64,000 nucleotides of DNA from Bacteriovoracaceae bacterium. Its GTDB lineage: Bacteria > Bdellovibrionota > Bacteriovoracia > Bacteriovoracales > Bacteriovoracaceae. The stretch spans positions 1 to 64,000 of the forward strand of contig JAIPEG010000012.1 in assembly GCA_021737405.1 (NCBI GenBank). Reading direction: 5' to 3'. The notes under the pieces were generated by a model that had not been told where the DNA came from, made no database searches, and worked only from the letters and a program-made list of their open reading frames with translations. Position 1 is the first letter of the stretch, and each line of letters begins with the position of its first letter. A program made the position numbers and the translations under genes. Below, one piece after another: positions 1 through 64,000 of this stretch.

Positions 1-81
1 AGATTCTATTTTAACGATTCCTATCATCTTGGAGTAGAGGGAAAATCTTACACCTCTTCTGACTTTAAGAAGTGTATGTAG
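1..81 (+). CDS. 3' end of a truncated gene, possibly SGNH/DltD-like hydrolase
   Basis: The first 81 bases read as 26 open codons ending in TAG, so the window starts inside a gene. The visible tail has an Asp-Ser-Tyr-His-Leu stretch followed by a glycine, which resembles the C-terminal Asp-x-x-His block of SGNH/DltD-type esterases. That resemblance is weak because only the tail is present. The product cannot be named with confidence. Confidence 0.4.
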   Translation, partial: RFYFNDSYHLGVEGKSYTSSDFKKCM

Positions 82-338
82 ATAAAGCCTTGTTAGGACT
101 CTGGAGTTCCCCTCCACTTTCTCAGATCTTAGTAGTACTCGGCTTTATTGTGTCTACTGGGAAAATGCATCGCCATAAATCACTTGGCTCCTGAACGAGA
201 AGGAATGTCACTTTTTACCTGTAAATTAATCGGCGTTACTTAATACAAAAGCATGAATTTTGATTATCTCAGTATTATTAACCATTGGGATTTTATTCAA
301 TATGACAACTCATTCAATTTTTGACATTATTTTGTATT

Positions 339-1103
339 ATGAACTTACAGAAATATATTCTTGAATTAGAAAAATATTTTTATGATCGGCTTAATAAAAA
401 GACTACTGCAGTTCTGTATGGCTCCGCCGTGTCTGGAGATTGGACATTATCAAGAAGTGATCTCGATGTTGTAATTCACCTAAGGTTAAGTTCTCAAATC
501 GAGGAATTTGAAGAGATTCTTAACGAATGGCAGGAGAGATTTGGGAAAGACCTCTTGGACGGCTTTTTGATATTTGAAGACCAAGGTGAGTATCGTACAA
601 AAAGGTTTTATAATTTTTCAGTGGATTCAAAAACACTAAAGGAAAATGTTCTTGTCCCTGATATATGGCAAATTAAAAATATGGGAAAATATATTTTTGG
701 TGACTTGCCTGTTAAGAACCTATTTCCGGACAAAGAAATCAATGATCTAAAGAAATGGGCCACAGATAATAGATGTAGCTACTGGATTCCTACAATTCGC
801 GATCAAATAGAAATATTGAAAGCAGAATCAAGTAAAATTAAACTTCCCTTAACTCCGACAATTTGGATGACCAGTGGAGCTGCTAGGATTAAGACTCTTG
901 AAGAAACGGGAATTTTAAGCTCAAAGCAAAATGCTATGACTTGGTTCAATGAAAGGAACCATGACCTCTCTAACCTAGTTCAAGTCTTAATAGATAATTA
1001 TGAAACTACTGACACTTCTTCTCCTAAACTGAATAAAGAGGAAGTCATTCTATTGTATGAGAGAAGTCTAGAGTTACTTTTGCCTAGCGAGGCTCATGTC
1101 TAA
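339..1103 (+). CDS. Nucleotidyltransferase-domain protein, aminoglycoside adenylyltransferase-like
   Basis: This 254-residue protein opens with a nucleotidyltransferase-fold signature: a LYGSAVSGD block near residues 27-35, then SDLDVV, where the Asp residues would bind metal and NTP. The C-terminal helical part resembles AadA-type enzymes that transfer AMP to aminoglycosides. That substrate is an inference; other small-molecule or RNA targets are possible. A TTG codon at 321 would lengthen the protein by six residues, but ATG 339 begins a natural N-terminal helix. Neither start has a convincing ribosome site. The gene stands alone in an AT-rich accessory region, consistent with transfer. Confidence 0.65.
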   Translation: MNLQKYILELEKYFYDRLNKKTTAVLYGSAVSGDWTLSRSDLDVVIHLRLSSQIEEFEEILNEWQERFGKDLLDGFLIFEDQGEYRTKRFYNFSVDSKTLKENVLVPDIWQIKNMGKYIFGDLPVKNLFPDKEINDLKKWATDNRCSYWIPTIRDQIEILKAESSKIKLPLTPTIWMTSGAARIKTLEETGILSSKQNAMTWFNERNHDLSNLVQVLIDNYETTDTSSPKLNKEEVILLYERSLELLLPSEAHV

Positions 1104-1394
1104 GATTTGGGTATACGGTTGTCTTTAGAAGTATCAATGTGTTACAGGTAGAAACGCTCTTAATTCATAACTGTAAATCTGTTATGGATTGGGCATTAAA
1201 TCATCATAATCTCCCTTCTTAAAAGCTACAAAGATAACTAACTATCTAATATTATTTGCTTCATTCATAAAGAAAGTCTGCAATCATAATTGCATATACT
1301 TTTAACTTGCAATTATATTCCGTTGATATTAGATTTACGCAATACAAATTGCATCTTTTTAATTTGTGCAACCATAGTAACAACAGGAGATATT
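1104..1394. other. AT-rich intergenic stretch
   Basis: These 291 bases carry no convincing gene. An in-frame extension of the next gene back to 1290 is open but has no ribosome site. The sequence CTGTAAAT near 1170-1178 matches the arm of the palindromes at 2959 and 4631, but no complete partner arm was found. Confidence 0.4.
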
Positions 1395-2033
1395 ATGCCT
1401 ACCAGTTTTGATCATAAAATGATTTGTGAATTCGCGAGTAAAGATAAAGAAAGGTCTCATTTAAACACAGTCTATTTTGATGAAGTTGGAGTAGCCGTTT
1501 CAACAGATGGTCACAGACTTTTTGCTTGTAAGTCTTTATTTACGCACGATCATAAAGGGAAAGTTTTTGATATTTATGAATTGGCTAAGAATAATATTTG
1601 GAATGAGGTAAATGAAAAATACCCTGACTGGAAGCTTTTACTAGATGGCATGGACCCCGACAATTATAGAACTTCATTTAGCTTGAAGATTCCGAAGTGG
1701 TTTTCTAACTTTAAAGGTGATGAAGAGAAAACCTTATTCACGATTGATTTCTCTGACAGCATAAATCCTAAGATTGTAAGTGGAAACTTTCAAGACGACT
1801 TAAGTTTTGGTGTTGATGGAAGATACTTAGCACCATTTAGCGGACAAGAAATAACAGCACATGTTGATAATGGAGTTACTCCTGTAATTATAACTCAAGA
1901 GAAAGAGCTAAAATTTACAGGCAGTTCAAGTTTGAATTATTTAAAAGACCTTCCATGGTTTGCATTAATTATGCCTATAAAGCTAGATCCATTAGAGGTG
2001 AGTGATAGAGCTAATAATGTCGTTTTTGTTTAA
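1395..2033 (+). CDS. Orphan DNA polymerase III beta (sliding clamp)-like protein
   Basis: The protein has 212 residues, about 60% of a full beta clamp (about 370). Near residues 23-46 a HLNTVYF segment leads to VSTDGHRL, which is the hallmark of a clamp domain. A second domain begins near FGVDGRYLAPF, and near the C-terminus a PVIIT strand and an LIMPIKL strand resemble the end of clamp domain 3. I infer a two-domain clamp-like protein, perhaps phage- or plasmid-derived. The start is ATG 1395, which has AGGAG eight bases upstream; the longer reading from 1290 lacks such a site. A RpiR-type regulator follows 13 bases downstream, so the two are probably cotranscribed. Confidence 0.6.
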   Translation: MPTSFDHKMICEFASKDKERSHLNTVYFDEVGVAVSTDGHRLFACKSLFTHDHKGKVFDIYELAKNNIWNEVNEKYPDWKLLLDGMDPDNYRTSFSLKIPKWFSNFKGDEEKTLFTIDFSDSINPKIVSGNFQDDLSFGVDGRYLAPFSGQEITAHVDNGVTPVIITQEKELKFTGSSSLNYLKDLPWFALIMPIKLDPLEVSDRANNVVFV

Positions 2034-2046
2034 AAAGGATGAATGA

Positions 2047-2895
2047 ATGAATGTTATTGAAAAAATTAAGTCGTCAAAACTAGTTGGATCACAAAAGGAT
2101 ATAGCAGCTTTTTTAACAAAAGAGCTACACCGAACAGCTTTTCTATCTGGCCCTGAGATTGCTGAAGAATGTAAGGTCTCTAACTCTGCAATTACACGTT
2201 TTGCTCAAAAGGTTGGTTATTCGGGGTTTCCCGAACTCAAAAAAGAGCTTGAGGGGCTGTATCGGAACCAAACGACCCCTCTTGAGATGTTTGAATCTTT
2301 TGTGAGCAAGGAAGTAAAGGATTCAATAACTGGTCTTAGCCTTTCCCAAGATATTGAAAATATCAATCGCTTCCAGTCAACTCTGAATGAAAAAAACTTA
2401 CAAAAAGTGATTAAGGCTATTTCAAAAGGAAAGACAATCCATCTTGTTGCAATAGGTGTAGCTGAAATTCTAGTTGATACATTAGCTTCCTATTTAGAAG
2501 CTTTAGATAAGACAGTTGTGAAACTAAAATCTTTTGGCATATCAAAACAGGCCGAGTTGATTAATTTTAATAAAAACGATGTCGTAATTTGTTTTTCATT
2601 TCAAAGAATATTAAAAGAAGTTCATAAAGTTGCGGAGTATTCAAAAGAAAAAGGAGCTGTAACGATTGCTGTTACAGATAGTGAAACTAACCCCTTATCG
2701 ATAACTACTGATTATACTCTTATGACGCCTGTGTCAGGAACAACTTTTGGGATGTCCTTAGTTGCTCCTTTAGCTCTTGTTAATATTTTGGGTAATACTT
2801 ATGCTGCTTTAGATAAAGATACTAATCTTAAGAAACTTAAGCGTGTTAAGAAGACCTGGGACGAATATCCAATCTTTTCAAGTGGGCCTCAATAA
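2047..2895 (+). CDS. MurR/RpiR-family transcriptional regulator (HTH + SIS)
   Basis: The 282-residue protein has the family's two domains. The first 75 or so residues form a helix-turn-helix unit, including SGPEIAEECKVSNSAITRFA. A SIS sugar-phosphate-binding domain covers about residues 125-250, with NKNDVVICFSF and later VTDSE strands. Family members sense phosphosugars and control sugar or amino-sugar catabolism. No such pathway adjoins here; the upstream partner is the clamp-like gene. Of three overlapping ATGs, 2047 fits the frame and lies eight bases after AAGG. The target is unknown. Confidence 0.82.
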   Translation: MNVIEKIKSSKLVGSQKDIAAFLTKELHRTAFLSGPEIAEECKVSNSAITRFAQKVGYSGFPELKKELEGLYRNQTTPLEMFESFVSKEVKDSITGLSLSQDIENINRFQSTLNEKNLQKVIKAISKGKTIHLVAIGVAEILVDTLASYLEALDKTVVKLKSFGISKQAELINFNKNDVVICFSFQRILKEVHKVAEYSKEKGAVTIAVTDSETNPLSITTDYTLMTPVSGTTFGMSLVAPLALVNILGNTYAALDKDTNLKKLKRVKKTWDEYPIFSSGPQ

Positions 2896-2958
2896 ATAGG
2901 ACTTTTAGAGTTCGTTTTATGTTGGGCTTTAACTTGCTCCATTTGCTACTTCTTCCAA

Positions 2959-2995
2959 CTGTAAATAACGCTTATTAAAAGCCTCTTATTTACAG
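2959..2995. repeat. Palindrome with 10-bp perfect arms
   Basis: CTGTAAATAA at 2959-2968 is the exact reverse complement of TTATTTACAG at 2986-2995. The 17-base loop contains GCTTATTAAAAG at 2970-2981. The same 12-mer lies inside another palindrome at 4631-4697, on the other side of the first transposase gene. Confidence 0.6.
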
Positions 2996-3119
2996 GTCGT
3001 ATTTGGCAGTATTTCGTGTTAAGAACAATTGTCTAACGAGAGGTCTTTTTCTTGGATCACTCTAGTTTTCCGAACACAAGATATTCATTTAATAATACTC
3101 TTTTCAACAAGTATTATTT

Positions 3120-4328
3120 TCAATTCGCCTTAACATAATTTCTTACATCATCATAACCTTCAAGAAAATTGTCATTTGATTGACTAAGATTGAAGCCTTC
3201 TAGCAACTTCCTAAATGTGGATAATTTGCGGCTCAAGCCTTTTTTAAGTTCTATAGGGTTGTGTTTCTCATATTCATTTTGAAGCTCGTATTTTTGCTTT
3301 ACACTTAATGCCTCAGAATCCATTAATCTCTGATAAGGGGTCTTAGGGATGTCATACTTTCTTCTGTAACGGCTACCAAGGCGAGACTTCTCAACGAGCT
3401 TCAGTTGGGGTGTAAAGAAGTTAAGAAGTGGGTTCAAATAGTCGCGATAGATCTCATTCATATATTTAATCAATTCCTCATGATCAATTCTATCGTACCC
3501 AAAGGTTTCCCTGACATGAGTAAAATTCTTCTGTTCGACATGACAGTTGTCATTCTTTCTATAGGCCCTTGATCGAGTTAGTTGAACTCCAGATTTTGAA
3601 CTAAAATATTCCACAAAATATCTATTCAAGAACTCAGTGCCATTATCAACATTGAAAGATTTGATCGTGAAGGGGAGTAGCTTCTCGACCCTGATAATTG
3701 CAGTTAGAGTATTATCAGCAGTTTTGCCTAAAAAAGCCTGATTATTAGTCCAACCTGAAAATACGTCCGTAACAGTCAAAGACCAAGCAAACTGGCCCGA
3801 AAGAGAACCGCCACAATGGGCAACAGTATCGGCTTCTATAAAGCCAGGAACACTATTTTTTTCCTCAAAGACTTTGAGAGGAATTATGTTTTGAAAGGCC
3901 TTTGTTCCTCGGATTGTTCCTGTTCTCTTTCTTCTGGCAAATTGTGCTTTGTAGGACTTCAAATAACGATCAACTGTTGCTGCACTCATGGAAAGTAATT
4001 CGCTTTGAATAATTGGTCCAAAGCCAGAAGCCTCGTAAAAATCAAGCCATACTGGAAACGCTGCAACCATCTTCTTTGAACACATTCGGCCCATAAGATG
4101 CCAAAGACGCTTCAGGTGAAAGACACTCATGTCTGAGTATACCCTTGAGCGCCCTGAGGCCTTAGGACCGCTCATGTGACCCGTCGAGAGGATTTTTATA
4201 GCATATTTACGGTGGTAACCAGTGACAGCACATAGCTCATCAAGAATTTTCGACTTCTGGGTCTTTGATGAATTAAAGTATCGTCTGCGAACTTGGTCTA
4301 AGTATTGAGTTTTAAAATGTAATGTCAT
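3120..4328 (-). CDS. IS transposase, DDE/rve integrase type (copy 1)
   Basis: This intact 402-residue transposase has an N-terminal DNA-binding part with an HRKYAIKIL helix near residue 39. A retroviral-integrase-type catalytic core follows: Asp167 in EADTVAH, Asp228 in VDNGTEF and Glu265 in HVEQKN, with 36 residues between the last two, close to the classic D-35-E. A paralogue lies at 6730-7938 in the same orientation. The C-terminal tail is basic and helical. I could not resolve terminal inverted repeats or a target duplication, so the element's ends are undefined. It appears intact and possibly active. Confidence 0.88.
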   Translation of the reverse strand: MTLHFKTQYLDQVRRRYFNSSKTQKSKILDELCAVTGYHRKYAIKILSTGHMSGPKASGRSRVYSDMSVFHLKRLWHLMGRMCSKKMVAAFPVWLDFYEASGFGPIIQSELLSMSAATVDRYLKSYKAQFARRKRTGTIRGTKAFQNIIPLKVFEEKNSVPGFIEADTVAHCGGSLSGQFAWSLTVTDVFSGWTNNQAFLGKTADNTLTAIIRVEKLLPFTIKSFNVDNGTEFLNRYFVEYFSSKSGVQLTRSRAYRKNDNCHVEQKNFTHVRETFGYDRIDHEELIKYMNEIYRDYLNPLLNFFTPQLKLVEKSRLGSRYRRKYDIPKTPYQRLMDSEALSVKQKYELQNEYEKHNPIELKKGLSRKLSTFRKLLEGFNLSQSNDNFLEGYDDVRNYVKAN

Positions 4329-4810
4329 GAATAACTCCTAATCTCGGTAAGGTCTTTTTGAGTCATTCATCAGAGAAAATCTAGTGATTTTCAAATTCTT
4401 GGGTAATATTGTGGAAGATTTTGGAAAGTGAAAACTTACAGTGATAATGGGGTGTTTGAATTGTTGCACAAAGTGCTCCTTGGTAGAGTGAGTCAACACC
4501 TTACGAAGAACCTTGTTTGGGTAGTACTTTTAATGAGTCATATCGAAAGCGATATGAATCAGATAATAATGACACTTTGAGGGTTCTCTAGGAGAGCAGT
4601 TATTGGTTAAGTTTAGCAGAGCCCTACAGGTGTAAGAAAGGGGTAAAATTTACGATCTCGCCTTTATAAATTAGCTTATTAAAAGGGTTTTCTTACAGAC
4701 AAGATGGGCTGATTACTTTAAGTATTGGGACATATTTCACCTCAAGCTTTCTAAGTGTGAACGTTGTTTTTATATAAAGACAGTTTCACTCAATAATACT
4801 AAAATTAAGT
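4329..4810. other. Intergenic region beside transposase copy 1 with palindromes
   Basis: These 482 bases carry no gene. They hold a perfect hairpin, TCATATCG-AAAG-CGATATGA, at 4538-4557 and a larger palindrome at 4631-4697. The part next to the transposase start resembles the matching flank of the second copy: GTCTTTTT followed by GTCATT at about 4352-4370 and again at about 8020-8033. The two mobile elements therefore share some leader sequence outside the coding region. Confidence 0.5.
4631..4697. repeat. Palindrome with 9-bp arms and shared core
   Basis: TGTAAGAAA at 4631-4639 pairs exactly with TTTCTTACA at 4689-4697. The loop carries GCTTATTAAAAG at 4674-4685, identical to the loop core of the palindrome at 2959-2995. 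The pair brackets transposase copy 1. Confidence 0.5.
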
Positions 4811-5743
4811 ATGAGTAAATTGATAATAAGAAGTTTTACACTTCAAGATGAATCTGAAGTTCCTAAAGTATTAAAGAGTATTTGGAAAGACGATCAGGAT
4901 ATGATTGAGTCCCATTCTATTCACATGGATTGGAAAGAAGCAGAATTAACACGAGTTACTTTAACCGCTGAAACAGATAATAGGGTTGTTGGTTTTGGAA
5001 CTGTTTTCGAAACAGACTTCCATCCAAAGTCTCTCTTCTTAGTTATAAATATTTCACCTGAATATCAAAGACGAGGAATTGGTACAATAGTTTTTAGTAA
5101 ATTAATTGAATATCAAAAAGAAAAGAGGTTTTTGGTAAAAACCCGTATTAACAATGAAGCAAGTGTTTCATTTTTAAAAAAACGAAACTTTAATTTAATT
5201 ACAAAAACGGCTCTTGGCTCTATTGATTCTGAATCTAAAGAAATAGAATTATGGCTTGATAAAACTCAAGAAATATCTTCTGGTATTGATATCGAATTTT
5301 GTGATGTTGAAAATAATCTAAGCTTAAGAAAAGAAATGGCGTATTTTCTTGCGACCAGTTATGAGAATGATCATTTTTGGGATAGGCCTGCTGTATTAGA
5401 TGAACAGTTTTATCTAAATCTTTTCATGGGAAAAAATATAATTCCAAATACAACAATTAGGATAGTTGCTGATGGAGAGATGCTTGCTGCTTCAACGTTA
5501 TTAAAAATAGAAGAAGGAGAGGCTTACTGGACTTGGTATGGGCTTAGTTCTAAGGTATCATCTCCTGACCTTAAGGAAATGTATCTTCAGGCTTTATTGC
5601 GTAAAAGCTTATTAATTTGTAGAGATAAAAATCTTCTGCTTAAATACGAAGCAGATAGCATCAACGAGTATCCCTACAATATTTTAAAACAAATTCCTTC
5701 TAGAGACTTCAGTGACACCTTTTCTCTTTGGGTAAATAGCTAA
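4811..5743 (+). CDS. GNAT-family N-acetyltransferase, two GNAT-like halves
   Basis: At 310 residues the protein is about twice the size of a single GNAT domain. The first half is canonical, with motif A near residues 76-92 (INISPEYQRRGIGTIVF), where the RRGIG loop would bind the acetyl-CoA pyrophosphate. It continues with NNEASVSFLKKRNF, the usual GNAT beta5-alpha4 region. The second half, from about residue 165, has no clear RxxGxG loop and may be a degenerate or substrate domain. The substrate is unknown. The gene lies between the two transposase copies, typical of mobile accessory cargo. Confidence 0.78.
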   Translation: MSKLIIRSFTLQDESEVPKVLKSIWKDDQDMIESHSIHMDWKEAELTRVTLTAETDNRVVGFGTVFETDFHPKSLFLVINISPEYQRRGIGTIVFSKLIEYQKEKRFLVKTRINNEASVSFLKKRNFNLITKTALGSIDSESKEIELWLDKTQEISSGIDIEFCDVENNLSLRKEMAYFLATSYENDHFWDRPAVLDEQFYLNLFMGKNIIPNTTIRIVADGEMLAASTLLKIEEGEAYWTWYGLSSKVSSPDLKEMYLQALLRKSLLICRDKNLLLKYEADSINEYPYNILKQIPSRDFSDTFSLWVNS

Positions 5744-5842
5744 ATTTAGCATTCATAATATAGGTTATTGTCTATTTGGACTGTGTCATAATGGGACTTC
5801 TTCAATAAAGACATTTTAATACTTTTCTGAGATTATTTAATA

Positions 5843-6682
5843 ATGTTGCATTTTCTTTTCTTAATATTATTTTTCACTAATGCTTGTTTTTCTTGTGAGG
5901 TTAAATGGAATAAATTAATGGAAAAAACTCCTTTTCATTTTAATAATGTACGACCTCAGGGGTTAACAAAACACCATAATCGCTTAATCCTTTCTAATCA
6001 CTATAAAGACGCAACAACGGGTAAAGAATCATCTGATTTTTTAGTTCTCAATCAAAGCTCAATGGCGTTAACAAAAAAACTTAAGTTTCCACCTGAATAT
6101 AAACATGTCGGTGGACTTTCATCTGATGAGAAAAATATATATGCAGTCGATTTTGATAGAAGCTATTTTTTAAGGTTAGAAGATACTGGGAAAGATATTA
6201 TCGATGTAACACCTCTTTTTGAGATACCAATTAAAGGCCTATCAGGACTCGCCGTAGAAAATAAAACTATTGCTATATCCAACTATATTCTTCCTCACAG
6301 ATACCCATATTTTGCGGATCGGTATATACGTTTTTTCGACCTCGATAGTGGAAATGAGGTAAAGTTTAATGGGAATCTCCTTAGTAGTAATTACTCCCAA
6401 GGTTTAGCATTTTTCAAAAGAAATGATAGTCTATATCTCGCTGAATCTATTAATAACTTTGATAACGTTTTATCTTATTGGATGACTGGTTATGATTATA
6501 CTCCTGATACATTAAGGATATACAAGTTAGAGAATGAGTCTTTGACTATTGAGCATGTTGTAGACATCAAATCACCTGCGAATATGATTGAAGATTTGGC
6601 TCTTAATGGCCAAGGTCATATCATTACTACTGATGAACAAGATTATTCATTTTATGAAGCAAAAATTACTAATTGTTTATGA
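5843..6682 (+). CDS. Exported protein of unknown function, beta-propeller-like
   Basis: This 279-residue protein begins with a hydrophobic leader, with likely cleavage near residue 17 before a Cys-containing mature start. The rest alternates short beta-strand stretches with Asp/Asn-rich turns, such as KHHNRLILSNH, SSDEKNIYAVDFD and LALNGQGHIITTDEQ. This pattern is typical of periplasmic propeller or SMP-30/esterase-like proteins. I do not recognise a catalytic motif. It lies between the two transposases and has no obvious operon partner; the upstream GNAT gene ends 99 bases away. Confidence 0.55.
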   Translation: MLHFLFLILFFTNACFSCEVKWNKLMEKTPFHFNNVRPQGLTKHHNRLILSNHYKDATTGKESSDFLVLNQSSMALTKKLKFPPEYKHVGGLSSDEKNIYAVDFDRSYFLRLEDTGKDIIDVTPLFEIPIKGLSGLAVENKTIAISNYILPHRYPYFADRYIRFFDLDSGNEVKFNGNLLSSNYSQGLAFFKRNDSLYLAESINNFDNVLSYWMTGYDYTPDTLRIYKLENESLTIEHVVDIKSPANMIEDLALNGQGHIITTDEQDYSFYEAKITNCL

Positions 6683-6729
6683 AAGAATCATACAATAAAA
6701 ATATTTTTAACAAGTAAAGCTATTGGGCA

Positions 6730-7938
6730 TTATTTCATAGTGTAGCGTTTCACATCATAATAACTCGGTAAATAAACATCTTCCTGACGCTTCTTATCCA
6801 GAGATTTCTTAAGGCCATTAAACTGACTTATCTTTTTACTCAAGCCGCGCTTAAGCTCGATTGGGTTGAGAGAATTATAAATTTTCTCAAGGTCTGACTT
6901 CTGCTTCATTGACAGGACTCCTGACTCAAGGAGGCGTTGGTAGGGGGTCTTCCCTTGGTCATACTTTCTCACATAGCGACTACCAACTCTTGATTTTTCA
7001 ATCATCTTTATCTGCGGAGTAAAGAAGTTTTGAAGGGGATTAAAGAAATCTCGATAAATCTCATTCATGTACTTTATTAGCTCTTCGTGGTCTAAGCGGC
7101 AGTATTTAAAAACTTCTCTTACATGGGTAAAGTTTTTCTGCTCAACATGGCAGTTATCATTTTTTCGATAAGGACGAGATCTAGTAAGCTTCACTGATTC
7201 TCTTCTCCTGAAGTATTCAAGGAAGTATCGATTTAGAAACTCAGTTCCATTATCAACATTTAGAGATCTTAAGGTGTAGGGGAGACTATCATTTATTGAT
7301 ATAATTGCACTTAATGTTTCATCGGCGCCCTTTCCAAAAAATGCTCGATTGTTAGTCCAGCCAGTAGATACATCTGTCATCGTTAAAGACCAGGCAAACT
7401 TCCCAGAAAGAGAGCTGCCACAATGGGCGACAGTATCAGCTTCGACAAAACCAGGTATTACCTCTTTTTTCTCAAATAATTTCAGAGGAACTATTGCTTG
7501 ATACTTCTTTGTACCTCTTGAGTTCGTTGCTGATCTTCTACTTCTCGCAAATTGAGCTTTATAAGCTCTCAAGTAGCGATCTACCGTTGATGAACTCATT
7601 GAAAGCAGTTCATCTTTAACAATTGGCCCAAAGCCTTTAGCTTCATAAAATTCAAGCCAAATAGGGAAGGCAGCGATCATTCTCTTTGAGCATATTCGGC
7701 CCATCAAATGCCACAGCTTCTTTAAATGATAAATTGAAGCATCAGAGTAGCTCTGAGTTCGTCCAGAGGCCTTAGGGCCTTCATGATGGCCTCTCGCGAG
7801 CATCTTTATCACATGCTTTCTTTCTAAATTGGTATTTTGGCAGATTTCATCGAGAATGACTGACTTTTGCTTTTTGCTGGATTTATAATAGCGGTCTCTG
7901 ACTTTGTTGAAGTATTCGACCTTAAATTTCAGGCTCAT
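6730..7938 (-). CDS. IS transposase, DDE/rve integrase type (copy 2)
   Basis: This second, intact 402-residue transposase is clearly paralogous to the one at 3120-4328. The catalytic residues fall at Asp168, Asp229 and Glu266, and the VDNGTEFLNRYF and RKNDNCHVEQKNFTHVRE blocks are almost unchanged, while both termini have diverged. The divergence at protein level means the two copies are not a recent duplication of one element but two related elements. Both face the same way and enclose about 2.4 kb. No terminal repeats were identified. Confidence 0.88.
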   Translation of the reverse strand: MSLKFKVEYFNKVRDRYYKSSKKQKSVILDEICQNTNLERKHVIKMLARGHHEGPKASGRTQSYSDASIYHLKKLWHLMGRICSKRMIAAFPIWLEFYEAKGFGPIVKDELLSMSSSTVDRYLRAYKAQFARSRRSATNSRGTKKYQAIVPLKLFEKKEVIPGFVEADTVAHCGSSLSGKFAWSLTMTDVSTGWTNNRAFFGKGADETLSAIISINDSLPYTLRSLNVDNGTEFLNRYFLEYFRRRESVKLTRSRPYRKNDNCHVEQKNFTHVREVFKYCRLDHEELIKYMNEIYRDFFNPLQNFFTPQIKMIEKSRVGSRYVRKYDQGKTPYQRLLESGVLSMKQKSDLEKIYNSLNPIELKRGLSKKISQFNGLKKSLDKKRQEDVYLPSYYDVKRYTMK

Positions 7939-8173
7939 AGGATCATTTTTCCTTTTGGTATCATTTTTTAATGAGTTTCAAAAAAGGGTCATATCCCGAG
8001 TTAGTTAAAGTTTCGGTGTCTTTTTTCTGTCATTGATGTCAGGGGAATTTGATAGCTAGAGAAGCTGTAGTTGTCAGATGTCATAAATACTCCAGGTTGC
8101 TTGATTCAACAGCTCAACCTGAGAGGACTTTTAGTGTGCTTTAAAGTGATTCAATTCGGAAAGCTTTGTTTTT

Positions 8174-8201
8174 ACCCCCGATAATTACCATTATGGGGGG
8201 T
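8174..8201. repeat. Imperfect GC-capped hairpin
   Basis: ACCCCC-G-ATAAT, loop TACC, then ATTAT-G-GGGGGT forms eleven base pairs with one mismatch. It lies between transposase copy 2 and the VOC gene. Neither strand has a following T-run, so it does not look like a terminator. It could be an element end or a protein-binding palindrome. Confidence 0.4.
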
Positions 8202-8236
8202 AGGCTCAGGGGAGTGATTATATGCCTTTCTAGGGC

Positions 8237-8713
8237 CTATTTAGGCCAATTGACCTCAATATCTAATTCATTATCCTTTGGTTCCCAGCAGATTTCCACT
8301 GTTTTTCCCATAGGATCTTTTACCGTGAATCCCCAGTAAGAATCTTGGCGCCAAGTTGGGTTTTCGCTTTGAGTTTCAAAGGAGCTTTTCTGAATTTTTT
8401 CGACTGTAGATTTAAAACTCTCATGGTTATGGCCTGTAACAGATATTGAGCTTTCTAGATGATCGCCAACACCATCACCAGGTAAATTTCCAAAGCCCAC
8501 AGGAATTTGTGGGAAATCTTCCGGCTTATCATCAGTTTGAAAGAACATCAGTTGAAGCTCATCACTTTTGTAAACGACCCATTTCCAAGCAGAATCAGGA
8601 TCATTATTAAACTGAAGTTCTTCTAGTCCAATCATCTCCGAGTAAAAAGTTTTTGTAAGAGATACATCGGTACAGTAATTATAGATAAACCCGACCTTAA
8701 TTTTTGGTTTCAA
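8237..8713 (-). CDS. VOC (glyoxalase/bleomycin-resistance fold) family protein
   Basis: The 158-residue product has the paired beta-alpha-beta-beta-beta layout of the vicinal oxygen chelate superfamily. The first module starts VGFIYNYCTDVSLTKTFYSEMIGLEEL, and the second ends with FTVKDPMGKTVEICWEP, whose Glu is the usual last metal ligand. Substrates in this family range from glyoxals to antibiotics and cannot be told here. AGGAG lies just before the ATG on the minus strand. It is a single gene, separate from the divergent HEAT-repeat operon. Confidence 0.75.
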   Translation of the reverse strand: MKPKIKVGFIYNYCTDVSLTKTFYSEMIGLEELQFNNDPDSAWKWVVYKSDELQLMFFQTDDKPEDFPQIPVGFGNLPGDGVGDHLESSISVTGHNHESFKSTVEKIQKSSFETQSENPTWRQDSYWGFTVKDPMGKTVEICWEPKDNELDIEVNWPK

Positions 8714-8884
8714 AATATTCTCCTAGATAAATAAGGTAAGTGGCTTTAAAGGTTATCCAACTCTATTGGGAAACGCAAAAATACCCATTTTTAACGGTTA
8801 TTTTTTGCACCTAGTTTCCATTTTTCGATCTAACCTTCTGAATTTATGACTTATTTATGGTGATTTAAAGCCGATAAGCGAAGT

Positions 8885-10084
8885 ATGAAGTTTCCTTCTT
8901 TTCAGAAGTTTATTCAATTTGTTCCTGAGATTCTTTCAAAAGATAAGGCGCAAGGGAGTTCAGATTTTCTCCAAACTATTTTGGCCACAGAAACCGTTTT
9001 TATTATCTCTACGATGGTGATTCTATTTCTCTACCATCGATTTACAAAAAGAAAAATTCAAAAGATTAAAGAGACTCGAGAATCTATAAAAGAAAAACTG
9101 ATCTTCTTCATGGAAAATAATGAAAAAACCAATTTTGATTTTATTGTTGAAAATAGGTGGGACAAGTTACCCATAATATTGCCTACAATAGAGTCTATGA
9201 ATCATAAATTTGAGTCTAATATCCAGTGGCTCTTTGTCATGAACGAACTTCTTGAAAAGATTCTCTTTCCCCTTGCTAGGAAAGATGCCATGAGTTTTTG
9301 GTGGGATAAGAGAAACTATGCTCTTCGCTGCCTTTCTTTAAGCCCTAGGAAAAAAGATGAGGCCTTCTTTTTAAACTTCTTTTGTGACTCAAGTACTCAT
9401 AACCGCTTCGGTGCCCTTCGTCCCCTTCTTAAAATTGGTTCAGCTTATTCCCTAAACCTTATTGTTGAAATTATGGGAGATGAAAATAGACACACCCAGG
9501 CGGTTTTTCTCTCTATGACTAAATTCGGTGGCGAGAACTTCTATGCAGCGATCAGAGAAAGGTTAATAAGGGAACATGACCCTCAGGCAAAAAGAGTTTG
9601 TATTGATATCCTTTCAGACTCACTGGAGCAGTCTGATCTCTTTCTTATTAGGAAAGACCTCTTTGATAAGGATAAGTCCCTTCGTCTCACGGCGCTTCGC
9701 TGCCTTGGGAAATTTACCATTCATCATTCAACTCAGCTTCTAATAGGCTTTTTAGATGATGAAATGTGGGAAGTACGCTCCTTGGCCGCAAAATTCGTGG
9801 GTGCAAGGAAGGCCTATCAGTCGATTCCACTGTTATTAAAGAATGCCTGTGATCAAAACTGGTGGGTGAGAATGAATTCAATTCAGGCCCTCTTCGATAT
9901 GGGTGACTCTGGACGACTGGCGCTTGAGACTATCACAAAAGAAAAAGATAAATATGCTTATGAAATGCTAGGATACGTAAAGGCGTTAAGAGATGATGAA
10001 GAATTGAGGAACGCTGATGTCTTTGATCCTGATACAAAGCTGGCACTCGTTAAAGACAACCCTGATGAAAAGAAGAGCGCTTAA
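8885..10084 (+). CDS. Membrane-anchored HEAT-repeat protein in a polysaccharide operon
   Basis: This 399-residue protein has one transmembrane segment near residues 33-50 followed by basic residues, which places the rest in the cytoplasm. Residues about 160-370 form repeated helical pairs of HEAT/PBS-lyase type, for example DKSLRLTALRCLGKF, DEMWEVRSLAAKFVG and NWWVRMNSIQALFDMG. Such repeats bind partner proteins. Its stop codon overlaps the start of the glycosyltransferase gene (TAATG), so translation is coupled. I infer a scaffold or regulator for that enzyme. Confidence 0.75.
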   Translation: MKFPSFQKFIQFVPEILSKDKAQGSSDFLQTILATETVFIISTMVILFLYHRFTKRKIQKIKETRESIKEKLIFFMENNEKTNFDFIVENRWDKLPIILPTIESMNHKFESNIQWLFVMNELLEKILFPLARKDAMSFWWDKRNYALRCLSLSPRKKDEAFFLNFFCDSSTHNRFGALRPLLKIGSAYSLNLIVEIMGDENRHTQAVFLSMTKFGGENFYAAIRERLIREHDPQAKRVCIDILSDSLEQSDLFLIRKDLFDKDKSLRLTALRCLGKFTIHHSTQLLIGFLDDEMWEVRSLAAKFVGARKAYQSIPLLLKNACDQNWWVRMNSIQALFDMGDSGRLALETITKEKDKYAYEMLGYVKALRDDEELRNADVFDPDTKLALVKDNPDEKKSA

Positions 10085-11493
10085 TGGAAAACTTTTTTAA
10101 AAGCTTTATCTTTTTATTTGGCAATTTTGTGGTTATCTACTTTATAAGCTTAAATTCCGTTTATTTGCTTCTTTTAATTCTTTCAACTCCGCAAGTCTTT
10201 CGGCGCAATCAGGAATTAGAAATTGAAGAAGATGATCTCTTTTTTCAAAATAAACCTTTCCCACCCGTTACGATTATTGCTCCGGCCTATAATGAGGGTC
10301 CTATAATAAAAGACAGCTTAACTTATATGCTCAATCTAAAATACCCAGAGTATGAAGTAGTGGTCGTCAACGATGGCTCTAAAGACAATACACTGCAAGA
10401 GGTAATTGACAATTTTGAGCTTTATGAAGTTCCCCCGGCGTTTCAAGTAAAAATTAAATCTAAGCCTATTAAGGGCTTTTACAAATCGAGAAAATACCCC
10501 AATCTCTTGGTCATTGATAAAGAAAATGGCGGAAAGGCAGATTCATTAAATGCGGGAATTAATGCTTCTCAATATGCCTATTTTCTCGCTCTCGATGCTG
10601 ACACTCTTATTGCTGAAGACGCCCTATATCGGGCGATATCTCCCATGATTACCCAGAAGAATGTCATTGCCACTGGTGGCACAGTAGGCGTTATCAATGA
10701 CTGCCTTTTTGAAGATGGAAAAGTTTTAGAAGTGCGCTTTCCCCGCTCCTATTATGCAGGCATTCAAGTAATCGAGTATATTAGGGCCTATCTCTTTGGG
10801 CGCGTTGGTTGGAATTGGCTCGGTGGAAATATGGTGATCTCTGGTGCCTTTGGTCTTTTTAATAAACATATTGTTTTAGAAAATGGTGGTTATTTAACAG
10901 GCACAGTGGGAGAGGATCTCGAACTTACACTGAAACTTCATAATTCTCAATTGGCCAAAGAGCGCCGTTATAAAATTGTTAGCATTCCTGACACCGTTTG
11001 CTGGACGGAGGTCCCAGAAGATAAGAAAACCTTATCCCGCCAAAGAGAGCGTTGGCACCGAGGTCTCATTGACAGCCTTTACAGGCACAAGGAAATGTTC
11101 CTTAATCCTAAATATGGCATTACAGGTCTCTTCACTTTTCCTTTCTTCGTTTTTGGAGAGTTACTATCCCCTTTTATTGAGCTTTTAGGTTGGATTGCTT
11201 TTCCTCTTGGACTTTATCTTGGGGTTATAAATTTAAACTTCTTCTTCCTTTTTATTTTGGCTTCGGTGGGTCTTTCCGTTCTCCTCACTTTTGCTTCTAT
11301 CTTATTGGCCCAAGTTAGTCTTGGCCGTTATCATTCTGAAAAAGACTTTTTCAAAATGTTTCTTTATACCATCCTAGAAAATTTCGGTTATCGGCAAATG
11401 ACGGTCATCTGGCGCATCAAGGGAATCATTCAGTACTTCCAAGGAAATCAATCCTGGGGAGAAATGAAAAGAATTGGAGTAACAAAGAAATAA
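10084..11493 (+). CDS. Processive family-2 membrane glycosyltransferase (PgaC/BcsA-like)
   Basis: The 469-residue protein has an N-terminal membrane helix, then a GT-A domain with APAYNEG near residue 63, VVVNDGSKDNT near 95, the DADT (DxD) metal site near 170, and QRERWHRG (QxxRW) near 315. Three or more C-terminal membrane segments follow. This arrangement matches processive beta-glycan synthases such as PgaC, hyaluronan synthase and cellulose synthase. It would polymerise UDP-sugars and export the chain across the inner membrane. It overlaps both neighbours by TAATG junctions, indicating a three-gene operon. The sugar is not deducible. Confidence 0.85.
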   Translation: MENFFKSFIFLFGNFVVIYFISLNSVYLLLLILSTPQVFRRNQELEIEEDDLFFQNKPFPPVTIIAPAYNEGPIIKDSLTYMLNLKYPEYEVVVVNDGSKDNTLQEVIDNFELYEVPPAFQVKIKSKPIKGFYKSRKYPNLLVIDKENGGKADSLNAGINASQYAYFLALDADTLIAEDALYRAISPMITQKNVIATGGTVGVINDCLFEDGKVLEVRFPRSYYAGIQVIEYIRAYLFGRVGWNWLGGNMVISGAFGLFNKHIVLENGGYLTGTVGEDLELTLKLHNSQLAKERRYKIVSIPDTVCWTEVPEDKKTLSRQRERWHRGLIDSLYRHKEMFLNPKYGITGLFTFPFFVFGELLSPFIELLGWIAFPLGLYLGVINLNFFFLFILASVGLSVLLTFASILLAQVSLGRYHSEKDFFKMFLYTILENFGYRQMTVIWRIKGIIQYFQGNQSWGEMKRIGVTKK

Positions 11494-12800
11494 TGAAGAA
11501 AATAACTTTCCTACTCTTTATAAGTTTAATTTTTCAATCTGATGCCTCAGAAGAAAAGAAGGATATTCTTAATAGCATCAAGCTCGCCCAAAATTGGCTT
11601 CTCTCGCAACAGACTCCTAATGTCGTCGTTGAAGAACCTGTTCGTGCAGGATTTATCTTAAGTTATGAAACCCCTAAAGTTGAGTCTGGGTACAAGTATA
11701 TTTTTAGTAAATCTAGTATCTATGATAATGCTTTGGCCCTCATTGCCTTCACCATGCTCGGTCAAAAGGAAGGAGCGAAGAAAATAATCGACGCCGTTAT
11801 GAAGGCCGCGCCTACAGGCAAACTTTATTTTAATTACAACACCCACAATGCTTGGCCAAATGAGTTAGATCAAGATGGCGCTATCATAAGAAATGGCGCT
11901 TCAACGTGGTTTGGCTATGCCCTTGCCTTCTATCTTAAAATCCGAAAAAAAGAAGATCCCTCATTTCTAGAAACAAAAGACGGCGCTCTTTACAAAAATT
12001 ATCTCTTAAAAATTGCGGAAAAAATTTTACTTTATAAAATCAAAGATAAAAGCTTAGCGACCTTTGGTCTTATCACTGGTGGTCACGGAAAATATAAATT
12101 TGAAATTAAAGATGGAAAGGTCGAAGAGGTTTTCTATGATGAGAAAATCAAATGGGTTTCAGTTGAGCATTGTATAGATTTATACTTTCTCTTATCTGAA
12201 TTAGATAAACTAGGAATCAAAGATTTTGACAAAGATCTTATTCGTCTAAAAGAGAGGATCGTATCTGTCTTTTGGAATAACGAAACGAAGCAGTTTAATC
12301 GAGGTTTTAGTGGAGGTGCTCCAGACCTGGTCGAGGCCTTAGATGCCGCCTCATGGGGAGCGATGTACCTCTTTTCGATTGGAGACATTGAAAAGGCACT
12401 TATCGCTCTTAAAAAGACTGATGCTTATACCAATTCGTTTGATCCAATCCGGGGACACAGACCCTACATAAATGTACTGATCAATGAAGATCCTCAGATT
12501 AATCAATTCTTTTACCCTAAGAACCCTAAGAAGACCTGGAATGATTTGGACTTGAGTTGGTATGAAGGAACTTTCGGGGTGAATCTCGCTCGTCTTAAAA
12601 TCAAGGGAGTTAATAACAAAATAAAAGAACTTATTCTTAATGCTATAAAAATTCAAAAGAAGAATGGATCCTTTATTTATTCAACAAAGAAAATTCCTTT
12701 TCAATTCTCGAATAACCCATCGGTGGCCTCAACGGCATGGTTTATCATTTTTGCCAGCTCTTATCTTGTTCCCGAGCTTGGTCAGGAATTTTGGCCTTAA
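11493..12800 (+). CDS. Exported alpha/alpha-toroid-like protein, possible polysaccharide-active enzyme
   Basis: The 435-residue product has a signal peptide (about residues 1-18). The mature part is rich in paired helices with aromatic and acidic residues, such as IYDNALALIAFTMLGQ, NGASTWFGYALAFYL, LDAASWGAMYLFSIG and DLSWYEGTFGVNLA. Such repeats suggest an alpha/alpha toroid as in several glycoside hydrolases, lyases and epimerases. No named family is certain. Translational coupling to the upstream glycan synthase suggests a role in trimming, modifying or exporting its polymer in the periplasm. The 3' end overlaps the convergent gene by 56 bases. Confidence 0.6.
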   Translation: MKKITFLLFISLIFQSDASEEKKDILNSIKLAQNWLLSQQTPNVVVEEPVRAGFILSYETPKVESGYKYIFSKSSIYDNALALIAFTMLGQKEGAKKIIDAVMKAAPTGKLYFNYNTHNAWPNELDQDGAIIRNGASTWFGYALAFYLKIRKKEDPSFLETKDGALYKNYLLKIAEKILLYKIKDKSLATFGLITGGHGKYKFEIKDGKVEEVFYDEKIKWVSVEHCIDLYFLLSELDKLGIKDFDKDLIRLKERIVSVFWNNETKQFNRGFSGGAPDLVEALDAASWGAMYLFSIGDIEKALIALKKTDAYTNSFDPIRGHRPYINVLINEDPQINQFFYPKNPKKTWNDLDLSWYEGTFGVNLARLKIKGVNNKIKELILNAIKIQKKNGSFIYSTKKIPFQFSNNPSVASTAWFIIFASSYLVPELGQEFWP

Positions 12801-14154
12801 CTTCTTTCCTTGCCGTTAGATGAGCTATCTTTACCCCTCCAAGACCTGTAGCGAAGACCACGTAGTTTCCTACCTTTTGAACGGAATTAACGGAAATCCC
12901 TGGACCAAAATTGATATTGGCCAACTGCTCAATCGTCCCTTTGTTACTCATGCTAAATACACGACTCCCCGCCTCTCCATCTGCCGTAAATATTTCATCA
13001 TCTGATATACCTACGGCATTGGTTACAGTTAGGGTTGAATCCAATTGATCATCCTCTCTTTGTGGGATCTCCCCTACTAAGGAGAAGTTTTTTAATGACA
13101 GAATTTTTGTCCCTCCATCCCCAAGACCCAAGAAGGCCTGAGAGTTAGTCACTTCAATACTTGATTTGGCCTCTGGCAGGTTGCCTCCTCTAAGAGGAAT
13201 CACTTCAGGGGTGTCTTTACTGTGCTTTTTCTTAACCCAAAGGCTAGCGGACCCACCACTAACAGCGTAGACAGAGTGACTATTAAAGGCCAAATCCCGA
13301 GGGTCTTGTAAATCATAGATTTGATGATCTAGTTCATTAAGGGAGAGGATTTTCTTATCGACTCTTCTTGGTAAAGGCATTTGAATAATTCCACCACGGT
13401 CATCACCCGTAGAAATATAAAGGTCTTTATGAGCAAAGATAACAGAAGTGGCCGCATAGGAGGGTAAATCGATACGAAAGGAATCTTTACTAATAACTCG
13501 TCCCTCATTTAACTTAAAAACTTCAAGCATGGCAGGAGTCATAAATGCCTTATGATTAGTCGCGCCTGCTAGGAAAAGTTGGTCATTCTCAATCGTTAGT
13601 CCATGAACCTCGCTATCTTTAAACAAGACCGTTTGATTTAAGGTGAGTTGAGTTGGGTAGTCCCGGCCATTGATATCTTCACTAAGAGAGATCACTTGTA
13701 AGGCACCAAGAGTCTTGGGACCAACCATATTGTAGGCGATATAAATTCTGGTAACACTAAATTTGCTTAATAATTTTGAAGGGACAATCTTTATATCGCT
13801 GGCCTGAAGTCTGTGACCTTCTACGATTGGTGAAGGAATGGAGGCGACTAGGTTAAGTAGTTGATGCGTATCGCTAGGATCATTCTTAATCTTCCCTGAT
13901 TTACCCTTATAATCTAGAAGAATAACTCTAATTTTTTCAGGAAGTTCATCAGAATCGATGGGTCTAAACCCATTTTCATTACCTTTCTTATTATAAAGAG
14001 CGATGAGGGTCTCTTCGATGGGAAAATTTATGTCTTCATTGGAAATCGTGAGATGAAGAACTCCCCCTTTAGAATTAAAATTAATCCATACAGAGATAAA
14101 AACACCAAGAGTGATCAAGAATATTAAGAAAATCTTAGAGCTTCCACCAAACAT
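12745..14154 (-). CDS. Membrane-anchored or exported beta-propeller-like protein
   Basis: This 469-residue protein has a single N-terminal hydrophobic segment (about residues 7-24) that could be a signal anchor. The body is beta-rich with propeller-like repeats: VHGLTIENDQLFLAGATNH, TSVIFAHKDLYISTGDDRGG, DLAFNSHSVYAVSGG and NAVGISDDEIFTADGEAGS. I see no catalytic motif. It probably acts as a binding or scaffold protein in the periplasm. It converges with the polysaccharide operon and overlaps its last gene, so mutual transcription interference is possible. Confidence 0.6.
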   Translation of the reverse strand: MFGGSSKIFLIFLITLGVFISVWINFNSKGGVLHLTISNEDINFPIEETLIALYNKKGNENGFRPIDSDELPEKIRVILLDYKGKSGKIKNDPSDTHQLLNLVASIPSPIVEGHRLQASDIKIVPSKLLSKFSVTRIYIAYNMVGPKTLGALQVISLSEDINGRDYPTQLTLNQTVLFKDSEVHGLTIENDQLFLAGATNHKAFMTPAMLEVFKLNEGRVISKDSFRIDLPSYAATSVIFAHKDLYISTGDDRGGIIQMPLPRRVDKKILSLNELDHQIYDLQDPRDLAFNSHSVYAVSGGSASLWVKKKHSKDTPEVIPLRGGNLPEAKSSIEVTNSQAFLGLGDGGTKILSLKNFSLVGEIPQREDDQLDSTLTVTNAVGISDDEIFTADGEAGSRVFSMSNKGTIEQLANINFGPGISVNSVQKVGNYVVFATGLGGVKIAHLTARKEVKAKIPDQAREQDKSWQK

Positions 14155-14325
14155 GGAACTTCCTTAAATAGAGTATATTTGTTTGATTATAACACGAACC
14201 GTGGGGATTATTCATTTTGACTTAACATTATTTCAACTACTTAAGAGGTGTTTAAGAAAATAACAACCAGACTTCATCTCAAAAAATTCTCTTTACCTCA
14301 ATTACATCTTTGTTAAGATAATCAC

Positions 14326-15132
14326 ATGGAAAACAATTATAATATTGAACGAACTTACGAAGAGTACAAGAGAGGGAATTTTAAGTTTCTAGGCCCTATT
14401 GCCTTTATTGTTTATATTGCTTTGTCCTTTGTTGATATGGGCTTAACAGAGACAAGTTTATGGCTCTTACTCTCGGTGCGCTTCTTCTTCATTTTGCCAA
14501 CAATATTCTTATCTTTAAATGTTGAGAAAATTAAGGTTCTTAGCGTTGATCAATTGATCTTCACCTCCTTCTTTTTTGCAGGAATTGGAATTTCAATAAT
14601 TAGTTACTTATTGGGCGGCCTTTCAAGTGATTATTATTTTGGAATTCTTATTATCTCCTTTGTACAATTTGCCTTTGCCCCCATGAGTTTCAAAATGACG
14701 CTCATTCTTGATATTACTCTTTTTCTTATCTTCTTTTGTATCAACACCCTTCCCTTTAATTACCCCACGGAAGAAATTATTAAACAGGCATCCAATTACA
14801 TCACCTTCATAGTTTTAAAGCTTTTAACAGTACATCGATCAAAATCTCTTATTATGAGTGCCATTGTGAAAGTTGATCTTGAAAAAGAACTGGAAAATCA
14901 AAAGCATGTTCAAAAGGTACTTGGTGAGCTCTGTCACTTATTCAATAATCCCCTCTTTATTTCGATGAGCCTTATAAAGAAGCTAAAAAGCGAAAAAGGA
15001 TTCTCTGATGAGAATATCGGGAAGCTCGAAAGAGTTCTTGATTCAAATGAGCGCATGAGATTAGTTTTAAGAAAAATGCTTGATATTACCGAAAAGAAGA
15101 GCAAGGTAAATATAGAAGACCTTACTCAGTAA
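14326..15132 (+). CDS. Membrane sensor with histidine-kinase dimerisation domain but no kinase domain
   Basis: The 268-residue protein has about six membrane helices (residues 20-170), then a coiled region and a DHp-like helical pair with the H-box ELCHLFNNPLF. His204 sits where HisKA proteins are phosphorylated, and the following NNPL is also typical. The sequence stops at residue 268 with no N, G1 or G2 ATP-binding boxes. It may be phosphorylated by a separate kinase or act as a phosphotransfer partner. It might also be a truncated kinase, although the ORF ends cleanly and the next 180 bases show no ATPase remnant. Confidence 0.6.
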   Translation: MENNYNIERTYEEYKRGNFKFLGPIAFIVYIALSFVDMGLTETSLWLLLSVRFFFILPTIFLSLNVEKIKVLSVDQLIFTSFFFAGIGISIISYLLGGLSSDYYFGILIISFVQFAFAPMSFKMTLILDITLFLIFFCINTLPFNYPTEEIIKQASNYITFIVLKLLTVHRSKSLIMSAIVKVDLEKELENQKHVQKVLGELCHLFNNPLFISMSLIKKLKSEKGFSDENIGKLERVLDSNERMRLVLRKMLDITEKKSKVNIEDLTQ

Positions 15133-15322
15133 TTCTTAAGTATACTACCTATGTCTGACCTACAAACTCAGTTATTCGGAATTTCTTAGAGAATCATTTA
15201 ATATTTACTGACTCCTAAACCTAATATCAGCATCTTAGAAACAGTATTTCTTTTATGGTGTCAACATGTCGGGCATTTTTAGGCCATAATATCATTAAGG
15301 AATTCACAGGAGGTGTGCCTTG

Positions 15323-15592
15323 ATGAAAATAAGTATAATCACTCTTTTAATGTTTTCTCCTCAACTCATGGCCGAAGATTATGGGAAGCTAAATCCTGAT
15401 TCTCTATTCTCCCTAAACGAGGAACGTGTTCACAATTTGGTGGCGAGCTCTTCAGACATTAGAAACACTCTTGAAGGCGGACGCTCCGTTGCTGGTCAAA
15501 CAGCTAAAGAAGAAGCGTGGGCCCAAGAATATGTAGATTTAATGAAAACAGAAGATGATGTTGATTATTTAGGATTATCTCTAGAGCTTTAA
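15323..15592 (+). CDS. Small exported protein of unknown function
   Basis: This 89-residue protein has a short signal peptide ending near MAEDYG, and an acidic mature region. I chose ATG 15323 over the TTG three bases earlier because AGGAGG lies at 15308-15313, nine bases upstream of the ATG. No known domain is recognised. The strong ribosome site and leader peptide support a real gene. Confidence 0.6.
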   Translation: MKISIITLLMFSPQLMAEDYGKLNPDSLFSLNEERVHNLVASSSDIRNTLEGGRSVAGQTAKEEAWAQEYVDLMKTEDDVDYLGLSLEL

Positions 15593-15599
15593 TAAATCA

Positions 15600-15836
15600 T
15601 TATTTCATGCACCTATTGGCCTTCGCTAGCCTCTTGGTTATATCGAGGGCCTCTGGGTGGATATAAAAATGATTATTTATAGGCTTTTCATTTATCAGGA
15701 CCTGAAAGAGATTATCTTTAGGGTGCTTTTTAATGTGGCAGATATCTTTTGTGGGAGCGCTCTTTCCCGTGGCGCAACTAAGTAGTAAAGACGTGAGAAT
15801 GACTGCCAGAGCATTAAAGGTTGTAAACGTATTCAT
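15600..15836 (-). CDS. Small lipoprotein
   Basis: The 78-residue product has a hydrophobic leader ending in a lipobox, LLLSC, so it should be lipidated at that Cys and held in a membrane. Two more Cys residues in the mature part could pair. The reading can start at GTG 15839 or ATG 15836; I take the ATG. The start overlaps the end of the FecR-domain gene by about 20 bases, which suggests cotranscription. No function is recognised. Confidence 0.6.
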   Translation of the reverse strand: MNTFTTFNALAVILTSLLLSCATGKSAPTKDICHIKKHPKDNLFQVLINEKPINNHFYIHPEALDITKRLAKANRCMK

Positions 15837-16740
15837 CACACTTTCTCTCTTTTCTTACTCTTTTGTTTTTTGAATCTAATAGATACATGAAATAGAAGCA
15901 TTTATTGGCCAATCTGTTTTTGGCCCTATTAACAACCGCTTCTAAAATATCCCCTTTTTCTCTTTTTAAATTGTAGTTAAAAGATAAAACTCCTTTAACG
16001 GAAGTCTTTGATCGACTCTTCTTCTTTTTTGTCACCACATTTCTAATCACAGGTTTTGATTTTCTAGAAGAATTGGCCAATAAAATTTTTGAAGCTTTAA
16101 AAGAATGATTCAAGTCCTTAATTTCTCCAGATTCGTCACGATCTGGCATCAAGGCCAATTGATTATCCTTTAGAAATTTAAAATCCTTGCTCGAGAGCTC
16201 TTTAAGTGCCTTCATTCCAACTCTCATAAACTCTTGAGAATTAAAATATTGAGCGGGCTTCATTTTAAAAGAATTGAAACCCGCACCCGTTATCTTTAAA
16301 CTACCATCTATTAGCAATACATCACTAGAGGGAGAGCCTCCGAAAGTATAACTGCTTACTAAAAATTCTGATGCCTTTACCAAAAGGTTTAATTGAGGCG
16401 TGCTAAATTCAATCAAATCATGATCTAAGATCATTCTCGGCACAGAAACCCTTATTCTTCCCTTAATGATTTTAATGAGAGTCTTTTTACTGCCTTTATC
16501 AGAATGATGGTTTTTTAGATTGATCTCTGATTCTTCCCCGAGAATAATATTGGTGTCATCATCAAGAGTAATTTTAGCAGAGGAAGAGCGCATCGATAAA
16601 ATATGATCGCCTTCTTTAAGTTTATCCCCATTTTTTAGAGGAAAGTCTCCCGACAAAACTCCACCCTTTATTTGAGATATTGTTGCTATTCCCTGGGCAT
16701 GAATGGAGCTTATTAAAAAAAGCATCACTAAAATTTTCAA
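15814..16740 (-). CDS. FecR-domain periplasmic protein
   Basis: The 308-residue protein has a signal peptide (about residues 1-15), then a FecR-type domain. SQIKGGVL, LKNGDKLKEGDHILSMRSSSAKITLDDDTNIILGE and RGRIRVSVPR form the characteristic beta pattern. In stand-alone secreted forms this domain usually binds ligands or peptidoglycan. A basic Lys/Arg/Ser stretch follows near residues 235-250, then a Cys-containing tail. The start is a TTG overlapping the upstream stop as TTGA, so translation is coupled to the preceding gene. Confidence 0.7.
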   Translation of the reverse strand: MKILVMLFLISSIHAQGIATISQIKGGVLSGDFPLKNGDKLKEGDHILSMRSSSAKITLDDDTNIILGEESEINLKNHHSDKGSKKTLIKIIKGRIRVSVPRMILDHDLIEFSTPQLNLLVKASEFLVSSYTFGGSPSSDVLLIDGSLKITGAGFNSFKMKPAQYFNSQEFMRVGMKALKELSSKDFKFLKDNQLALMPDRDESGEIKDLNHSFKASKILLANSSRKSKPVIRNVVTKKKKSRSKTSVKGVLSFNYNLKREKGDILEAVVNRAKNRLANKCFYFMYLLDSKNKRVRKERKCDEYVYNL

Positions 16741-17405
16741 TTTATTTCACCATTATCATTAAGCTTTGGTACCGGTATGGCAGGTACGTCTTGGGTTAAA
16801 ATCAATAAACCATTTTTTCTTAAAGGCCACGAGATGTAGTCAAGAATCAAGGCCCCTTCAAGGCCTACCATCTGCCACCAAACAAGCCAGCGTCTGTATT
16901 GGTAAAAATGTTTTAATAAAGTCGTGCTCCCCTTACATTTTTGCGCCCAGATAACAGTTAAGGCCACACAACGATGAGCGCTTTCTAAGAAATGATTGAG
17001 AAGTGGATAGATAAGTTCCCTCTTTTCTAATTCTGCTCTAATAAGAATAAATTCTTTATTAGCTTCTTCCCATTCCTCTTTTTTTAACAAATTTGATATG
17101 CGTGATCTGTATTTTGCCACAGGAATCGAATTAAACTCTCCGGTCGGAATATCCGTAGCTTTTACCTTAAAGACTGGAGTGTACTCCATGTCGATGAAAT
17201 CCTCATCAAGCACAGCAAGACCTCTCTTTCTCCAAAAACTATTTAAGACGTCATAGTAAATGGCCAAGGGAAGGATAGAAACTTCAAAACCGATAAGACC
17301 CAAAGAGACAGGCAGACTCTTGCCTTTACTAAGAACCGCATAACTCACCATTCTCTTTAGATTTAGATTGATAGCATCTACAATATGTTTACAAAAAGGA
17401 CCCAA
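16737..17405 (-). CDS. Hypothetical cytoplasmic protein downstream of asd
   Basis: This 222-residue protein has no signal peptide or clear membrane segment. It is rich in Trp and Tyr near the C-terminus (QYRRWLVWWQMVGLEGA). I do not recognise the family. It starts three bases after the asd stop codon and is coupled to the FecR-domain gene at its other end, so it probably belongs to an asd-led transcript. Confidence 0.5.
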   Translation of the reverse strand: MGPFCKHIVDAINLNLKRMVSYAVLSKGKSLPVSLGLIGFEVSILPLAIYYDVLNSFWRKRGLAVLDEDFIDMEYTPVFKVKATDIPTGEFNSIPVAKYRSRISNLLKKEEWEEANKEFILIRAELEKRELIYPLLNHFLESAHRCVALTVIWAQKCKGSTTLLKHFYQYRRWLVWWQMVGLEGALILDYISWPLRKNGLLILTQDVPAIPVPKLNDNGEIN

Positions 17406-17408
17406 GAT

Positions 17409-18542
17409 TTATACCGTTACTTCAAGGTAAAGCCTTAAGAATCTTCTTAAAGGCTCTGCTGCTCCCCAAAGAAGTTGGTCACCCACTGTAAAGACATTCA
17501 CAAATTCCTTTCCTAGATTCATAGGTCTCACTCTACCTACCCCAATATTTAAAGAACCTGAATAATTTGCTGGTGATAAACGCTTTAAAGTATCCTCTTT
17601 ATTATTAGGAACAAAATCCAACCAGTCATGAGCTTCACTGATGAGATCACTAAACTCACTAAAATTAACGTCACTCTTACATTTTAATGTGATCGCTTGT
17701 GAGTGTGAGCGCATGGCCCCTATTCTTACACAAGTGCCATCTACTGCGATTTGTTGACCTCCACCTAAGCCTAGTATCTTATTGCCTTCTACCATCGCTT
17801 TCCACTCTTCCCTAGTCTGTCCATTTTCCATCGGTGAATCAATCCAAGGAATAAGACTTCCCGCCAGTGGTGCACCAAAGAGATCTTGTGGGTAATTACT
17901 TTTTCCTTGAAGTTCGTGAGAGATTAATTTATCGAGTTCAAGAATATTGCTATGAGGATCTTCAATTAAATTTTCGCCAATTTTATAGAGATGCCCCATT
18001 TGCTTTAAAAGCTCTTTCATATTCTGAGCTCCGGCCCCACTGGCCGCCTGATAGGTATGAGTGCTTATCCATTCAACCATGTTGGCTTTGATAGGACCTG
18101 CTAACGCCAAGAGCATCAAACTTACCGTACAATTAGCACCGATAAAGTCTAAAGTTCCCTTATGGATCTCATCTTTTATAAGGCCTTTATTTAAAGGATC
18201 AAGCACAAGACAAGCATTATCCTTCATCCTAAGAGTCGAGGCCGCATCAACCCATATGCCTCGCCAATCAGCTTTTCTTAATTCACCATGAATTTTCGAC
18301 GTGTAATCACCACCCTGACAGGTGAGAATAATATCCATTTTCTTAAGGCCGTCACAGTCAAAGGCATCCCAAAGGATATCAACAGAAGCGACATCTGGGG
18401 CTTTTTCGCCCTTTTGGCTCGTTGAAAAAAAGACGGTATCAAAGTACTCAAAATCATTTTCCTGATGCATTCTATCCAGTAAAACGCTGCCGACCATTCC
18501 GCGCCAACCAACGAAGCCTAATTTTAATTTTTCACCACTCAT
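17409..18542 (-). CDS. asd: Aspartate-semialdehyde dehydrogenase
   Basis: This enzyme reduces L-aspartyl-4-phosphate to aspartate semialdehyde with NADPH, the branch point to lysine, threonine and methionine. At 377 residues it matches the proteobacterial Asd form. It has the N-terminal VGWRGMVGSVL nucleotide loop, CQGGDYT near residue 75, the catalytic Cys138 in GANCTVSLML, TYQAASGAGA, and an RSHSQA segment with the conserved His. It diverges from the lysine-riboswitch-controlled lysC operon, whose product feeds it. Confidence 0.95.
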   Translation of the reverse strand: MSGEKLKLGFVGWRGMVGSVLLDRMHQENDFEYFDTVFFSTSQKGEKAPDVASVDILWDAFDCDGLKKMDIILTCQGGDYTSKIHGELRKADWRGIWVDAASTLRMKDNACLVLDPLNKGLIKDEIHKGTLDFIGANCTVSLMLLALAGPIKANMVEWISTHTYQAASGAGAQNMKELLKQMGHLYKIGENLIEDPHSNILELDKLISHELQGKSNYPQDLFGAPLAGSLIPWIDSPMENGQTREEWKAMVEGNKILGLGGGQQIAVDGTCVRIGAMRSHSQAITLKCKSDVNFSEFSDLISEAHDWLDFVPNNKEDTLKRLSPANYSGSLNIGVGRVRPMNLGKEFVNVFTVGDQLLWGAAEPLRRFLRLYLEVTV

Positions 18543-18662
18543 CTCTTTTCCTTATTAAAAGACCTCCAATGGAGATCGATATTTTGTAAATTTTATTAGT
18601 ATCAGTTTTCATAACTAGAGATTATTTGGCAATGGTACAAAAGCCATGTATGGTATTTCTTA
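18543..18662. other. Divergent promoter region between asd and the lysine operon
   Basis: This short AT-rich stretch separates the asd start codon from the riboswitch. It must hold the promoter for each direction. TTGTAA-like and TATTAG-like hexamers occur, but I cannot assign boxes with confidence. Confidence 0.35.
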
Positions 18663-18826
18663 CGGAAGAGGCGCATTGGCCAGGAAGAGAAAAAGAGATG
18701 GTGACCCATCAAAGACTTTTCTCAGAGGGGATCAATGCCGAAATAAATTCTCGCGGTCACGAGGAATTTATTGGTTACTGGGGCTGAATCCCCAGGGCTG
18801 TCACGAGTTATTGTGGAGAGCTTCTG
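18663..18826 (+). promoter_or_regulatory. Lysine riboswitch (L box)
   Basis: The leader of lysC matches the L-box aptamer. P1 is formed by CGGAAG (18663-18668) and CTTCTG (18821-18826). Inside it come AGAGGCGC, GATCAATGCCG, a GGGGCTGAATCCCC arm, then CTGTCACGA and GTGGAGAGCTTC, all consensus lysine-riboswitch blocks in the right order. A 9-bp hairpin starts at the last P1 base, which fits ligand-controlled expression. It should reduce expression of lysC-dapB-dapA-dapD-lysA when lysine is abundant. Confidence 0.92.
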
Positions 18827-18852
18827 AAAAAACACCTATATGCTGTTTTTTC
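18826..18852 (+). terminator. Riboswitch expression-platform hairpin
   Basis: GAAAAAACA (18826-18834) pairs with TGTTTTTTC (18844-18852), nine base pairs with a nine-base loop. It shares G18826 with riboswitch helix P1. The uridines lie inside the 3' arm rather than after it, so it is an atypical intrinsic terminator. It might instead be an anti-terminator or a translational switch. Confidence 0.55.
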
Positions 18853-18967
18853 TCAATAAATCCCATCTCGTACAGTCCTAAAGCCCAAGAACCATTTTAC
18901 CTTTCCCTTATAAACGTGAAATAATGAATCCTTAAAAACTTATGGATTCCAACGACTTGAGGTTAAA

Positions 18968-20341
18968 ATGGGTTCTACAAAAGTAATTGTCTCTAAGTTT
19001 GGCGGCTCTAGCATGAAAGACGCTGATGCCATCCGTCGTTCGGCCAAAATTGCGGCCGACCACCACTCTTCGCTCGTTGTTGTGAGCGCTACATATGGAA
19101 CGACCAATCAATTAATAGAAATAGCGAAGACGGCCCAAACCTTGCCCTGGGAAGAAACTCTTCCAATGATCGAAGCCATTAAAGAAAACCATCGTCAAAT
19201 CGCCAAAGATCTCGGTGCGACAGCTGCTGATAGCGAGGAAATTGAAATTCTTCTAAGTGAATTGGAAACCCTTGCAAAAGGCATCAATCTTTTAAAAGAC
19301 GCTCCCGTCAAAGTCATGGATCGCCTTCAAAGCCTTGGCGAGCGTCTAAGCTCTCCTCTTATGACCATTGCCTTAAGGGATACTCAAGAGAAGAAGACTG
19401 AAAACTTTGACGTTAGAAAGGTGATGCTAACTACTGACCAATTTGGAAAAGGTGTTCCTCAAATTAAAGAAATCCAAGAACTGTGTCAGAAATACCTATT
19501 GGCCGCCAAGTATGGTGATCAAACCTTTGTGACCCAAGGATTTATTGGGGCCACAAGCGAGGGCGAAACGACAACTCTTGGCAGAGGCGGTTCAGATTAT
19601 TCAGCGGCCCTATTGGCCGAAGGACTTGGAGCTGACCTTCTAGAGATTTGGACAGACGTCGCAGGTATTGCCACAACTGATCCTAGAATTTGTCCAGAGG
19701 CCAGACCAATTAATGAAATCACTTTTCAAGAAGCAGCTGAATTAGCGGTCTTTGGGGCCAAAATTCTTCACCCAACAACTTTGGCCCCTGTGCAACGAGT
19801 GGCAATCCCCGTTTTTGTTGGAAGTAGCTACGAGCCAGATGCTCCTGGGACTTGGATAAAAGCGCAAAGCGGTCATCAACCATTAGTTCGTGCCATGGCC
19901 ATCAAAAAGGATCAGGCGCTTTTGACATTGACGACACCTAAGATGCTCGACTCTCACGGCTTTTTAGCGAAGATTTTTAGTTTCTTTGAAAAACATAAGG
20001 TAAGTGTTGACGCCATTACGACTTCAGAAATCTCAGTGGCCATGACAGTTGATATTACCACTCTTCAAAATAAAGAACTTTTTAAAGACCTTGAGACCGT
20101 CGGCACCGTTTCTACCGAAAAGTCCCTTAGTCTCGTGAGTCTTATTGGTAATAATATTAATCACACTCCCGGTTTGGCCCAAAAAGTTTTCACCTCTATT
20201 CATAATGAGAGTGAACCTATTAATGTGCGCATGATTTGCTTAGGGGCTTCTCGCCACAATTTTTGCCTTGTGGTGAACGAAGATCAGGCAAATCTCGCAG
20301 TAAAGCGCTTACATAAAACCTTCATAGAGGATTCTCTATGA
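18968..20341 (+). CDS. lysC: Aspartokinase, lysine-sensitive type
   Basis: Aspartokinase phosphorylates aspartate, the first step toward diaminopimelate and lysine. The 457-residue protein carries VSKFGGSSMKD at the N-terminus, GRGGSDYSA near residue 210 and EIWTDVAGIATTDPR. Two C-terminal ACT-like regulatory regions follow (LLTLTTPKMLDSHGFLAKIF and VSLIGNNINHTPGLAQKVF). It is monofunctional, with no homoserine dehydrogenase part, and close in length to E. coli LysC. It lies directly behind a lysine riboswitch and overlaps dapB by four bases. Confidence 0.95.
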   Translation: MGSTKVIVSKFGGSSMKDADAIRRSAKIAADHHSSLVVVSATYGTTNQLIEIAKTAQTLPWEETLPMIEAIKENHRQIAKDLGATAADSEEIEILLSELETLAKGINLLKDAPVKVMDRLQSLGERLSSPLMTIALRDTQEKKTENFDVRKVMLTTDQFGKGVPQIKEIQELCQKYLLAAKYGDQTFVTQGFIGATSEGETTTLGRGGSDYSAALLAEGLGADLLEIWTDVAGIATTDPRICPEARPINEITFQEAAELAVFGAKILHPTTLAPVQRVAIPVFVGSSYEPDAPGTWIKAQSGHQPLVRAMAIKKDQALLTLTTPKMLDSHGFLAKIFSFFEKHKVSVDAITTSEISVAMTVDITTLQNKELFKDLETVGTVSTEKSLSLVSLIGNNINHTPGLAQKVFTSIHNESEPINVRMICLGASRHNFCLVVNEDQANLAVKRLHKTFIEDSL

Positions 20342-21015
20342 AAGTAGCTCTCTTCGGTCGCGGAAAAACGGGATCTCATGTACGGGAACTTTGTGTTGCT
20401 CAAAATATCAGCTGCACGGTCTTTCATAGTGAAAACGCTCCTACAGCAGAGGGGCTTAAAGGCCATGACATTATCATCAGCTTTATTCCTGGACCTGTAT
20501 TAAAAGAATATATCGGCATCATCCTTGAAAGTAAGCTTCCCATTATCAGTGGATCAACGGGTGCTGAGTGGCCTGCTGATTTAGATCAATCTTTAAAAGA
20601 GAATCAGCAGTGTTGGATTCAAGGTCATAATTTTTCTCTCGGCATGAATATCGTGCATAAGATGATTAAAATTCTAGAGCGCGCGCCTCAGTTATTCGAC
20701 GATAGCTGGGAAGCGAAGATTCATGAAATTCATCACACTAAAAAGCTCGATGCCCCATCAGGAACGGCCCTAAGATGGGCAGAATGGTTTGGTCACGAGG
20801 CTGAGATTACAAGCGAAAGAACCGGGGATGTTGTTGGACATCATGAGTTCACATTTTCCATTCCCTTTGAAACAATAACCCTAACTCACGAAGCAAAGGA
20901 TCGCTCACTTTTCGCCAACGGTGCCCTATGGGCCGCTAAAAAGGTATTAGAAAAGAAGGCGCCCCCTGGATTAACGTGGTTTGAAGACCTGGCCCTAAAG
21001 GAGCTTAACTTATGA
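20338..21015 (+). CDS. dapB: 4-hydroxy-tetrahydrodipicolinate reductase, short form
   Basis: This enzyme reduces hydroxy-tetrahydrodipicolinate with NAD(P)H. The signature EIHHTKKLDAPSGTALR near residues 129-145 supplies the catalytic His pair and Lys. The N-terminus holds a Rossmann-like VALFGRGKTG. At 225 residues it is about 40 shorter than usual (about 270), chiefly through loss in the N-terminal nucleotide domain; short forms are known in several phyla. It overlaps lysC by four bases and dapA by four, so expression is tightly coupled. Confidence 0.92.
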   Translation: MKVALFGRGKTGSHVRELCVAQNISCTVFHSENAPTAEGLKGHDIIISFIPGPVLKEYIGIILESKLPIISGSTGAEWPADLDQSLKENQQCWIQGHNFSLGMNIVHKMIKILERAPQLFDDSWEAKIHEIHHTKKLDAPSGTALRWAEWFGHEAEITSERTGDVVGHHEFTFSIPFETITLTHEAKDRSLFANGALWAAKKVLEKKAPPGLTWFEDLALKELNL

Positions 21016-21902
21016 ACTTAAACGAATACCCCTTATGGACGGCTTTAGTCACTCCTATGAATGAAGAAGGCCAGATTGACTACGAAAGTATGTTGACCCT
21101 CCTTAAAGAGCAAGAAGAAGCTAAAAATGGCGTTCTTATTCTTGGATCAACGGGAGAGTCACTTAACCTTACTGATATTGAGAAAAAAGAAGTGCTCGCT
21201 TTTACTCTTAAACAAAATCTCAATGTTCCCATCATGGTTGGAGTTGGTGGCGCTGAAATTCAAGGAACACTTGAATGGGTCAAGTATCTTAATGATTTTC
21301 CCATTCATGCCACTCTTATGGTGACTCCACTTTACGCGAAACCAGAGACCGAAGGTCAGTATGAGTGGTTTAAAACCTTAATGGACGCCACGAATTTTCC
21401 CGTCATGCTCTACAATGTGCCAGGAAGAACCGGAAAGGCCATGAGCTTTGATGCTGTTAGAAGGCTTAATCAGCACCCAAAATTTTGGGCGATAAAAGAG
21501 GCCAGTGGCAGTGTAGAAGATTTTAAGAAGTACGTTGAAGCAGCAGGTGGCAAATCTGTGTATAGTGGCGATGACGGTCTCTTACCCGCATTTTCAGAGC
21601 ATGGCTGCCAAGGCCTTGTGAGTGTGGCCTCAAATGCTTGGCCTAAGGCCACTCATGAATATGTGGTGCAGGCCCTTGAGAAAACTCTCAGTAAAGAAGA
21701 TGCTTCTCTATGGGATGCTTGTAGTGCGGCCCTCTTTTGTGTCAGTAACCCCATTCCAGCAAAGCGCTTACTCTTTGAAGAGAAGAGAATATCGTGTCAT
21801 CACTTAAGATTACCTCTTTCTCACAAAGACCTCTCTCAAGCGGCCACTGTCATGGAAGCATCTACTCGAATTAATAATTGGATTAACAAAATAAAAGGAT
21901 AA
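21012..21902 (+). CDS. dapA: 4-hydroxy-tetrahydrodipicolinate synthase
   Basis: DapA condenses pyruvate with aspartate semialdehyde. The 296-residue TIM-barrel protein has LGSTGES near 44-50, the proton-relay Tyr134 in YNVPGRTG and the Schiff-base Lys162 in AIKEASG. Length and motifs are typical. It overlaps dapB by four bases and precedes dapD by three, so all belong to the riboswitch-led operon. Confidence 0.95.
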   Translation: MNLNEYPLWTALVTPMNEEGQIDYESMLTLLKEQEEAKNGVLILGSTGESLNLTDIEKKEVLAFTLKQNLNVPIMVGVGGAEIQGTLEWVKYLNDFPIHATLMVTPLYAKPETEGQYEWFKTLMDATNFPVMLYNVPGRTGKAMSFDAVRRLNQHPKFWAIKEASGSVEDFKKYVEAAGGKSVYSGDDGLLPAFSEHGCQGLVSVASNAWPKATHEYVVQALEKTLSKEDASLWDACSAALFCVSNPIPAKRLLFEEKRISCHHLRLPLSHKDLSQAATVMEASTRINNWINKIKG

Positions 21903-21905
21903 TTT

Positions 21906-22661
21906 ATGGATTGGAAAGAAATACTAGACGGACTTGAAAAAGGAACGCTAAGAGCGGCCAATAAAGTCGAAGGTGTGTGGCAAGCAAATAAAGAAGTCAA
22001 AGAGGGCATCCTTGCCGCCTTTAAAGCGGGAGAGCTCAAAGAGTTTAGCGATGCCCACTTTCATGGCTTCGTTGATAAGCACAACCTTCCCGCAAGAACC
22101 TTTACTCCTGCCGATAAGGTAAGACTTGTTCCTGGTGGCTCAAGCGTTCGAACAGGAGCCCATGTTGCTGAAGGTGTGATCATCATGCCTCCGGCCTATA
22201 TTAATGTTGGCGCCTTTGTTGATAGCGGCACCATGGTTGACTCTCATGCTCTTGTTGGATCATGTGCTCAAATCGGTAAAAACGTTCACCTCTCAGCAGG
22301 TGTACAAATCGGCGGTGTTCTTGAGCCTGTGGGCCTTGCCCCTGTCGTGATTGAAGATGATGCTTTCATTGGCGCAGGTGCCGTTATTGTCGAAGGCAAA
22401 CAAGTTTTAAAAGGTGCAGTTATCGCCCCTGGGGTTATTCTTTCAAAAGGTGTTCCTGTCTATGATGCCGTTCAAGAGAGAATGCTCGCTGCTGACGAGC
22501 CAATTCCAGAGCGCGCCATTGTTGTGCCTGGCTCTCGTCCGGTAAACAGCAAACTCTCATGGGCCAAAGAGCAAGGCCTTAGTTTAAATTGTGCCATTAT
22601 TGTTAAATACCGTGATGAAAAATCAGACTCATCATTAGAGCTTGAATCATTTTTAAGGTAA
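21906..22661 (+). CDS. dapD: Tetrahydrodipicolinate N-succinyltransferase
   Basis: DapD transfers succinate from succinyl-CoA to tetrahydrodipicolinate, committing this organism to the succinylase branch. The 251-residue protein shows left-handed beta-helix hexapeptide repeats from about residue 80 (GAHVAEGVIIMPPAYINVGAF and onward), and the family blocks MVDSHALVGSCAQIG and GVQIGGVLEPV. The succinylated branch requires a later desuccinylase; no dapE-like M20 peptidase follows, but an AstE-type enzyme closes the operon. Confidence 0.95.
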   Translation: MDWKEILDGLEKGTLRAANKVEGVWQANKEVKEGILAAFKAGELKEFSDAHFHGFVDKHNLPARTFTPADKVRLVPGGSSVRTGAHVAEGVIIMPPAYINVGAFVDSGTMVDSHALVGSCAQIGKNVHLSAGVQIGGVLEPVGLAPVVIEDDAFIGAGAVIVEGKQVLKGAVIAPGVILSKGVPVYDAVQERMLAADEPIPERAIVVPGSRPVNSKLSWAKEQGLSLNCAIIVKYRDEKSDSSLELESFLR

Positions 22662-22665
22662 ATTT

Positions 22666-23877
22666 ATGCAAATCCAAGAAGGCCATCGAGATTCACTTGA
22701 TAAAGTCATTAAAAGACTGGATTCTTCCTTTTTCTATTATGACTTAGATGGCCTTAAGGATCACCTCACTCGCCTTTCAAGCATTATGCATGAAGACCCA
22801 GATATTCTCCTTTGGTATGCCTGTAAGGCCAACCCCATGTCTGCCGTCTTAAAAGTTTTTAGAAACTGTGGCTTTGGAATTGATGTTGCTTCTAAGGGTG
22901 AAATCGATCAAGTTCTACGCTCTGGTATTAACCCAAAGAACATGCTCTCAACCGGCCCTTCAAAGAGTCGCAAATACTTGCGCGAACTCATGGAAGAGGA
23001 AATCGAGATTGTCGTTTTAGAATCCCTCAATCAAGCCTATTGGCTCAATGATATCGCGGCAACTTTCAATAGGAAACAAAAGGTTCTTCTAAGAGTTCAA
23101 ATGGAGTGGGAAGAAGGTGTCTCTGTCCTTGGTGGAAATGAGATCACTCCCTTTGGTGAAGATGAAGCGACCTGGCTTTCTATGGATCGCTCAAAAGTTG
23201 AAAATCTCGACATATTAGGACTTCATGTTTTTCAATGGGGAAATATTTTAGAGACTGATCGCTTAGAAAAAATCTGGAGAAAGATTGCTGAAGACTCTCT
23301 TTCTCTTTGCACCAAACTTGGAATCACTCCACAAGTTCTCGATCTGGGTGGTGGAATTGGTATCCCTTATACAAGAGAAGAGTCTCCCGTTGATTTCAAT
23401 GACATCCTAACTATTTTAAAAAGAATTAAAAATGATTTTGGGTGGCAAAAAATTTGGATGGAACTTGGCCGCTATGCTATCGGTCCTTTTGGTCACTACT
23501 TGACCCAAGTCATCGACAAGAAAACCGTTCGAGGAAAAGATCTTCTTATTCTTGATGGGGGTGTTAATCATATTGTTAGACCTGCTATTACTGGTCAGCC
23601 GTTCCCCGTGGAACTTTTTAGAAAATCCCAAGCAGAGATGAAGAGTTTTCAAATTCATGGTCCTCTTTGTACGGCCTTAGATAATCTAGGCACCCTTGAG
23701 CTTCCAAAAGACACAGAACCTGGTGACTGGCTTTGTTTTCACCAGTGTGGGGCCTACGGATTTACAGAAGGCATGCCTTTTTTCCTGTGTCACAATTTAG
23801 CTGCAGAAGTTATTATGTATGAAGGAAATCTGATGATACCGCGAACGCCTAGGAAGGCCGAAGATTGGCTCGTCTAA
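22666..23877 (+). CDS. lysA: Diaminopimelate decarboxylase-family PLP enzyme
   Basis: This 403-residue fold-type III decarboxylase has the PLP Lys54 in WYACKANP, the GGGIG phosphate-binding loop (LDLGGGIGIPY), and a C-terminal GPLCTALDNLG block containing the Cys of the second active-site half. The family includes diaminopimelate, ornithine/arginine and carboxynorspermidine decarboxylases. Placement right after dapD makes diaminopimelate the likely substrate, giving lysine and CO2. It starts five bases after dapD. Substrate choice cannot be fixed by sequence alone. Confidence 0.85.
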   Translation: MQIQEGHRDSLDKVIKRLDSSFFYYDLDGLKDHLTRLSSIMHEDPDILLWYACKANPMSAVLKVFRNCGFGIDVASKGEIDQVLRSGINPKNMLSTGPSKSRKYLRELMEEEIEIVVLESLNQAYWLNDIAATFNRKQKVLLRVQMEWEEGVSVLGGNEITPFGEDEATWLSMDRSKVENLDILGLHVFQWGNILETDRLEKIWRKIAEDSLSLCTKLGITPQVLDLGGGIGIPYTREESPVDFNDILTILKRIKNDFGWQKIWMELGRYAIGPFGHYLTQVIDKKTVRGKDLLILDGGVNHIVRPAITGQPFPVELFRKSQAEMKSFQIHGPLCTALDNLGTLELPKDTEPGDWLCFHQCGAYGFTEGMPFFLCHNLAAEVIMYEGNLMIPRTPRKAEDWLV

Positions 23878-23901
23878 ACAAGTCTTCTCAAAGGAATGAT
23901 C

Positions 23902-25041
23902 GTGACTAAGAAAATTGAGCGCCTTGACTACCCTATTAAAACCCTTCCGAATGGTGACACTCAAAATCTAAGAGTCTTTCGCATGCGCGGAAGTGCTGAA
24001 GGACCAAAAGTCTATCTTCAAGCAAGTGTTCACGGCGCTGAGGTTCAGGGTAATGCTGTCATTTTTGAGTTGATGAGCTTTTTTTCAAAGCATGACTTTA
24101 AAGGAAGCATCACCTTCGTGCCCCTGGCCAACCCGCAAGCGCTTCATCATAAGAGTGGTACTTTCACTCAGGGAAGATTTAACCCTCAAACAGGAAATAA
24201 TTGGAATCGAAATTATACGGACATTACCGAGTGCTCCCATTTTAACGTCGAAGAATTTATAGAAAATCATAAAGAAAATATCACCACTTTTTTTAAAGAG
24301 TATATCTATCGCTCTTTAGAACAAGAGAAAGTGAACCTCTCAAAGAGAGGGCTTAGTGAAGATAAGGGCCTAAACATTATCCTTCAAGAGCTCGCTGCAC
24401 CTGCTGACATCATGCTTGATCTGCACACTGGCCCCGTTGCAACTCGTTATCTCTACGCAGCCGAATACGCTAAAGACAAAGTCAAAGATCTTCCCTTTCC
24501 TTTTACTCTCTTTATCCCCAATGAATTTGCAGGGGCCATGGATGAGGCGTGTTTTATTCCCTGGGTAAAATTACAAGAGGAATATCAAAGACGAGGCGAG
24601 GATTTTCAAATCCCAATAGAGTCCTACACTGTAGAGCTTGGGAGTGAAGAAGTTATCAGCATGAGCGAGGCCAAGAAAGATGCCGCTCGTATACTTCACT
24701 TCTTTTCTCAAAGAGGAATCATAGCAGACACCGATTTAGAAGATGTCTTCTTGCCAAAGACCGAACAAATAGCGGCCAAGCTCATTGACTATAAAACCTA
24801 TTACGCTCCAAAAGGCGCCTTAGTAGAATATTTAGCAAAGCCTGGGGATTTTATTCAAGAAGGTCAGCCCCTTTACCAATTACTTAATTTTTCTGAACTA
24901 AATCATCAAGATGATCTTGAAAAATGCCTTAAAGAAGTGGTTGCAGAGGAAGATTGCTATATCATCAATCACAACCCCTCCGCTGTCATAATGGAAGGTA
25001 CAGGTCTTTATCAGGTGATGAGAAATACCTTTGAGCTCTAA
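23902..25041 (+). CDS. AstE/AspA-type zinc deacylase, candidate N-succinyl-diaminopimelate desuccinylase
   Basis: This M14-like protein belongs to the succinylglutamate desuccinylase/aspartoacylase family. Zinc ligands are visible at His and Glu in ASVHGAEVQGN (about residues 44-47) and His in LDLHTGPV (about 175); the catalytic Glu is in TVELGSEE. A C-terminal beta-domain follows. GTG 23902 is preferred over ATG 23896: AAGGA is six bases from the GTG but overlaps the ATG too closely. Known family members remove succinyl or acetyl groups from amino acids. As the last gene of a dapD-containing operon with no dapE, it is a strong candidate to remove succinate from succinyl-diaminopimelate. That role is inferred. 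Confidence 0.75.
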   Translation: MTKKIERLDYPIKTLPNGDTQNLRVFRMRGSAEGPKVYLQASVHGAEVQGNAVIFELMSFFSKHDFKGSITFVPLANPQALHHKSGTFTQGRFNPQTGNNWNRNYTDITECSHFNVEEFIENHKENITTFFKEYIYRSLEQEKVNLSKRGLSEDKGLNIILQELAAPADIMLDLHTGPVATRYLYAAEYAKDKVKDLPFPFTLFIPNEFAGAMDEACFIPWVKLQEEYQRRGEDFQIPIESYTVELGSEEVISMSEAKKDAARILHFFSQRGIIADTDLEDVFLPKTEQIAAKLIDYKTYYAPKGALVEYLAKPGDFIQEGQPLYQLLNFSELNHQDDLEKCLKEVVAEEDCYIINHNPSAVIMEGTGLYQVMRNTFEL

Positions 25042-26121
25042 TTATGGCCTTTGCCACACACCCGCTCGATCAAGATAGAAGACTCTTGTTAGACGACGAT
25101 GTCCTTCTAACGAGAAGAGGGTCCAGACCATAAAGAAATACTTTCCTTCTTGGTAAAAATCTATTTGACCAAAATTCTTATCGGTAATGGTGTTTCTTTT
25201 GCCGTAAAACTTTCTAACAATCTTTAATTGAGATTTTGGTGCAACGTGAGTCAAGCCTGAACTTTGAAATTCAAAGTAATCAACCTCTTCCCCATTTCTT
25301 TGCCAGCTTCTCTTTATAAAGGCACCAAAGTGTTTATCTCCAGACATGAAAAAGACGCCTGAGAGATTATACTTGGCCACGAGAGCAAGAAGCCTATTCT
25401 TATCATCTGGAAATTCTGCCCAGTCCTCTGTCACAAACAGCCTGTTAAGAAGCATTCCAATAGGAGTAATGATGATATTAACTTTAGCCTTAGACGCGGC
25501 CATTTCAGCCTCTAACCAACGCCACTGATCTTCACCTAGTAAATCTTCACCCTCACCTTTTTCCGTACTTTTAAAATAACGAGTGTCTAAGAAGTAGGTT
25601 TTGATGGTCCCGTTTAAGTCTTCTCTAGAGTGATAGATTCCTTCTCTTTTTCGGCGATCATCACTTTCAGGAACATCAAGAAAATCAAGATGGAGTTTTT
25701 GAGAGACTATTTTATGAGGATAACTACCATCGGCCGCATCTTCACCAAAATCATGGTCATCCCAAATGCCGTCTATTTCAATATTCTTCCTAAATTCACC
25801 GTATGGACTTCCTAAGAGTTGTTTATATTTATTTTCAAGCACCGTTACATCACGAGTGTCCCCGTAAATATTATCCCCAAGCCAAAACCATAGATCCGCC
25901 CGTCTTTTGGCAATTTTCTTCCAATAATCTTGTGAGTGGTCTTGATAGTTGCAAGAACCAAAGCATAACCTTAGGTCTTGAAAGCGGCCCATGGCCTTTG
26001 TGAAACTTGTGAGATGCTCTCCCCTTAATCCAACGTCTGCCTGAGGACATCTAAGACCTATAGGTAAGGCCACTAGTGCCTTCAAAAAGTTTCTCTTGGT
26101 GAATCTCATAGATAATGGCAT
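25042..26121 (-). CDS. PhoD-like alkaline phosphatase/phosphodiesterase
   Basis: The protein of about 359 residues has the metallophosphatase blocks FGSCN, WLGDNIYGDT, GIWDDHDFGEDAA and FMSGDKHFGAF in PhoD order, which bind Fe/Ca ions. Such enzymes hydrolyse phosphomonoesters or diesters outside the cytoplasm. The N-terminus TKRNFLKALVALP resembles a Tat leader but has Lys-Arg rather than Arg-Arg. I chose ATG 26121, which has AGGA six bases upstream, rather than the GTG at 26139. It converges with the lysine operon with almost no gap. Confidence 0.8.
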   Translation of the reverse strand: MPLSMRFTKRNFLKALVALPIGLRCPQADVGLRGEHLTSFTKAMGRFQDLRLCFGSCNYQDHSQDYWKKIAKRRADLWFWLGDNIYGDTRDVTVLENKYKQLLGSPYGEFRKNIEIDGIWDDHDFGEDAADGSYPHKIVSQKLHLDFLDVPESDDRRKREGIYHSREDLNGTIKTYFLDTRYFKSTEKGEGEDLLGEDQWRWLEAEMAASKAKVNIIITPIGMLLNRLFVTEDWAEFPDDKNRLLALVAKYNLSGVFFMSGDKHFGAFIKRSWQRNGEEVDYFEFQSSGLTHVAPKSQLKIVRKFYGKRNTITDKNFGQIDFYQEGKYFFMVWTLFSLEGHRRLTRVFYLDRAGVWQRP

Positions 26122-26206
26122 AGAGGGTCCTGTCTTCACTGAATTCTTTAACTAGGCAAAGCTTTCCATTTGAGTGTGTGTGACAGTTGGCCGATAAGAT
26201 AAGAGT

Positions 26207-27172
26207 ATGGGCGCTCCTAAATTAGATTCTTCCAATGGACAATTTCCTCTTCATGAAGAATTCTTTGCCAATTACACTAGCGAAAACACACGTAGTAATT
26301 ACCGAGTCGATCTTATTAAGTTTTTTGAATACTTAGCAGAAAGTTCACCAAAATTGAAAGCTCTAAATGATGTGGAGCGGAATCATATAATAAATTATAG
26401 AAATTTCCTTCTTGAAACCGGTGGAGTCGATGGCAGGCCTTCGGCCCCAAAGACAGTTGCTCGCAAACTTGCCTCCCTATCGAGCTATTTTGATTACCTC
26501 GTCGAAAAGGGAGAAAGAGACTTTAACCCCGTTCAAAGTGTGAAAAGACCTAGAAGAGAAGTGCTAAAGCCCACTCAGGCCCTAGAAAAAGAGCAGGTAC
26601 GCGCCCTCTTTGAACTCCTCTCCCAAGGAGATGAATCCTCTAAGAGTCGCCCTCTTCATCGTGCCCTTCTCATAACATTTTTCATGACGGGCATGAGAAA
26701 GGCAGAAGTTCTAAACCTAAAATTCAAAGATTACCGTGAAATTAATGATTACAGGGTGCTTGAGTTTATTGGAAAAGGCGGAAAAGTCGGCCAAAAGCTT
26801 CTTCACCCTATGTGTGTTGAGGCACTCGAAGAGTATTTAAGCTGGATGCGCTCTCAAAACCGCGGACACTCTCCAGAAGACTGGCTCTTTCAACCAACGA
26901 GAAATCCCTCAGATCCCACAAATCTCAATAAGCCCATCAATCCTCGCACAATAAATGAGATCATCACTAACTACGGTAAAAAGATTGGGCTAAACTTTTC
27001 CATTAGCCCTCATTCGGCCAGAGCAACCTTCATCGGTGAACTCTTAGAAGAGGGAGTTGATATTTATTCCGTGGCCCGTGAAGTAAATCACAGCTCCGTT
27101 AAAACCACCCAAGAATATGACAAACGTCGCAAGAAACTCTCCGACTCCCCCATTGGCAAACTGCGTTATTAA
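26207..27172 (+). CDS. Tyrosine recombinase (XerC/XerD-like)
   Basis: This complete 321-residue phage-integrase-family recombinase has an N-terminal SAM-like core-binding domain (about residues 15-105). The catalytic domain has Arg164 (GMRKAEV), Lys in GKGGKVG (about 190-193), His269 and Arg272 (PHSARATF), His295 and nucleophile Tyr304 (QEYDKR). Size and layout suit chromosome-dimer or element-type Xer enzymes. No att-like repeat was seen adjacent, so a housekeeping role is as likely as mobility. Confidence 0.85.
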   Translation: MGAPKLDSSNGQFPLHEEFFANYTSENTRSNYRVDLIKFFEYLAESSPKLKALNDVERNHIINYRNFLLETGGVDGRPSAPKTVARKLASLSSYFDYLVEKGERDFNPVQSVKRPRREVLKPTQALEKEQVRALFELLSQGDESSKSRPLHRALLITFFMTGMRKAEVLNLKFKDYREINDYRVLEFIGKGGKVGQKLLHPMCVEALEEYLSWMRSQNRGHSPEDWLFQPTRNPSDPTNLNKPINPRTINEIITNYGKKIGLNFSISPHSARATFIGELLEEGVDIYSVAREVNHSSVKTTQEYDKRRKKLSDSPIGKLRY

Positions 27173-27180
27173 ACAATGTG

Positions 27181-27267
27181 ATACCAGTATTCCAAAATGA
27201 CGCCATTGACGCATAAAATCAATTGGTCATTGTGGCCCTAAAAACCAATTAATTCTGGTATTTTTTT
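27181..27267 (+). terminator. Long branched terminator-like structure after the recombinase gene
   Basis: ATACCAG (27181-27187) pairs with CTGGTAT (27255-27261), which is followed by a run of T. Inside, AATTGGT (27221-27227) pairs with ACCAATT (27244-27250). The T-run and position nine bases after the stop codon suggest an intrinsic terminator, unusually large. Confidence 0.5.
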
Positions 27268-27350
27268 GGCACGCACATTGCTCTCCTAAAAGTTATCAGT
27301 CACATGGGGCGAACATGATATTCGCCTACCAAGAGAGAGGGGAGATTTCC

Positions 27351-28316
27351 ATGAGAAATTTTAAGAAAGTATTTGCAACGGCTTTAATAACGGGACTTGC
27401 TTTAAGCGCAAGCGCTGACATCTTCGCCCAAAGAGGTCCTAATGGTAATGGCAGAGGCACTCAACCAGGAATGGATAGGGATGATGATTTCAGGGGTCCT
27501 AGACGTTTTGGAAACGACAATCGCAACAGGGGAAGCCAATACAGTGTTGAGAGTGAATTTATTGGAAAAACTTTTTATCCTGGAGAGAGACTATTCCTTA
27601 GAAAAGAGCTTCAACTAGGTCAGCATAAAGGAAAGGAAATTGAAAAAGTTGAACTAGAGATTGAGGGAATGGCCCGCGGTGGAATGATGACCCTCTTAAT
27701 TAATGATCAACAAGTTTCAAGGCCTCAAAACTTTTATGGAGGACGTGTTGGTGACCAAGTCATTACCTTTAACCTTCATCGCCCTTTTATCATTGGAGAA
27801 TCAGCTAGAAAAATCCAAGTCCTAGTAGACGGCACGGCCTATATTCGTGAAGCGCTTGTGATCTTAAAATCAAATAGACAAGGACCTGATCAAGTAAGAA
27901 AACTAGAGGCCTATACACATAAAGATATTATCGGAAATGGTCAGGCCGATGTAAGCGACCTTGTTCAAGCAAACTATCGCCAGCAACAACAAACTGTTCG
28001 CTTTGTAGAGCTAGAGTTTCAAAGCTTCGCTCGTACAAACTACATTAGACTTTGTGGTCAAGACTACTCAAGACCTCAATTTGATCGACCAGGGCTTGGA
28101 TACGGCAGACCAGGCTACGGCTTTGACAGACCAGGACGCGGATACGATAGACCAGGGCGCGGATCTTCAATTGATTGCCAGGACTTTCAAACAGTTTCTG
28201 GAAATGGTTACCAAACAGTACGCTTACCAGCTAAGGGACAAAAGCTCGAAGACCTAAGTGTTATGGTTCGTGGAGACCTCACAATCAAAAAGATCACTGT
28301 GGTAATTGAAAAGTAA
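27351..28316 (+). CDS. Exported protein with Arg-Pro-Gly repeat segment
   Basis: The 321-residue protein has a clear signal peptide (about residues 1-27, ending near ADIFA-QRG). A Gly/Arg/Asn-rich stretch follows, then beta-rich domains. A repeat segment near residues 245-265 is built of RPG units with Tyr and Phe (DRPGRGYDRPGRG). A second beta domain ends the protein. No family is recognised. ATG 27351 is preferred to the upstream in-frame ATG 27315 because GGGGAG precedes it by about eight bases and the leader starts there. Confidence 0.6.
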   Translation: MRNFKKVFATALITGLALSASADIFAQRGPNGNGRGTQPGMDRDDDFRGPRRFGNDNRNRGSQYSVESEFIGKTFYPGERLFLRKELQLGQHKGKEIEKVELEIEGMARGGMMTLLINDQQVSRPQNFYGGRVGDQVITFNLHRPFIIGESARKIQVLVDGTAYIREALVILKSNRQGPDQVRKLEAYTHKDIIGNGQADVSDLVQANYRQQQQTVRFVELEFQSFARTNYIRLCGQDYSRPQFDRPGLGYGRPGYGFDRPGRGYDRPGRGSSIDCQDFQTVSGNGYQTVRLPAKGQKLEDLSVMVRGDLTIKKITVVIEK

Positions 28317-28376
28317 AAAACACTAAAATTTAAAGCAGTCTAACAAAAAATCGTCATGACCGCTTCTCCCAAATTA

Positions 28377-28408
28377 GGCCCGGATTTTGTCCGGGCCTTC
28401 TATTTTCA
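28377..28408 (+). terminator. Intrinsic terminator after the secreted repeat protein
   Basis: GGCCCGGA (28377-28384) pairs with TCCGGGCC (28390-28397), followed by TTCTATTTTC. The GC-rich stem and T-rich tail are classic. Confidence 0.8.
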
Positions 28409-28743
28409 ATAACCATTGTTCTGACTTCTCTTGTTAATTCGACTCGGCAAAAATTGTAAGAAAAATTCAGTTTTTTTTTTTTTTTGACACCACAAACTTC
28501 AAAAGAGCCAATTGGTGCGGCTTTAAAGCGATTCGCCGATTTGCCAAATAGCGTTATCTAGGGTTGTCGGCATTTTTTTTAACACCGGCCCTAGTGCTAC
28601 TCGCATACCTCTGCTACCCTATATGTAGAGACACAATCTCAAAAAGCTTGGGTTTTGTAGGAAGCGCTTAGGCGGTTTCTTGAATAAGTAAAAAGGTTTT
28701 ACCTCTTAACTTAAACAAGAAATACAGCGTGGATTTTAAAACC
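28409..28743. promoter_or_regulatory. Long leader of the ribonucleotide reductase operon
   Basis: More than 300 bases lie here without a gene. A 15-base T-run is followed by GCCGA (28535-28539) that can pair with TCGGC (28567-28571) before an eight-T run, resembling a terminator or attenuator. CTACCCTATATGTAG at 28614-28628 is roughly palindromic and TA-rich like NrdR boxes, although NrdR sites normally occur in pairs and no second site was clear. These points suggest regulation of nrdBA, unproven. Confidence 0.35.
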
Positions 28744-28872
28744 ATGGGTCGTCACCACACGCTGCCCATGTTTTTACCCCACTCCTATAACCAACCTGTT
28801 TACCACGGTTTAGTTGCTTCTAAAGAAGCAGCAGGGTTAATTGCGGCTTGTCTCAAGGAATTTAAAGAGTAA
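28744..28872 (+). CDS. Possible 42-residue leader ORF upstream of nrdB
   Basis: An open frame from ATG 28744 (or GTG 28729) to TAA 28872 encodes a small His/Pro/Ala-containing peptide. Its last third, SKEAAGLIAACLKEFKE, reads like an amphipathic helix. It ends 58 bases before nrdB. No good ribosome site precedes either start, so it may be chance or a leader peptide. Confidence 0.3.
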   Translation: MGRHHTLPMFLPHSYNQPVYHGLVASKEAAGLIAACLKEFKE

Positions 28873-28930
28873 CAACAACAACTAGGTACACACAAGGGTT
28901 AGCGCCCTAGATTTACGAAAAGGAGGCATC

Positions 28931-29899
28931 GTGGATCCAATCTTAGCACCAAACGAGGATCGTTTTGTGATTTTCCCAATTCAGTATGACCGGGTATGGG
29001 AGATGTACAAGAACCACATGGCCGTGTTCTGGACTGCTGAAGAAATTGACCTTGTCCCAGATCTTAATGATTGGGAAAAGCTCAGTGACAATGAAAGGCA
29101 TTTCATCAAACACGTCCTAGCATTTTTTGCGGCAAGTGACGGCATTGTTAACGAAAACTTGGCGATGCGCTTTTTTAATGAAGTGCAAATACCAGAGGCG
29201 AGATGCTTCTATGGCTTTCAAATAGCCATGGAAAATATCCACTCTGAAACCTATAGCCTTCTTATTGATACCTACATTAAAGATCCTAAAGAGAAGAGTC
29301 ACCTCTTTAAGGCAGTTGAAACCTTACCTCCTGTTGCCAAAAAGGCGAAGTGGGCAATGAAGTGGATCTCTTCAAAGAGAAGCTTCGCAGAAAGGCTTGT
29401 GGCCTTTGCTGCTATCGAAGGAATCTTCTTTAGTGGATCTTTCTGTGCCATTTTCTGGCTTAAGAAAAGAGGCTTGATGCCAGGACTTTGTACTTCAAAT
29501 GAATTTATCTCTCGTGATGAAGGTCTTCACTGTGAATTCGCCTGTCTTATGCATGAACTACTCTCAGAAGAAGAGAAGGCCAGCAAAGAAGATATCACTG
29601 CGATCATCAGAGAAGCCGTAGAAATAGAAAAAGAGTTTATTACAGAAGCATTACCTGTATCTCTTATTGGTATGAATGCTGATCTTATGAGCCAGTACAT
29701 TGAGTTCGTGGCCGATCACTGGCTAAGAAACTTAAAGTGCGATCCTATTTACAATGTTGAAAATCCATTTGATTGGATGGAACTTATTTCACTAGAAGGA
29801 AAAACAAACTTCTTTGAAAAAAGAGTTTCCGAATACAGTAAATCTGGAGTTGGAACTGATAAGGGACAACAAGTATTCACATTAGACGCGGAGTTTTAA
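28931..29899 (+). CDS. nrdB: Class I ribonucleotide reductase small (beta) subunit
   Basis: The beta subunit houses the diiron-tyrosyl radical cofactor. This 322-residue protein reads like the eukaryotic R2 type: FWTAEEIDL with a metal-ligand Asp near residue 40, then [21 protein letters not shown] with Glu101, His104 and the radical Tyr108, and later RDEGLHCEF. The radical Tyr is kept, unlike in the Chlamydia-type enzyme with Phe. The start is GTG 28931 with AAAAGGAGG upstream. It precedes nrdA by three bases. Confidence 0.95.
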
Positions 29900-29902
29900 G
29901 AA

Positions 29903-32260
29903 ATGTATGTCTTAACAAGAAGTGGCGAAAAAGAGCCTATAAAATTCGATAAAATTACCCAAAGAATTGGCCAACTTGGATCTGACCTTGACGATAGAGT
30001 TGATCCATCGGCCATTGCTCAAAAAGTTATTGAAGGTATCTATGATGGTATCACTACTCGTGAGCTTGATCAGTTAGCAGCAGAGACTGCGGCTTACCTA
30101 TCAACAAAGCATCCAGATTATTCAAAGATGGCCGGAAGAATTGCCGTGAGTAACCTTCACAAGGAAACGCGTGGTTGTTTTTCTGAAAACATCAAAGACA
30201 TGTACAACTACGTTAATGAGAAAACAGGTGAGCATGCTCCCTTAATCTCAAAAGAACTCTATGATGTCGTTATGGCCAATGCCGAAAAACTCGATAAGGC
30301 CGTCATCGACAAGAGAGATTTCGAATACGACTACTTTGGTTTTAAAACACTTGAGCGCTCTTACCTTCTTCGTATGAATGGCGTTATTGTTGAAAGACCA
30401 GGTCAGATGCTTCTAAGAGTTTCAGTAGGAATCCATATGAATAATATGGACGCCGCAATTGAAACCTATGATCTCATGAGTAAAAAACTCTTTACCCATG
30501 CTTCTCCTACTCTTTTTAACAGTGGTACTAGTAAGCCTCAGCTTTCAAGCTGCTTCTTGCTAACCATGAAAGATGACTCTATTGAAGGGATCTACGATAC
30601 CCTTCGCCAAACGGCACTCATTAGTCAAAGTGCAGGCGGCATTGGACTCTCAATTCACAATATTAGAGCAAAAGGTTCCGCGATTAAAGGCACCAACGGC
30701 ACTTCTAATGGAATCGTTCCAATGTTGAAAGTTTTCAACGATACCGCCCGTTATGTTGATCAAGGTGGTGGTAAACGAAAAGGCGCCTTCGCCATTTATC
30801 TTGAGCCATGGCACGCTGATGTTTTTGATTTCTTAGAAATGAAGAAAAATACAGGAAAAGACGAACAACGTGCACGAGACCTTTTCTACGCTATGTGGAC
30901 ACCTGACCTCTTTATGAAAAGAGTAGAAGCAGATGGCATGTGGTCCCTCTTTTGCCCACATGAGTCTCCAGGTCTTGCTGATTGTTACGGCGCTGAGTTT
31001 GAAAGTCTTTATACTCGTTATGAAGAAGAAGGAAAGGCTAAGAAAACCATTCGTGCTCAAGACCTATGGTTTGCGATTTTAGAGTCTCAAGTAGAAACTG
31101 GTTCTCCTTATATGCTCTACAAAGATGCTGTTAACGAGAAATCAAATCAAAAGAACCTAGGAACAATTAAGTCTTCAAACCTTTGTACAGAAATCATGGA
31201 GTACACAGCTCCTGATGAAGTTGCGGTTTGTAACCTGGCCTCTGTTGCTCTTAATAAATTTGTTGATGAGAAAAAAGGTGTTTACGACCATAAGGCCCTT
31301 TTTAATGTCGTAAAACGCATGACCATCAACCTAAATCGTATTATCGACATCAACTACTACCCAGTAATTGAAGCGAAGAACTCAAATATGCGCCACCGTC
31401 CAATAGGCCTTGGTGTTCAAGGATTAGCGGATACCTTTTTTCTCATGCGCTACCCATTTGAGTCTCAAGAGGCACAAGAGCTTAATAAAGAAATTTTTGA
31501 AACTATCTACTTTGCCGCTGTCACTGCATCAGCAGATTTAGCTGAAGTCGATGGACCTTATCAAACATTTGAAGGCTCACCCATGAGTCAGGGAATTTTC
31601 CAATTTGATATGTGGGGAGTAAAGCCAACAAGTGGACGTTGGGACTGGGAAAAGTTGAAGAAGAGAGTGGTAAAAACGGGTGTAAGAAATTCACTTCTTG
31701 TGGCCCCAATGCCTACAGCTTCAACTTCACAAATCCTTGGAAATAATGAGTGCTTTGAGCCCATTACTTCAAATATTTATGTAAGAAGAGTGCTCTCTGG
31801 TGAATTTGCTGTCGTAAACAGATATCTTGTAAACGACCTCGTTCAAAGAAACCTGTGGGACGATGAGATGAGAAATGAGATCATCGCCTGCAATGGTTCG
31901 ATTGCTAGCATCGAGCGCATTCCAGAAGATCTTAAGAGTCTTTATAAAACGGTTTGGGAAATTTCACAAAAGTCTGTCATTGAGCAGGCAGCTGGCCGTG
32001 GCCCTTTTATTGATCAAGGACAAAGCATGAACATCCACATGCAAGAGCCTAATTTTGGAAAACTCTCATCTATGCACTTTCATGCATGGAAATCGGGATT
32101 GAAGACAGGTATGTATTACTTAAGAACTAGAGCGGCAGTAAACGCTGTTCAGTTCACGGTAAAGAGCAACCAAAAAGCAAAACCCACCCAAGAAGAGGCC
32201 CAAGCACAAATGGTTTGTTCAATCGACAACCCAGATGATTGCGTAATGTGCGGAAGCTAG
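29903..32260 (+). CDS. nrdA: Class I ribonucleotide reductase large (alpha) subunit
   Basis: The alpha subunit reduces ribonucleoside diphosphates to deoxy forms. The 785-residue protein has an N-terminal ATP-cone (about residues 1-90) for allosteric control. It has the substrate-site Cys in QLSSCFLL (about 217), the catalytic NLCTEIMEY block (about 427-434) and VCNLASVAL (about 443). It ends in a C-terminal DCVMCGS pair that carries reducing equivalents. Length and motifs match the eukaryote-like class I group. It is followed by a strong terminator. Confidence 0.95.
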
Positions 32261-32284
32261 AAAAACCCATACAACTAGATTTAG

Positions 32285-32314
32285 AAAACTCCCCAGAATT
32301 GGGGAGTTTTTTTT
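32285..32314. terminator. Bidirectional intrinsic terminator
   Basis: AAAACTCCCC (32285-32294) pairs with GGGGAGTTTT (32301-32310) around a six-base loop, followed by T residues. The symmetric A/T flanks let it end both nrdA and the convergent BtaA-like gene. Confidence 0.88.
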
Positions 32315-33410
32315 ATATTTTTTTTAGAATCTGAAAACGATAAACGCCCACTTTTTCCTGAGGATAGAGGTCGCTAAATAAGTGAGTGACGTCTTCAAAA
32401 CCCGTCTTGTCACTATTTGGAATCCGTAGATAATTTCTTAAGACAATGACACCACCATCCATAAGAGAGCCCTTAATGGTTTGTAAGAATGTATGCTCTA
32501 ACTCCCCTTTAAAGTAGCTCGGAACATCGGAGAGTCCAATAAAATCGAATTTATTCTTTAGAAGATCACTCGCTAGGATTTCAACTAAATTACCCTGATG
32601 ATATTCAGGCCTTGGTCCCGAGAGGATTTTTTCTTTAACTTTTAAGAAGTTCTCTTCAGTGGCCTCAACCGGATTTCCGTCACTATGAGTGATTTTCCCG
32701 AAGAAACACAGATGAGCAAAGAAACTATTTCTTGCGAGATTATTTTGAAAAAGCCTTTCAAAAGAACTCTGGTAGTACTCAAAATGACTCTCTTCAACAT
32801 TCTTTTCGATAAAATCACCCTTATAAAGAAGGGCATTAAAAACCGATTTGTTACCTAGTAAGAAAAGCAGGGCATTCCATCGTACTTTATTAAACTCATG
32901 ATCAAAGTATTCTCTTTGTTCTTCTATATTATAGAAATTAAAAATCTTATTATAATTCTTTCCTAAAATCCCTCTTAGCGCCACGGCCATAGTCTGAAAG
33001 GTTCTCTCCCACTTACCTTGATAAAGAAGAGACCCCCAATTAATTTCTACAAAGAGATTTCTAAAAAAGTCTCTATCACGACTCTCTAGCTCTAACGATC
33101 TAAAGATCCGGTTTCTCTCAAAACTATTATCTTGCCCATGAAAAGGCGGATAATCAAAGAATAGCAAAAACTCATTAAAAGTTAGATGACGATACATCGC
33201 CTCTCTTAGACGACAAAGTGAGAGTTGGTACTGAGAGATATCGACAAGATCAATTGAATCAGCACTCTCAAGCAAGGGAAAAGAGCGTGAACCACAACCG
33301 GCCACACTAAAAATACTCTTGGCACCAAGCCGTTTAACAAGCTCCACATCAACGGAAGTATCTTCATTACCCAAGGTGTAATTAAGTTGATTAAAATACT
33401 TTTGAACCAT
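32313..33410 (-). CDS. DUF3419/BtaA-like S-adenosylmethionine-dependent transferase
   Basis: This 365-residue protein resembles BtaA, which transfers the 3-amino-3-carboxypropyl group of AdoMet to diacylglycerol in betaine-lipid synthesis. Visible are a SAM-binding IFSVAGCGSRSFPLL loop near residues 33-47, SIDLVDISQYQLSLCRLRE, and a C-terminal DFIGLSDVPSYF...GGVIVLRNYLR section. Full betaine synthesis also needs BtaB methyltransferase, which is not seen here. It ends a four-gene minus-strand operon with reductase, SDR and lipid-kinase genes, supporting a lipid substrate. Confidence 0.68.
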   Translation of the reverse strand: MVQKYFNQLNYTLGNEDTSVDVELVKRLGAKSIFSVAGCGSRSFPLLESADSIDLVDISQYQLSLCRLREAMYRHLTFNEFLLFFDYPPFHGQDNSFERNRIFRSLELESRDRDFFRNLFVEINWGSLLYQGKWERTFQTMAVALRGILGKNYNKIFNFYNIEEQREYFDHEFNKVRWNALLFLLGNKSVFNALLYKGDFIEKNVEESHFEYYQSSFERLFQNNLARNSFFAHLCFFGKITHSDGNPVEATEENFLKVKEKILSGPRPEYHQGNLVEILASDLLKNKFDFIGLSDVPSYFKGELEHTFLQTIKGSLMDGGVIVLRNYLRIPNSDKTGFEDVTHLFSDLYPQEKVGVYRFQILKKI

Positions 33411-33415
33411 AATAC

Positions 33416-35449
33416 TTACCTTCGCTTTTCCAAGGCGTGCTCACGACAAAGCTCAAATTCTTCATCTGTAATGAAACCATTATGACCCATTATACAGCTT
33501 AATCGAACTCCATGCTCCTTGGCGAGACGATCGATCTCTAAGACCTTCTTGTAACTAATTTTGCGCGAAAGGGTAAAACTCTCATACTTCCCTTCCATGG
33601 CCAATAGAGCAGTTTCAGCTAGGCAGGCATAGACGATATTGCCTTCAAGACCAATATCGATCTTCATATCAACCTTTCCGGGAAGCTTTACTTCTCCTGA
33701 GGCAATGACCATGACATCCGGTCGTTTTAAGGCGTCTTCTTCTTTGATATCAAAAGGTCTTGAGACGTCACAAATGATGGCCCCTGGTTTTACAAGGTCA
33801 ATATCAAGAATTTTCTTACCCTGCGCACTTGTGGTTGTGATAATCAGGTCACAATCTTCAATAAAGGTTTCAGGTTTCGTGGATATTAAAACACTTACTT
33901 CTTTATCAATTTCTTGAATTTCTTCTTTTAGCTCTAATAACTTGTAGGCCCGAGGTGCCACTAAAACGACCTCTTTCCATGACTGAGCGAGGATTTTGGC
34001 AGAGACGGCCCCAATACTTCCAGTGGCTCCAACGATCATGACTCTGCCCTGGTTACGATTATTAACTTTTTGGACAAATCTCATTTTTTCAAGCGCAAAT
34101 TTAGCGGCCCAGAGGGTAGCACAAGCACTTAGGCTATTACCCGTAGTAACAGGAATCGGGCTTTGTGCTTCTACAGTAACCCCTGCGTCACCAACAATCT
34201 TAGTATAGGCGCCAAGACCAATAATACCGGCACCATGACCACAGGCCTCTTCACTGAGGTTAATAAGCTTTTTATAGATTGAGTTAACATCCTTTTCTAA
34301 TAACTTCTTTGGGGTATCCGGTACCGTATAGATAAGTCCCTCAACTTCTTTTCCATTTTTTTCTGAGACAATCCCCCGAATTTTTCCATAATAAAAACCT
34401 GGTAGATAAGAGAGGACTTCTTCAGCAAAAGGCTCGATGGGAGTGCTATAGGGCCTAATATATTTGAGAAGTGGATGATTAAAGAGGTGCTTTCGTCCTA
34501 GAGGATGAATAATAAAAGCAAACTTAGACGCTTGTTCATGATCTTCACCATCAAATCTTATTATATCCGATTCAAGATTTTCTTTATCCATCCAGTTAAC
34601 GATGAGGTCATCATTGAGATAGTCTCCTTTCTCTAGAGTCACTTGAAGACATGCTTCAAGAAGTGAAAAGTTACACTTTTCTACATCAATAAGATTTGGC
34701 ATGGATACGATGACGTCTTTCACGCCTGCTTCTTTAAATCTAGCGAGAAGTTCATCATTAACAAAATCTATAAGAATAGTCTTCCCTTTAAGGTGATCAA
34801 GATTTAAAAGTGAAAATGCACTTTCATTTCCAACAAAGATATCTGATCGATAGAATTCTAGCATTCTCTTAGGAGCATCAACTTGTTTTTCAAATGAATT
34901 AAGATTAGATTTCTTAATTTTCATTTGTGAGAAAAATGGCGCCATGAATTTTATAAACTTATTAAGTTTCTTCTTTTTATTTATTGTGAACGGCATTCCC
35001 AAAAAGAAATAGGGATCTCCTAGGCAAATTCTTGTCCCCATCGATTCAAGTTCATCAATGAGAGAATAATGAAAAGTTCCTGAATAGAAGCTGACTGTTT
35101 TATTGGCCAATACACGCTGGTTTTTAAGAAAGAATTTCTTTAAGGCCCAAGGAAGATAAGTCTTCTTTAAAAGGCCCCCATCCATAACGGGTGACTCTTT
35201 TGCTAAATTTTTTAAAGCACTGACCTGAGGATGAATAAATCCACCACCCTTGTATAAAATGGCAGGAGGCACTCCACTCAAAGAGAAAGCGTCAACAATA
35301 CCATCATATTCTTTGATAATATCTTTTGCTAATTCGAAGTCAAAATTCAAATTGAATTGGGTAATGCGAATTTCTTCGCCAAGAAAGTTAACTTTCTGAT
35401 CTCCATTATCCCCGTAACTAGAGTAACTTAATGAGATAATATGTTTCAT
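33416..35449 (-). CDS. Acyl-ACP reductase (AAR)-like protein with extra N-terminal domain
   Basis: Residues about 310-677 follow the cyanobacterial long-chain acyl-ACP reductase layout: GLGAYTKI (411-418), TTGNS (435-439), a Rossmann VGATGSIGA (473-481), and ACLAETALLAMEG with a Cys at about 609 where the AAR catalytic Cys lies. Such enzymes turn acyl thioesters into fatty aldehydes. The first 300 residues have no equivalent in classical AAR (about 340 in total). That part contains DAFSLSGVPP and repeated alpha/beta segments reminiscent of a quinate/shikimate-type or degenerate reductase fold. It overlaps the SDR gene by four bases. Confidence 0.65.
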   Translation of the reverse strand: MKHIISLSYSSYGDNGDQKVNFLGEEIRITQFNLNFDFELAKDIIKEYDGIVDAFSLSGVPPAILYKGGGFIHPQVSALKNLAKESPVMDGGLLKKTYLPWALKKFFLKNQRVLANKTVSFYSGTFHYSLIDELESMGTRICLGDPYFFLGMPFTINKKKKLNKFIKFMAPFFSQMKIKKSNLNSFEKQVDAPKRMLEFYRSDIFVGNESAFSLLNLDHLKGKTILIDFVNDELLARFKEAGVKDVIVSMPNLIDVEKCNFSLLEACLQVTLEKGDYLNDDLIVNWMDKENLESDIIRFDGEDHEQASKFAFIIHPLGRKHLFNHPLLKYIRPYSTPIEPFAEEVLSYLPGFYYGKIRGIVSEKNGKEVEGLIYTVPDTPKKLLEKDVNSIYKKLINLSEEACGHGAGIIGLGAYTKIVGDAGVTVEAQSPIPVTTGNSLSACATLWAAKFALEKMRFVQKVNNRNQGRVMIVGATGSIGAVSAKILAQSWKEVVLVAPRAYKLLELKEEIQEIDKEVSVLISTKPETFIEDCDLIITTTSAQGKKILDIDLVKPGAIICDVSRPFDIKEEDALKRPDVMVIASGEVKLPGKVDMKIDIGLEGNIVYACLAETALLAMEGKYESFTLSRKISYKKVLEIDRLAKEHGVRLSCIMGHNGFITDEEFELCREHALEKRR

Positions 35450-36525
35450 CTACGCTCTCCCTTAACACATTTAATAATGGCCTCTTTAAAAAAGACATGG
35501 TTAAAGGACGCATAATCAGCGCGGGAATTTTCTCCAAACTCTTGGTCGTAGTATCGATTGATAAATTTTGTTTTAAAATAGAGGTAATCTACTAACGCCT
35601 CTGGAATGTTAAATACTCTCAAACTTTTGCCTAAGAAACTCTTAATTGGCCCAATCGGCGGAAGGGCGACTACTTTCATAGGTCTACCCATCTCCCTTAG
35701 GAAATCTTCTAAGAAATTCTCCATACGGGGAGCATTTTTAGCAATAATATGAAAACACTTTAGTCCTGAATGATTTAGCTGCCCTATTTCATGAATTGCC
35801 TTGGCAGCAAAATCTACAGGCACGAGCGGGAATATGGCCTTACCTTCAAAGGGAAAGGGGACAAAATTCAATAATGACAAGTGTGGCACCTTATTTAAAA
35901 GATTTCCAATATTCTTGAAGAAGTAATAGGGTCCATCACTCTTATCAAATTTCCCAGTTAGGGAATCACCAACGATGACACCAAAGCGCAAGATATCCAC
36001 TTGAACACCTATATTTTTCTTGGCCCATTTTCTCACTAGTCCTTCAGCTTCAAATTTGGTTTTAGCATAAGGATTAGGGAAACTCTGACTCAAATCAAAA
36101 TCATCTTCTGAGAAAGGCCCTTCAAAGTCCCCTGAGATAGCGATTGTTGATGCATAAATGAACTTTTTGATATTAGGGCAATACTCACTGAAGAAGAGGA
36201 CGTTCTGGGTGCCAATAACATTATTCTTGTAAAGCCTCTCCTTAGTCGCATTGAAGTCATAAAGTGCGGCCAGATGAATAACAGTATCAACTAGCTTTAA
36301 CTTCTCAAAAATTTCACTTTTGTCATGAGTCTCTACAAAGAGATCAGGGTGTTGAAGGCCTCCTCTAACAAGATGAATATGAGGGTAGTCTTCAAGTTCA
36401 ACAGATAAACGATCAAATGATCTATCTCTTAAGAGAAGAATATATTCTTCATCAATTTGTTCTTTGATAATTTCAAGATATTTTCCGCCAAGAAAACCTG
36501 AAGCGCCTGTTAGCAATGTCGTCAT
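35446..36525 (-). CDS. Extended SDR family NAD(P)-dependent reductase/epimerase
   Basis: The 359-residue protein has the Rossmann TGASGFLGG loop at residues 6-14, VIHLAA at 82-87, the catalytic Ser/Thr near 126 and the Tyr153-Lys157 pair in YAKTK. The arrangement resembles both thioester reductases and OleD-type 2-alkyl-3-oxoacyl reductases, which act on long acyl chains. It is coupled by four-base overlaps to the AAR-like and lipid-kinase-like genes, so a lipid substrate is likely. Exact chemistry is unknown. Confidence 0.75.
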   Translation of the reverse strand: MTTLLTGASGFLGGKYLEIIKEQIDEEYILLLRDRSFDRLSVELEDYPHIHLVRGGLQHPDLFVETHDKSEIFEKLKLVDTVIHLAALYDFNATKERLYKNNVIGTQNVLFFSEYCPNIKKFIYASTIAISGDFEGPFSEDDFDLSQSFPNPYAKTKFEAEGLVRKWAKKNIGVQVDILRFGVIVGDSLTGKFDKSDGPYYFFKNIGNLLNKVPHLSLLNFVPFPFEGKAIFPLVPVDFAAKAIHEIGQLNHSGLKCFHIIAKNAPRMENFLEDFLREMGRPMKVVALPPIGPIKSFLGKSLRVFNIPEALVDYLYFKTKFINRYYDQEFGENSRADYASFNHVFFKEAIIKCVKGERR

Positions 36526-37481
36526 GACAAAGTAACCTCATTGACCATATCCACAATGTCTCTTTCTCCTTGGGAGTAAACAAGTAAGGTCTGAGGTCTC
36601 ACTGATATATCCCATTTTTTCGCCCTTGAGACGATTTCACCATCACCAAAGAAATTTAAATCCTCCCCTTCTAGAAGCTCAACTTCAAGAGAGTCGGTTT
36701 CAAAGGTGATAATGTTGTTATCTTCTGGGAGAATTTCCCCTTGCCCCATCGACCATAAACATTGGATCAACCTTGCTCTATTCTTATGGGTAAAAGCGGT
36801 AACATTAAATGTGCCATCATTATTACTTGTGTGAGGCGCTACGTGAAAGCTGCCACCCAAGCGGGATTGATTATTGATTAACAAACCAGGAGTTTCAATA
36901 ATGCCAGCAAATTCTTTAGACGTTATTTTTAATTTATAATAAGGAAGACTAGGATCTAGAATTTCTGTCGCAGCAAAGAAGGGATAAATTCTTTTACCGG
37001 TTAATTTCATTAAGTTCTTAAAGAGGGGAACTTTATTTCTAATATTATTTATCTTCTCCGCAACCTGACCACCAAGTCCAATTCCACCATTAGTCGCCAT
37101 AAGTTTGCCATTTATAGAGATAAGATCGATTTTCTTCGTTTCCTGAGAGCGCACCCAACTAATGACTTTCTCAATATTCTTAATAGCGCCAAGTTCATTT
37201 GCCAGATCATTGGCCGTTCCACCAGGGACCACGAGTAGACCAATATCTTCACCTGCTAATTTTTGAATCAAGGTATGAACCGTACCATCCCCTCCAACAG
37301 AGACAATCGTATTAACTTTATTTTTGATATCCTCACCCAAAGAGATCAGTAGATCTTCCTTTGAATCATGATGTCTAAAATTCAGGTGACTCCTAAAAAG
37401 GCGCCTGCCAATTTCCTTTTCCCAGAAATCCATTCCGGTTTGACCTGCTTTGGAATTGAGATAAACACTTATCTCTTGCAT
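36522..37481 (-). CDS. Diacylglycerol-kinase-family lipid kinase
   Basis: This 319-residue protein has the DAGK catalytic signature: GGDGT at residues 63-67 and PGGTANDLA at 86-94, with the typical C-terminal beta domain (SRLGGSFHVAPHTSNNDG). The family phosphorylates diacylglycerol, ceramide or sphingosine-like alcohols using ATP. It is the first gene of the minus-strand lipid operon and its start lies 142 bases from the divergent formyltransferase gene. Confidence 0.85.
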   Translation of the reverse strand: MQEISVYLNSKAGQTGMDFWEKEIGRRLFRSHLNFRHHDSKEDLLISLGEDIKNKVNTIVSVGGDGTVHTLIQKLAGEDIGLLVVPGGTANDLANELGAIKNIEKVISWVRSQETKKIDLISINGKLMATNGGIGLGGQVAEKINNIRNKVPLFKNLMKLTGKRIYPFFAATEILDPSLPYYKLKITSKEFAGIIETPGLLINNQSRLGGSFHVAPHTSNNDGTFNVTAFTHKNRARLIQCLWSMGQGEILPEDNNIITFETDSLEVELLEGEDLNFFGDGEIVSRAKKWDISVRPQTLLVYSQGERDIVDMVNEVTLS

Positions 37482-37623
37482 CAGCTTTTCCTTGGGTGAA
37501 GATGTGATAATTGATTCTATGGTTTTTCTGACACTTTTTTAACGCATAATGTAAAAAATACGTTAGCCGTTGGTTTCTTGGCACTTAGTGATCTAAAATT
37601 AGGAAAAAGACAGGACTAAACTA
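37482..37623. promoter_or_regulatory. Divergent promoter region of the lipid gene cluster
   Basis: The only gap between the two opposing operons of the cluster is 142 bases. It must contain both promoters. It is AT-rich but no boxes can be assigned firmly. Confidence 0.4.
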
Positions 37624-38382
37624 TTGAAAATACTACTTGTGACTAGCCAAACGACGTATATGCCTGGAAATTACCAGGCCCTCCTCAGTGAACTCACTAA
37701 GGCAGGGATTGATAGTGAAACTTGGTCTATAACGGGGCTAGTCTCAATTAAGACGCTCGATGGGCCATTAATCAAAACCATTGTGGGCCTTCCCCTTATA
37801 GGTGTCTTCAACCTGGCCTCTGAACTTATTAAGAATTCTTTTAACCTTTTATTTAAGAGAAGAGAAAAGTTGGCCAAAGAATATCGAATCCCCCATCGCT
37901 TAGTAGATTCAATGAATGATCAATCAGTCATTGATTGGGTTAGGGGCATGGAAATTGACATTATTTTAAATATTCGCACCCGTGATATTTATGGTGAGTC
38001 CATATTAAGAACTCCAAAACTAGGCTGCGTAAATATCCATCACGGTATTTTGCCTGATTATCGAGGAACATTTTGTGACCTTTATGCACTCTATGAAAAT
38101 AGAAATGCAGGTTTCAGTATTCATAAAATGGAAAAGAAAGTTGATGCCGGTGTAATTTTTAAAACTGTGGTCGTAGATCAAGGAACTGAAAAAAACTATC
38201 AACACTACTTAAAGAAAACTGAAGAGGTAGAAATTAAGGAAATAATAGATTTCTTTAATGAGTGCACGAGGTTAAATAATTTTCCAACTGGCATTCCTAA
38301 TAAAACAAAGAGAAAAATATACACAAAGAACCCAACCCCAAAAATGATTAAAAACTTTAAAGCACAAGGATTTATCCTATGA
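37624..38382 (+). CDS. Formyltransferase-family protein
   Basis: The 252-residue protein carries the catalytic triad of the formyl-tetrahydrofolate transferase fold: Asn137 and His139 in NIHHGILPDYRG, and Asp174 in KVDAGVIF. Family relatives add formyl groups to amino-sugars, Met-tRNA or peptides. It lacks the C-terminal domain of methionyl-tRNA formyltransferase, and heads an operon with acyl-activation genes, so a lipid-linked amine or sugar is a plausible substrate. It begins with TTG, and overlaps the next gene by four bases. Confidence 0.72.
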   Translation: MKILLVTSQTTYMPGNYQALLSELTKAGIDSETWSITGLVSIKTLDGPLIKTIVGLPLIGVFNLASELIKNSFNLLFKRREKLAKEYRIPHRLVDSMNDQSVIDWVRGMEIDIILNIRTRDIYGESILRTPKLGCVNIHHGILPDYRGTFCDLYALYENRNAGFSIHKMEKKVDAGVIFKTVVVDQGTEKNYQHYLKKTEEVEIKEIIDFFNECTRLNNFPTGIPNKTKRKIYTKNPTPKMIKNFKAQGFIL

Positions 38383-40859
38383 TGACACCAGAATTTATAA
38401 CCTTTCATGGCTCTCCAGGAACCCCCTACGACTTTGAACCTTTAAGAAGGGCCATATGCCAATATGAGTGGAAAGGCTTTATCCGCTACAAAGAGAGTAT
38501 GCCAATTCCCAGTCATTCAAAGACCTCATTCCCAGTGGCAGTGGGCTACTCATATGGATGTTCGGAAGCAATGCTTGCCGCTTCAAGAAATGAAGAGATA
38601 AAAGCGCTGGTCCTTATTGCACCTTACGCTTTTACGGCCTCCAGTTCTATCTTAAAGAAAGCTCTTGTGGCCCTTCCCGGCATTGGAAATCTCATCTTAA
38701 AGAGAAAAGGATCAGAAATCATTAGTGATCTTCTCACAAAGAGTTCTTATCCAAGCGAAGTGCCACAAATTTATAAATCCTATGGAGAGCACCTTTTGAA
38801 CCCTCTATTATTAAAGGCCGCCGTATGGGAAAAGAAGGACAGGAAGGCCGAATTATTAAGTGCCTGTGAAATTTTAAACAAAAGGGGAATCCCTATTTTA
38901 ATACTTTGGGGAATTGAAGATCAGACTGGAGTTTATGAGGAACAAGTTGGTCCTTTAGAAAAGGCCCTCGAAAATGTAATTATCAAGAAACTCAATAAAG
39001 CAGGACACGCCCTGCCCTATACCCACTATATAGATGTCGCTAAAACCATAGGTTCTTTTTTAAAGGAAGAAATTAAGAAAATCTCTATCACTCAAAAAGT
39101 AAAAGACTCTCAAAAAAAGGAAAGTGAAAAATACGATTTTCTTAATACCGATCATAAATTTGGTTACTATGAAGGAGAACATCAACTCAATAATGTCGCC
39201 TCCTTTCTCTACCATCATCTCAACCTCAACAGGAATCAGGAGATCTTAACATGGGTCCATCCCAATCGATTTGAATACTGGGAAAAGTCACTCTCTTCGC
39301 CTCTTCCCCACGACAGTATAAATGTTGAAGACCTTGATCTACTTGTAGGAAAAATTGCTTCTGGCTTAAAAATATTGGGTCTTAAGAAAAATGATAAAGT
39401 CATCATCTTCATCCCCATGAGTCTCTACTTATATGCGGCGATGTTTGCTGTTCAAAAAATTGGAGCTGTGGCCGTCTTCTTAGATAGCTGGGCCAGAAGA
39501 GATCAAATGGGAGCAGCAGTTGATGTCGTAAGTCCAAAAGCGATTATCTCAGTTGAGAAGGCCTTTGATTACCTAAAAGAAGTAGAGAGTATCTCTAAGA
39601 TTCCTTTAAAAATTGTAGCGGGTGCCCACACAGGTACTTACTCTAAAACCCTTGAAGATCTCATGGGAACTGATAATTATGCCGAGGCCGAGGCGGTTGA
39701 ATCAGAACATACGGCCCTCATTACTTTCACTACTGGCTCTTCTGGAACCCCAAAAGGCGCCGACAGAACTCATCGCTTCCTTGCTGCCCAACACTACGCT
39801 CTTAATAGACACCTTCCCTATCAGTCAGGAGACGCTGACTTACCGGCCTTTCCTATTTTTAGCCTAAACAATCTAGCGGCTGGCGTAAAAACGGTCATAC
39901 CAGCCTTTGATGTTGGTAGCCCTGGAGAGAATGACGCCCTCATTCTTTTAAAGCAATTTGAAGAGACATTGACGACGGCAACAACCCTTAGTCCTTCTTT
40001 GTTAAGAGCGCTTTACAACTATTGCCTCGCCCAAGAAATTAAGCTTCCAAATCTTAAAAGAGTGGTCACTGGTGGAGCACCAGTGAGTAATGATGATGTT
40101 AGAGCGATGAAAAAGGTTGCTCCCAATGCTGAGGTTCTTGTTCTCTATGGCTCTACCGAAGTAGAGCCCATGGCCCATATCGAAGCAGAGGAAATGTTAA
40201 AGGATGACTTTAAAGATACAGATTCCCGCCTTGTTCCAGATGGTGTGAATGTTGGAAAATTCGATAGTGGTTTAGCAGTAAAATACATCAAGATTTTTGA
40301 TGGACCCATATCCATTGGTAAAGAATCAGACTGGGAGAATTTCGAAGTAAAAAAGGGAGAGGTTGGAGAAATTATCGTCTCAGGAGAACATGTGTGTGAA
40401 AAATACTTCAATAACAGTGACGCCACTTTAAAAACAAAAATTAAAGACAACCAAAATAGGATTTGGCACAGAACAGGAGATTTAGGTCGATGCGATCAAG
40501 ACAATAACCTCTGGCTTGTGGGCAGGGTTCATAATGCCATCAGTAGAAACGGCACTTACCTCTTTCCAGTAAGAGCAGAGTTTGTCCTTAAAAAGAGTGA
40601 AAGAATAAAAAAGGCCGCCTTTTTAGGAATTCCAGATACAGAATTTGGAGAAAGGACCGTCGCAGTCTATTCTTTAAAAGAAGAATTTATGGACAAAAAA
40701 ACTGAAGTAGAGAAAGAGGCCAAAGAGCTTCTTGAATATAATGGAATCATCTTTGATCAACTCCTCTGCGTAGAAGATATCCCCATGGATCCGCGGCACC
40801 ATTCAAAAGTAGAATATGGTGTTTTAAGGGAATATCTCAAAGATCAGGCGCTTATTTAA
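38379..40859 (+). CDS. Alpha/beta-hydrolase fused to AMP-dependent ligase (OleBC-like)
   Basis: Residues 1-235 form an alpha/beta hydrolase with nucleophile Ser58 in GYSYGCS, Asp in WGIEDQT and His in KAGHALPY. Residues about 260-826 form an acyl-adenylating enzyme with FTTGSSGTPKG near 452-462, LYGSTEVEPMAHI and HRTGDLGR. The order and the STEVEPMA and GRVHNAIS...FPVRAEF segments resemble OleC, and OleB-OleC fusions are known in bacterial long-chain olefin synthesis. OleA, the thiolase, is not in the window, so the product may differ. It is coupled to the upstream formyltransferase gene. Confidence 0.7.
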   Translation: MMTPEFITFHGSPGTPYDFEPLRRAICQYEWKGFIRYKESMPIPSHSKTSFPVAVGYSYGCSEAMLAASRNEEIKALVLIAPYAFTASSSILKKALVALPGIGNLILKRKGSEIISDLLTKSSYPSEVPQIYKSYGEHLLNPLLLKAAVWEKKDRKAELLSACEILNKRGIPILILWGIEDQTGVYEEQVGPLEKALENVIIKKLNKAGHALPYTHYIDVAKTIGSFLKEEIKKISITQKVKDSQKKESEKYDFLNTDHKFGYYEGEHQLNNVASFLYHHLNLNRNQEILTWVHPNRFEYWEKSLSSPLPHDSINVEDLDLLVGKIASGLKILGLKKNDKVIIFIPMSLYLYAAMFAVQKIGAVAVFLDSWARRDQMGAAVDVVSPKAIISVEKAFDYLKEVESISKIPLKIVAGAHTGTYSKTLEDLMGTDNYAEAEAVESEHTALITFTTGSSGTPKGADRTHRFLAAQHYALNRHLPYQSGDADLPAFPIFSLNNLAAGVKTVIPAFDVGSPGENDALILLKQFEETLTTATTLSPSLLRALYNYCLAQEIKLPNLKRVVTGGAPVSNDDVRAMKKVAPNAEVLVLYGSTEVEPMAHIEAEEMLKDDFKDTDSRLVPDGVNVGKFDSGLAVKYIKIFDGPISIGKESDWENFEVKKGEVGEIIVSGEHVCEKYFNNSDATLKTKIKDNQNRIWHRTGDLGRCDQDNNLWLVGRVHNAISRNGTYLFPVRAEFVLKKSERIKKAAFLGIPDTEFGERTVAVYSLKEEFMDKKTEVEKEAKELLEYNGIIFDQLLCVEDIPMDPRHHSKVEYGVLREYLKDQALI

Positions 40860-40866
40860 GGAAAGA

Positions 40867-41814
40867 TTGATGAATAAAGAAGAAATGCCGATCGATTACA
40901 AAGAAATAAGAATGAACCAAGTTCAGCGCTGGCTGACTTTCTTATCGGAAAGATTTGATCCCATCAGTCACTTTATTATGATCGCCCTCTTTGTTTATGC
41001 TCACTACCTTGTGGCCGATGCCAGTAAATTTGTCATCGTAGAGCCCCATCTTATTATTTATGTTGGTCTTGGCACTGCCGTGTTCTTTATGAAACTTAGG
41101 TTCTACGATGAAATAAAGGATTATGAAGTTGATGTTGAGAAAAACCCAACTCGCCCCCTTCCAAGAGGCCTTCTTAAACAATTTGATGTAAAAAAGGCCA
41201 TTGAACTTTGTATAATTCTTGAAATTATTCTTTTTACGAGCTGTGGTCTTTCCGCCTTCACGGCCATACTCGTGGCCATTGGTTATAGTTTACTGATGTA
41301 CAAAGAATTTTTTATACCAAAGCTTATTAGACCCCATCTAACAACCTATGCAACCAGCCACACAGTTGTCACTTTCTTTTTAAGCCTCGCTATTTTTAGT
41401 GCTTTAAGTAAGTTTAAACTGTGGCGAATGGATTTAGATTTCTATTATTTCTCCATTATGAGTTGGCTGCTCTTCAATATTTTTGAATTAGGCCGAAAAA
41501 TCTATCAGCCTTGTGAAGAGCGCAAAGGAATTGATACCTATTCAAGTGTATGGGGAAAACCAGGTGCAGTTTTGCTTGTTTTAATACACGCTCTTATTGC
41601 CTGTACACTTCTCTTGCACGTATCAACCATTCAATTCTACTTTATGTTAAAGATTTTAAGTGTTCAGTTGGCGCTTCTTGTTCTCGTGGGTCTCATTTAT
41701 TTAATTGGGAAATCCGAAAATACCGGAAAATTCTTTAGACTCTTTAGCTCAGTCTACATCCTACTCGTATATTTATCCGTGATCGTTAATTATTTTGTCA
41801 GAGGGTTGAACTAA
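40867..41814 (+). CDS. UbiA-family membrane prenyltransferase-like protein
   Basis: This 315-residue protein has about eight membrane helices. A cytoplasmic loop carries RFYDEIKDYEVDVEKNPTRPLPRG, matching the first Asp-rich motif of UbiA enzymes, which bind prenyl or phosphoribosyl diphosphate via magnesium. The family joins isoprenoid or sugar-phosphate groups to aromatic or lipid acceptors. A second Asp motif near ERKGIDTYSSVWG is less standard. It starts seven bases after the ligase fusion (the first ATG, 40864, is out of frame) and overlaps the next gene by one base. Confidence 0.72.
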   Translation: MMNKEEMPIDYKEIRMNQVQRWLTFLSERFDPISHFIMIALFVYAHYLVADASKFVIVEPHLIIYVGLGTAVFFMKLRFYDEIKDYEVDVEKNPTRPLPRGLLKQFDVKKAIELCIILEIILFTSCGLSAFTAILVAIGYSLLMYKEFFIPKLIRPHLTTYATSHTVVTFFLSLAIFSALSKFKLWRMDLDFYYFSIMSWLLFNIFELGRKIYQPCEERKGIDTYSSVWGKPGAVLLVLIHALIACTLLLHVSTIQFYFMLKILSVQLALLVLVGLIYLIGKSENTGKFFRLFSSVYILLVYLSVIVNYFVRGLN

Positions 41815-44501
41815 TGTATTTAATCACAGAAAAAAGTGTTGAAACTTACGCTGAAAAAAATGCTGGTGGAAAAGGGTTAAATCTCTACTATCTTGCAAAA
41901 TCTGGTTTTAATGTACCGGCCTTTAACGTCATTCCACCCCACTCTTTTAGAATGTTTAAAAAGCATTTTGATCTAGAAAACCAAGTAAATACCATTATCA
42001 CTTCTCAAATGACTCCTGCACAGATGGAAGAGAGTATTTCTTCTCTTATAAATGCCTGCCCACTTCAAGAGTGTGTTGAATTAAATAATTTCTTAAAATC
42101 AGCTTATGATCAATTAGATTCTAAGTGCATTTCCGTGCGCTCAAGTGCTCTTGGCGAAGATAGTGGTGCCCATAGCTTCGCTGGTCAACTCTCTTCATAC
42201 CTTTACATAACGACGATAGAAGACACAATAGACTCCATAAAGAAGTGTTGGGCCTCTGCTTATTCAGAAAGATCAATCGTATATAGAAGACAAAATGGTT
42301 TGAGCCTAGAGAATATTGAAATCGCGGTCGTCCTACAAATGATGATTTTCTCGGAAAAATCAGGGGTTGTTTTTACAGGAAACCCCATCACCAAAGATCC
42401 TAACCAGATGATCATTAATGCCGTTCATGGAGTGGGAGAAGGCCTCGTCGGTGGCCATCTTGAAGGTGACAACTTCGTCATTGATAAGAGTACCTTAGAG
42501 GTGATTGAAAAAGAGTATAACCCTCAAACGGAAATTTTCACGGGAAGATCCGATGGACGCGGACTTCAAAAGGAATCTTACACCTTAAAAAATAGCGAAG
42601 AGGCGTCATTAACTGAAATTGAGCTTAAAGAATTAGCGGCCCTCTCATTAAAGATTGAATCCTTTTATCAATTTCCTCAAGATATTGAATTTTCTTTTTC
42701 AAAGGGAGAGCTCTACCTCCTTCAAAGTCGGCCAATTACCACAGAGATAAGTAACGGCCATGGGAAGTTATTTATTTGGGATAATTCTAATATTGTCGAA
42801 AGCTATGGAGGCATCACTAAGCCTTTGACTTATGGTTTTGCTCGTTACGTCTATCACCAAGTCTACGTCCAGTTTTGTGAAATTCTCATGGTTCCCCAAG
42901 GCCAAATTAGAAAGATGGATGACTTTTTAAAAAATATGTTAGGTCTCTTTTATGGGCGAGTTTATTACAATCTTTTAAACTGGTACAAGCTCACCAATAT
43001 TCTCCCAGGCTATAAATTCAATCGTAAATTCATGGAAACTATGATGGGAACAGACGAATCCCTCGCTGATGAAATAGCAGAGAGAATTCGTCCGCCTGAA
43101 TACCAACAAACACTAGGGGCACGACTAAAGAAAATTATCACTGGTTGCAAGTTCTTCTATTACCACCTCAATATCCAAAATATTGTCAATAAATTCTTAA
43201 AAGACTTCTACTTCTATTACGATCAGTACAGATCGCTTCCTTTAAAGCAAATGACTGCGGATGAAATTTTTGACAAGTATCGTGCACTAGAAAAAGACCT
43301 ACTCTGGCGCTGGCACGCTCCTATCATAAATGACTTTCTATGCATGGTTCATTTTGGAATTTTTAAGGCGCTTACGGAAAAGTGGCTCAATCACTTAGGT
43401 GATAATTTTCACAATGATCTTTTGGCCGGCAATGGAAATTTAGAGTCAGCAGAACCCACCAAAAGGCTTATTGAGATCACTGGAAAAATTTGTCAGAAAA
43501 AAGACTGTATTGATCTTATTTTAAACACACCAAAAGAAGAGGCACTAGAGGCCCTTAGGCAAAGTCCTCATCAAGAAATCTACTCAGACGTCCTTGATTA
43601 TCTGGATCGCTTTGGCTTTAGGTGCATGAGTGAGATGAAGCTAGAGCAAAAAGACCTTCATCAAGATCCAGGACTTCTCTTTGTCTTTCTTAAGAACCTC
43701 ATAAACGCCAATCAAACTAACTTAGAAGAGTATGAGTTAAGAGAAAAATCAATCCGCGAAAAAGCAGAAAGTGATCTTAAAAGAAATATTTCAGGTCTTA
43801 AAGGACTTATTTACTCTTGGTCCCTAAAGCACGCAAGAAAGGCCGTCATGAATCGAGAGAACACTCGTTTTTGCCGAACGCGAGTTTACGGGGTTGTCAG
43901 AGCGATGATCTTCTCAATTGGTGAAAAGTTAGTGGCCCAAGGAGAACTTCAGGACAAAGAAGACATCTTCTATCTTTCATTAGAAGAATTTGAAGGTATG
44001 TTTGAAGGCACCAAGAGTGTCTTAAATTTAAAGGCCATTGTTGACATGAGAAAGACTGAATATAAGCGCTACGAAGCAGGCGAAGAGCCAGATAGTCGCT
44101 TTATGACCAGAGGTCCGGTTTACTTGAGAAATAGACACTTTCCCTCCCCGACCGTTGTTCACCATGAAAATCTAGGCCCCAATCAAATGGGAGGTCTTGG
44201 TTGCTCCCCAGGAATCGTCGAAGGCCGAGTAAAAGTCATTATGAGTCCTGACGATGATCTGGAACTTAATAATGATATCTTAGTAACCTACCGAACGGAT
44301 CCAGGCTGGATTCCACTTTACCCTTCTGCAAAGGGCCTACTGGTAGAGCGTGGTGGTCTTCTTAGCCACTCTGCAGTTGTCGCAAGAGAGATGGGGTTAC
44401 CAACGATCGTTTCCATCAAAGGCCTCACAAAGAGGTTAAAAACAGGTGATCACATTCGCTTTGACGGAGAAACCGGCCTCATCGAAATTCTATCTGAGTA
44501 A
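41814..44501 (+). CDS. PEP-synthase/rifampin-phosphotransferase-like enzyme
   Basis: The 895-residue protein has the family's three parts: an ATP-binding domain (residues 1-315; SVRSSALGEDSGAHSFAGQ and QSRPITTE), a central helical substrate domain, and a C-terminal swivelling His domain with GGLLSHSAVVAREMGLPTIV, whose His is near 851. Family members split ATP and move its beta phosphate via this His to pyruvate or to another hydroxyl acceptor. The PEP-synthase PEP/pyruvate barrel is not evident, so a non-pyruvate acceptor, as in the rifampin enzyme, is likely. It closes the plus-strand lipid operon. Confidence 0.75.
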   Translation: MYLITEKSVETYAEKNAGGKGLNLYYLAKSGFNVPAFNVIPPHSFRMFKKHFDLENQVNTIITSQMTPAQMEESISSLINACPLQECVELNNFLKSAYDQLDSKCISVRSSALGEDSGAHSFAGQLSSYLYITTIEDTIDSIKKCWASAYSERSIVYRRQNGLSLENIEIAVVLQMMIFSEKSGVVFTGNPITKDPNQMIINAVHGVGEGLVGGHLEGDNFVIDKSTLEVIEKEYNPQTEIFTGRSDGRGLQKESYTLKNSEEASLTEIELKELAALSLKIESFYQFPQDIEFSFSKGELYLLQSRPITTEISNGHGKLFIWDNSNIVESYGGITKPLTYGFARYVYHQVYVQFCEILMVPQGQIRKMDDFLKNMLGLFYGRVYYNLLNWYKLTNILPGYKFNRKFMETMMGTDESLADEIAERIRPPEYQQTLGARLKKIITGCKFFYYHLNIQNIVNKFLKDFYFYYDQYRSLPLKQMTADEIFDKYRALEKDLLWRWHAPIINDFLCMVHFGIFKALTEKWLNHLGDNFHNDLLAGNGNLESAEPTKRLIEITGKICQKKDCIDLILNTPKEEALEALRQSPHQEIYSDVLDYLDRFGFRCMSEMKLEQKDLHQDPGLLFVFLKNLINANQTNLEEYELREKSIREKAESDLKRNISGLKGLIYSWSLKHARKAVMNRENTRFCRTRVYGVVRAMIFSIGEKLVAQGELQDKEDIFYLSLEEFEGMFEGTKSVLNLKAIVDMRKTEYKRYEAGEEPDSRFMTRGPVYLRNRHFPSPTVVHHENLGPNQMGGLGCSPGIVEGRVKVIMSPDDDLELNNDILVTYRTDPGWIPLYPSAKGLLVERGGLLSHSAVVAREMGLPTIVSIKGLTKRLKTGDHIRFDGETGLIEILSE

Positions 44502-44520
44502 AGTGAAGTTTTTTTATGAT

Positions 44521-44967
44521 TTATTTCCCCTCGTGGATGTAATTCCAATAGATCACTTGATAAGTGACAGTCTTGATGCCAAGACCCACGTAGAGAAGTT
44601 GAAACATCCAAAAGTTCGTATTGGTTTGAAAGTAATTATTCTGCCATGACTCATAAAAATTAAACAAGATAATGGGATGAAGGACATAGAGGCAAGCGTG
44701 GGTAAGGCGCTCCCACTTACAAAGTGGCCCATAGATTAATTCATTTTTAATAATAGAAATCATCGATACCGCAGCAAGAGACTTATAGAGAAATACCCAC
44801 TTTGGGTCATACTTAACAAAGGTGGCAAAGAGAATGGGTACCATAAAGAGAAGACCATCACTTAATATACTCCAAATTTCATAGCGTGAATGAGGTCTAT
44901 TCTTATTGAAATAATGTTCATCAAGAGTGATGAGAATGACGTGAATCACCATAAGAAAAATGGTCAT
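44521..44967 (-). CDS. Small multi-pass membrane protein
   Basis: This 148-residue protein has four likely membrane helices and short loops with Trp, Tyr and His (KNRPHSRYEIW and GPLCKWERLTHACLYVLHP). I do not recognise a family. It converges with the lipid operon, ending 19 bases from it. A ribosome-like AAGGAG lies upstream of its ATG on the minus strand. Confidence 0.55.
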   Translation of the reverse strand: MTIFLMVIHVILITLDEHYFNKNRPHSRYEIWSILSDGLLFMVPILFATFVKYDPKWVFLYKSLAAVSMISIIKNELIYGPLCKWERLTHACLYVLHPIILFNFYESWQNNYFQTNTNFWMFQLLYVGLGIKTVTYQVIYWNYIHEGK

Positions 44968-45072
44968 GGCCGCTCCTTAGGATTTTTATCAATAAAAATC
45001 ATACGAAGAAAAACAAGGAGCGTACAGAAGAGATTTGGGATAGGCAGAGCGCCCATCCCTCATGAATCCTAT

Positions 45073-46704
45073 TTAGATAGAGACTTCTTTTTGAATATAA
45101 GTTGCCTTATGCCCCTTATTCGCCCGTCCACTAGGGTCACAATCATAGTCTTGCCAACGAGGGATCCATCTCTGCACTTGCTTCTCACTATCAGGATGAG
45201 TAAAGACCTGGGCATAGAGCTCTCTATACATAAAGGCCTCTTTGGTTGTTGGGGTATGATAGGGATAAAGCTCAGCTCTTCTATCGAAGCGCTCTTGAAG
45301 CACAACCTTTTCGGCCAGGGCCTTAAGTTCATCAACCCATGAATAACCCACGCCATCACTAAACTGCTCTTTTTGACGCCAAAGAATACTCTTTGGAATT
45401 AAATCTTCTTTAGCAAAGGCCTCACGAAGAACCCATTTTTCTGCGCGATCTCCTTTTATGACTTTTAATTCAGGATCAATCGCCATTGAAACTTCTAAAA
45501 ATTCTTTATCAAGAAAAGGAACTCTTGCTTCAACGGAAGCGCCCATGGTTGAGCGATCGGCCCTCAATAAGTCGGCCGTATGAAGAAGAGAAATCCTTCT
45601 TAAACATTCACTATGAAATTCCTCCGCACTTGGTGCGTGAGAGAAATAGAGATAGCCCCCAAATATTTCATCAGCGCCCTCTCCACTTAGAACAACTTTT
45701 ATTCCCTGATCTCTTATGTATTTACTCATCAGATACATCGGCGTTGATGCTCTAATCGTGGTGATATCAAAAGTTTCTAGCGTTTTCACCATTTGAGAAA
45801 GGGCCGTTAAACCCTCTTCAATCGTAAAGATAACCTCATGATGATCTGAACCAATATGTTCACTAACTTCTCTCGCCTTTTTAAGGTCATCAGTATCCGG
45901 ATCAAGGCCTACAGAGAATGTTTTTAATACCTTCCCTTCTTTTCTGAGTTCCCTTGCAGCAATCGCCGCAACCAAGGAGCTATCAAGACCTCCACTTAAG
46001 AGAGACCCCAAAGGCACGTCGGCCATAAGGCGCTTTTTAGTGGCCTTAGTTAAAGTGTCTCTAAGTTTTGAGAAGACTTCTTCTTGATCTTTTAAAAAAG
46101 GCGTCTGTGTTTCATACTTTGGCGTATAATATCTAACGAAGCCTTCTAAAGATGTATAGTAGTGCCCTGGAGGAAAAGTTTTTATCTCTTTACAGCTCTC
46201 TTCTAAAGCTTTTATTTCACTTGAAAACCACATGGCACCCGATTGGTCAGTACCATAAAAAAGAGGCTTCACTCCTAGTGGATCTCTTGCCGCGACCACT
46301 TGATCGCCATCAATGATAACAATCGAAAAGACGCCATCAAGCAGGTCAAAGGCTTCAACACCCAATTTTTGATATAAGGGACCAATCACTGCCGAATCAC
46401 TGGAAGAAAATGTGCACTTCTCTGAGAGACTATATTCTTTAATGAGATCTTTATGGTTATAGATTTCTCCGTTATGAACCCAAGAGATTCCTTCTTCACT
46501 AAAGGGTTGGTGACCAGTTTTTACATCAACAATACTTAAGCGTGTGTGTCCTAAGAGAGAAAATTGTTTGGCCCCATTTATCGTTAGAACTTCTGAGTCA
46601 TCAGGACCTCTATGGGTGAGAAGACCAAGTCCTTGCTCTACCGCAGACTTCTTCTCTTTTAATTCACTTTCTAAAACACCAATTACACAAACGATTCCAC
46701 ACAT
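45073..46704 (-). CDS. asnB: Asparagine synthetase B, glutamine-hydrolysing
   Basis: AsnB makes asparagine from aspartate, glutamine and ATP. I place the start at 46704, where the protein begins Met-Cys-Gly-Ile-Val; removal of Met exposes Cys as the glutaminase nucleophile. The upstream reading to 46749 would bury it. TGGAGG lies seven bases ahead. The N-terminal glutaminase domain covers about residues 1-200. The synthetase domain has the ATP loop SGGLDSSL near 235 and SGEGADEIFGGY. At 543 residues it matches bacterial AsnB. Confidence 0.93.
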   Translation of the reverse strand: MCGIVCVIGVLESELKEKKSAVEQGLGLLTHRGPDDSEVLTINGAKQFSLLGHTRLSIVDVKTGHQPFSEEGISWVHNGEIYNHKDLIKEYSLSEKCTFSSSDSAVIGPLYQKLGVEAFDLLDGVFSIVIIDGDQVVAARDPLGVKPLFYGTDQSGAMWFSSEIKALEESCKEIKTFPPGHYYTSLEGFVRYYTPKYETQTPFLKDQEEVFSKLRDTLTKATKKRLMADVPLGSLLSGGLDSSLVAAIAARELRKEGKVLKTFSVGLDPDTDDLKKAREVSEHIGSDHHEVIFTIEEGLTALSQMVKTLETFDITTIRASTPMYLMSKYIRDQGIKVVLSGEGADEIFGGYLYFSHAPSAEEFHSECLRRISLLHTADLLRADRSTMGASVEARVPFLDKEFLEVSMAIDPELKVIKGDRAEKWVLREAFAKEDLIPKSILWRQKEQFSDGVGYSWVDELKALAEKVVLQERFDRRAELYPYHTPTTKEAFMYRELYAQVFTHPDSEKQVQRWIPRWQDYDCDPSGRANKGHKATYIQKEVSI

Positions 46705-46918
46705 ATCCAACCTCCAGGACTCATAATAAATACTCGGTTTATTTGCCATTTTTGTAAATAGGTAAAGAAATTTTTACTAATACCGCAATAAGGACAATTT
46801 TCATTGAATATATCGTAATTTAAATTAATATTAGATATCAAGAAATATGACCTTCACAATTCGAAATTGACACTCCAGTATAAGAGACCAACAAAGTCAG
46901 AAAAAAGTAGAGATATTT

Positions 46919-47566
46919 ATGGATGCAGAATTTTGGAAACAAGCATGGTTTGAGGGAAGAACAGGCTTTCATCGCTCGGAGTATCACCCACAACTCTTGG
47001 AATTTTTCCCTCTCTTTGAGGCCAAGAACGAGCAGAGTATTCTGGTTCCCTTGTGTGGAAAAACCAAGGATCTCACCTGGCTCTCTCACCAAAATCTCTA
47101 TGTTCAAGGAATCGAACTCTCCGAAAAGGCCGTCAGAGAATATTTTTCAGACAATTCAATCGAAAATTATAACGTAGAAGATAATACTTACACTCATCAA
47201 AATTTAACTCTCGAGGTGGGTGACTTCTTTCATCATGAAAAACCCGAAGGATATGATTATATTTACGATAGGGCAGCGATTGTGGCCCTCCCACCATCAA
47301 TGAGAGTTGATTACAGCGCTCACTGCTTAAGCCTCTTAAAACCAGGCGGTAAGATCCTTCTCATCACTTTTGAGTATGACCAATCAAAACTAGATGGACC
47401 TCCCTTTTGTGTACCTGAAAAAGAAGTTAATCAACTATACGCAAAAGAAGGGACAATAGAGTTATTGAATAAGTTAAGTGACAAACCTAATAATCCTAAA
47501 TTTAAGGAAGCAGGTGTTACGACTTTTATCCAAAAAGTATATTTGATTACAAAGAAAGAAGCTTAA
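46919..47566 (+). CDS. tpm: Thiopurine S-methyltransferase-family enzyme
   Basis: The 215-residue protein follows bacterial Tpm: FWKQAWFEGRTGFHRSEYHPQL at the N-terminus, the SAM site LVPLCGKTKDLTWLSHQN, GIELSEKAVREYF and YDRAAIVALPPSMR. Bacterial relatives methylate thiopurines, selenium and tellurium compounds; the native substrate is unclear. It overlaps the convergent 70-residue gene by four bases. Confidence 0.88.
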   Translation: MDAEFWKQAWFEGRTGFHRSEYHPQLLEFFPLFEAKNEQSILVPLCGKTKDLTWLSHQNLYVQGIELSEKAVREYFSDNSIENYNVEDNTYTHQNLTLEVGDFFHHEKPEGYDYIYDRAAIVALPPSMRVDYSAHCLSLLKPGGKILLITFEYDQSKLDGPPFCVPEKEVNQLYAKEGTIELLNKLSDKPNNPKFKEAGVTTFIQKVYLITKKEA

Positions 47567-47775
47567 GAAGCAATTTTTAAAGTTTGATGTTTTAGACCTT
47601 GGTGAACCATTTCTTGAAAGGTCTTCTTCCCGATCCCATCAACTAGAGCAGCGGCCTGCAGACCCGTGATCTTATTATCAAATTCTTCAATATCGAGCTC
47701 ACCATCATGAGTGCAATCATTAATGAACTCTAATATTTCACTTTGATAAAAGCTAAGATCATGTTTCGTCCGCAT
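47563..47775 (-). CDS. Small hypothetical protein
   Basis: This 70-residue, slightly acidic helical protein has no known motif. AAGGAG sits seven bases before its ATG, a strong site supporting translation. It overlaps the tail of tpm. Confidence 0.5.
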   Translation of the reverse strand: MRTKHDLSFYQSEILEFINDCTHDGELDIEEFDNKITGLQAAALVDGIGKKTFQEMVHQGLKHQTLKIAS

Positions 47776-47854
47776 AAACTCTCCTTAGTGTCAGTTTATC
47801 GGTTCACTATTCCATCTACCTTAGTATTTTTCGTGATTTTAGGGAGTTAGAAAT

Positions 47855-47880
47855 AAAAAAGGGAGGGTTTAACCCCTCCC
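47855..47880 (-). terminator. Intrinsic terminator of the first subtilase gene
   Basis: On the minus strand a seven-base-pair GGGAGGG/CCCTCCC stem is followed by TTTTTT. It lies 35 bases beyond the subtilase stop codon. Confidence 0.85.
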
Positions 47881-47914
47881 TTCGCTTGTGATCTCAACCT
47901 AACCTTGGGTGTTA

Positions 47915-49279
47915 TTACTTCGTAATAACGAATGAATTTGGCAGCGGCAATACAAATCCTTTCATCTCATAAGTCTTTGATCCAAGCACAGCTTTAGAAT
48001 CGGTTACAATATCTTGAACTTCCAGGCGAGACATCTCAATAGACTCACTCACTGAAGAGTTAAGAGATAGCGTTGCAGCTCTAAGCGCACGGTTTTGATT
48101 AACCATACCATTAGAAACAACCTTACCTTTAAGGAACTCTTTTAAATCAACCGTCTTCATAATGATCTCTTTAATCTGAAGCGGAGTTAGTTGTGGGTTG
48201 GTGTCTTTAATTTGAGACGCCACACCAGCAATATAAGGAGCCGCTTGAGAAGTACCACTTACTTTGATGTATTGATTACCAGGAACCGTTGACTCAATAC
48301 CAACTCCAGGAGCAGCAACGTCTACTTCATTAGCACCATAGTTACTGAAAGAAGCAATTGCAGCGCGGTCAATCGTGGCCGCAACTGAAATAACATTGTC
48401 CGCTCTTACGTTTGTTGGTGATGTTGGGAATTTATCATTATTTAGGCCATCATTACCCGCAGCAAAGACAAATAGAGTATTTGGAGCAGCAGCAACAAAG
48501 CGCTGACCTTCAGCAATCAATGTATCCAAGAAGTGCTTCGTCGCCTCGTCAACTTCTTCCTTGGTGATATTTTTCATGAAAGTCTTACCAAGCGTTTCAA
48601 CGATCATACGCGCTTGAGGCCATCCCGTTCCAAAAGAGCCATTAGCAATATCTGCTTTGTGGTTCCCTACATAGGCGGCAATCTCTTCAAGTTGTGTCAT
48701 CTGCTGAGTAGCAAGGGCCACTAGGGCCTTTTTAAGTAGCCACATGCCAACACCTTTTTCTTCAGGTCTTTGCCAAAATGGTAACTTAACTTCCGTTGGA
48801 ATTAATTTCACGGCCAAAACTTTGGCTTCATCATTATCTCTAATCGCGATACCACTTACATGAGTGCCATGCATGAAGTTACCATAAATAGAAATTTGCT
48901 TGATAAAGTCTTGATCTTGAATCATTCCACGGGCCCAAGCAATTTCTTCTTCAGTCGCAAGACCTAACATCATGGCAGTTTGCACATCAAAGAAGCGGCG
49001 AATATCTTGAGTAAGAGTCCCAAGGTAGCTGTAGTCAATGACTTCAGGGTTACCTTCGGCAAAGTTCCAACCATGAACATCATCTTGGTAACCGTTACCA
49101 TCTTCATCACGATCATTTCGCGCTATTTCACCTGGATTAATCCATGCTTTCGCTGCGATATCTTGGTGGAGCATATCGGTGCCAGAATCAATAATGGCAA
49201 CTGTTGAAGCTTGAGTACCTAGGACGGTGAGTAGTGAAACCCCTGTCATAAGACTTAAAATGTTCTTAATAACTTTCAT
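47915..49279 (-). CDS. Exported subtilisin-like serine protease (S8)
   Basis: The 454-residue protein has a signal peptide (about 1-24). The S8 triad is complete: Asp31 (AIIDSGTD), His137 (MHGTHVSG) and Ser344 (SGTSQAAP), with the oxyanion Asn in AAGND near 276. Asp31 lies almost at the mature N-terminus, so there is no inhibitory prodomain. An unusually long insert of about 95 residues separates Asp and His, holding an Asp-rich, possibly calcium-binding loop (NDRDEDGNGYQDD). It is probably periplasmic or secreted, and a candidate predation or nutrition protease. Confidence 0.9.
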   Translation of the reverse strand: MKVIKNILSLMTGVSLLTVLGTQASTVAIIDSGTDMLHQDIAAKAWINPGEIARNDRDEDGNGYQDDVHGWNFAEGNPEVIDYSYLGTLTQDIRRFFDVQTAMMLGLATEEEIAWARGMIQDQDFIKQISIYGNFMHGTHVSGIAIRDNDEAKVLAVKLIPTEVKLPFWQRPEEKGVGMWLLKKALVALATQQMTQLEEIAAYVGNHKADIANGSFGTGWPQARMIVETLGKTFMKNITKEEVDEATKHFLDTLIAEGQRFVAAAPNTLFVFAAGNDGLNNDKFPTSPTNVRADNVISVAATIDRAAIASFSNYGANEVDVAAPGVGIESTVPGNQYIKVSGTSQAAPYIAGVASQIKDTNPQLTPLQIKEIIMKTVDLKEFLKGKVVSNGMVNQNRALRAATLSLNSSVSESIEMSRLEVQDIVTDSKAVLGSKTYEMKGFVLPLPNSFVITK

Positions 49280-49481
49280 TCTGTATCCTCCTTGGACATT
49301 TTAGAGAACATCCTTATTCCCTTTAATTTACAAAGTAGGTTCAAACTCGTCCCTAATCCGTCTTGTCCGTACACTTATTTGTAATTAGGTATTATTATGA
49401 GAAATGGATCATAAGACGTCTAAGTGTTATGTCTGACAAAAGCTTTCTTTAGGTGTGTCATTAGCAAAGAAGAGGATAAAA

Positions 49482-50465
49482 GTGAAAAAACCAATCATAT
49501 ACGCGACTCGTCAGTTACCAGGACTCAATGAATGGGCCAAACTTAATGGTCAATACACTCTTGAAGTTAATAAAGAAGAGCGAAACCTCACTTATGCCGA
49601 ATTAAATGATGCTGCTGAAAAGGCTGATGCATTGATCACGGTATTATCCGACAATATTGATAAGGATTTTTTAAGAAAGAATCAACACCTGCACGCCGTT
49701 GCCAACTATGCCGTTGGCTTTAATAACATTGATGTTGAAGAAGCAAAGAGACTCGGTGTCGCCATAGGAAATACTCCTGACGTCCTCACTGAAGCCACTG
49801 CAGAGACGGCGCTAATCCTTCAGCTTATGTTGGCACGAAGAATTCCAGTGGCAGTGAACGCTGTAAAGAGTGGTGATTGGACGGCCTGGGAGCCAAGTAA
49901 ATTTAATGGATTTGAATTATCGGGAAAAACTCTTGGGATCATAGGCTTTGGACGCATTGGCCAGGTCTTTGCTCAAAAGATGTGGAGTCTTTATAAGTGC
50001 CCTATCGTCGTTTATCCTCGAGAGAGTGCAAAGAAAATTGAAACCGACTTTCCCTTTCGCGTAGTAGAGAAAGAAGAATTTTTTAATCTTGTGGATATTG
50101 TCTCACTTCACTGCCCTAAAACGCCAGAGACGGAGAATCTCATTAATAGTGAATTCATAAAAAGCATGAAGAAGCCCTTTTTCTTTATCAATACTTCTCG
50201 AGGGGACTGCCATAACGAAGAGGCCCTTCTTAAAGGATTAATAGAAAAGAAACTCTTGGGCGTGGGTCTTGATGTGACAAACCCCGAACCCACGAGTAGA
50301 AAGTCTCCCCTATTAAAAGAAGAAAATTGTATTGTCCTTCCTCACATTGGCTCAGCAACTAGCGAGACAAGAAAGAAGATGACTCTAATGTGTTTAGAAA
50401 ATATTACTTCGGCCTTTAGGAAAGTCCCCTTGCCTTTTGCCGTCTACGACCCATTTAAGATTTAA
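49482..50465 (+). CDS. D-2-hydroxyacid dehydrogenase (glyoxylate/hydroxypyruvate reductase-like)
   Basis: This NAD(P)-dependent enzyme shows LGIIGFGRIGQVFAQKM (Rossmann loop), LHCPKTPETENLI, NTSRGDCHNEEALLKGL with the conserved Arg, GVGLDVTNPEP with the catalytic Glu region, and LPHIGSAT with the His. It resembles glycerate dehydrogenase/glyoxylate reductase. I chose GTG 49482, preceded by AGAGGA five bases before it; the GTG at 49455 has no ribosome site. It has 327 residues and its tail overlaps the convergent subtilase gene by 11 bases. Confidence 0.85.
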   Translation: MKKPIIYATRQLPGLNEWAKLNGQYTLEVNKEERNLTYAELNDAAEKADALITVLSDNIDKDFLRKNQHLHAVANYAVGFNNIDVEEAKRLGVAIGNTPDVLTEATAETALILQLMLARRIPVAVNAVKSGDWTAWEPSKFNGFELSGKTLGIIGFGRIGQVFAQKMWSLYKCPIVVYPRESAKKIETDFPFRVVEKEEFFNLVDIVSLHCPKTPETENLINSEFIKSMKKPFFFINTSRGDCHNEEALLKGLIEKKLLGVGLDVTNPEPTSRKSPLLKEENCIVLPHIGSATSETRKKMTLMCLENITSAFRKVPLPFAVYDPFKI

Positions 50466-51963
50466 GGCGAGGACGAGCAAAGCTTAAGAAAAGACCCAGG
50501 GCCAGACTTATCAAAAACGCACCAAGCCCACCTTTTGGTGGTTTTGGTCCATCAACAAAGGCCACACTTCCGCACATGCCCCCGCTATCGTCTTCATAAG
50601 CAATCACGCGCCCACCTGTTGGTTGATCAGGAAAACTTGAAATGGGCTCAGTCCCCTGAAAGCTGCCGTCAGCAAGTGTACTCTCCGCCACCTCTAGAGC
50701 AGCAAAAGCATTGATGAGACCTGCACCACAGCCTTCTTGCTCGGTACAGTTAAAATACTTTGTGGTTCTTTTTAAAATATCCTCAACTTGGGCCGGAAAT
50801 AAATCTCGCTTCAATGATTTGATTAAAGCAGCAACTCCCGCCACATGAGGGGCGGCCATACTTGTGCCCATCATATTCTTATAACTATCTCTTGCGGCCT
50901 CTTTCAAACCATCATTTGAAGTACTAAAAACTTGGCCATCAAAATCTCCCCCTGGCGCCATGACATCGACGTAGTCTCCGTAATTTGAATAGAAGGAGCG
51001 AAAGGCATAACGGTTTCCGGCCCCAACAGTAATAACGTTGCGACAAGTGGCCGGCACATAAGGACTAAAATTTAAATTACTCTGATCATTTCCAGCAGCA
51101 ACGACAACCACACTTCCGCGAGACACTGCAAAATCGATTGCCGATTGAATGCTACTTCCACAGGCACCCGCGCCACCAAGGCTTAAATTAATAACATCCG
51201 CAATATTTGTGTTTACGGGAAGCCCAGTTACAGAACCACCTGCGGCCCAACGTATTCCATCGGCAATATCAGAAAGGTAGCCTCCACATTTTCCTAGCAC
51301 TCTTACAGGAAGTATTTTTACTCCCCACGCAACTCCTGCGACACCAATGCCGTTGGCCGTCTCTGCCCCGACAGTTCCAGCAACATGAGTTCCATGCCAA
51401 CTCGAATTTGAAGTGCGTCCAGAGTAACAAAAATCCCCTGGTCCTACCCAGTCGCCCGTGTCCGTTGCATCTGTGTCTCGACCGCCACCATCATTGGCCA
51501 TCACGCTGTCACTAATAAGGTCTGCTCCGGGTAAGATTTTATTTTGGAGGTCTCTATGACTAAGGATACCGGTATCAACCACGGCCACCACCACATCCCC
51601 ACTCCCAACGGTCTTATCCCAAGCAAGAGGAAGCTCGATCCCACCATCACTATTAAAGTAATGCCACTGTGATTGATAAAAAGAATCTTCGATTCCTCTA
51701 TCCCCAGGTTCAAGAGTTGGTTTTAAAATTAGGTCCTCTTCAATTTCTAAAATATTTTGGGCACCTAGTGGAAAAGATCGCCTCGCTTCTTCAGCACTAT
51801 TAGCGGCCAGAATTTCTCTTTGTCTTAGGTTTTCAACTCTACCCTGGGTAGAAATCTTTTGAGTCTTGTAGTGCACGATAAAGCGCTTAGAACGCGCGTG
51901 AGAAACGGGAATTAGAAAGAGTAAACCTATAAATAAACCAATAGGCGCAAGCCATCTCACCAT
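50455..51963 (-). CDS. Exported subtilisin-like protease (S8) with C-terminal sorting-like tail
   Basis: This 502-residue protease has a signal peptide (about 1-23), an N-terminal prodomain to about residue 95, and the triad Asp130 (VVDTGIL), His190 (HGTHVAG) and Ser368 (GTSMAAP). Several Cys may form disulphides. After about residue 430 comes a low-complexity linker, a CGS at 464-466, KGG, one hydrophobic segment (480-495) and a basic tail. This Gly-rich/hydrophobic/Arg ending resembles GlyGly-CTERM or MYXO-CTERM sorting signals. ATG 51963 has AAGGA upstream; the longer frame to 52029 would place 22 residues before the signal peptide. Confidence 0.88.
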   Translation of the reverse strand: MVRWLAPIGLFIGLLFLIPVSHARSKRFIVHYKTQKISTQGRVENLRQREILAANSAEEARRSFPLGAQNILEIEEDLILKPTLEPGDRGIEDSFYQSQWHYFNSDGGIELPLAWDKTVGSGDVVVAVVDTGILSHRDLQNKILPGADLISDSVMANDGGGRDTDATDTGDWVGPGDFCYSGRTSNSSWHGTHVAGTVGAETANGIGVAGVAWGVKILPVRVLGKCGGYLSDIADGIRWAAGGSVTGLPVNTNIADVINLSLGGAGACGSSIQSAIDFAVSRGSVVVVAAGNDQSNLNFSPYVPATCRNVITVGAGNRYAFRSFYSNYGDYVDVMAPGGDFDGQVFSTSNDGLKEAARDSYKNMMGTSMAAPHVAGVAALIKSLKRDLFPAQVEDILKRTTKYFNCTEQEGCGAGLINAFAALEVAESTLADGSFQGTEPISSFPDQPTGGRVIAYEDDSGGMCGSVAFVDGPKPPKGGLGAFLISLALGLFLSFARPRLKS

Positions 51964-52164
51964 GTCTTCATCCTTGAAGGGTAGGCCACCATCAACCAAA
52001 TGGGCCAAGCTCATCCTGAGCTTTGACACATTATATCAATATATTACAAGCAAGGCCTGTGCCAAAGACAAGTGCTTAAAAACAGTTAAATCAGGATATT
52101 TTTGCCGAGCGCAATATGGCCCTTTTAAGAAAAACTGGGGTCAATAGTTGGGATGGGTGGTCTC

Positions 52165-52237
52165 ATAAAAAAAGCCCCCATCCCTGGAGGCTTTTTATGG
52201 AATTCCAAGTAAAAAGGAAACCCTAAGGTTTCCTTAA
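52165..52237 (-). terminator. Tandem terminators behind the trypsin-like gene
   Basis: AAGGAAACC (52214-52222) pairs with GGTTTCCTT (52227-52235) and on the minus strand is followed by TTTTT. Further on, AAAAAGCC (52169-52176) pairs with GGCTTTTT (52189-52196), again with a T-run on the minus strand. Confidence 0.75.
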
Positions 52238-52239
52238 TA

Positions 52240-53103
52240 TTAAAGATTCATTATTTCTGCAACATTAGTGATTCTTGTTACGTCCTCACCACGACAACCG
52301 TCCATTGGACACTGGTTTGAAACAGTACAAGATCCACTTCTCGTGTAGTCATTTTCTCCACGAACAAGGATACCTTCGATTTCACCAGTCGTAACATTGA
52401 ATACCGCAGAACCAGAGTTACCGCCGTAAGTATCAAGGTTAGCACTGAAGTAAATGCTGTCAGAGTTGTTTCTTACGAAAGCGCCATCAGCGATTTTTGT
52501 AGGAAGACCTGAGGGGTGACCAATAACAACAATTTCTTGTCCATCAGTAACCTTGCCTGATTTTCTAAAAGGCATTGCAGTACGACCTGTAACTGGACGG
52601 TCAAGTTCTACAACTGCGTAATCAAGCTTATCGCCCCAGCTGTTTAAAACTGTCTTAACAAGACGCTTACATTTGTAAACATTTTCGTTTGGAACTGAAT
52701 ACTCTGTTTGACCTTGTGTCTCTGTTTCAAATCCAAAAACATAGCCATAACCCTTACACTGAGATTCTGAACGAATACAGTGACCAGCAGTAACAAGCAT
52801 ATTAGGAGCGACTAGAAAGCCTGAACAGTTTGCAGCAGCAACTTGCTCACGAAAGGGCTCATCTTGGCAAAGACCTCTTGAATCACCAAGAGCACGACCA
52901 TTAACTTTAGTAGTATCACCCACAATAGATAAATTTCCTTGATTAATTAGAGCAGCCGTTGAACGAGCCATTTCTAAAAACATAGGATTAGTAACTTCAT
53001 AAACATCACGACGGTTATCATCACCATAGATAACTTTTTGCACAGCTTGTGCATTCATGCAGCAAACGAGTGCTAATGAAAGTAAAATTCCGTTTAACTT
53101 CAT
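52240..53103 (-). CDS. Exported trypsin-like serine protease (S1), paralogue 1
   Basis: The 287-residue protein has a signal peptide (about 1-20). The triad is His108 (VTAGHC), Asp161 (DKLDYAVVELD) and Ser230 (GGNSGSAV). The GNSGS site and overall pattern resemble V8/glutamyl-endopeptidase-type enzymes. Eight or more Cys suggest several disulphides, for example in the C-terminal CTVSNQCPMDGCRGED. It is closely related to the gene at 53778-54722, from which it is separated only by a VOC-family gene. Confidence 0.9.
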   Translation of the reverse strand: MKLNGILLSLALVCCMNAQAVQKVIYGDDNRRDVYEVTNPMFLEMARSTAALINQGNLSIVGDTTKVNGRALGDSRGLCQDEPFREQVAAANCSGFLVAPNMLVTAGHCIRSESQCKGYGYVFGFETETQGQTEYSVPNENVYKCKRLVKTVLNSWGDKLDYAVVELDRPVTGRTAMPFRKSGKVTDGQEIVVIGHPSGLPTKIADGAFVRNNSDSIYFSANLDTYGGNSGSAVFNVTTGEIEGILVRGENDYTRSGSCTVSNQCPMDGCRGEDVTRITNVAEIMNL

Positions 53104-53281
53104 AACTGTATTCCCTTTTGGATATGCATTGCCGAATTGGTACAGACATTAAACAAATACCTAATTTTATTGACAACTAACAAAGACTGACATTTTTACA
53201 CTGGCATTGCATTAGAAACGCGTAAGCCTTTGAATTTATTAGTGTAAGGAAATTTAAGGATAAAAAAAAATTATGAAGTTA

Positions 53282-53689
53282 TTACAAATTATCAGTGAAG
53301 CTGAATTTCCAGCGTCTTCCATCGGGATCTTTGATGTTAAAAAAGACCTTATTTCCAACTTTAGAAAGCTTCGCTTTGAGAGTTTTCTTGGCCCCTTCTT
53401 CCGTCGTTGTTTGGCGATAACTGAGAAAGTGCACCTTATGAAGAAGGTCTTCTAGTTCTTCAAGCGTATCCAGCTTAAACTCAACCTGAAGGTCCCTCTC
53501 ACCACCTTTATGAAAGAGTTGATCCGCAGAGGCCTGGCCTATAAAGAGTTTGAGATCACTATTTTGAACCCAAATGCCCTCTCCCCCTTTATCTGGAGAG
53601 ATATCCATATCGAGGAGATCACTAAAGAAGTGAGCAATATCTTTAGGTCTTTGAGAATAGAGATTTAAGTGACTGACGAATAAACCCAT
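53282..53689 (-). CDS. VOC-family (glyoxalase-like) protein
   Basis: This 135-residue protein has the single-module pair of a VOC domain: VSHLNLYSQRPKDIAHFFSDLL at the N-terminus and a FFNIKDPDGRRWKF C-terminal strand. The His in SHLNLY fits the first metal ligand, but the usual final Glu is replaced within RRWKF, so metal binding is doubtful. Its ribosome site is weak. It separates two trypsin-like paralogues; no functional link is evident. Confidence 0.65.
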   Translation of the reverse strand: MGLFVSHLNLYSQRPKDIAHFFSDLLDMDISPDKGGEGIWVQNSDLKLFIGQASADQLFHKGGERDLQVEFKLDTLEELEDLLHKVHFLSYRQTTTEEGAKKTLKAKLSKVGNKVFFNIKDPDGRRWKFSFTDNL

Positions 53690-53723
53690 GAGGTTATTAT
53701 GCCTGATAAATTAGAAACGAAAA

Positions 53724-53758
53724 AGCCTATGAAGGATTCCCCTCATAGGCTCTTTTTT
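53724..53758. terminator. Bidirectional intrinsic terminator
   Basis: AGCCTATGA (53724-53732) pairs perfectly with TCATAGGCT (53743-53751), followed by CTTTTTT on the plus strand and TTTTC on the minus strand. It ends the trypsin-like gene to its right. Confidence 0.85.
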
Positions 53759-53777
53759 GTGAGTCGTGTTGGATTTA

Positions 53778-54722
53778 CTACATTAAAAGAAAAGGAAAGG
53801 GCGAATCATTGGGTACTGCCTCTGGCTCAACTGGCGTCATTCCTGGAACGAGTTCGGGTATATTTGTAATTCTTGTCACGTCTTCACCGCGACAACCATC
53901 ATTTTCACACTGATAAACTCGGTTACAACCAGCAGCTTGATCAAAAACGTAGTCTCTCTCACCTCTTACGAGGATCCCTTCAATTTCACCCGTATCAGCA
54001 TTAAAGACCGCCGAACCTGAGTTTCCACCAAAAGTATCAAGATTGGCCTTGAAGAAAAAATCATTATCTTCAGTTCTAATAAAAGCGCCGTCAGCAACGA
54101 TTGTTGGAAGTCCTGATGGGTGACCGATAACAACAAGTGGTGTTCCTATGGGAGCGCGCCCTTCTGTACGAAATTTAAGAGGCTCTCTTCCAGCTACTTT
54201 TCTATCTAAACGAATTAAAGCAAAGTCATTTTTAGATGCCGTGCTTAGCTCTTGATTGATAACTTCCACACAATTGTAAACGTCTTCTGAAGGAAGTTCA
54301 GTGTTATTAGCGACAACGCTTGCTTGATAATTAAAGGCCCATTTAGCATTTTCACAATCAAACTCAGATCTCATACAATGACCTGCAGTTACTAGAAGAT
54401 CTTCGCCTACTAAGAAGCCTGAACAGTTACCTGCATTGATTACATCAGCATATCTCTCGTCCTCACAGACATTCATAAAGGACTCTTTTAGCTTTTCTGG
54501 GTTAACGGTGAAGCTCTTACCATCGTCAGATGCTGAAAGCTTTGTGTTCTTGATCTGAACGGCCGTTGAGAGTGCCAATTTCTTATATAATTCATTGTCA
54601 GAATTTTCTACGAGAACTCTATCATCTTCTCCATAAATAACTTTAGGAGCTACTGCTGCCTGAACGTGACTCAATCCAGAGATAAGAAGAATGGAAAGAG
54701 TGAGAGAGGATAATTTTTTCAT
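53778..54722 (-). CDS. Exported trypsin-like serine protease (S1), paralogue 2
   Basis: At 314 residues from ATG 54722, this protein has a signal peptide (about 1-22) and the triad His115, Asp166 and Ser235. Blocks such as NCSGFLVGEDLLVTAGHCMRSE and VVIGHPSGLPT are shared with paralogue 1. GGAG lies eight bases before this ATG; a longer open frame to 54893 runs into folP and would destroy the leader. A 25-residue Pro-rich C-terminal extension is absent from paralogue 1. The pair looks like a duplication. Confidence 0.9.
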   Translation of the reverse strand: MKKLSSLTLSILLISGLSHVQAAVAPKVIYGEDDRVLVENSDNELYKKLALSTAVQIKNTKLSASDDGKSFTVNPEKLKESFMNVCEDERYADVINAGNCSGFLVGEDLLVTAGHCMRSEFDCENAKWAFNYQASVVANNTELPSEDVYNCVEVINQELSTASKNDFALIRLDRKVAGREPLKFRTEGRAPIGTPLVVIGHPSGLPTIVADGAFIRTEDNDFFFKANLDTFGGNSGSAVFNADTGEIEGILVRGERDYVFDQAAGCNRVYQCENDGCRGEDVTRITNIPELVPGMTPVEPEAVPNDSPFPFLLM

Positions 54723-54855
54723 GTAGGTGTCTCCAATGCCTGTAATTATTTCTTTTGCCCACGGGAAATGTAGGGGATAGAGACTATTTCTGGCCAATAT
54801 TAACGCGTCGCCAGTATAAAAATTTCCCCACTTTTTAAAGGAATGTAAAAAGATG

Positions 54856-55734
54856 TCAGTTGTTAGGGAAATCCTGACAGGCCAAATGAACAATTTCCGG
54901 ATTATGGACTCTGAAAACTACACCTTTACCTAAAGAAGTTTGAGCAGAATGACAGATATTTCTTACACTCAACAGATGTAAGAACTCACTTTTTTGAAGA
55001 AGGTTTTCTAAGGAGTCATCACCGTAATTCTGTTGCCAAAAGCGCCTTAAGAAAGACTTTTTAGAGATTCCAAAAACCCATTGATGACCTAAAGAACTCG
55101 ATTGCAATTCATCAAAACGTCTTATTAGATCGATATTTTGCTCATATGTTTTACTAAAACCAAAACAAGGATCAAGAATAACCCTCTCTCCATGTTTTTT
55201 AAGAGCTGCCTTATTAAAGAATTCTTTTAAGTAAGCAACAATGTCCTCACTCTCCTTCACGACATAATCCATGTGGCGGCCAGTAAGAGTTCTTTCAGGA
55301 GATTCGTTATGACAAAAAACATAGCGGGACTTTGAAAAGCTTTCTAAGAAAGTCTCCACTGAGTCATCCCAGATGCCACTTACATCATTCCAGATAAAGC
55401 GATCATCGTTAAACCCAAGATTTCTAAGTTCCGTGAAAAATTTAAGGGCAATTTCTGGTTTATAAGTATCCAAGCTTATAACATTGGTCCAAGAAGACGC
55501 TTTTAAAACTTTTATAAAATCACTTAAACGTTGCCACTCTTCTTCCATCGAAAGTGAAGCATTCATCGGCGCCGTTGACTCTGCCCCGACATCGAGAATA
55601 TCGACATCAAAATGATTAAACATTTTAAGGGTCGCTTGAATTTGCTCTTTGCACTGGTGAAGACCACCATCACTAAAAGAATTAGGGGTGATATTCATCA
55701 CCCCCATTATTTGTAATTTATTTTTTAGCTTCAA
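54856..55734 (-). CDS. folP: Dihydropteroate synthase
   Basis: FolP joins p-aminobenzoate to hydroxymethyl-dihydropterin diphosphate in folate synthesis. The signature MGVMNITPNSFSDGG is close to the N-terminus, followed by DVGAESTAP and ISLDTYKP pterin-site blocks, and DPCFGFSK late in the protein. A start is uncertain: TTG 55734 gives a short beta strand before the signature, as the fold needs, while ATG 55707 would cut it. The frame is open further upstream into ftsH. The gene follows ftsH by about five bases. Confidence 0.88.
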   Translation of the reverse strand: MKLKNKLQIMGVMNITPNSFSDGGLHQCKEQIQATLKMFNHFDVDILDVGAESTAPMNASLSMEEEWQRLSDFIKVLKASSWTNVISLDTYKPEIALKFFTELRNLGFNDDRFIWNDVSGIWDDSVETFLESFSKSRYVFCHNESPERTLTGRHMDYVVKESEDIVAYLKEFFNKAALKKHGERVILDPCFGFSKTYEQNIDLIRRFDELQSSSLGHQWVFGISKKSFLRRFWQQNYGDDSLENLLQKSEFLHLLSVRNICHSAQTSLGKGVVFRVHNPEIVHLACQDFPNN

Positions 55735-55738
55735 GACA

Positions 55739-57655
55739 CTATGCCGGCAAAGGATCGTCTCCAGGGTTCCCGCTAGGATCCTTGGCCTCATTCTTTACTT
55801 CTTCCTTAGGTCCTTCACCACCACCACCGGCAGGAGGATCTACGATGATAGGCACGCCGATGTCTTTTCCATCAACAAGATCTTGTACTTGTTGAAAGTC
55901 GAGAGTTTCCCAAACAATGAGACCTTCTGCGACTCGATCAAGGGCCTCTCGGTTAGTATTAAGGATATCAATGGCCAGTTTATAGTTGTCAGAAATTAAG
56001 CGGTGAATCTCTTCATCAATTTCTTGACCTGTTTTTTCGGAATAATTTGATGAGCTCGGCGCGGCCCAAGGACTTGATTGTTCCTTGTGATAATTAATTG
56101 GCCCCATCTTGTTACTCATCCCCCATGAACAAACCATGCTTCGAGCAAGCTGAGTCGCTCTTTCAATATCATTTGAAGCACCATTGGTGATCTCACCAAA
56201 GACAATCTCTTCAGCACAGCGTCCACCCATCAAAAAAGAGATAAAATTCTCTGCTCTCGCTCTTGTGAGGTTAAGCATGTCTTCATTAGGAAGAGTTTGC
56301 GTGACGCCTAGGGCTCCACCTCTTGGCATGATGGACACCTTGTGAATAGGATCAGTGTGAGGAAGGTTCATACCAACCAGCGTGTGACCGGCTTCGTGAA
56401 AAGCGGTTACGCGTTTTTCTTTATCACTAATTACCATGGACTTTCTCTCTGGTCCCATGAGCACTTTATCTTTCGCACTTTCAAAGTCACTGTGATCAAG
56501 TTTCTTCTTATTTAAACGAGCTGCATTTAAGGCCGCTTCGTTCACAAGATTGGCAAGATCCGCCCCGGTAAAACCAGGAGTTCCCTTTGCCACAACTTCA
56601 AGATCCACTCCCTCATCAAGAGGAGTTTTACTCGTATGAACTTTTAAGATTCCTAAGCGTCCTCTCACATCTGGAGAACCTACAGTCACGCGTCTATCAA
56701 ATCGCCCAGGCCTTAGAAGAGCTGGATCAAGAACATCAATTCTGTTAGTTGCAGCGATGAGAATCACGCCTTCATTTGATTCAAACCCATCCATTTCAAC
56801 AAGAAGCTGGTTAAGAGTTTGCTCTCTCTCATCATGACCACCACCCATGCCGTGACCCCTATGGCGACCAACAGCATCGATTTCATCAATAAAGATAATG
56901 CATGGAGCGTGCTTTTTCCCTTCCCCAAAAAGGTCACGCACACGGGAAGCTCCAACACCTACAAACATTTCAACAAAGTCAGAACCCGAGATGGAAAAGA
57001 AAGGCACATCAGCTTCACCAGCAACGGCGCGGGCCAAGAGAGTCTTACCAGTTCCAGGAGGACCTACTAAAATAACACCCTTTGGTATCTTTCCACCGAG
57101 CTTCGTATATTTTTTTGGATCTTTTAGAAAATCCACAATCTCTCTAAGTTCTTCTTTAGCTTCTTCTACGCCAGAGACATCTTTGAAGGTCACTTTCTTT
57201 TCATTTGGCGAGAGCATTTTTGCTTTAGACTTTCCAAAACTCATCGCCTTTCCACCACCTGCTTGAATTTGGCGCAAGAAGAAGTAGAAGATCACGATCA
57301 AGAGAAGAATAGGTCCCCAATTGAGAAGAAGTGTTGTGAAGAAGGTTTGCTTTTCAGGCTCATCGTATTCAGGCGTCAAACCATTGGTACGAAGAATTTT
57401 AAAAGTCGTGTCACCCGTGTCACCAAGAAGAGTAAACCTTTCTCCTTGCTGATAACCTTCTTTAAACTTACCGATGATATGGTTCTCACCTTTAAAAGTG
57501 ACCTCGGCAATATTCTTAGTCTCAACGGCTATTATAAATTCTGGGTAAGTTATGCGCTTATAAGTTTTCTTATCTTCGATCGCGACCTTGGCCACTAATA
57601 AGGCCATAAGAATAACGACGATCCATAAGGTCATAGTTTTTTGTTGTGGTTTCAT
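55739..57655 (-). CDS. ftsH: ATP-dependent zinc metalloprotease FtsH
   Basis: FtsH extracts and degrades membrane and short-lived cytoplasmic proteins as a hexamer. The 638-residue protein has two N-terminal membrane helices around a periplasmic domain (about residues 10-120). An AAA module follows with GPPGTGKT and [15 protein letters not shown], and a zinc site HEAGH near residue 420. The tail is rich in Pro, Gly and acidic residues, longer than in E. coli. It lies between tilS and folP, a common gene order. Confidence 0.96.
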
Positions 57656-57783
57656 AAATGATTAATCCTTCAATGCTAAATAGGGGCACTCAAAAAATAC
57701 CTAACTACAGATTATTACATTTTAGAGGGCCGATTATCCTTTTACAAGAAAGCAAGTGTTGCACAGAGAAAAAAACTTTAGAT

Positions 57784-59112
57784 TTACCTGAGTAAAACGA
57801 ATGATTGAAAAGCTTGATTAGTCCTATCACTTTTTAACGCTGCCAATTCCAAATGACGCAAAGGTCGAAAATAAAAATCAATGGACTTAAGTTCATCAAT
57901 CAGATCTTGAAACAAAGGATCCTTCTTTAGACCCTCTAGACCAAATGTCTTTCCTTTAAATGCCACAAACGGTAGGCCCCCGAGTTGCTGCAGTTGGGTT
58001 TTGAGGCCCTGTATACTAACCCTAGGAATATCCGAAGCTTTTTGAATGCGTTTTGTTGTCTTTGAAATCCACGTTAAAAATTCCTCTTCCCCTTTAACAG
58101 ACATAAAAAGAAGAGTACCTGGATATATGTAAATGCGAACTCCTCCTGAAAAATGAAGAGGCCCACGCATTTTACCTTCTTCGAGAGTCTCAAAAAGCTT
58201 ACTGACATTTTGACGCAGACTTCCCCTCTCTTTTGTTGAAAGATCCTTAAGGGTCTGCAAAATATCCGCTCTTGCCACTTCCCAGCGCTCTTCTATTAGA
58301 AGATTCAAACAAACAACTCCAGAACCTAGAGCAAAGCGCGCGACAACAGGAGTGTCCACTGGACGCAATTCATCAAAAACATGCTTTCCTTCTTTGTGCG
58401 CCCACTGATTGGAGCGCTCCACATAGTGGGCCATTCCCTTTGGAAACATTTTTAAAAGATTTGGCTTAACTTGTTTTCGAATAGCATTTCTTTGAAACCG
58501 CTCGTCTTCATTTGAATAATCTAAAATACAGGGAAGATTAAATTCACTGACAAATCTTTCAATCTGCTTTCGACTCAAGCAGTGAAAAGGCCTTCGGACC
58601 AGACCATTCACAAGAGGAATGCCTTGAGCAAAAGGTCCTTGAGAAGAAGCAAGCGTTTGGCGAATAAACCACTCAAAGGAGTCATCAATATGATGACCTA
58701 AAAAGAGCACCTCGCCAGTTTTTAGTTCACTCAAAAGAAGGTGGCGCCTAACCTTTCGCGCCCAGTTTTCAATATTACTCGCTGGAGGTTCACCGGTAAC
58801 TTTTTTAAGGGTAAAGTCCCAACCCCATTTCTCACACCAGCCCTTTAGCTTAAAGGCCTCTTTCCCGCTGCTAGGTCTAAGGCCGTGATCAATGTGAATG
58901 TGCCGCACACTTTTTAAAAGACCCTGATTCTTGAGCCCCTCACAAATATGGGAGAGCAGCATGCTATCAGGGCCACCACTTAGGGCGCAGACAACTTTAG
59001 AATCAGGCTTTGCCAGGTCATGCTTCTCTATAAAGGAGCCCACCCATTTCAATAGACTTTTATCAGAAACCAGAGATGAACTCTCCAAAAATGCCCCCAC
59101 AATAAACAACAT
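57784..59112 (-). CDS. tilS: tRNA(Ile)-lysidine synthase
   Basis: TilS attaches lysine to C34 of the CAU-anticodon isoleucine tRNA so it reads AUA. The N-terminal PP-loop is SGGPDSMLLSH near residue 45. HIDHGLRPSS and GHHIDDSFEWFIRQTL are characteristic, followed by the helical TilS middle region and C-terminal domain. Length (442) is typical. The start may be ATG 59112 or a nearby downstream codon. It is transcribed toward ftsH and folP. Confidence 0.9.
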   Translation of the reverse strand: MLFIVGAFLESSSLVSDKSLLKWVGSFIEKHDLAKPDSKVVCALSGGPDSMLLSHICEGLKNQGLLKSVRHIHIDHGLRPSSGKEAFKLKGWCEKWGWDFTLKKVTGEPPASNIENWARKVRRHLLLSELKTGEVLFLGHHIDDSFEWFIRQTLASSQGPFAQGIPLVNGLVRRPFHCLSRKQIERFVSEFNLPCILDYSNEDERFQRNAIRKQVKPNLLKMFPKGMAHYVERSNQWAHKEGKHVFDELRPVDTPVVARFALGSGVVCLNLLIEERWEVARADILQTLKDLSTKERGSLRQNVSKLFETLEEGKMRGPLHFSGGVRIYIYPGTLLFMSVKGEEEFLTWISKTTKRIQKASDIPRVSIQGLKTQLQQLGGLPFVAFKGKTFGLEGLKKDPLFQDLIDELKSIDFYFRPLRHLELAALKSDRTNQAFQSFVLLR

Positions 59113-59194
59113 AAGTATTCGAAATTTATAGTAAAGACATATTGACAGTTACTCAAGCCTCAATTAATATTCACCCTCACAAAAGTTCGATCGT

Positions 59195-59271
59195 GGCTTT
59201 GTAGCTCAGTTGGTTAGAGCGTAGCATTCATAACGCTAAGGTCGGCAGTTCAATTCTGCCCAAAGCCACCA
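59195..59271 (+). tRNA. tRNA-Met (CAU), with encoded CCA
   Basis: A complete cloverleaf is present: acceptor GGCTTTG/CAAAGCC, D arm TAGCTCAGTTGGTTAGAGC, anticodon loop TTCATAA, and T arm GGCAG-TTCAATT-CTGCC. An encoded ACCA end follows. The sequence resembles elongator Met tRNA more than tRNA-Ile2, though both share CAU. The last anticodon-stem pair is A-C. The 3' portion is repeated at 60638, suggesting use as an integration site. Confidence 0.93.
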
Positions 59272-59281
59272 CGACTTATTC
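59243..59281 (+). repeat. Direct repeat, left copy (att-like, tRNA 3' end)
   Basis: These 39 bases start in the T arm of the tRNA and continue ten bases past its CCA end. They recur at 60638-60676 with two mismatches. Confidence 0.8.
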
Positions 59282-59348
59282 ATCTCACGCCCTCTAACAC
59301 CATTTTAACTACCAAAACCTTGTGCTCACTTTGTGCTCGCGCGATCAC

Positions 59349-59379
59349 GATATGTTGGGCGGGGCGCGTAGCCCATATC
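59349..59379. repeat. GC-rich hairpin within the tRNA-associated segment
   Basis: GATAT plus GGGC pairs with GCCC plus ATATC, with a three-base bulge and a GC-rich loop. It is flanked by GCGC-containing sequence, much higher in GC than the neighbouring genes. Confidence 0.4.
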
Positions 59380-59480
59380 AGGTGGCGCACAGCTAACTAC
59401 ACCCCTATTCAAAACAAAGGCTCTCCGGAACGAACACCTATAATGATGCTCAGGTAACGCACATTCAGACCCCCATTGAA

Positions 59481-59499
59481 TGAGACTTCCCCAGTCTCA
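59481..59499. repeat. Small hairpin, copy 1
   Basis: TGAGACT-TCCCC-AGTCTCA forms a seven-base-pair stem with a TCCCC loop. A second copy at 60344-60362 has the end pair changed from T-A to C-G, which preserves pairing. Both copies are followed by TTGGAGATGA or similar. Confidence 0.65.
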
Positions 59500-59517
59500 T
59501 GACTAGTTGGAGATGAA

Positions 59518-59845
59518 ATGATTTTAACCTTCGCTGAATATTTGAATTTAAAATTACGCCCTATCTCACTTCCTCTTTTGGCACTAATCTTCTTCGTGAT
59601 TCGATTTTTTTTAAAACCTCTCCCGCTCGTTGGCTGTAGAGGCGATCGAAGAAAAACTTTAAGCGGAGTGGGAACTAGAGAGACTAAAAATAGAAGAACT
59701 AAATATTGAAAGCACCGATACACCTGAAGCTCATTTTAGAAAGCTTCAAGAGTTTAGTACTTTTAATAGTACATACCAACTGAATAGAGTCGTTATTAAG
59801 CTTTTTCGTGCTTCCTTACGTGAAAAAAAAACAATAATAGTATGA
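59518..59845 (+). pseudogene. Frameshifted remnant of a small membrane-protein gene
   Basis: ATG 59518 opens a frame with a hydrophobic helix then basic residues (LVGCRGDRRK). After about 59655 the sense shifts by one base to another frame, reading GAG TGG GAA CTA and on to TGA 59843. This second part is gene-like (an acidic helix, then STDTPEAHFRKLQEF). Together they suggest a membrane anchor plus a cytoplasmic domain broken by one indel. The family is unknown. Confidence 0.4.
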
Positions 59846-59912
59846 AAGATTTAATGGAATTGGTAAGAGGGACAATAAATAACGAAAATTTCGCCAAAAC
59901 CATGGACATTTA

Positions 59913-60263
59913 ATGAGATATTTAGTTTTTACGGGACTATTTCTATTTTCAAGCTGCTCTTTTTACAGCGTTCTACAAATTAAAGACGATGGACAAGTGG
60001 GCTACCTTAAAACAACCAATTGTAGTAGTCACTTTTTTGGTTTTCAGGGTAAGGTAAAAAAATCTATTGGAATTGTACTCGCTGAAAGTGCCATTGATCA
60101 GATCACTATGATTGAACAGAGAATCTTCTTTCCCCTTATCCCTATCTTTTACGAAGACTGTCAAATTATTACAGGAAACGCTTCCATGACAAAAGAGGAA
60201 AGAAAGAACTTTCAGGCTCTAATGAACAATAGGCTTAAGGATTTTAATAAGGGGAACAAGTAG
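59913..60263 (+). CDS. Small lipoprotein beside a tRNA, possibly TRL-like
   Basis: This 116-residue protein has a leader ending in a lipobox FSSC, so lipidation at Cys15 is likely. The mature sequence has GYLKTTNCSSHFFGF, then LAESAIDQITMIEQR, then a terminal Cys/Gly strand. This order recalls the TRL family of small lipoproteins often found next to tRNA genes. The match is tentative, but location next to tRNA-Met agrees. A charged helical tail follows. Function is unknown. Confidence 0.5.
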   Translation: MRYLVFTGLFLFSSCSFYSVLQIKDDGQVGYLKTTNCSSHFFGFQGKVKKSIGIVLAESAIDQITMIEQRIFFPLIPIFYEDCQIITGNASMTKEERKNFQALMNNRLKDFNKGNK

Positions 60264-60343
60264 GTTTTCTCCGTTTGCTCTCCAGGAAAGGCGGCACGAC
60301 ACGAATGGGCAATCGAATTACGATGTTACATACCCACGCTGAG

Positions 60344-60362
60344 CGAGACTTCCCCAGTCTCG
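60344..60362. repeat. Small hairpin, copy 2
   Basis: CGAGACT-TCCCC-AGTCTCG is the second copy of the hairpin at 59481-59499, with a compensatory end pair. Confidence 0.65.
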
Positions 60363-60528
60363 CGGGTTATTGGAGATGATGGAAGCTGCTTGTTGGTGGA
60401 AAGCTGAATTAATTTAGAAGTTTTTTTAAATATGGAAATTCAAGCGAAGGCATTCCCATTAAGTGGAAATAGCGGGAACAAAATAGAGCGCCCACTTCCT
60501 GGGCTGTATTTTGCTCCGGAGTTGATCT

Positions 60529-60570
60529 GCGCACGCGCCATCAGACATGCCACTGGCATGTCATGTGCGC
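60529..60570. repeat. GC-rich nested palindrome
   Basis: GACATGCC-ACT-GGCATGTC (60544-60562) is a perfect eight-base-pair stem. It is nested within GCGCAC (60529-60534) and GTGCGC (60565-60570). It may be a REP-like element or a protein site. Confidence 0.5.
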
Positions 60571-60637
60571 GGCGCCTGTGCTCGCTTCAGATTTAGTTAA
60601 AATTTCCTAAGTAAAATTAACAAGTTAGTGACGCATC

Positions 60638-60676
60638 CGGCAGTTCAATTCTACCCAAAGCCAACACGACTTATTC
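60638..60676 (+). repeat. Direct repeat, right copy (att-like)
   Basis: This is 37 of 39 identical to the tRNA-Met 3' end and its downstream flank at 59243-59281. No tRNA 5' half precedes it, so it is not a second tRNA gene. Confidence 0.8.
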
Positions 60677-60817
60677 TTTAAATCTCTATTTTTATTCAAA
60701 GAATTTTTATGAAATTTTATAGGTCATAAAATTGGCAGCAGATTTTTATCGGTCTCAAAACTAACGCTGTAAAAACGGGTACTTGAAGTTTATTTCGGAC
60801 CTTCCGATAAGAAACTC

Positions 60818-62821
60818 ATGGTTATAAAGTATCCTATTTCTATGATGTTCAAGTTGCTCGTTAGCGCCCTGCTGCTGTTAAAACTCTCCTCACCTTCTCT
60901 TGCCTGTGAAGGCCGTGAGCTAATAGAAGGTCGACCCTTTTCTGATGTTCAGGATATTGAAGGTTTTGTAATGGCCACGGAGTGTCGGGGTCATGAGGAA
61001 CAGTTTAGAAGACACATTCTTCAAAGATTTAATGAGTCCATTGCAAACTGGCAGAGAGTTCTTGATTGTAACGTCAACGAAACACAAGCTGGATGCCTTG
61101 CTGAACAGGAGTCATTTGAGGAGCTCTCTAAGAGTGTTCAAAACCATAGAGTCATTCAAACCCAAATTTACCAGTCCATAGCACAAAATTGGTTATCTAG
61201 TCTAAATCCTGGAATCAGAGGGTCTGTGGAAAATTGCTTTCTCTCCCCAGAAGAAAGAGAGGAGAATCCCCCTTCATTTCAATTTGATTCCCATGTCAGA
61301 GTACTACGCGTAAGGGAAGGCATTGAACCTACACTATGCCTTAGTCAAAAAGGAATGTGGGAGGAGCAGCTCATTCATGCGGAACGCGAGGCGAGAAATA
61401 ATCCTCTCTCTGTTGGCGTTACTGCTGACGATATTGAATACCTAAATGAATTTGAAAACTCTTTTGCTGGTTACCTCTTAAGCCAAGACACAAGAAATAA
61501 TCCGAACTATACGATAGAGGAACAAAACCAGGCCATTCTTCGGGACATTAGACTGGGAATAGAGAGCATGCAAAATTATCAAGAAGAAATTTCTCAGTAT
61601 GGTGAAAACCAAATGCATCGACTCTACCAGTTTAGCTCTATGTATCTAGATCAGTTTGTTGCAAGCCTACCAGAAGATACAAGGGATGCGACCTTTCCCC
61701 GCTGTCGTAGGGAAAGTAATTTCAGTTGCCTTAGAGTTGCGACTCCTGGGTATATTGCCCAACCAGAAGACCTTGCCAGATGTGCTTCACAAGCAGGCGA
61801 CGTCCTTGGCGAAGTCATTCCTTTCTATGGTGTATTTGATGCTTATCAAGACATCATAAGAACGAGAAGCTCCTTTATCGCAGGCGCCATAACAGAGAGT
61901 GAAAGGGATTCAAGAAATACCCAAAGTGCTTTTTCAATTCTTTTTGGCGTGCCTCTTGTCCCCGCCTCTGGCGCAGCCGTTTCTAGAATTGGCACAGGGA
62001 TTCTCGCGAGACAATCAACTCGGTTACCTCGCCAAGTCTTTGCTCCAACAACCTTAGATGACCTTCCTCAAAATATTCATCCAAACATACGTGAGAGAAT
62101 TGTTTCAGGCTTTGAAAGACTCTCTAGAACAAATCCACAGGTTATTGAAGAAGGAAATGGCGCCATCTTCTTTCATGGCTCTAGTTCACGCTCCCTTACG
62201 GCCTTTGGAACCAACAATTCTGCCGGTGGTCTAAGACCTACAGGACAACTTAGAGCGAGAGGAATTGAACCTCTCTCTGGGGAGCTTGGAAGTGGTGTCT
62301 CGACAGGTGGAATCAACCAGAATTATCTTTCAGCAGTAGATATATCAGGTTTTGAAGAGGCCGTAAGATATACCTCAATAGCTCGAAGCACTGGCGCAGA
62401 GAGGGCCATTTATGGCCTTACTCGTGAGCAACAGGAGAGGGCCGTGCAAAACTATATGATTGAAAATGGGATTACAGATACTCCAACGACAAGAAGAGAT
62501 ATTATTGATTTACTTGGAGTAAGAGTAGTAGAACCGGCCAATCTTGGACGATATTCAGAAGTTGAGAGAGGGTTTATTGATCAGCAATTTCCAATTCTTT
62601 ATGGACTAAGGCCTCAAGGTGAATTAGAGACAAGAATATTGGGTGCTAGAGCAGGCCTCCCTTCTAACACAAGGGGTGAAGCGGCCATTAATGGTGGTGT
62701 TTCTTTTGATGAAATCCGATCAATATTTGTTCCACCTGAAAGAGTGGATCAGGTTCGGCGCTTTCTTATAGATAATGGCATTACTAACCCAATAAATGTT
62801 GTCCCTTACAACTTCAATTAA
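60818..62821 (+). CDS. Exported toxin-like protein with ADP-ribosyltransferase-like C-terminus
   Basis: This 667-residue protein has a signal peptide ending near SLACEG (cleavage about residue 29). The Cys-containing N-terminal helical domain spans to about 320. Residues about 333-400 (GEVIPFYGVFDAYQDI and ILFGVPLVPASGA) resemble the hydrophobic pre-toxin segments of polymorphic toxins. The C-terminal 220 residues look like an ART/PARP fold: IFFHGSSSRSL (His near 452), a Gly/Ser-rich SGVSTGG region, an EEAVRYTSIA helix, and RGEAAINGGVSFDEIRSIFVP with Glu near 621. I infer a secreted NAD-using effector. ATG 60818 is used; 60842 is an alternative, and neither has a good ribosome site. Confidence 0.5.
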   Translation: MVIKYPISMMFKLLVSALLLLKLSSPSLACEGRELIEGRPFSDVQDIEGFVMATECRGHEEQFRRHILQRFNESIANWQRVLDCNVNETQAGCLAEQESFEELSKSVQNHRVIQTQIYQSIAQNWLSSLNPGIRGSVENCFLSPEEREENPPSFQFDSHVRVLRVREGIEPTLCLSQKGMWEEQLIHAEREARNNPLSVGVTADDIEYLNEFENSFAGYLLSQDTRNNPNYTIEEQNQAILRDIRLGIESMQNYQEEISQYGENQMHRLYQFSSMYLDQFVASLPEDTRDATFPRCRRESNFSCLRVATPGYIAQPEDLARCASQAGDVLGEVIPFYGVFDAYQDIIRTRSSFIAGAITESERDSRNTQSAFSILFGVPLVPASGAAVSRIGTGILARQSTRLPRQVFAPTTLDDLPQNIHPNIRERIVSGFERLSRTNPQVIEEGNGAIFFHGSSSRSLTAFGTNNSAGGLRPTGQLRARGIEPLSGELGSGVSTGGINQNYLSAVDISGFEEAVRYTSIARSTGAERAIYGLTREQQERAVQNYMIENGITDTPTTRRDIIDLLGVRVVEPANLGRYSEVERGFIDQQFPILYGLRPQGELETRILGARAGLPSNTRGEAAINGGVSFDEIRSIFVPPERVDQVRRFLIDNGITNPINVVPYNFN

Positions 62822-63024
62822 TCCAAAGCGGGAAAATGAAAATTAAGAAGAAAGTGATCCTTTGCGCCTTTTTCCAAAGGCCAGGCTTCTTCGTCGCCGT
62901 TATGTCTTTTTAACAAAACCCACTCCTCAGTATGAATGATGATTTCACAGGGTAAGTCTCTAGAGTCAAACCATAGAGAGGACTTTGATAAAGCGGACAG
63001 TGCTAGCTTTTTGAGATCAGTCAT
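62818..63024 (-). CDS. Small hypothetical protein next to the toxin-like gene
   Basis: This 68-residue protein starts at an ATG preceded by AAGGAG, a strong ribosome site. It contains several Trp residues and a short beta pattern (CEIIIHTEEWVLLKRHNGDEEAW). Its stop overlaps the toxin-like gene by four bases from the opposite strand. It is too uncertain to call an immunity protein. Confidence 0.5.
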   Translation of the reverse strand: MTDLKKLALSALSKSSLWFDSRDLPCEIIIHTEEWVLLKRHNGDEEAWPLEKGAKDHFLLNFHFPALD

Positions 63025-63369
63025 TGATTCTCCTTACAGATGTGGTTTAATGAAAAACTTTGATTAAAATTTTTTAGGATTTTGGAGGGCCAAAGGATTG
63101 TGGCCTTCTCGTTAACTTTAAAGGAAGCAAAGAGCTCGCCAACTATTCTCTCTTAATTTCAAGTTGATAGAAAACAAAGTCTCTCAAAGGGCCGACAGGT
63201 GACCAAAAAGTAGACGACTCCCTATCTTCATAGAGCTCTTCGAATAAAAAAGCTTACACTAAGACTAAAGAATTCCGAATAGTCATTAATGAATCTGAGT
63301 TTTAAAATGGCATTTGCATCTAGCTTTAATGAAATTTCCTATTACTCTTTTTTTGGTGTTGGATAGTTG
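63025..63369. other. AT-rich intergenic region
   Basis: I see no gene, RNA or convincing repeat in these 345 bases. Confidence 0.5.
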
Positions 63370-63786
63370 ATGAAATATATATTTATCTTTTTTATTTTCT
63401 TAAGCTATGCTGCCATAAAATAAAAAAAACTAGATGACGAATTATTTGGCACTTGTGGTTGTAGAGTATGGAAAGGTATCGAAACATTTAAAGATGAATT
63501 ATATTTAATTGATGATGGCGAAAAAGTAGGAATTAGAGTCGGTAATAAAGTATTTAATATGAATTCAAAAATTAAGGAGACACCAGAATACTTCAAACAT
63601 AAACCAAATAAAAGCTATGAGAGAAGTTATATTCAAAATAAAATAAGAATTGAAACTGAATGGAAGTGTATAAATTCAACTACTGATGATAGTGGGCCAT
63701 CTTCAATTTCAAATCAATATATTGCTGAAGTCTTGATTAATGGTAAAAGAATAAATGATGATTTTGTAGGTTACTGTGGGTGCTAA
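63370..63786 (+). pseudogene. Small exported protein gene with an in-frame stop after the leader
   Basis: ATG 63370 starts a 17-residue hydrophobic leader, then TAA at 63421-63423 stops it. The same frame stays open for 120 codons to 63786. The mature part would begin DELFGTCGCRVWKG and end DDFVGYCGC, with paired Cys-Gly-Cys motifs at each end. The stop lies in an A-rich run (ATAAAATAAAAAAAAC), where a single base change would restore the gene. Internal initiation at 63559 would lack the leader. A pseudogene or a sequencing slip is likely. Confidence 0.5.
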
Positions 63787-64000
63787 ATGAAGCTTATGAA
63801 AAAAATCGTGTTATTTCTTCTTTTTATAAACAGCATGGTAGTTCATGGAGGAGTCAAAATGAAAATCACTGAAATTACTATTATTACTCACAGTACAGGA
63901 AGTATCGATCCAAGTTCACATGCCTATGGAACAAGCTACGTTTATAACCCGACAATAGAAGAGTCTAACGGCCTACTTGATGAAATCCTAGTGAACGACA
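63787..64000 (+). CDS. Exported protein, 5' part only
   Basis: An open frame from ATG 63787 (or 63796) runs off the window. It starts with a short basic and hydrophobic leader (KKIVLFLLFINSMVVHGG), then ITEITIITHSTGSIDPSSHAYG. It follows the broken gene by no gap (stop TAA 63784-63786). The rest is missing, so no function can be assigned. Confidence 0.5.
   Translation, partial: MKLMKKIVLFLLFINSMVVHGGVKMKITEITIITHSTGSIDPSSHAYGTSYVYNPTIEESNGLLDEILVND

Follow-up and report, generated by a model that had tools for sequence, protein, structure and literature searches.

A conserved two-module gene set in a Bacteriovoracaceae bacterium as a candidate pathway for a capped, amine-bearing lipid

We describe a set of eight genes carried on a 64,000-nucleotide stretch of a Bacteriovoracaceae contig (this whole stretch is hereafter called the window), whose components are all also found in other families of the phylum and whose conservation supports a functional set. 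As read from the sequences, the set comprises two modules: module A, with a lipid kinase (DGK), an extended SDR and an acyl-thioester reductase, and module B, with an AMP-ligase, a UbiA-family protein and a PEPS-like protein. Module A tracks the host family, and module B occurs in two exchangeable versions, bearing either a formyltransferase (FMT) and a hydrolase, or a GNAT acyltransferase, in some cases accompanied by a P450. On balance, we favor with modest confidence the reading that the locus encodes a two-module pathway for a long-chain, amine-bearing lipid with a capped amine, which would be exported in several relatives.

The eight open reading frames (ORFs) at 32313-44501 are all intact and organized as two divergent operons, as the earlier note on this DNA had described. 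On the minus strand, DGK (36522..37481; 319 aa), a YegS/diacylglycerol-kinase-family lipid kinase with DAGK_cat and YegS_C domains, is followed by the SDR (35446..36525; 359 aa), of the Male_sterility/NAD_binding_4 family (PF07993), the reductase (33416..35449; 677 aa), displaying likeness to PigE and to acyl-ACP reductase (AAR), and a DUF3419 protein (32313..33410; 365 aa; PF11899), a putative SAM-dependent 3-amino-3-carboxypropyl transferase. The plus strand encodes FMT (37624..38382; 252 aa; TTG start; Formyl_trans_N); one ORF (38379..40859) joining a serine-hydrolase-like domain of the alpha/beta hydrolase type (residues ~1-260) to an AMP-forming, AMP-binding ligase (~310-820); the UbiA-family membrane protein (40867..41814; TTG start; PF01040); and the PEPS-like ATP-dependent phosphotransferase or ligase (41814..44501; 895 aa; PPDK_N and PEP-utilizers domains). 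The junctions overlap or nearly touch, as previously claimed, with overlaps of 4, 4, 4 and 1 bp and gaps of 5 and 7 bp by ORF coordinates. The 142-bp length of the divergent intergenic region (37482..37623) was also confirmed; the shared promoter attributed to it is suggested by layout, since promoter-like matches in the region were not above chance (27 versus 28.3 ± 5.9 in shuffles). Within this divergent region, a block near TTAACGCATAATGT was found, with at most one mismatch, in three of six aligned gaps from the genus. Where the minus operon ends, between it and the ribonucleotide reductase gene, lies a terminator-like stem-loop (32283-32312) of 13 pairs with a T-rich tail on the plus strand; terminator-like sites in the region numbered 14, versus 9.7 ± 2.5 in shuffles.

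The same divergent eight-gene order was identified in 12 fetched relatives (L043, L045-L050, L053-L055, L058 and L062), with PEPS cut by the end of the fetched stretch in L043, L045, L046 and L050, and with the hydrolase and the AMP-ligase appearing as separate ORFs in L045-L047. Marker searches of 368 phylum genomes, in which at most three and at most two candidates were scored per genome and matches under the E-value limits were left uncounted, detected the reductase in 108, PEPS-like proteins in 122, DUF3419 proteins in 126, and the three together in 95. Homologues scattered independently, with no kept neighborhood, had been named as evidence against a common system, and this is clearly not the pattern observed. 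PEPS was present in 97 of the 108 reductase genomes and absent from 11, and the reductase was absent from 25 of the 122 PEPS genomes, some of these exceptions being incomplete genomes and others not. In the reductase-bearing stretches fetched from 55 genomes, the SDR was also present in 51, DGK in 48 and DUF3419 in 44; 40 included a module B gene, the lack of one in the other 15 being partly due to contig ends. Furthermore, a closed Bdellovibrio-like genome, which we take to be that of Bdellovibrio bacteriovorus HD100, harbors the same FMT-[hydrolase/AMP-ligase]-UbiA-PEPS operon, with DGK-SDR-reductase and DUF3419 nearby. The earlier note mentioned neither the occurrence of this set among Bdellovibrio-like genomes nor the module exchange. 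Its statement that no described pathway is known to have this combination of genes agrees with our survey, as no description was found in the open papers searched; queries by HD100 locus tags, estimated from genome position, returned as sole relevant match Bd3176, a transpeptidase.

The exchange within module B was assessed in 46 genomes and one plasmid, with score thresholds chosen by the analyst and HMMs derived from proteins of these very loci: of these 47 rows, 21 had FMT only, 17 GNAT only, none both, and 9 neither, several of the latter being truncated where a contig or fetched stretch ended. The hydrolase was found in 24 of 26 FMT genomes and in none of the 17 GNAT genomes. Six further genomes gave GNAT in G103, G109, G191 and G254, FMT in G155 and a cut locus in G150, with both in none. 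From this mutual exclusion, and solely from it, we infer that FMT and GNAT would act on the same amine. In a PEPS tree of 33 chosen loci (ORFs of at least 700 aa), a 100/100 branch set off 18 FMT-type rows, which come from four families. In a reductase tree of 27 selected loci, families f1, f6 and f8 each formed one group, and the type label required at least four changes; L051, L052 and L056 received their type in this tree from a module B cluster located away from the reductase. Reductase and PEPS distances correlate (0.61), the Fisher and Mantel values taking no account of shared ancestry. The exchange is also seen within one genus, g15, which has the FMT version in L054 (G020) and the GNAT/P450 version in L132 and L133 (G103 and G109). 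Both versions adjoin DGK-SDR-reductase-DUF3419, and on the other flank the same genes follow both, as they also do beyond PEPS in G020, G104, G099 and G101; the version swap in this genus sits between the same neighbors. Beyond DUF3419, the neighbors mismatch in L132 and match weakly in L133.

Among the module A proteins, DGK matched PF00781 (63.5 bits) as well as PF19279, and its G63-T67 motif (GGDGT) is among the positions conserved in at least 95% of 30 rows, the window included. The SDR matched PF07993 with 110 bits and the N-terminal half of PRK07201 with 201.8 bits, below the cut-off of 549; Y153 and K157 are conserved (31 rows), and the protein is likely an aldehyde or thioester reductase. 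Residues ~361-649 of the acyl-thioester reductase resemble PigE and acyl-ACP reductase, with 162 bits to the PigE model (cut-off 850; reductase part only) and 55 bits to TIGR04058 (cut-off 450). In alignment to 4ppm and 6jzq, Cys609, which is invariant in 9 sequences, falls on the AAR catalytic cysteine (numbered Cys294 after the title of 6jzz), as expected for the AAR/PigE fold, and it is predicted to be catalytic. To the earlier description as acyl-ACP-reductase-like we add the correction that the ORF has an extra N-terminal domain of ~300 residues (1-300). AlphaFold modeled this domain with a mean pLDDT of 76.8, giving loose matches only (best, carmabin TAD; TM 0.51, rmsd 8.0), and the full-length protein with 61.6, poor in the catalytic part; the N-terminal domain may represent a second, degenerate reductase fold.

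Regarding module B, FMT matched PF00551 (40.5 bits) and aligns to Fmt and ArnA. Folate-dependent formyltransferases have an Asn-His-Asp catalytic triad, which FMT carries as N137, H139 and D174, conserved in 22 rows. The AMP-ligase domain matched PF00501 with 141 bits, and the hydrolase domain PF00561 with 23.6 bits, just under the cut-off; all 14 rows that include the hydrolase domain, the window's among them, have the motifs GYS[YFW]G and GHA[LI], with a looser form, [GA]xSxG, in some other families. The UbiA-like protein reached 34.3 bits to PF01040 (cut-off 34.2); in six relatives it is fused to the AMP-ligase, and such fused rows were part of the UbiA identity comparison. UbiA prenyltransferases have two Asp-rich motifs; the first is kept here as DExKDxxxD and the second is replaced by ExxRK (E207, R210 and K211), an alteration that counts against assigning a substrate. 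PEPS consists of an ATP-binding domain, a middle part matching no family and a C-terminal phosphohistidine domain (PF01326 and PF00391); Pfam identified in it neither a TIM-barrel family nor a C-terminal PEP/pyruvate-binding domain, the PEP-utilizers domain being last (820-888 of 895). By this architecture the protein is not a PEP synthase, although it exceeds the cut-off of NF004881, the model so named (1018 versus 883). Its scores to other curated models were 368 bits for RedH (cut-off 1350), 333 for PigC (1300) and 330 for Rph (999), and LSH[ST]A is present in 29 of 29 rows reaching it, 3 rows being cut.

Some relatives bear exporter genes with the set. L130 and L131 have an ABC ATPase, an FtsX permease and a LolA-like gene in a row with it, the LolC/E-like permease of L131 matching TIGR02212 with 91.6 bits, and for 16 of 51 reductase genomes the stretch that was fetched includes an FtsX or LolA-like gene. 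No exporter near the set was found in the window, and no LolA-like match in its genome (G000) or six congeners. LolA-like proteins were rejected as a general marker of the set, being found in 27 of 98 genomes and in none of the window's genus.

Building on the gene set and its conservation, the intact catalytic residues, the module exchange and the exporter linkage in some relatives, we propose a pathway whose reactions, order, product and site are predictions. Module A would make the lipid chain: the reductase would convert an acyl thioester to a fatty aldehyde through Cys609, the SDR would reduce it further, and DGK would phosphorylate a lipid alcohol. S-adenosylmethionine would serve the DUF3419 protein as donor of a 3-amino-3-carboxypropyl group, an activity assigned putatively from a distant family. 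Module B would complete the head group by carboxylate activation and ATP-driven phosphotransfer, the final choice being exchangeable, with formyltransferase and serine hydrolase in the window and a GNAT acyltransferase with or without P450 in relatives; given this exchange, the cap would be a formyl or other acyl group. Several relatives would probably hand the product over to a Lol-type exporter serving the outer membrane, an arrangement not visible in this genome. Of the lipid suggested by the earlier note, an aldehyde-derived, amino-modified character fits the enzymes and the relatives' exporter, whereas a betaine-like one is not supported.

The betaine alternative, a pathway of the BtaA/BtaB kind, seems very improbable and was rejected. 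The window DUF3419 protein does exceed the Pfam cut-off for PF11899, yet with 105.5 bits, versus 379-393 bits for the BtaA-like proteins of three phylum genomes. In a DUF3419 tree, cluster-type and BtaA-like proteins are split by a 100/100 branch; this tree left out matches below 50 bits, proteins under 300 aa, duplicates and the window's own row and included its 77% relative L041, which lies outside the BtaA-like clade, so the former label of BtaA-like was abandoned. Moreover, the BtaA-like genes of L125-L127 adjoin an ORF of 240-243 aa, a methyltransferase by Pfam in L125 and L127, whereas Pfam revealed no BtaB-like N-methyltransferase among the eight genes. A TPMT-like ORF at 46919-47566 was rejected as the missing methyltransferase, as it lies outside the operons and its match is listed only in L052 among relatives. 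More improbable still, and likewise rejected, is hydrocarbon synthesis of the OleABCD type through a fused OleBC. The fusion of a hydrolase to an OleC-like ligase speaks for it, but the scores of 234 and 220 bits to OleC models are under the curated cut-offs of 900 and 850, the OleD score is 35 versus 580, no OleA-like gene (thiolase-like family) is among the eight, and the hydrolase has the serine nucleophile motif in all 14 rows. The nucleophile of OleB is aspartate.

Two other readings are merely unlikely. One holds that DGK-SDR-AAR-DUF3419 and FMT-ligase-UbiA-PEPS are separate pathways that only have a promoter region in common, as the unlinked modules of G008 and G054 and the presence of module B and DUF3419 without the reductase (e.g., G073 and G093) would suggest; it is at odds with the presence of PEPS in most reductase genomes and with the single one-strand run found in L109, L112 and L131, and for most of the genes in L064. 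The other, to which we grant an equally low probability, is a tambjamine- or prodiginine-like small molecule, made by acyl activation, thioester reduction to an aldehyde and ATP-dependent condensation by a PigC/TamQ-like ligase. Here, the reductase domain is closest to PigE, PEPS matches RedH and PigC, prodiginine-type plasmid clusters have a PEPS gene and an AMP-ligase alongside an aminotransferase of the PigE type that carries a reductase domain, and in L077 an aminotransferase-reductase ORF adjoins GNAT, P450, PEPS and UbiA. Nevertheless, the window reductase ORF has no aminotransferase domain, all these scores are far below curated cut-offs, no bipyrrole genes are among the eight, and the lipid kinase, UbiA, DUF3419 and the relatives' exporter would misfit a soluble pigment.

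Extending our preferred reading of a capped, amine-bearing lipid, we put forward more tentatively, as a possibility short of even odds, an undescribed outer-membrane lipid class of predatory bacteria, Bdellovibrio included, in which the chain would come from a module that stays constant and the head group from one that is exchanged, giving formyl- or acyl-capped surface lipids, chemically different in close relatives. A predator's outer membrane must resist its own lytic enzymes and touches prey, and an exported special lipid would thus be a candidate for that role. If our reading is true, a lipid class would have escaped notice in the best-studied bacterial predator and in roughly one quarter of the sampled phylum genomes, 95 of 368 having all three markers; the genes of the set could be deleted in a laboratory strain, and the two module versions would offer a natural chemical contrast within a genus.

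Compared with known systems, the locus shares a DUF3419 protein with BtaA-BtaB betaine lipid synthesis, but of another clade and with no BtaB-like methyltransferase alongside. With tambjamine and prodiginine clusters, which in the tambjamine case have Tam counterparts of the PigE reductase and PigC/RedH ligase, it has in common a PigE-like thioester reductase, a RedH/PigC-like PEPS protein and an AMP-ligase, and it differs by adding lipid kinase, UbiA, DUF3419 and formyltransferase and by lacking the aminotransferase domain and bipyrrole genes. PEPS has its ATP-binding domain first and phosphohistidine domain last, as in 5hv1 and 5fbs, which are named PEP synthase in the PDB table and which we take to be rifampin phosphotransferase, but scores only 330 bits versus a cut-off of 999 and stands in another gene context. 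Cyanobacterial acyl-ACP reductase (6jzq) was among the best Foldseek matches, at low TM-score, and aligns at the catalytic cysteine, whereas the window reductase has its extra N-terminal domain and 55 versus 450 bits to TIGR04058. A likeness to LolCDE-LolA lipoprotein sorting is found in L131, where a LolC/E-like permease and a LolA_like protein adjoin the set; this version, not seen in the window, is linked to lipid-enzyme genes, and its permease scores well under the lolCE equivalog cut-off (362). Finally, the proposed swap of head-group modules may be likened to the exchange of surface polysaccharide cassettes.

The eight genes at 32313-44501 of the window are arranged, as the earlier note had described, in two divergent operons separated by 142 bp: a minus-strand operon with a YegS/diacylglycerol-kinase-family gene (DGK), an SDR gene, an acyl-thioester reductase gene (AAR) and a DUF3419 gene, and a plus-strand operon with a formyltransferase-family gene (FMT), a hydrolase/AMP-ligase fusion, a UbiA-family gene and a PEPS-like phosphotransferase or ligase gene (PEPS). 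The junctions are as tight as claimed, adjacent ORFs overlapping by 1 or 4 bp or being spaced by 5 or 7 bp. The set is flanked by a ribonucleotide reductase pair, recognized by look (28931-32260), and by a 148-aa ORF with no match in the family search. Many relatives likewise have the ribonucleotide reductase pair close to the cluster, which points to a stable locus, and a tyrosine-recombinase-like ORF (26207-27172, also by look) has homologues within the fetched stretches of several relatives. The window genome comprises 3.36 Mb in 56 contigs (84% complete), and the closest named relatives of its AAR are titled Bacteriovoracaceae or Bacteriovoracales.

Across 368 genomes of the phylum, AAR (E <= 1e-60) was present in 108, PEPS (E <= 1e-100) in 122 and DUF3419 (E <= 1e-10) in 126; the pairs AAR+PEPS, AAR+DUF3419 and PEPS+DUF3419 occurred in 97, 101 and 112 genomes, respectively, and all three together in 95, bearing out the expected co-occurrence. 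Exceptions were 25 PEPS genomes without AAR, 11 AAR genomes without PEPS, and 8 DUF3419 genomes with neither AAR nor PEPS. The divergent eight-gene order was found in 12 fetched relatives (L043, L045-L050, L053-L055, L058, L062), with PEPS cut by the end of the stretch in 4 of them; in other relatives this order is partial, at contig or stretch ends, and in genomes G008 and G054 both operons are intact yet apart from each other. Other families have a collinear set, not a divergent one. Loci L066/L131 (family f7) and L112 (f8) carry DGK-SDR-AAR-DUF3419-FMT-hydrolase-AMP-ligase-UbiA-PEPS on a single strand, the hydrolase being encoded by its own gene. In L113 the run is the same up to UbiA, a separate PEPS search of the genome placing PEPS directly after, and L109 (f6) holds all genes of the set plus exporter genes on one strand. 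In the closed genome G170, presumably B. bacteriovorus HD100, the genes FMT, hydrolase/AMP-ligase fusion, UbiA and PEPS are consecutive, and further along come DUF3419, AAR, SDR and DGK, then genes for an FtsX permease and an ABC ATPase. In 55 genomes with a fetched AAR stretch, AAR shared that stretch with SDR (51 genomes), DGK (48), DUF3419 (44) and one or more module B genes (40).

The set comprises module A (DGK, SDR, AAR) and module B (the plus-strand genes), and module B exists in two versions, many PEPS loci that lack FMT having a gene of the GNAT family and frequently a P450 as well. Among 46 genomes and one plasmid whose fetched stretches include PEPS or UbiA, 21 had FMT only, 17 GNAT only, none both and 9 neither; the hydrolase accompanies FMT in 24 of 26 genomes (the remaining two being cut) and GNAT in 0 of 17, and P450 occurs in 10 of 17 GNAT and 0 of 26 FMT genomes. 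In the PEPS tree both types are parted by a 100/100 branch, the FMT type spanning four families; the AAR tree instead groups by family (f1, f6 and f8 each forming one group), and at least four changes of type are required on it. Mean identities agree with this: within a family across types they were 0.45 (AAR), 0.38 (PEPS) and 0.23 (UbiA), against 0.36, 0.50 and 0.35 across families within a type. Over 23 loci, distances correlated at 0.93 for AAR-DGK and 0.61 for AAR-PEPS; G170 and G171, of one genus, have mutually nearest AARs (0.76), but the G171 PEPS is nearest to GNAT-type proteins of other families. Genus g15 holds the FMT version in G020 (L054) and the GNAT/P450 version in G103 and G109 (L132, L133). 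Since both versions have the same genes on both flanks, namely DGK-SDR-AAR-DUF3419 on one side and two related ORFs of ~460 aa followed by one of ~350 aa on the other (58-67% and about 50% alike across types; FMT type from G020, G104, G099 and G101, the third gene lying past the contig end in G104), one module B cassette replaces the other at a single site. Transfer, or old duplication and loss, would both give this pattern. DUF3419 accompanies either module, and may join them.

The earlier note called this DUF3419 protein BtaA-like, a label that is not supported. High-scoring DUF3419 proteins (379-393 bits) occur in G241, G257 and G304, each gene adjoining a 240-243-aa ORF that is a methyltransferase by Pfam in both of those tested (2 of 3); from this layout, these pairs are presumably BtaA and BtaB. 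The 47 cluster-type proteins form a 100/98 clade with this trio outside, separated by a branch of length 5.46 (support 100/100), which sets the cluster-type proteins apart from the BtaA-like ones; branches are long in this tree, and the placement of the Roseinatronobacter row and of two further outliers is uncertain. A DUF3419 gene on a Deefgea piscis plasmid (L100:19249-21478; 35% identity to the window protein) is flanked by speD and a gene for an iron-containing redox enzyme; the annotated neighbours displayed include no lipid-enzyme gene.

Regarding the enzymes, the AAR reductase domain is alignable to PigE (4ppm) and acyl-ACP reductase (6jzq), and its Cys609, invariant in 9 sequences, aligns with the cysteine changed in 6jzz (C294S). 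Stand-alone homologues of the AAR N-terminal domain (35-36% identity; L072:9592-10545, L073:2995-3951, L074:9887-10843) occur at other sites in genomes that also encode full AAR, beside genes that look unrelated. FMT keeps Asn137, His139 and Asp174; the hydrolase motifs GYS[YFW]G and GHA[LI] are kept in all 14 of 17 aligned rows having the domain, the first motif being looser in some other families (for example AYSMG in L066 and AHSWG in L109). The phosphohistidine-domain histidine of PEPS is present in 29/29 rows long enough to reach it, and the family search found no PEP/pyruvate-binding domain in this protein; the best-matching solved structures, labelled PEP synthase in the structure table, are presumably rifampin phosphotransferases. 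In the UbiA-like protein the first motif is of the usual form and the second is altered. AMP-ligase and UbiA are fused in six genomes (L063, L069, L090, L119, L120, L122), and therefore probably act together.

Outlying loci add further neighbours. The Roseinatronobacter sp. S2 plasmid carries UbiA, PEPS, DUF3419, a membrane protein, GNAT and AMP-ligase in a single run, and therefore the cluster core extends outside the phylum; the 439-aa membrane protein (L099:4932-6251) had no match in Pfam or NCBIfam, and by motif looks like a phytol/dolichol kinase. In L082 (G017) DUF3419 lies directly next to both PEPS and a phosphatidylserine decarboxylase gene (PF02666); nearby (1399-8516) lie, by look, phosphoenolpyruvate mutase, phosphonopyruvate decarboxylase, iron alcohol dehydrogenase and ketosynthase genes. 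In L130 and L131 the set adjoins genes for an ABC ATPase, an FtsX permease, a LolA-like protein (PF17131 above cut-off in L131) and a 395-399-aa ORF, the latter without a Pfam match in L131. FtsX or LolA-like genes occur in the fetched stretches of 16/51 AAR genomes; the window showed neither of them next to the set, and a LolA-like query had no match in the window's genome or its six congeners. Beside GNAT, P450, PEPS, UbiA and Lol-like exporter genes, G010 has a 976-aa ORF (L077:6986-9916) resembling an aminotransferase with a reductase domain after it, the reverse of the domain order in PigE.

As a working scheme, module A would supply a reduced long chain, the DUF3419 protein would add an amino acid-like group, and module B would complete the head group, FMT putatively capping an amine. 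Two less likely rivals, equal in weight to each other, stand beside this scheme: that the modules serve two independent pathways, or that the set encodes a tambjamine/prodiginine-like pathway. The earlier note knew of no described pathway with this combination, and searches of an open-access library likewise gave no description of the set, weak evidence as subscription papers mostly lie outside it; the available passages of PMC12546842 contain nothing on these cluster genes. Any novelty would lie in the gene set itself; its enzymes belong to known families. Among known systems, the likeness to tambjamine and prodiginine clusters lies in the AAR, PEPS and AMP-ligase trio of the eight genes, and it is because this trio recalls their logic that such a pathway is ranked as a rival.
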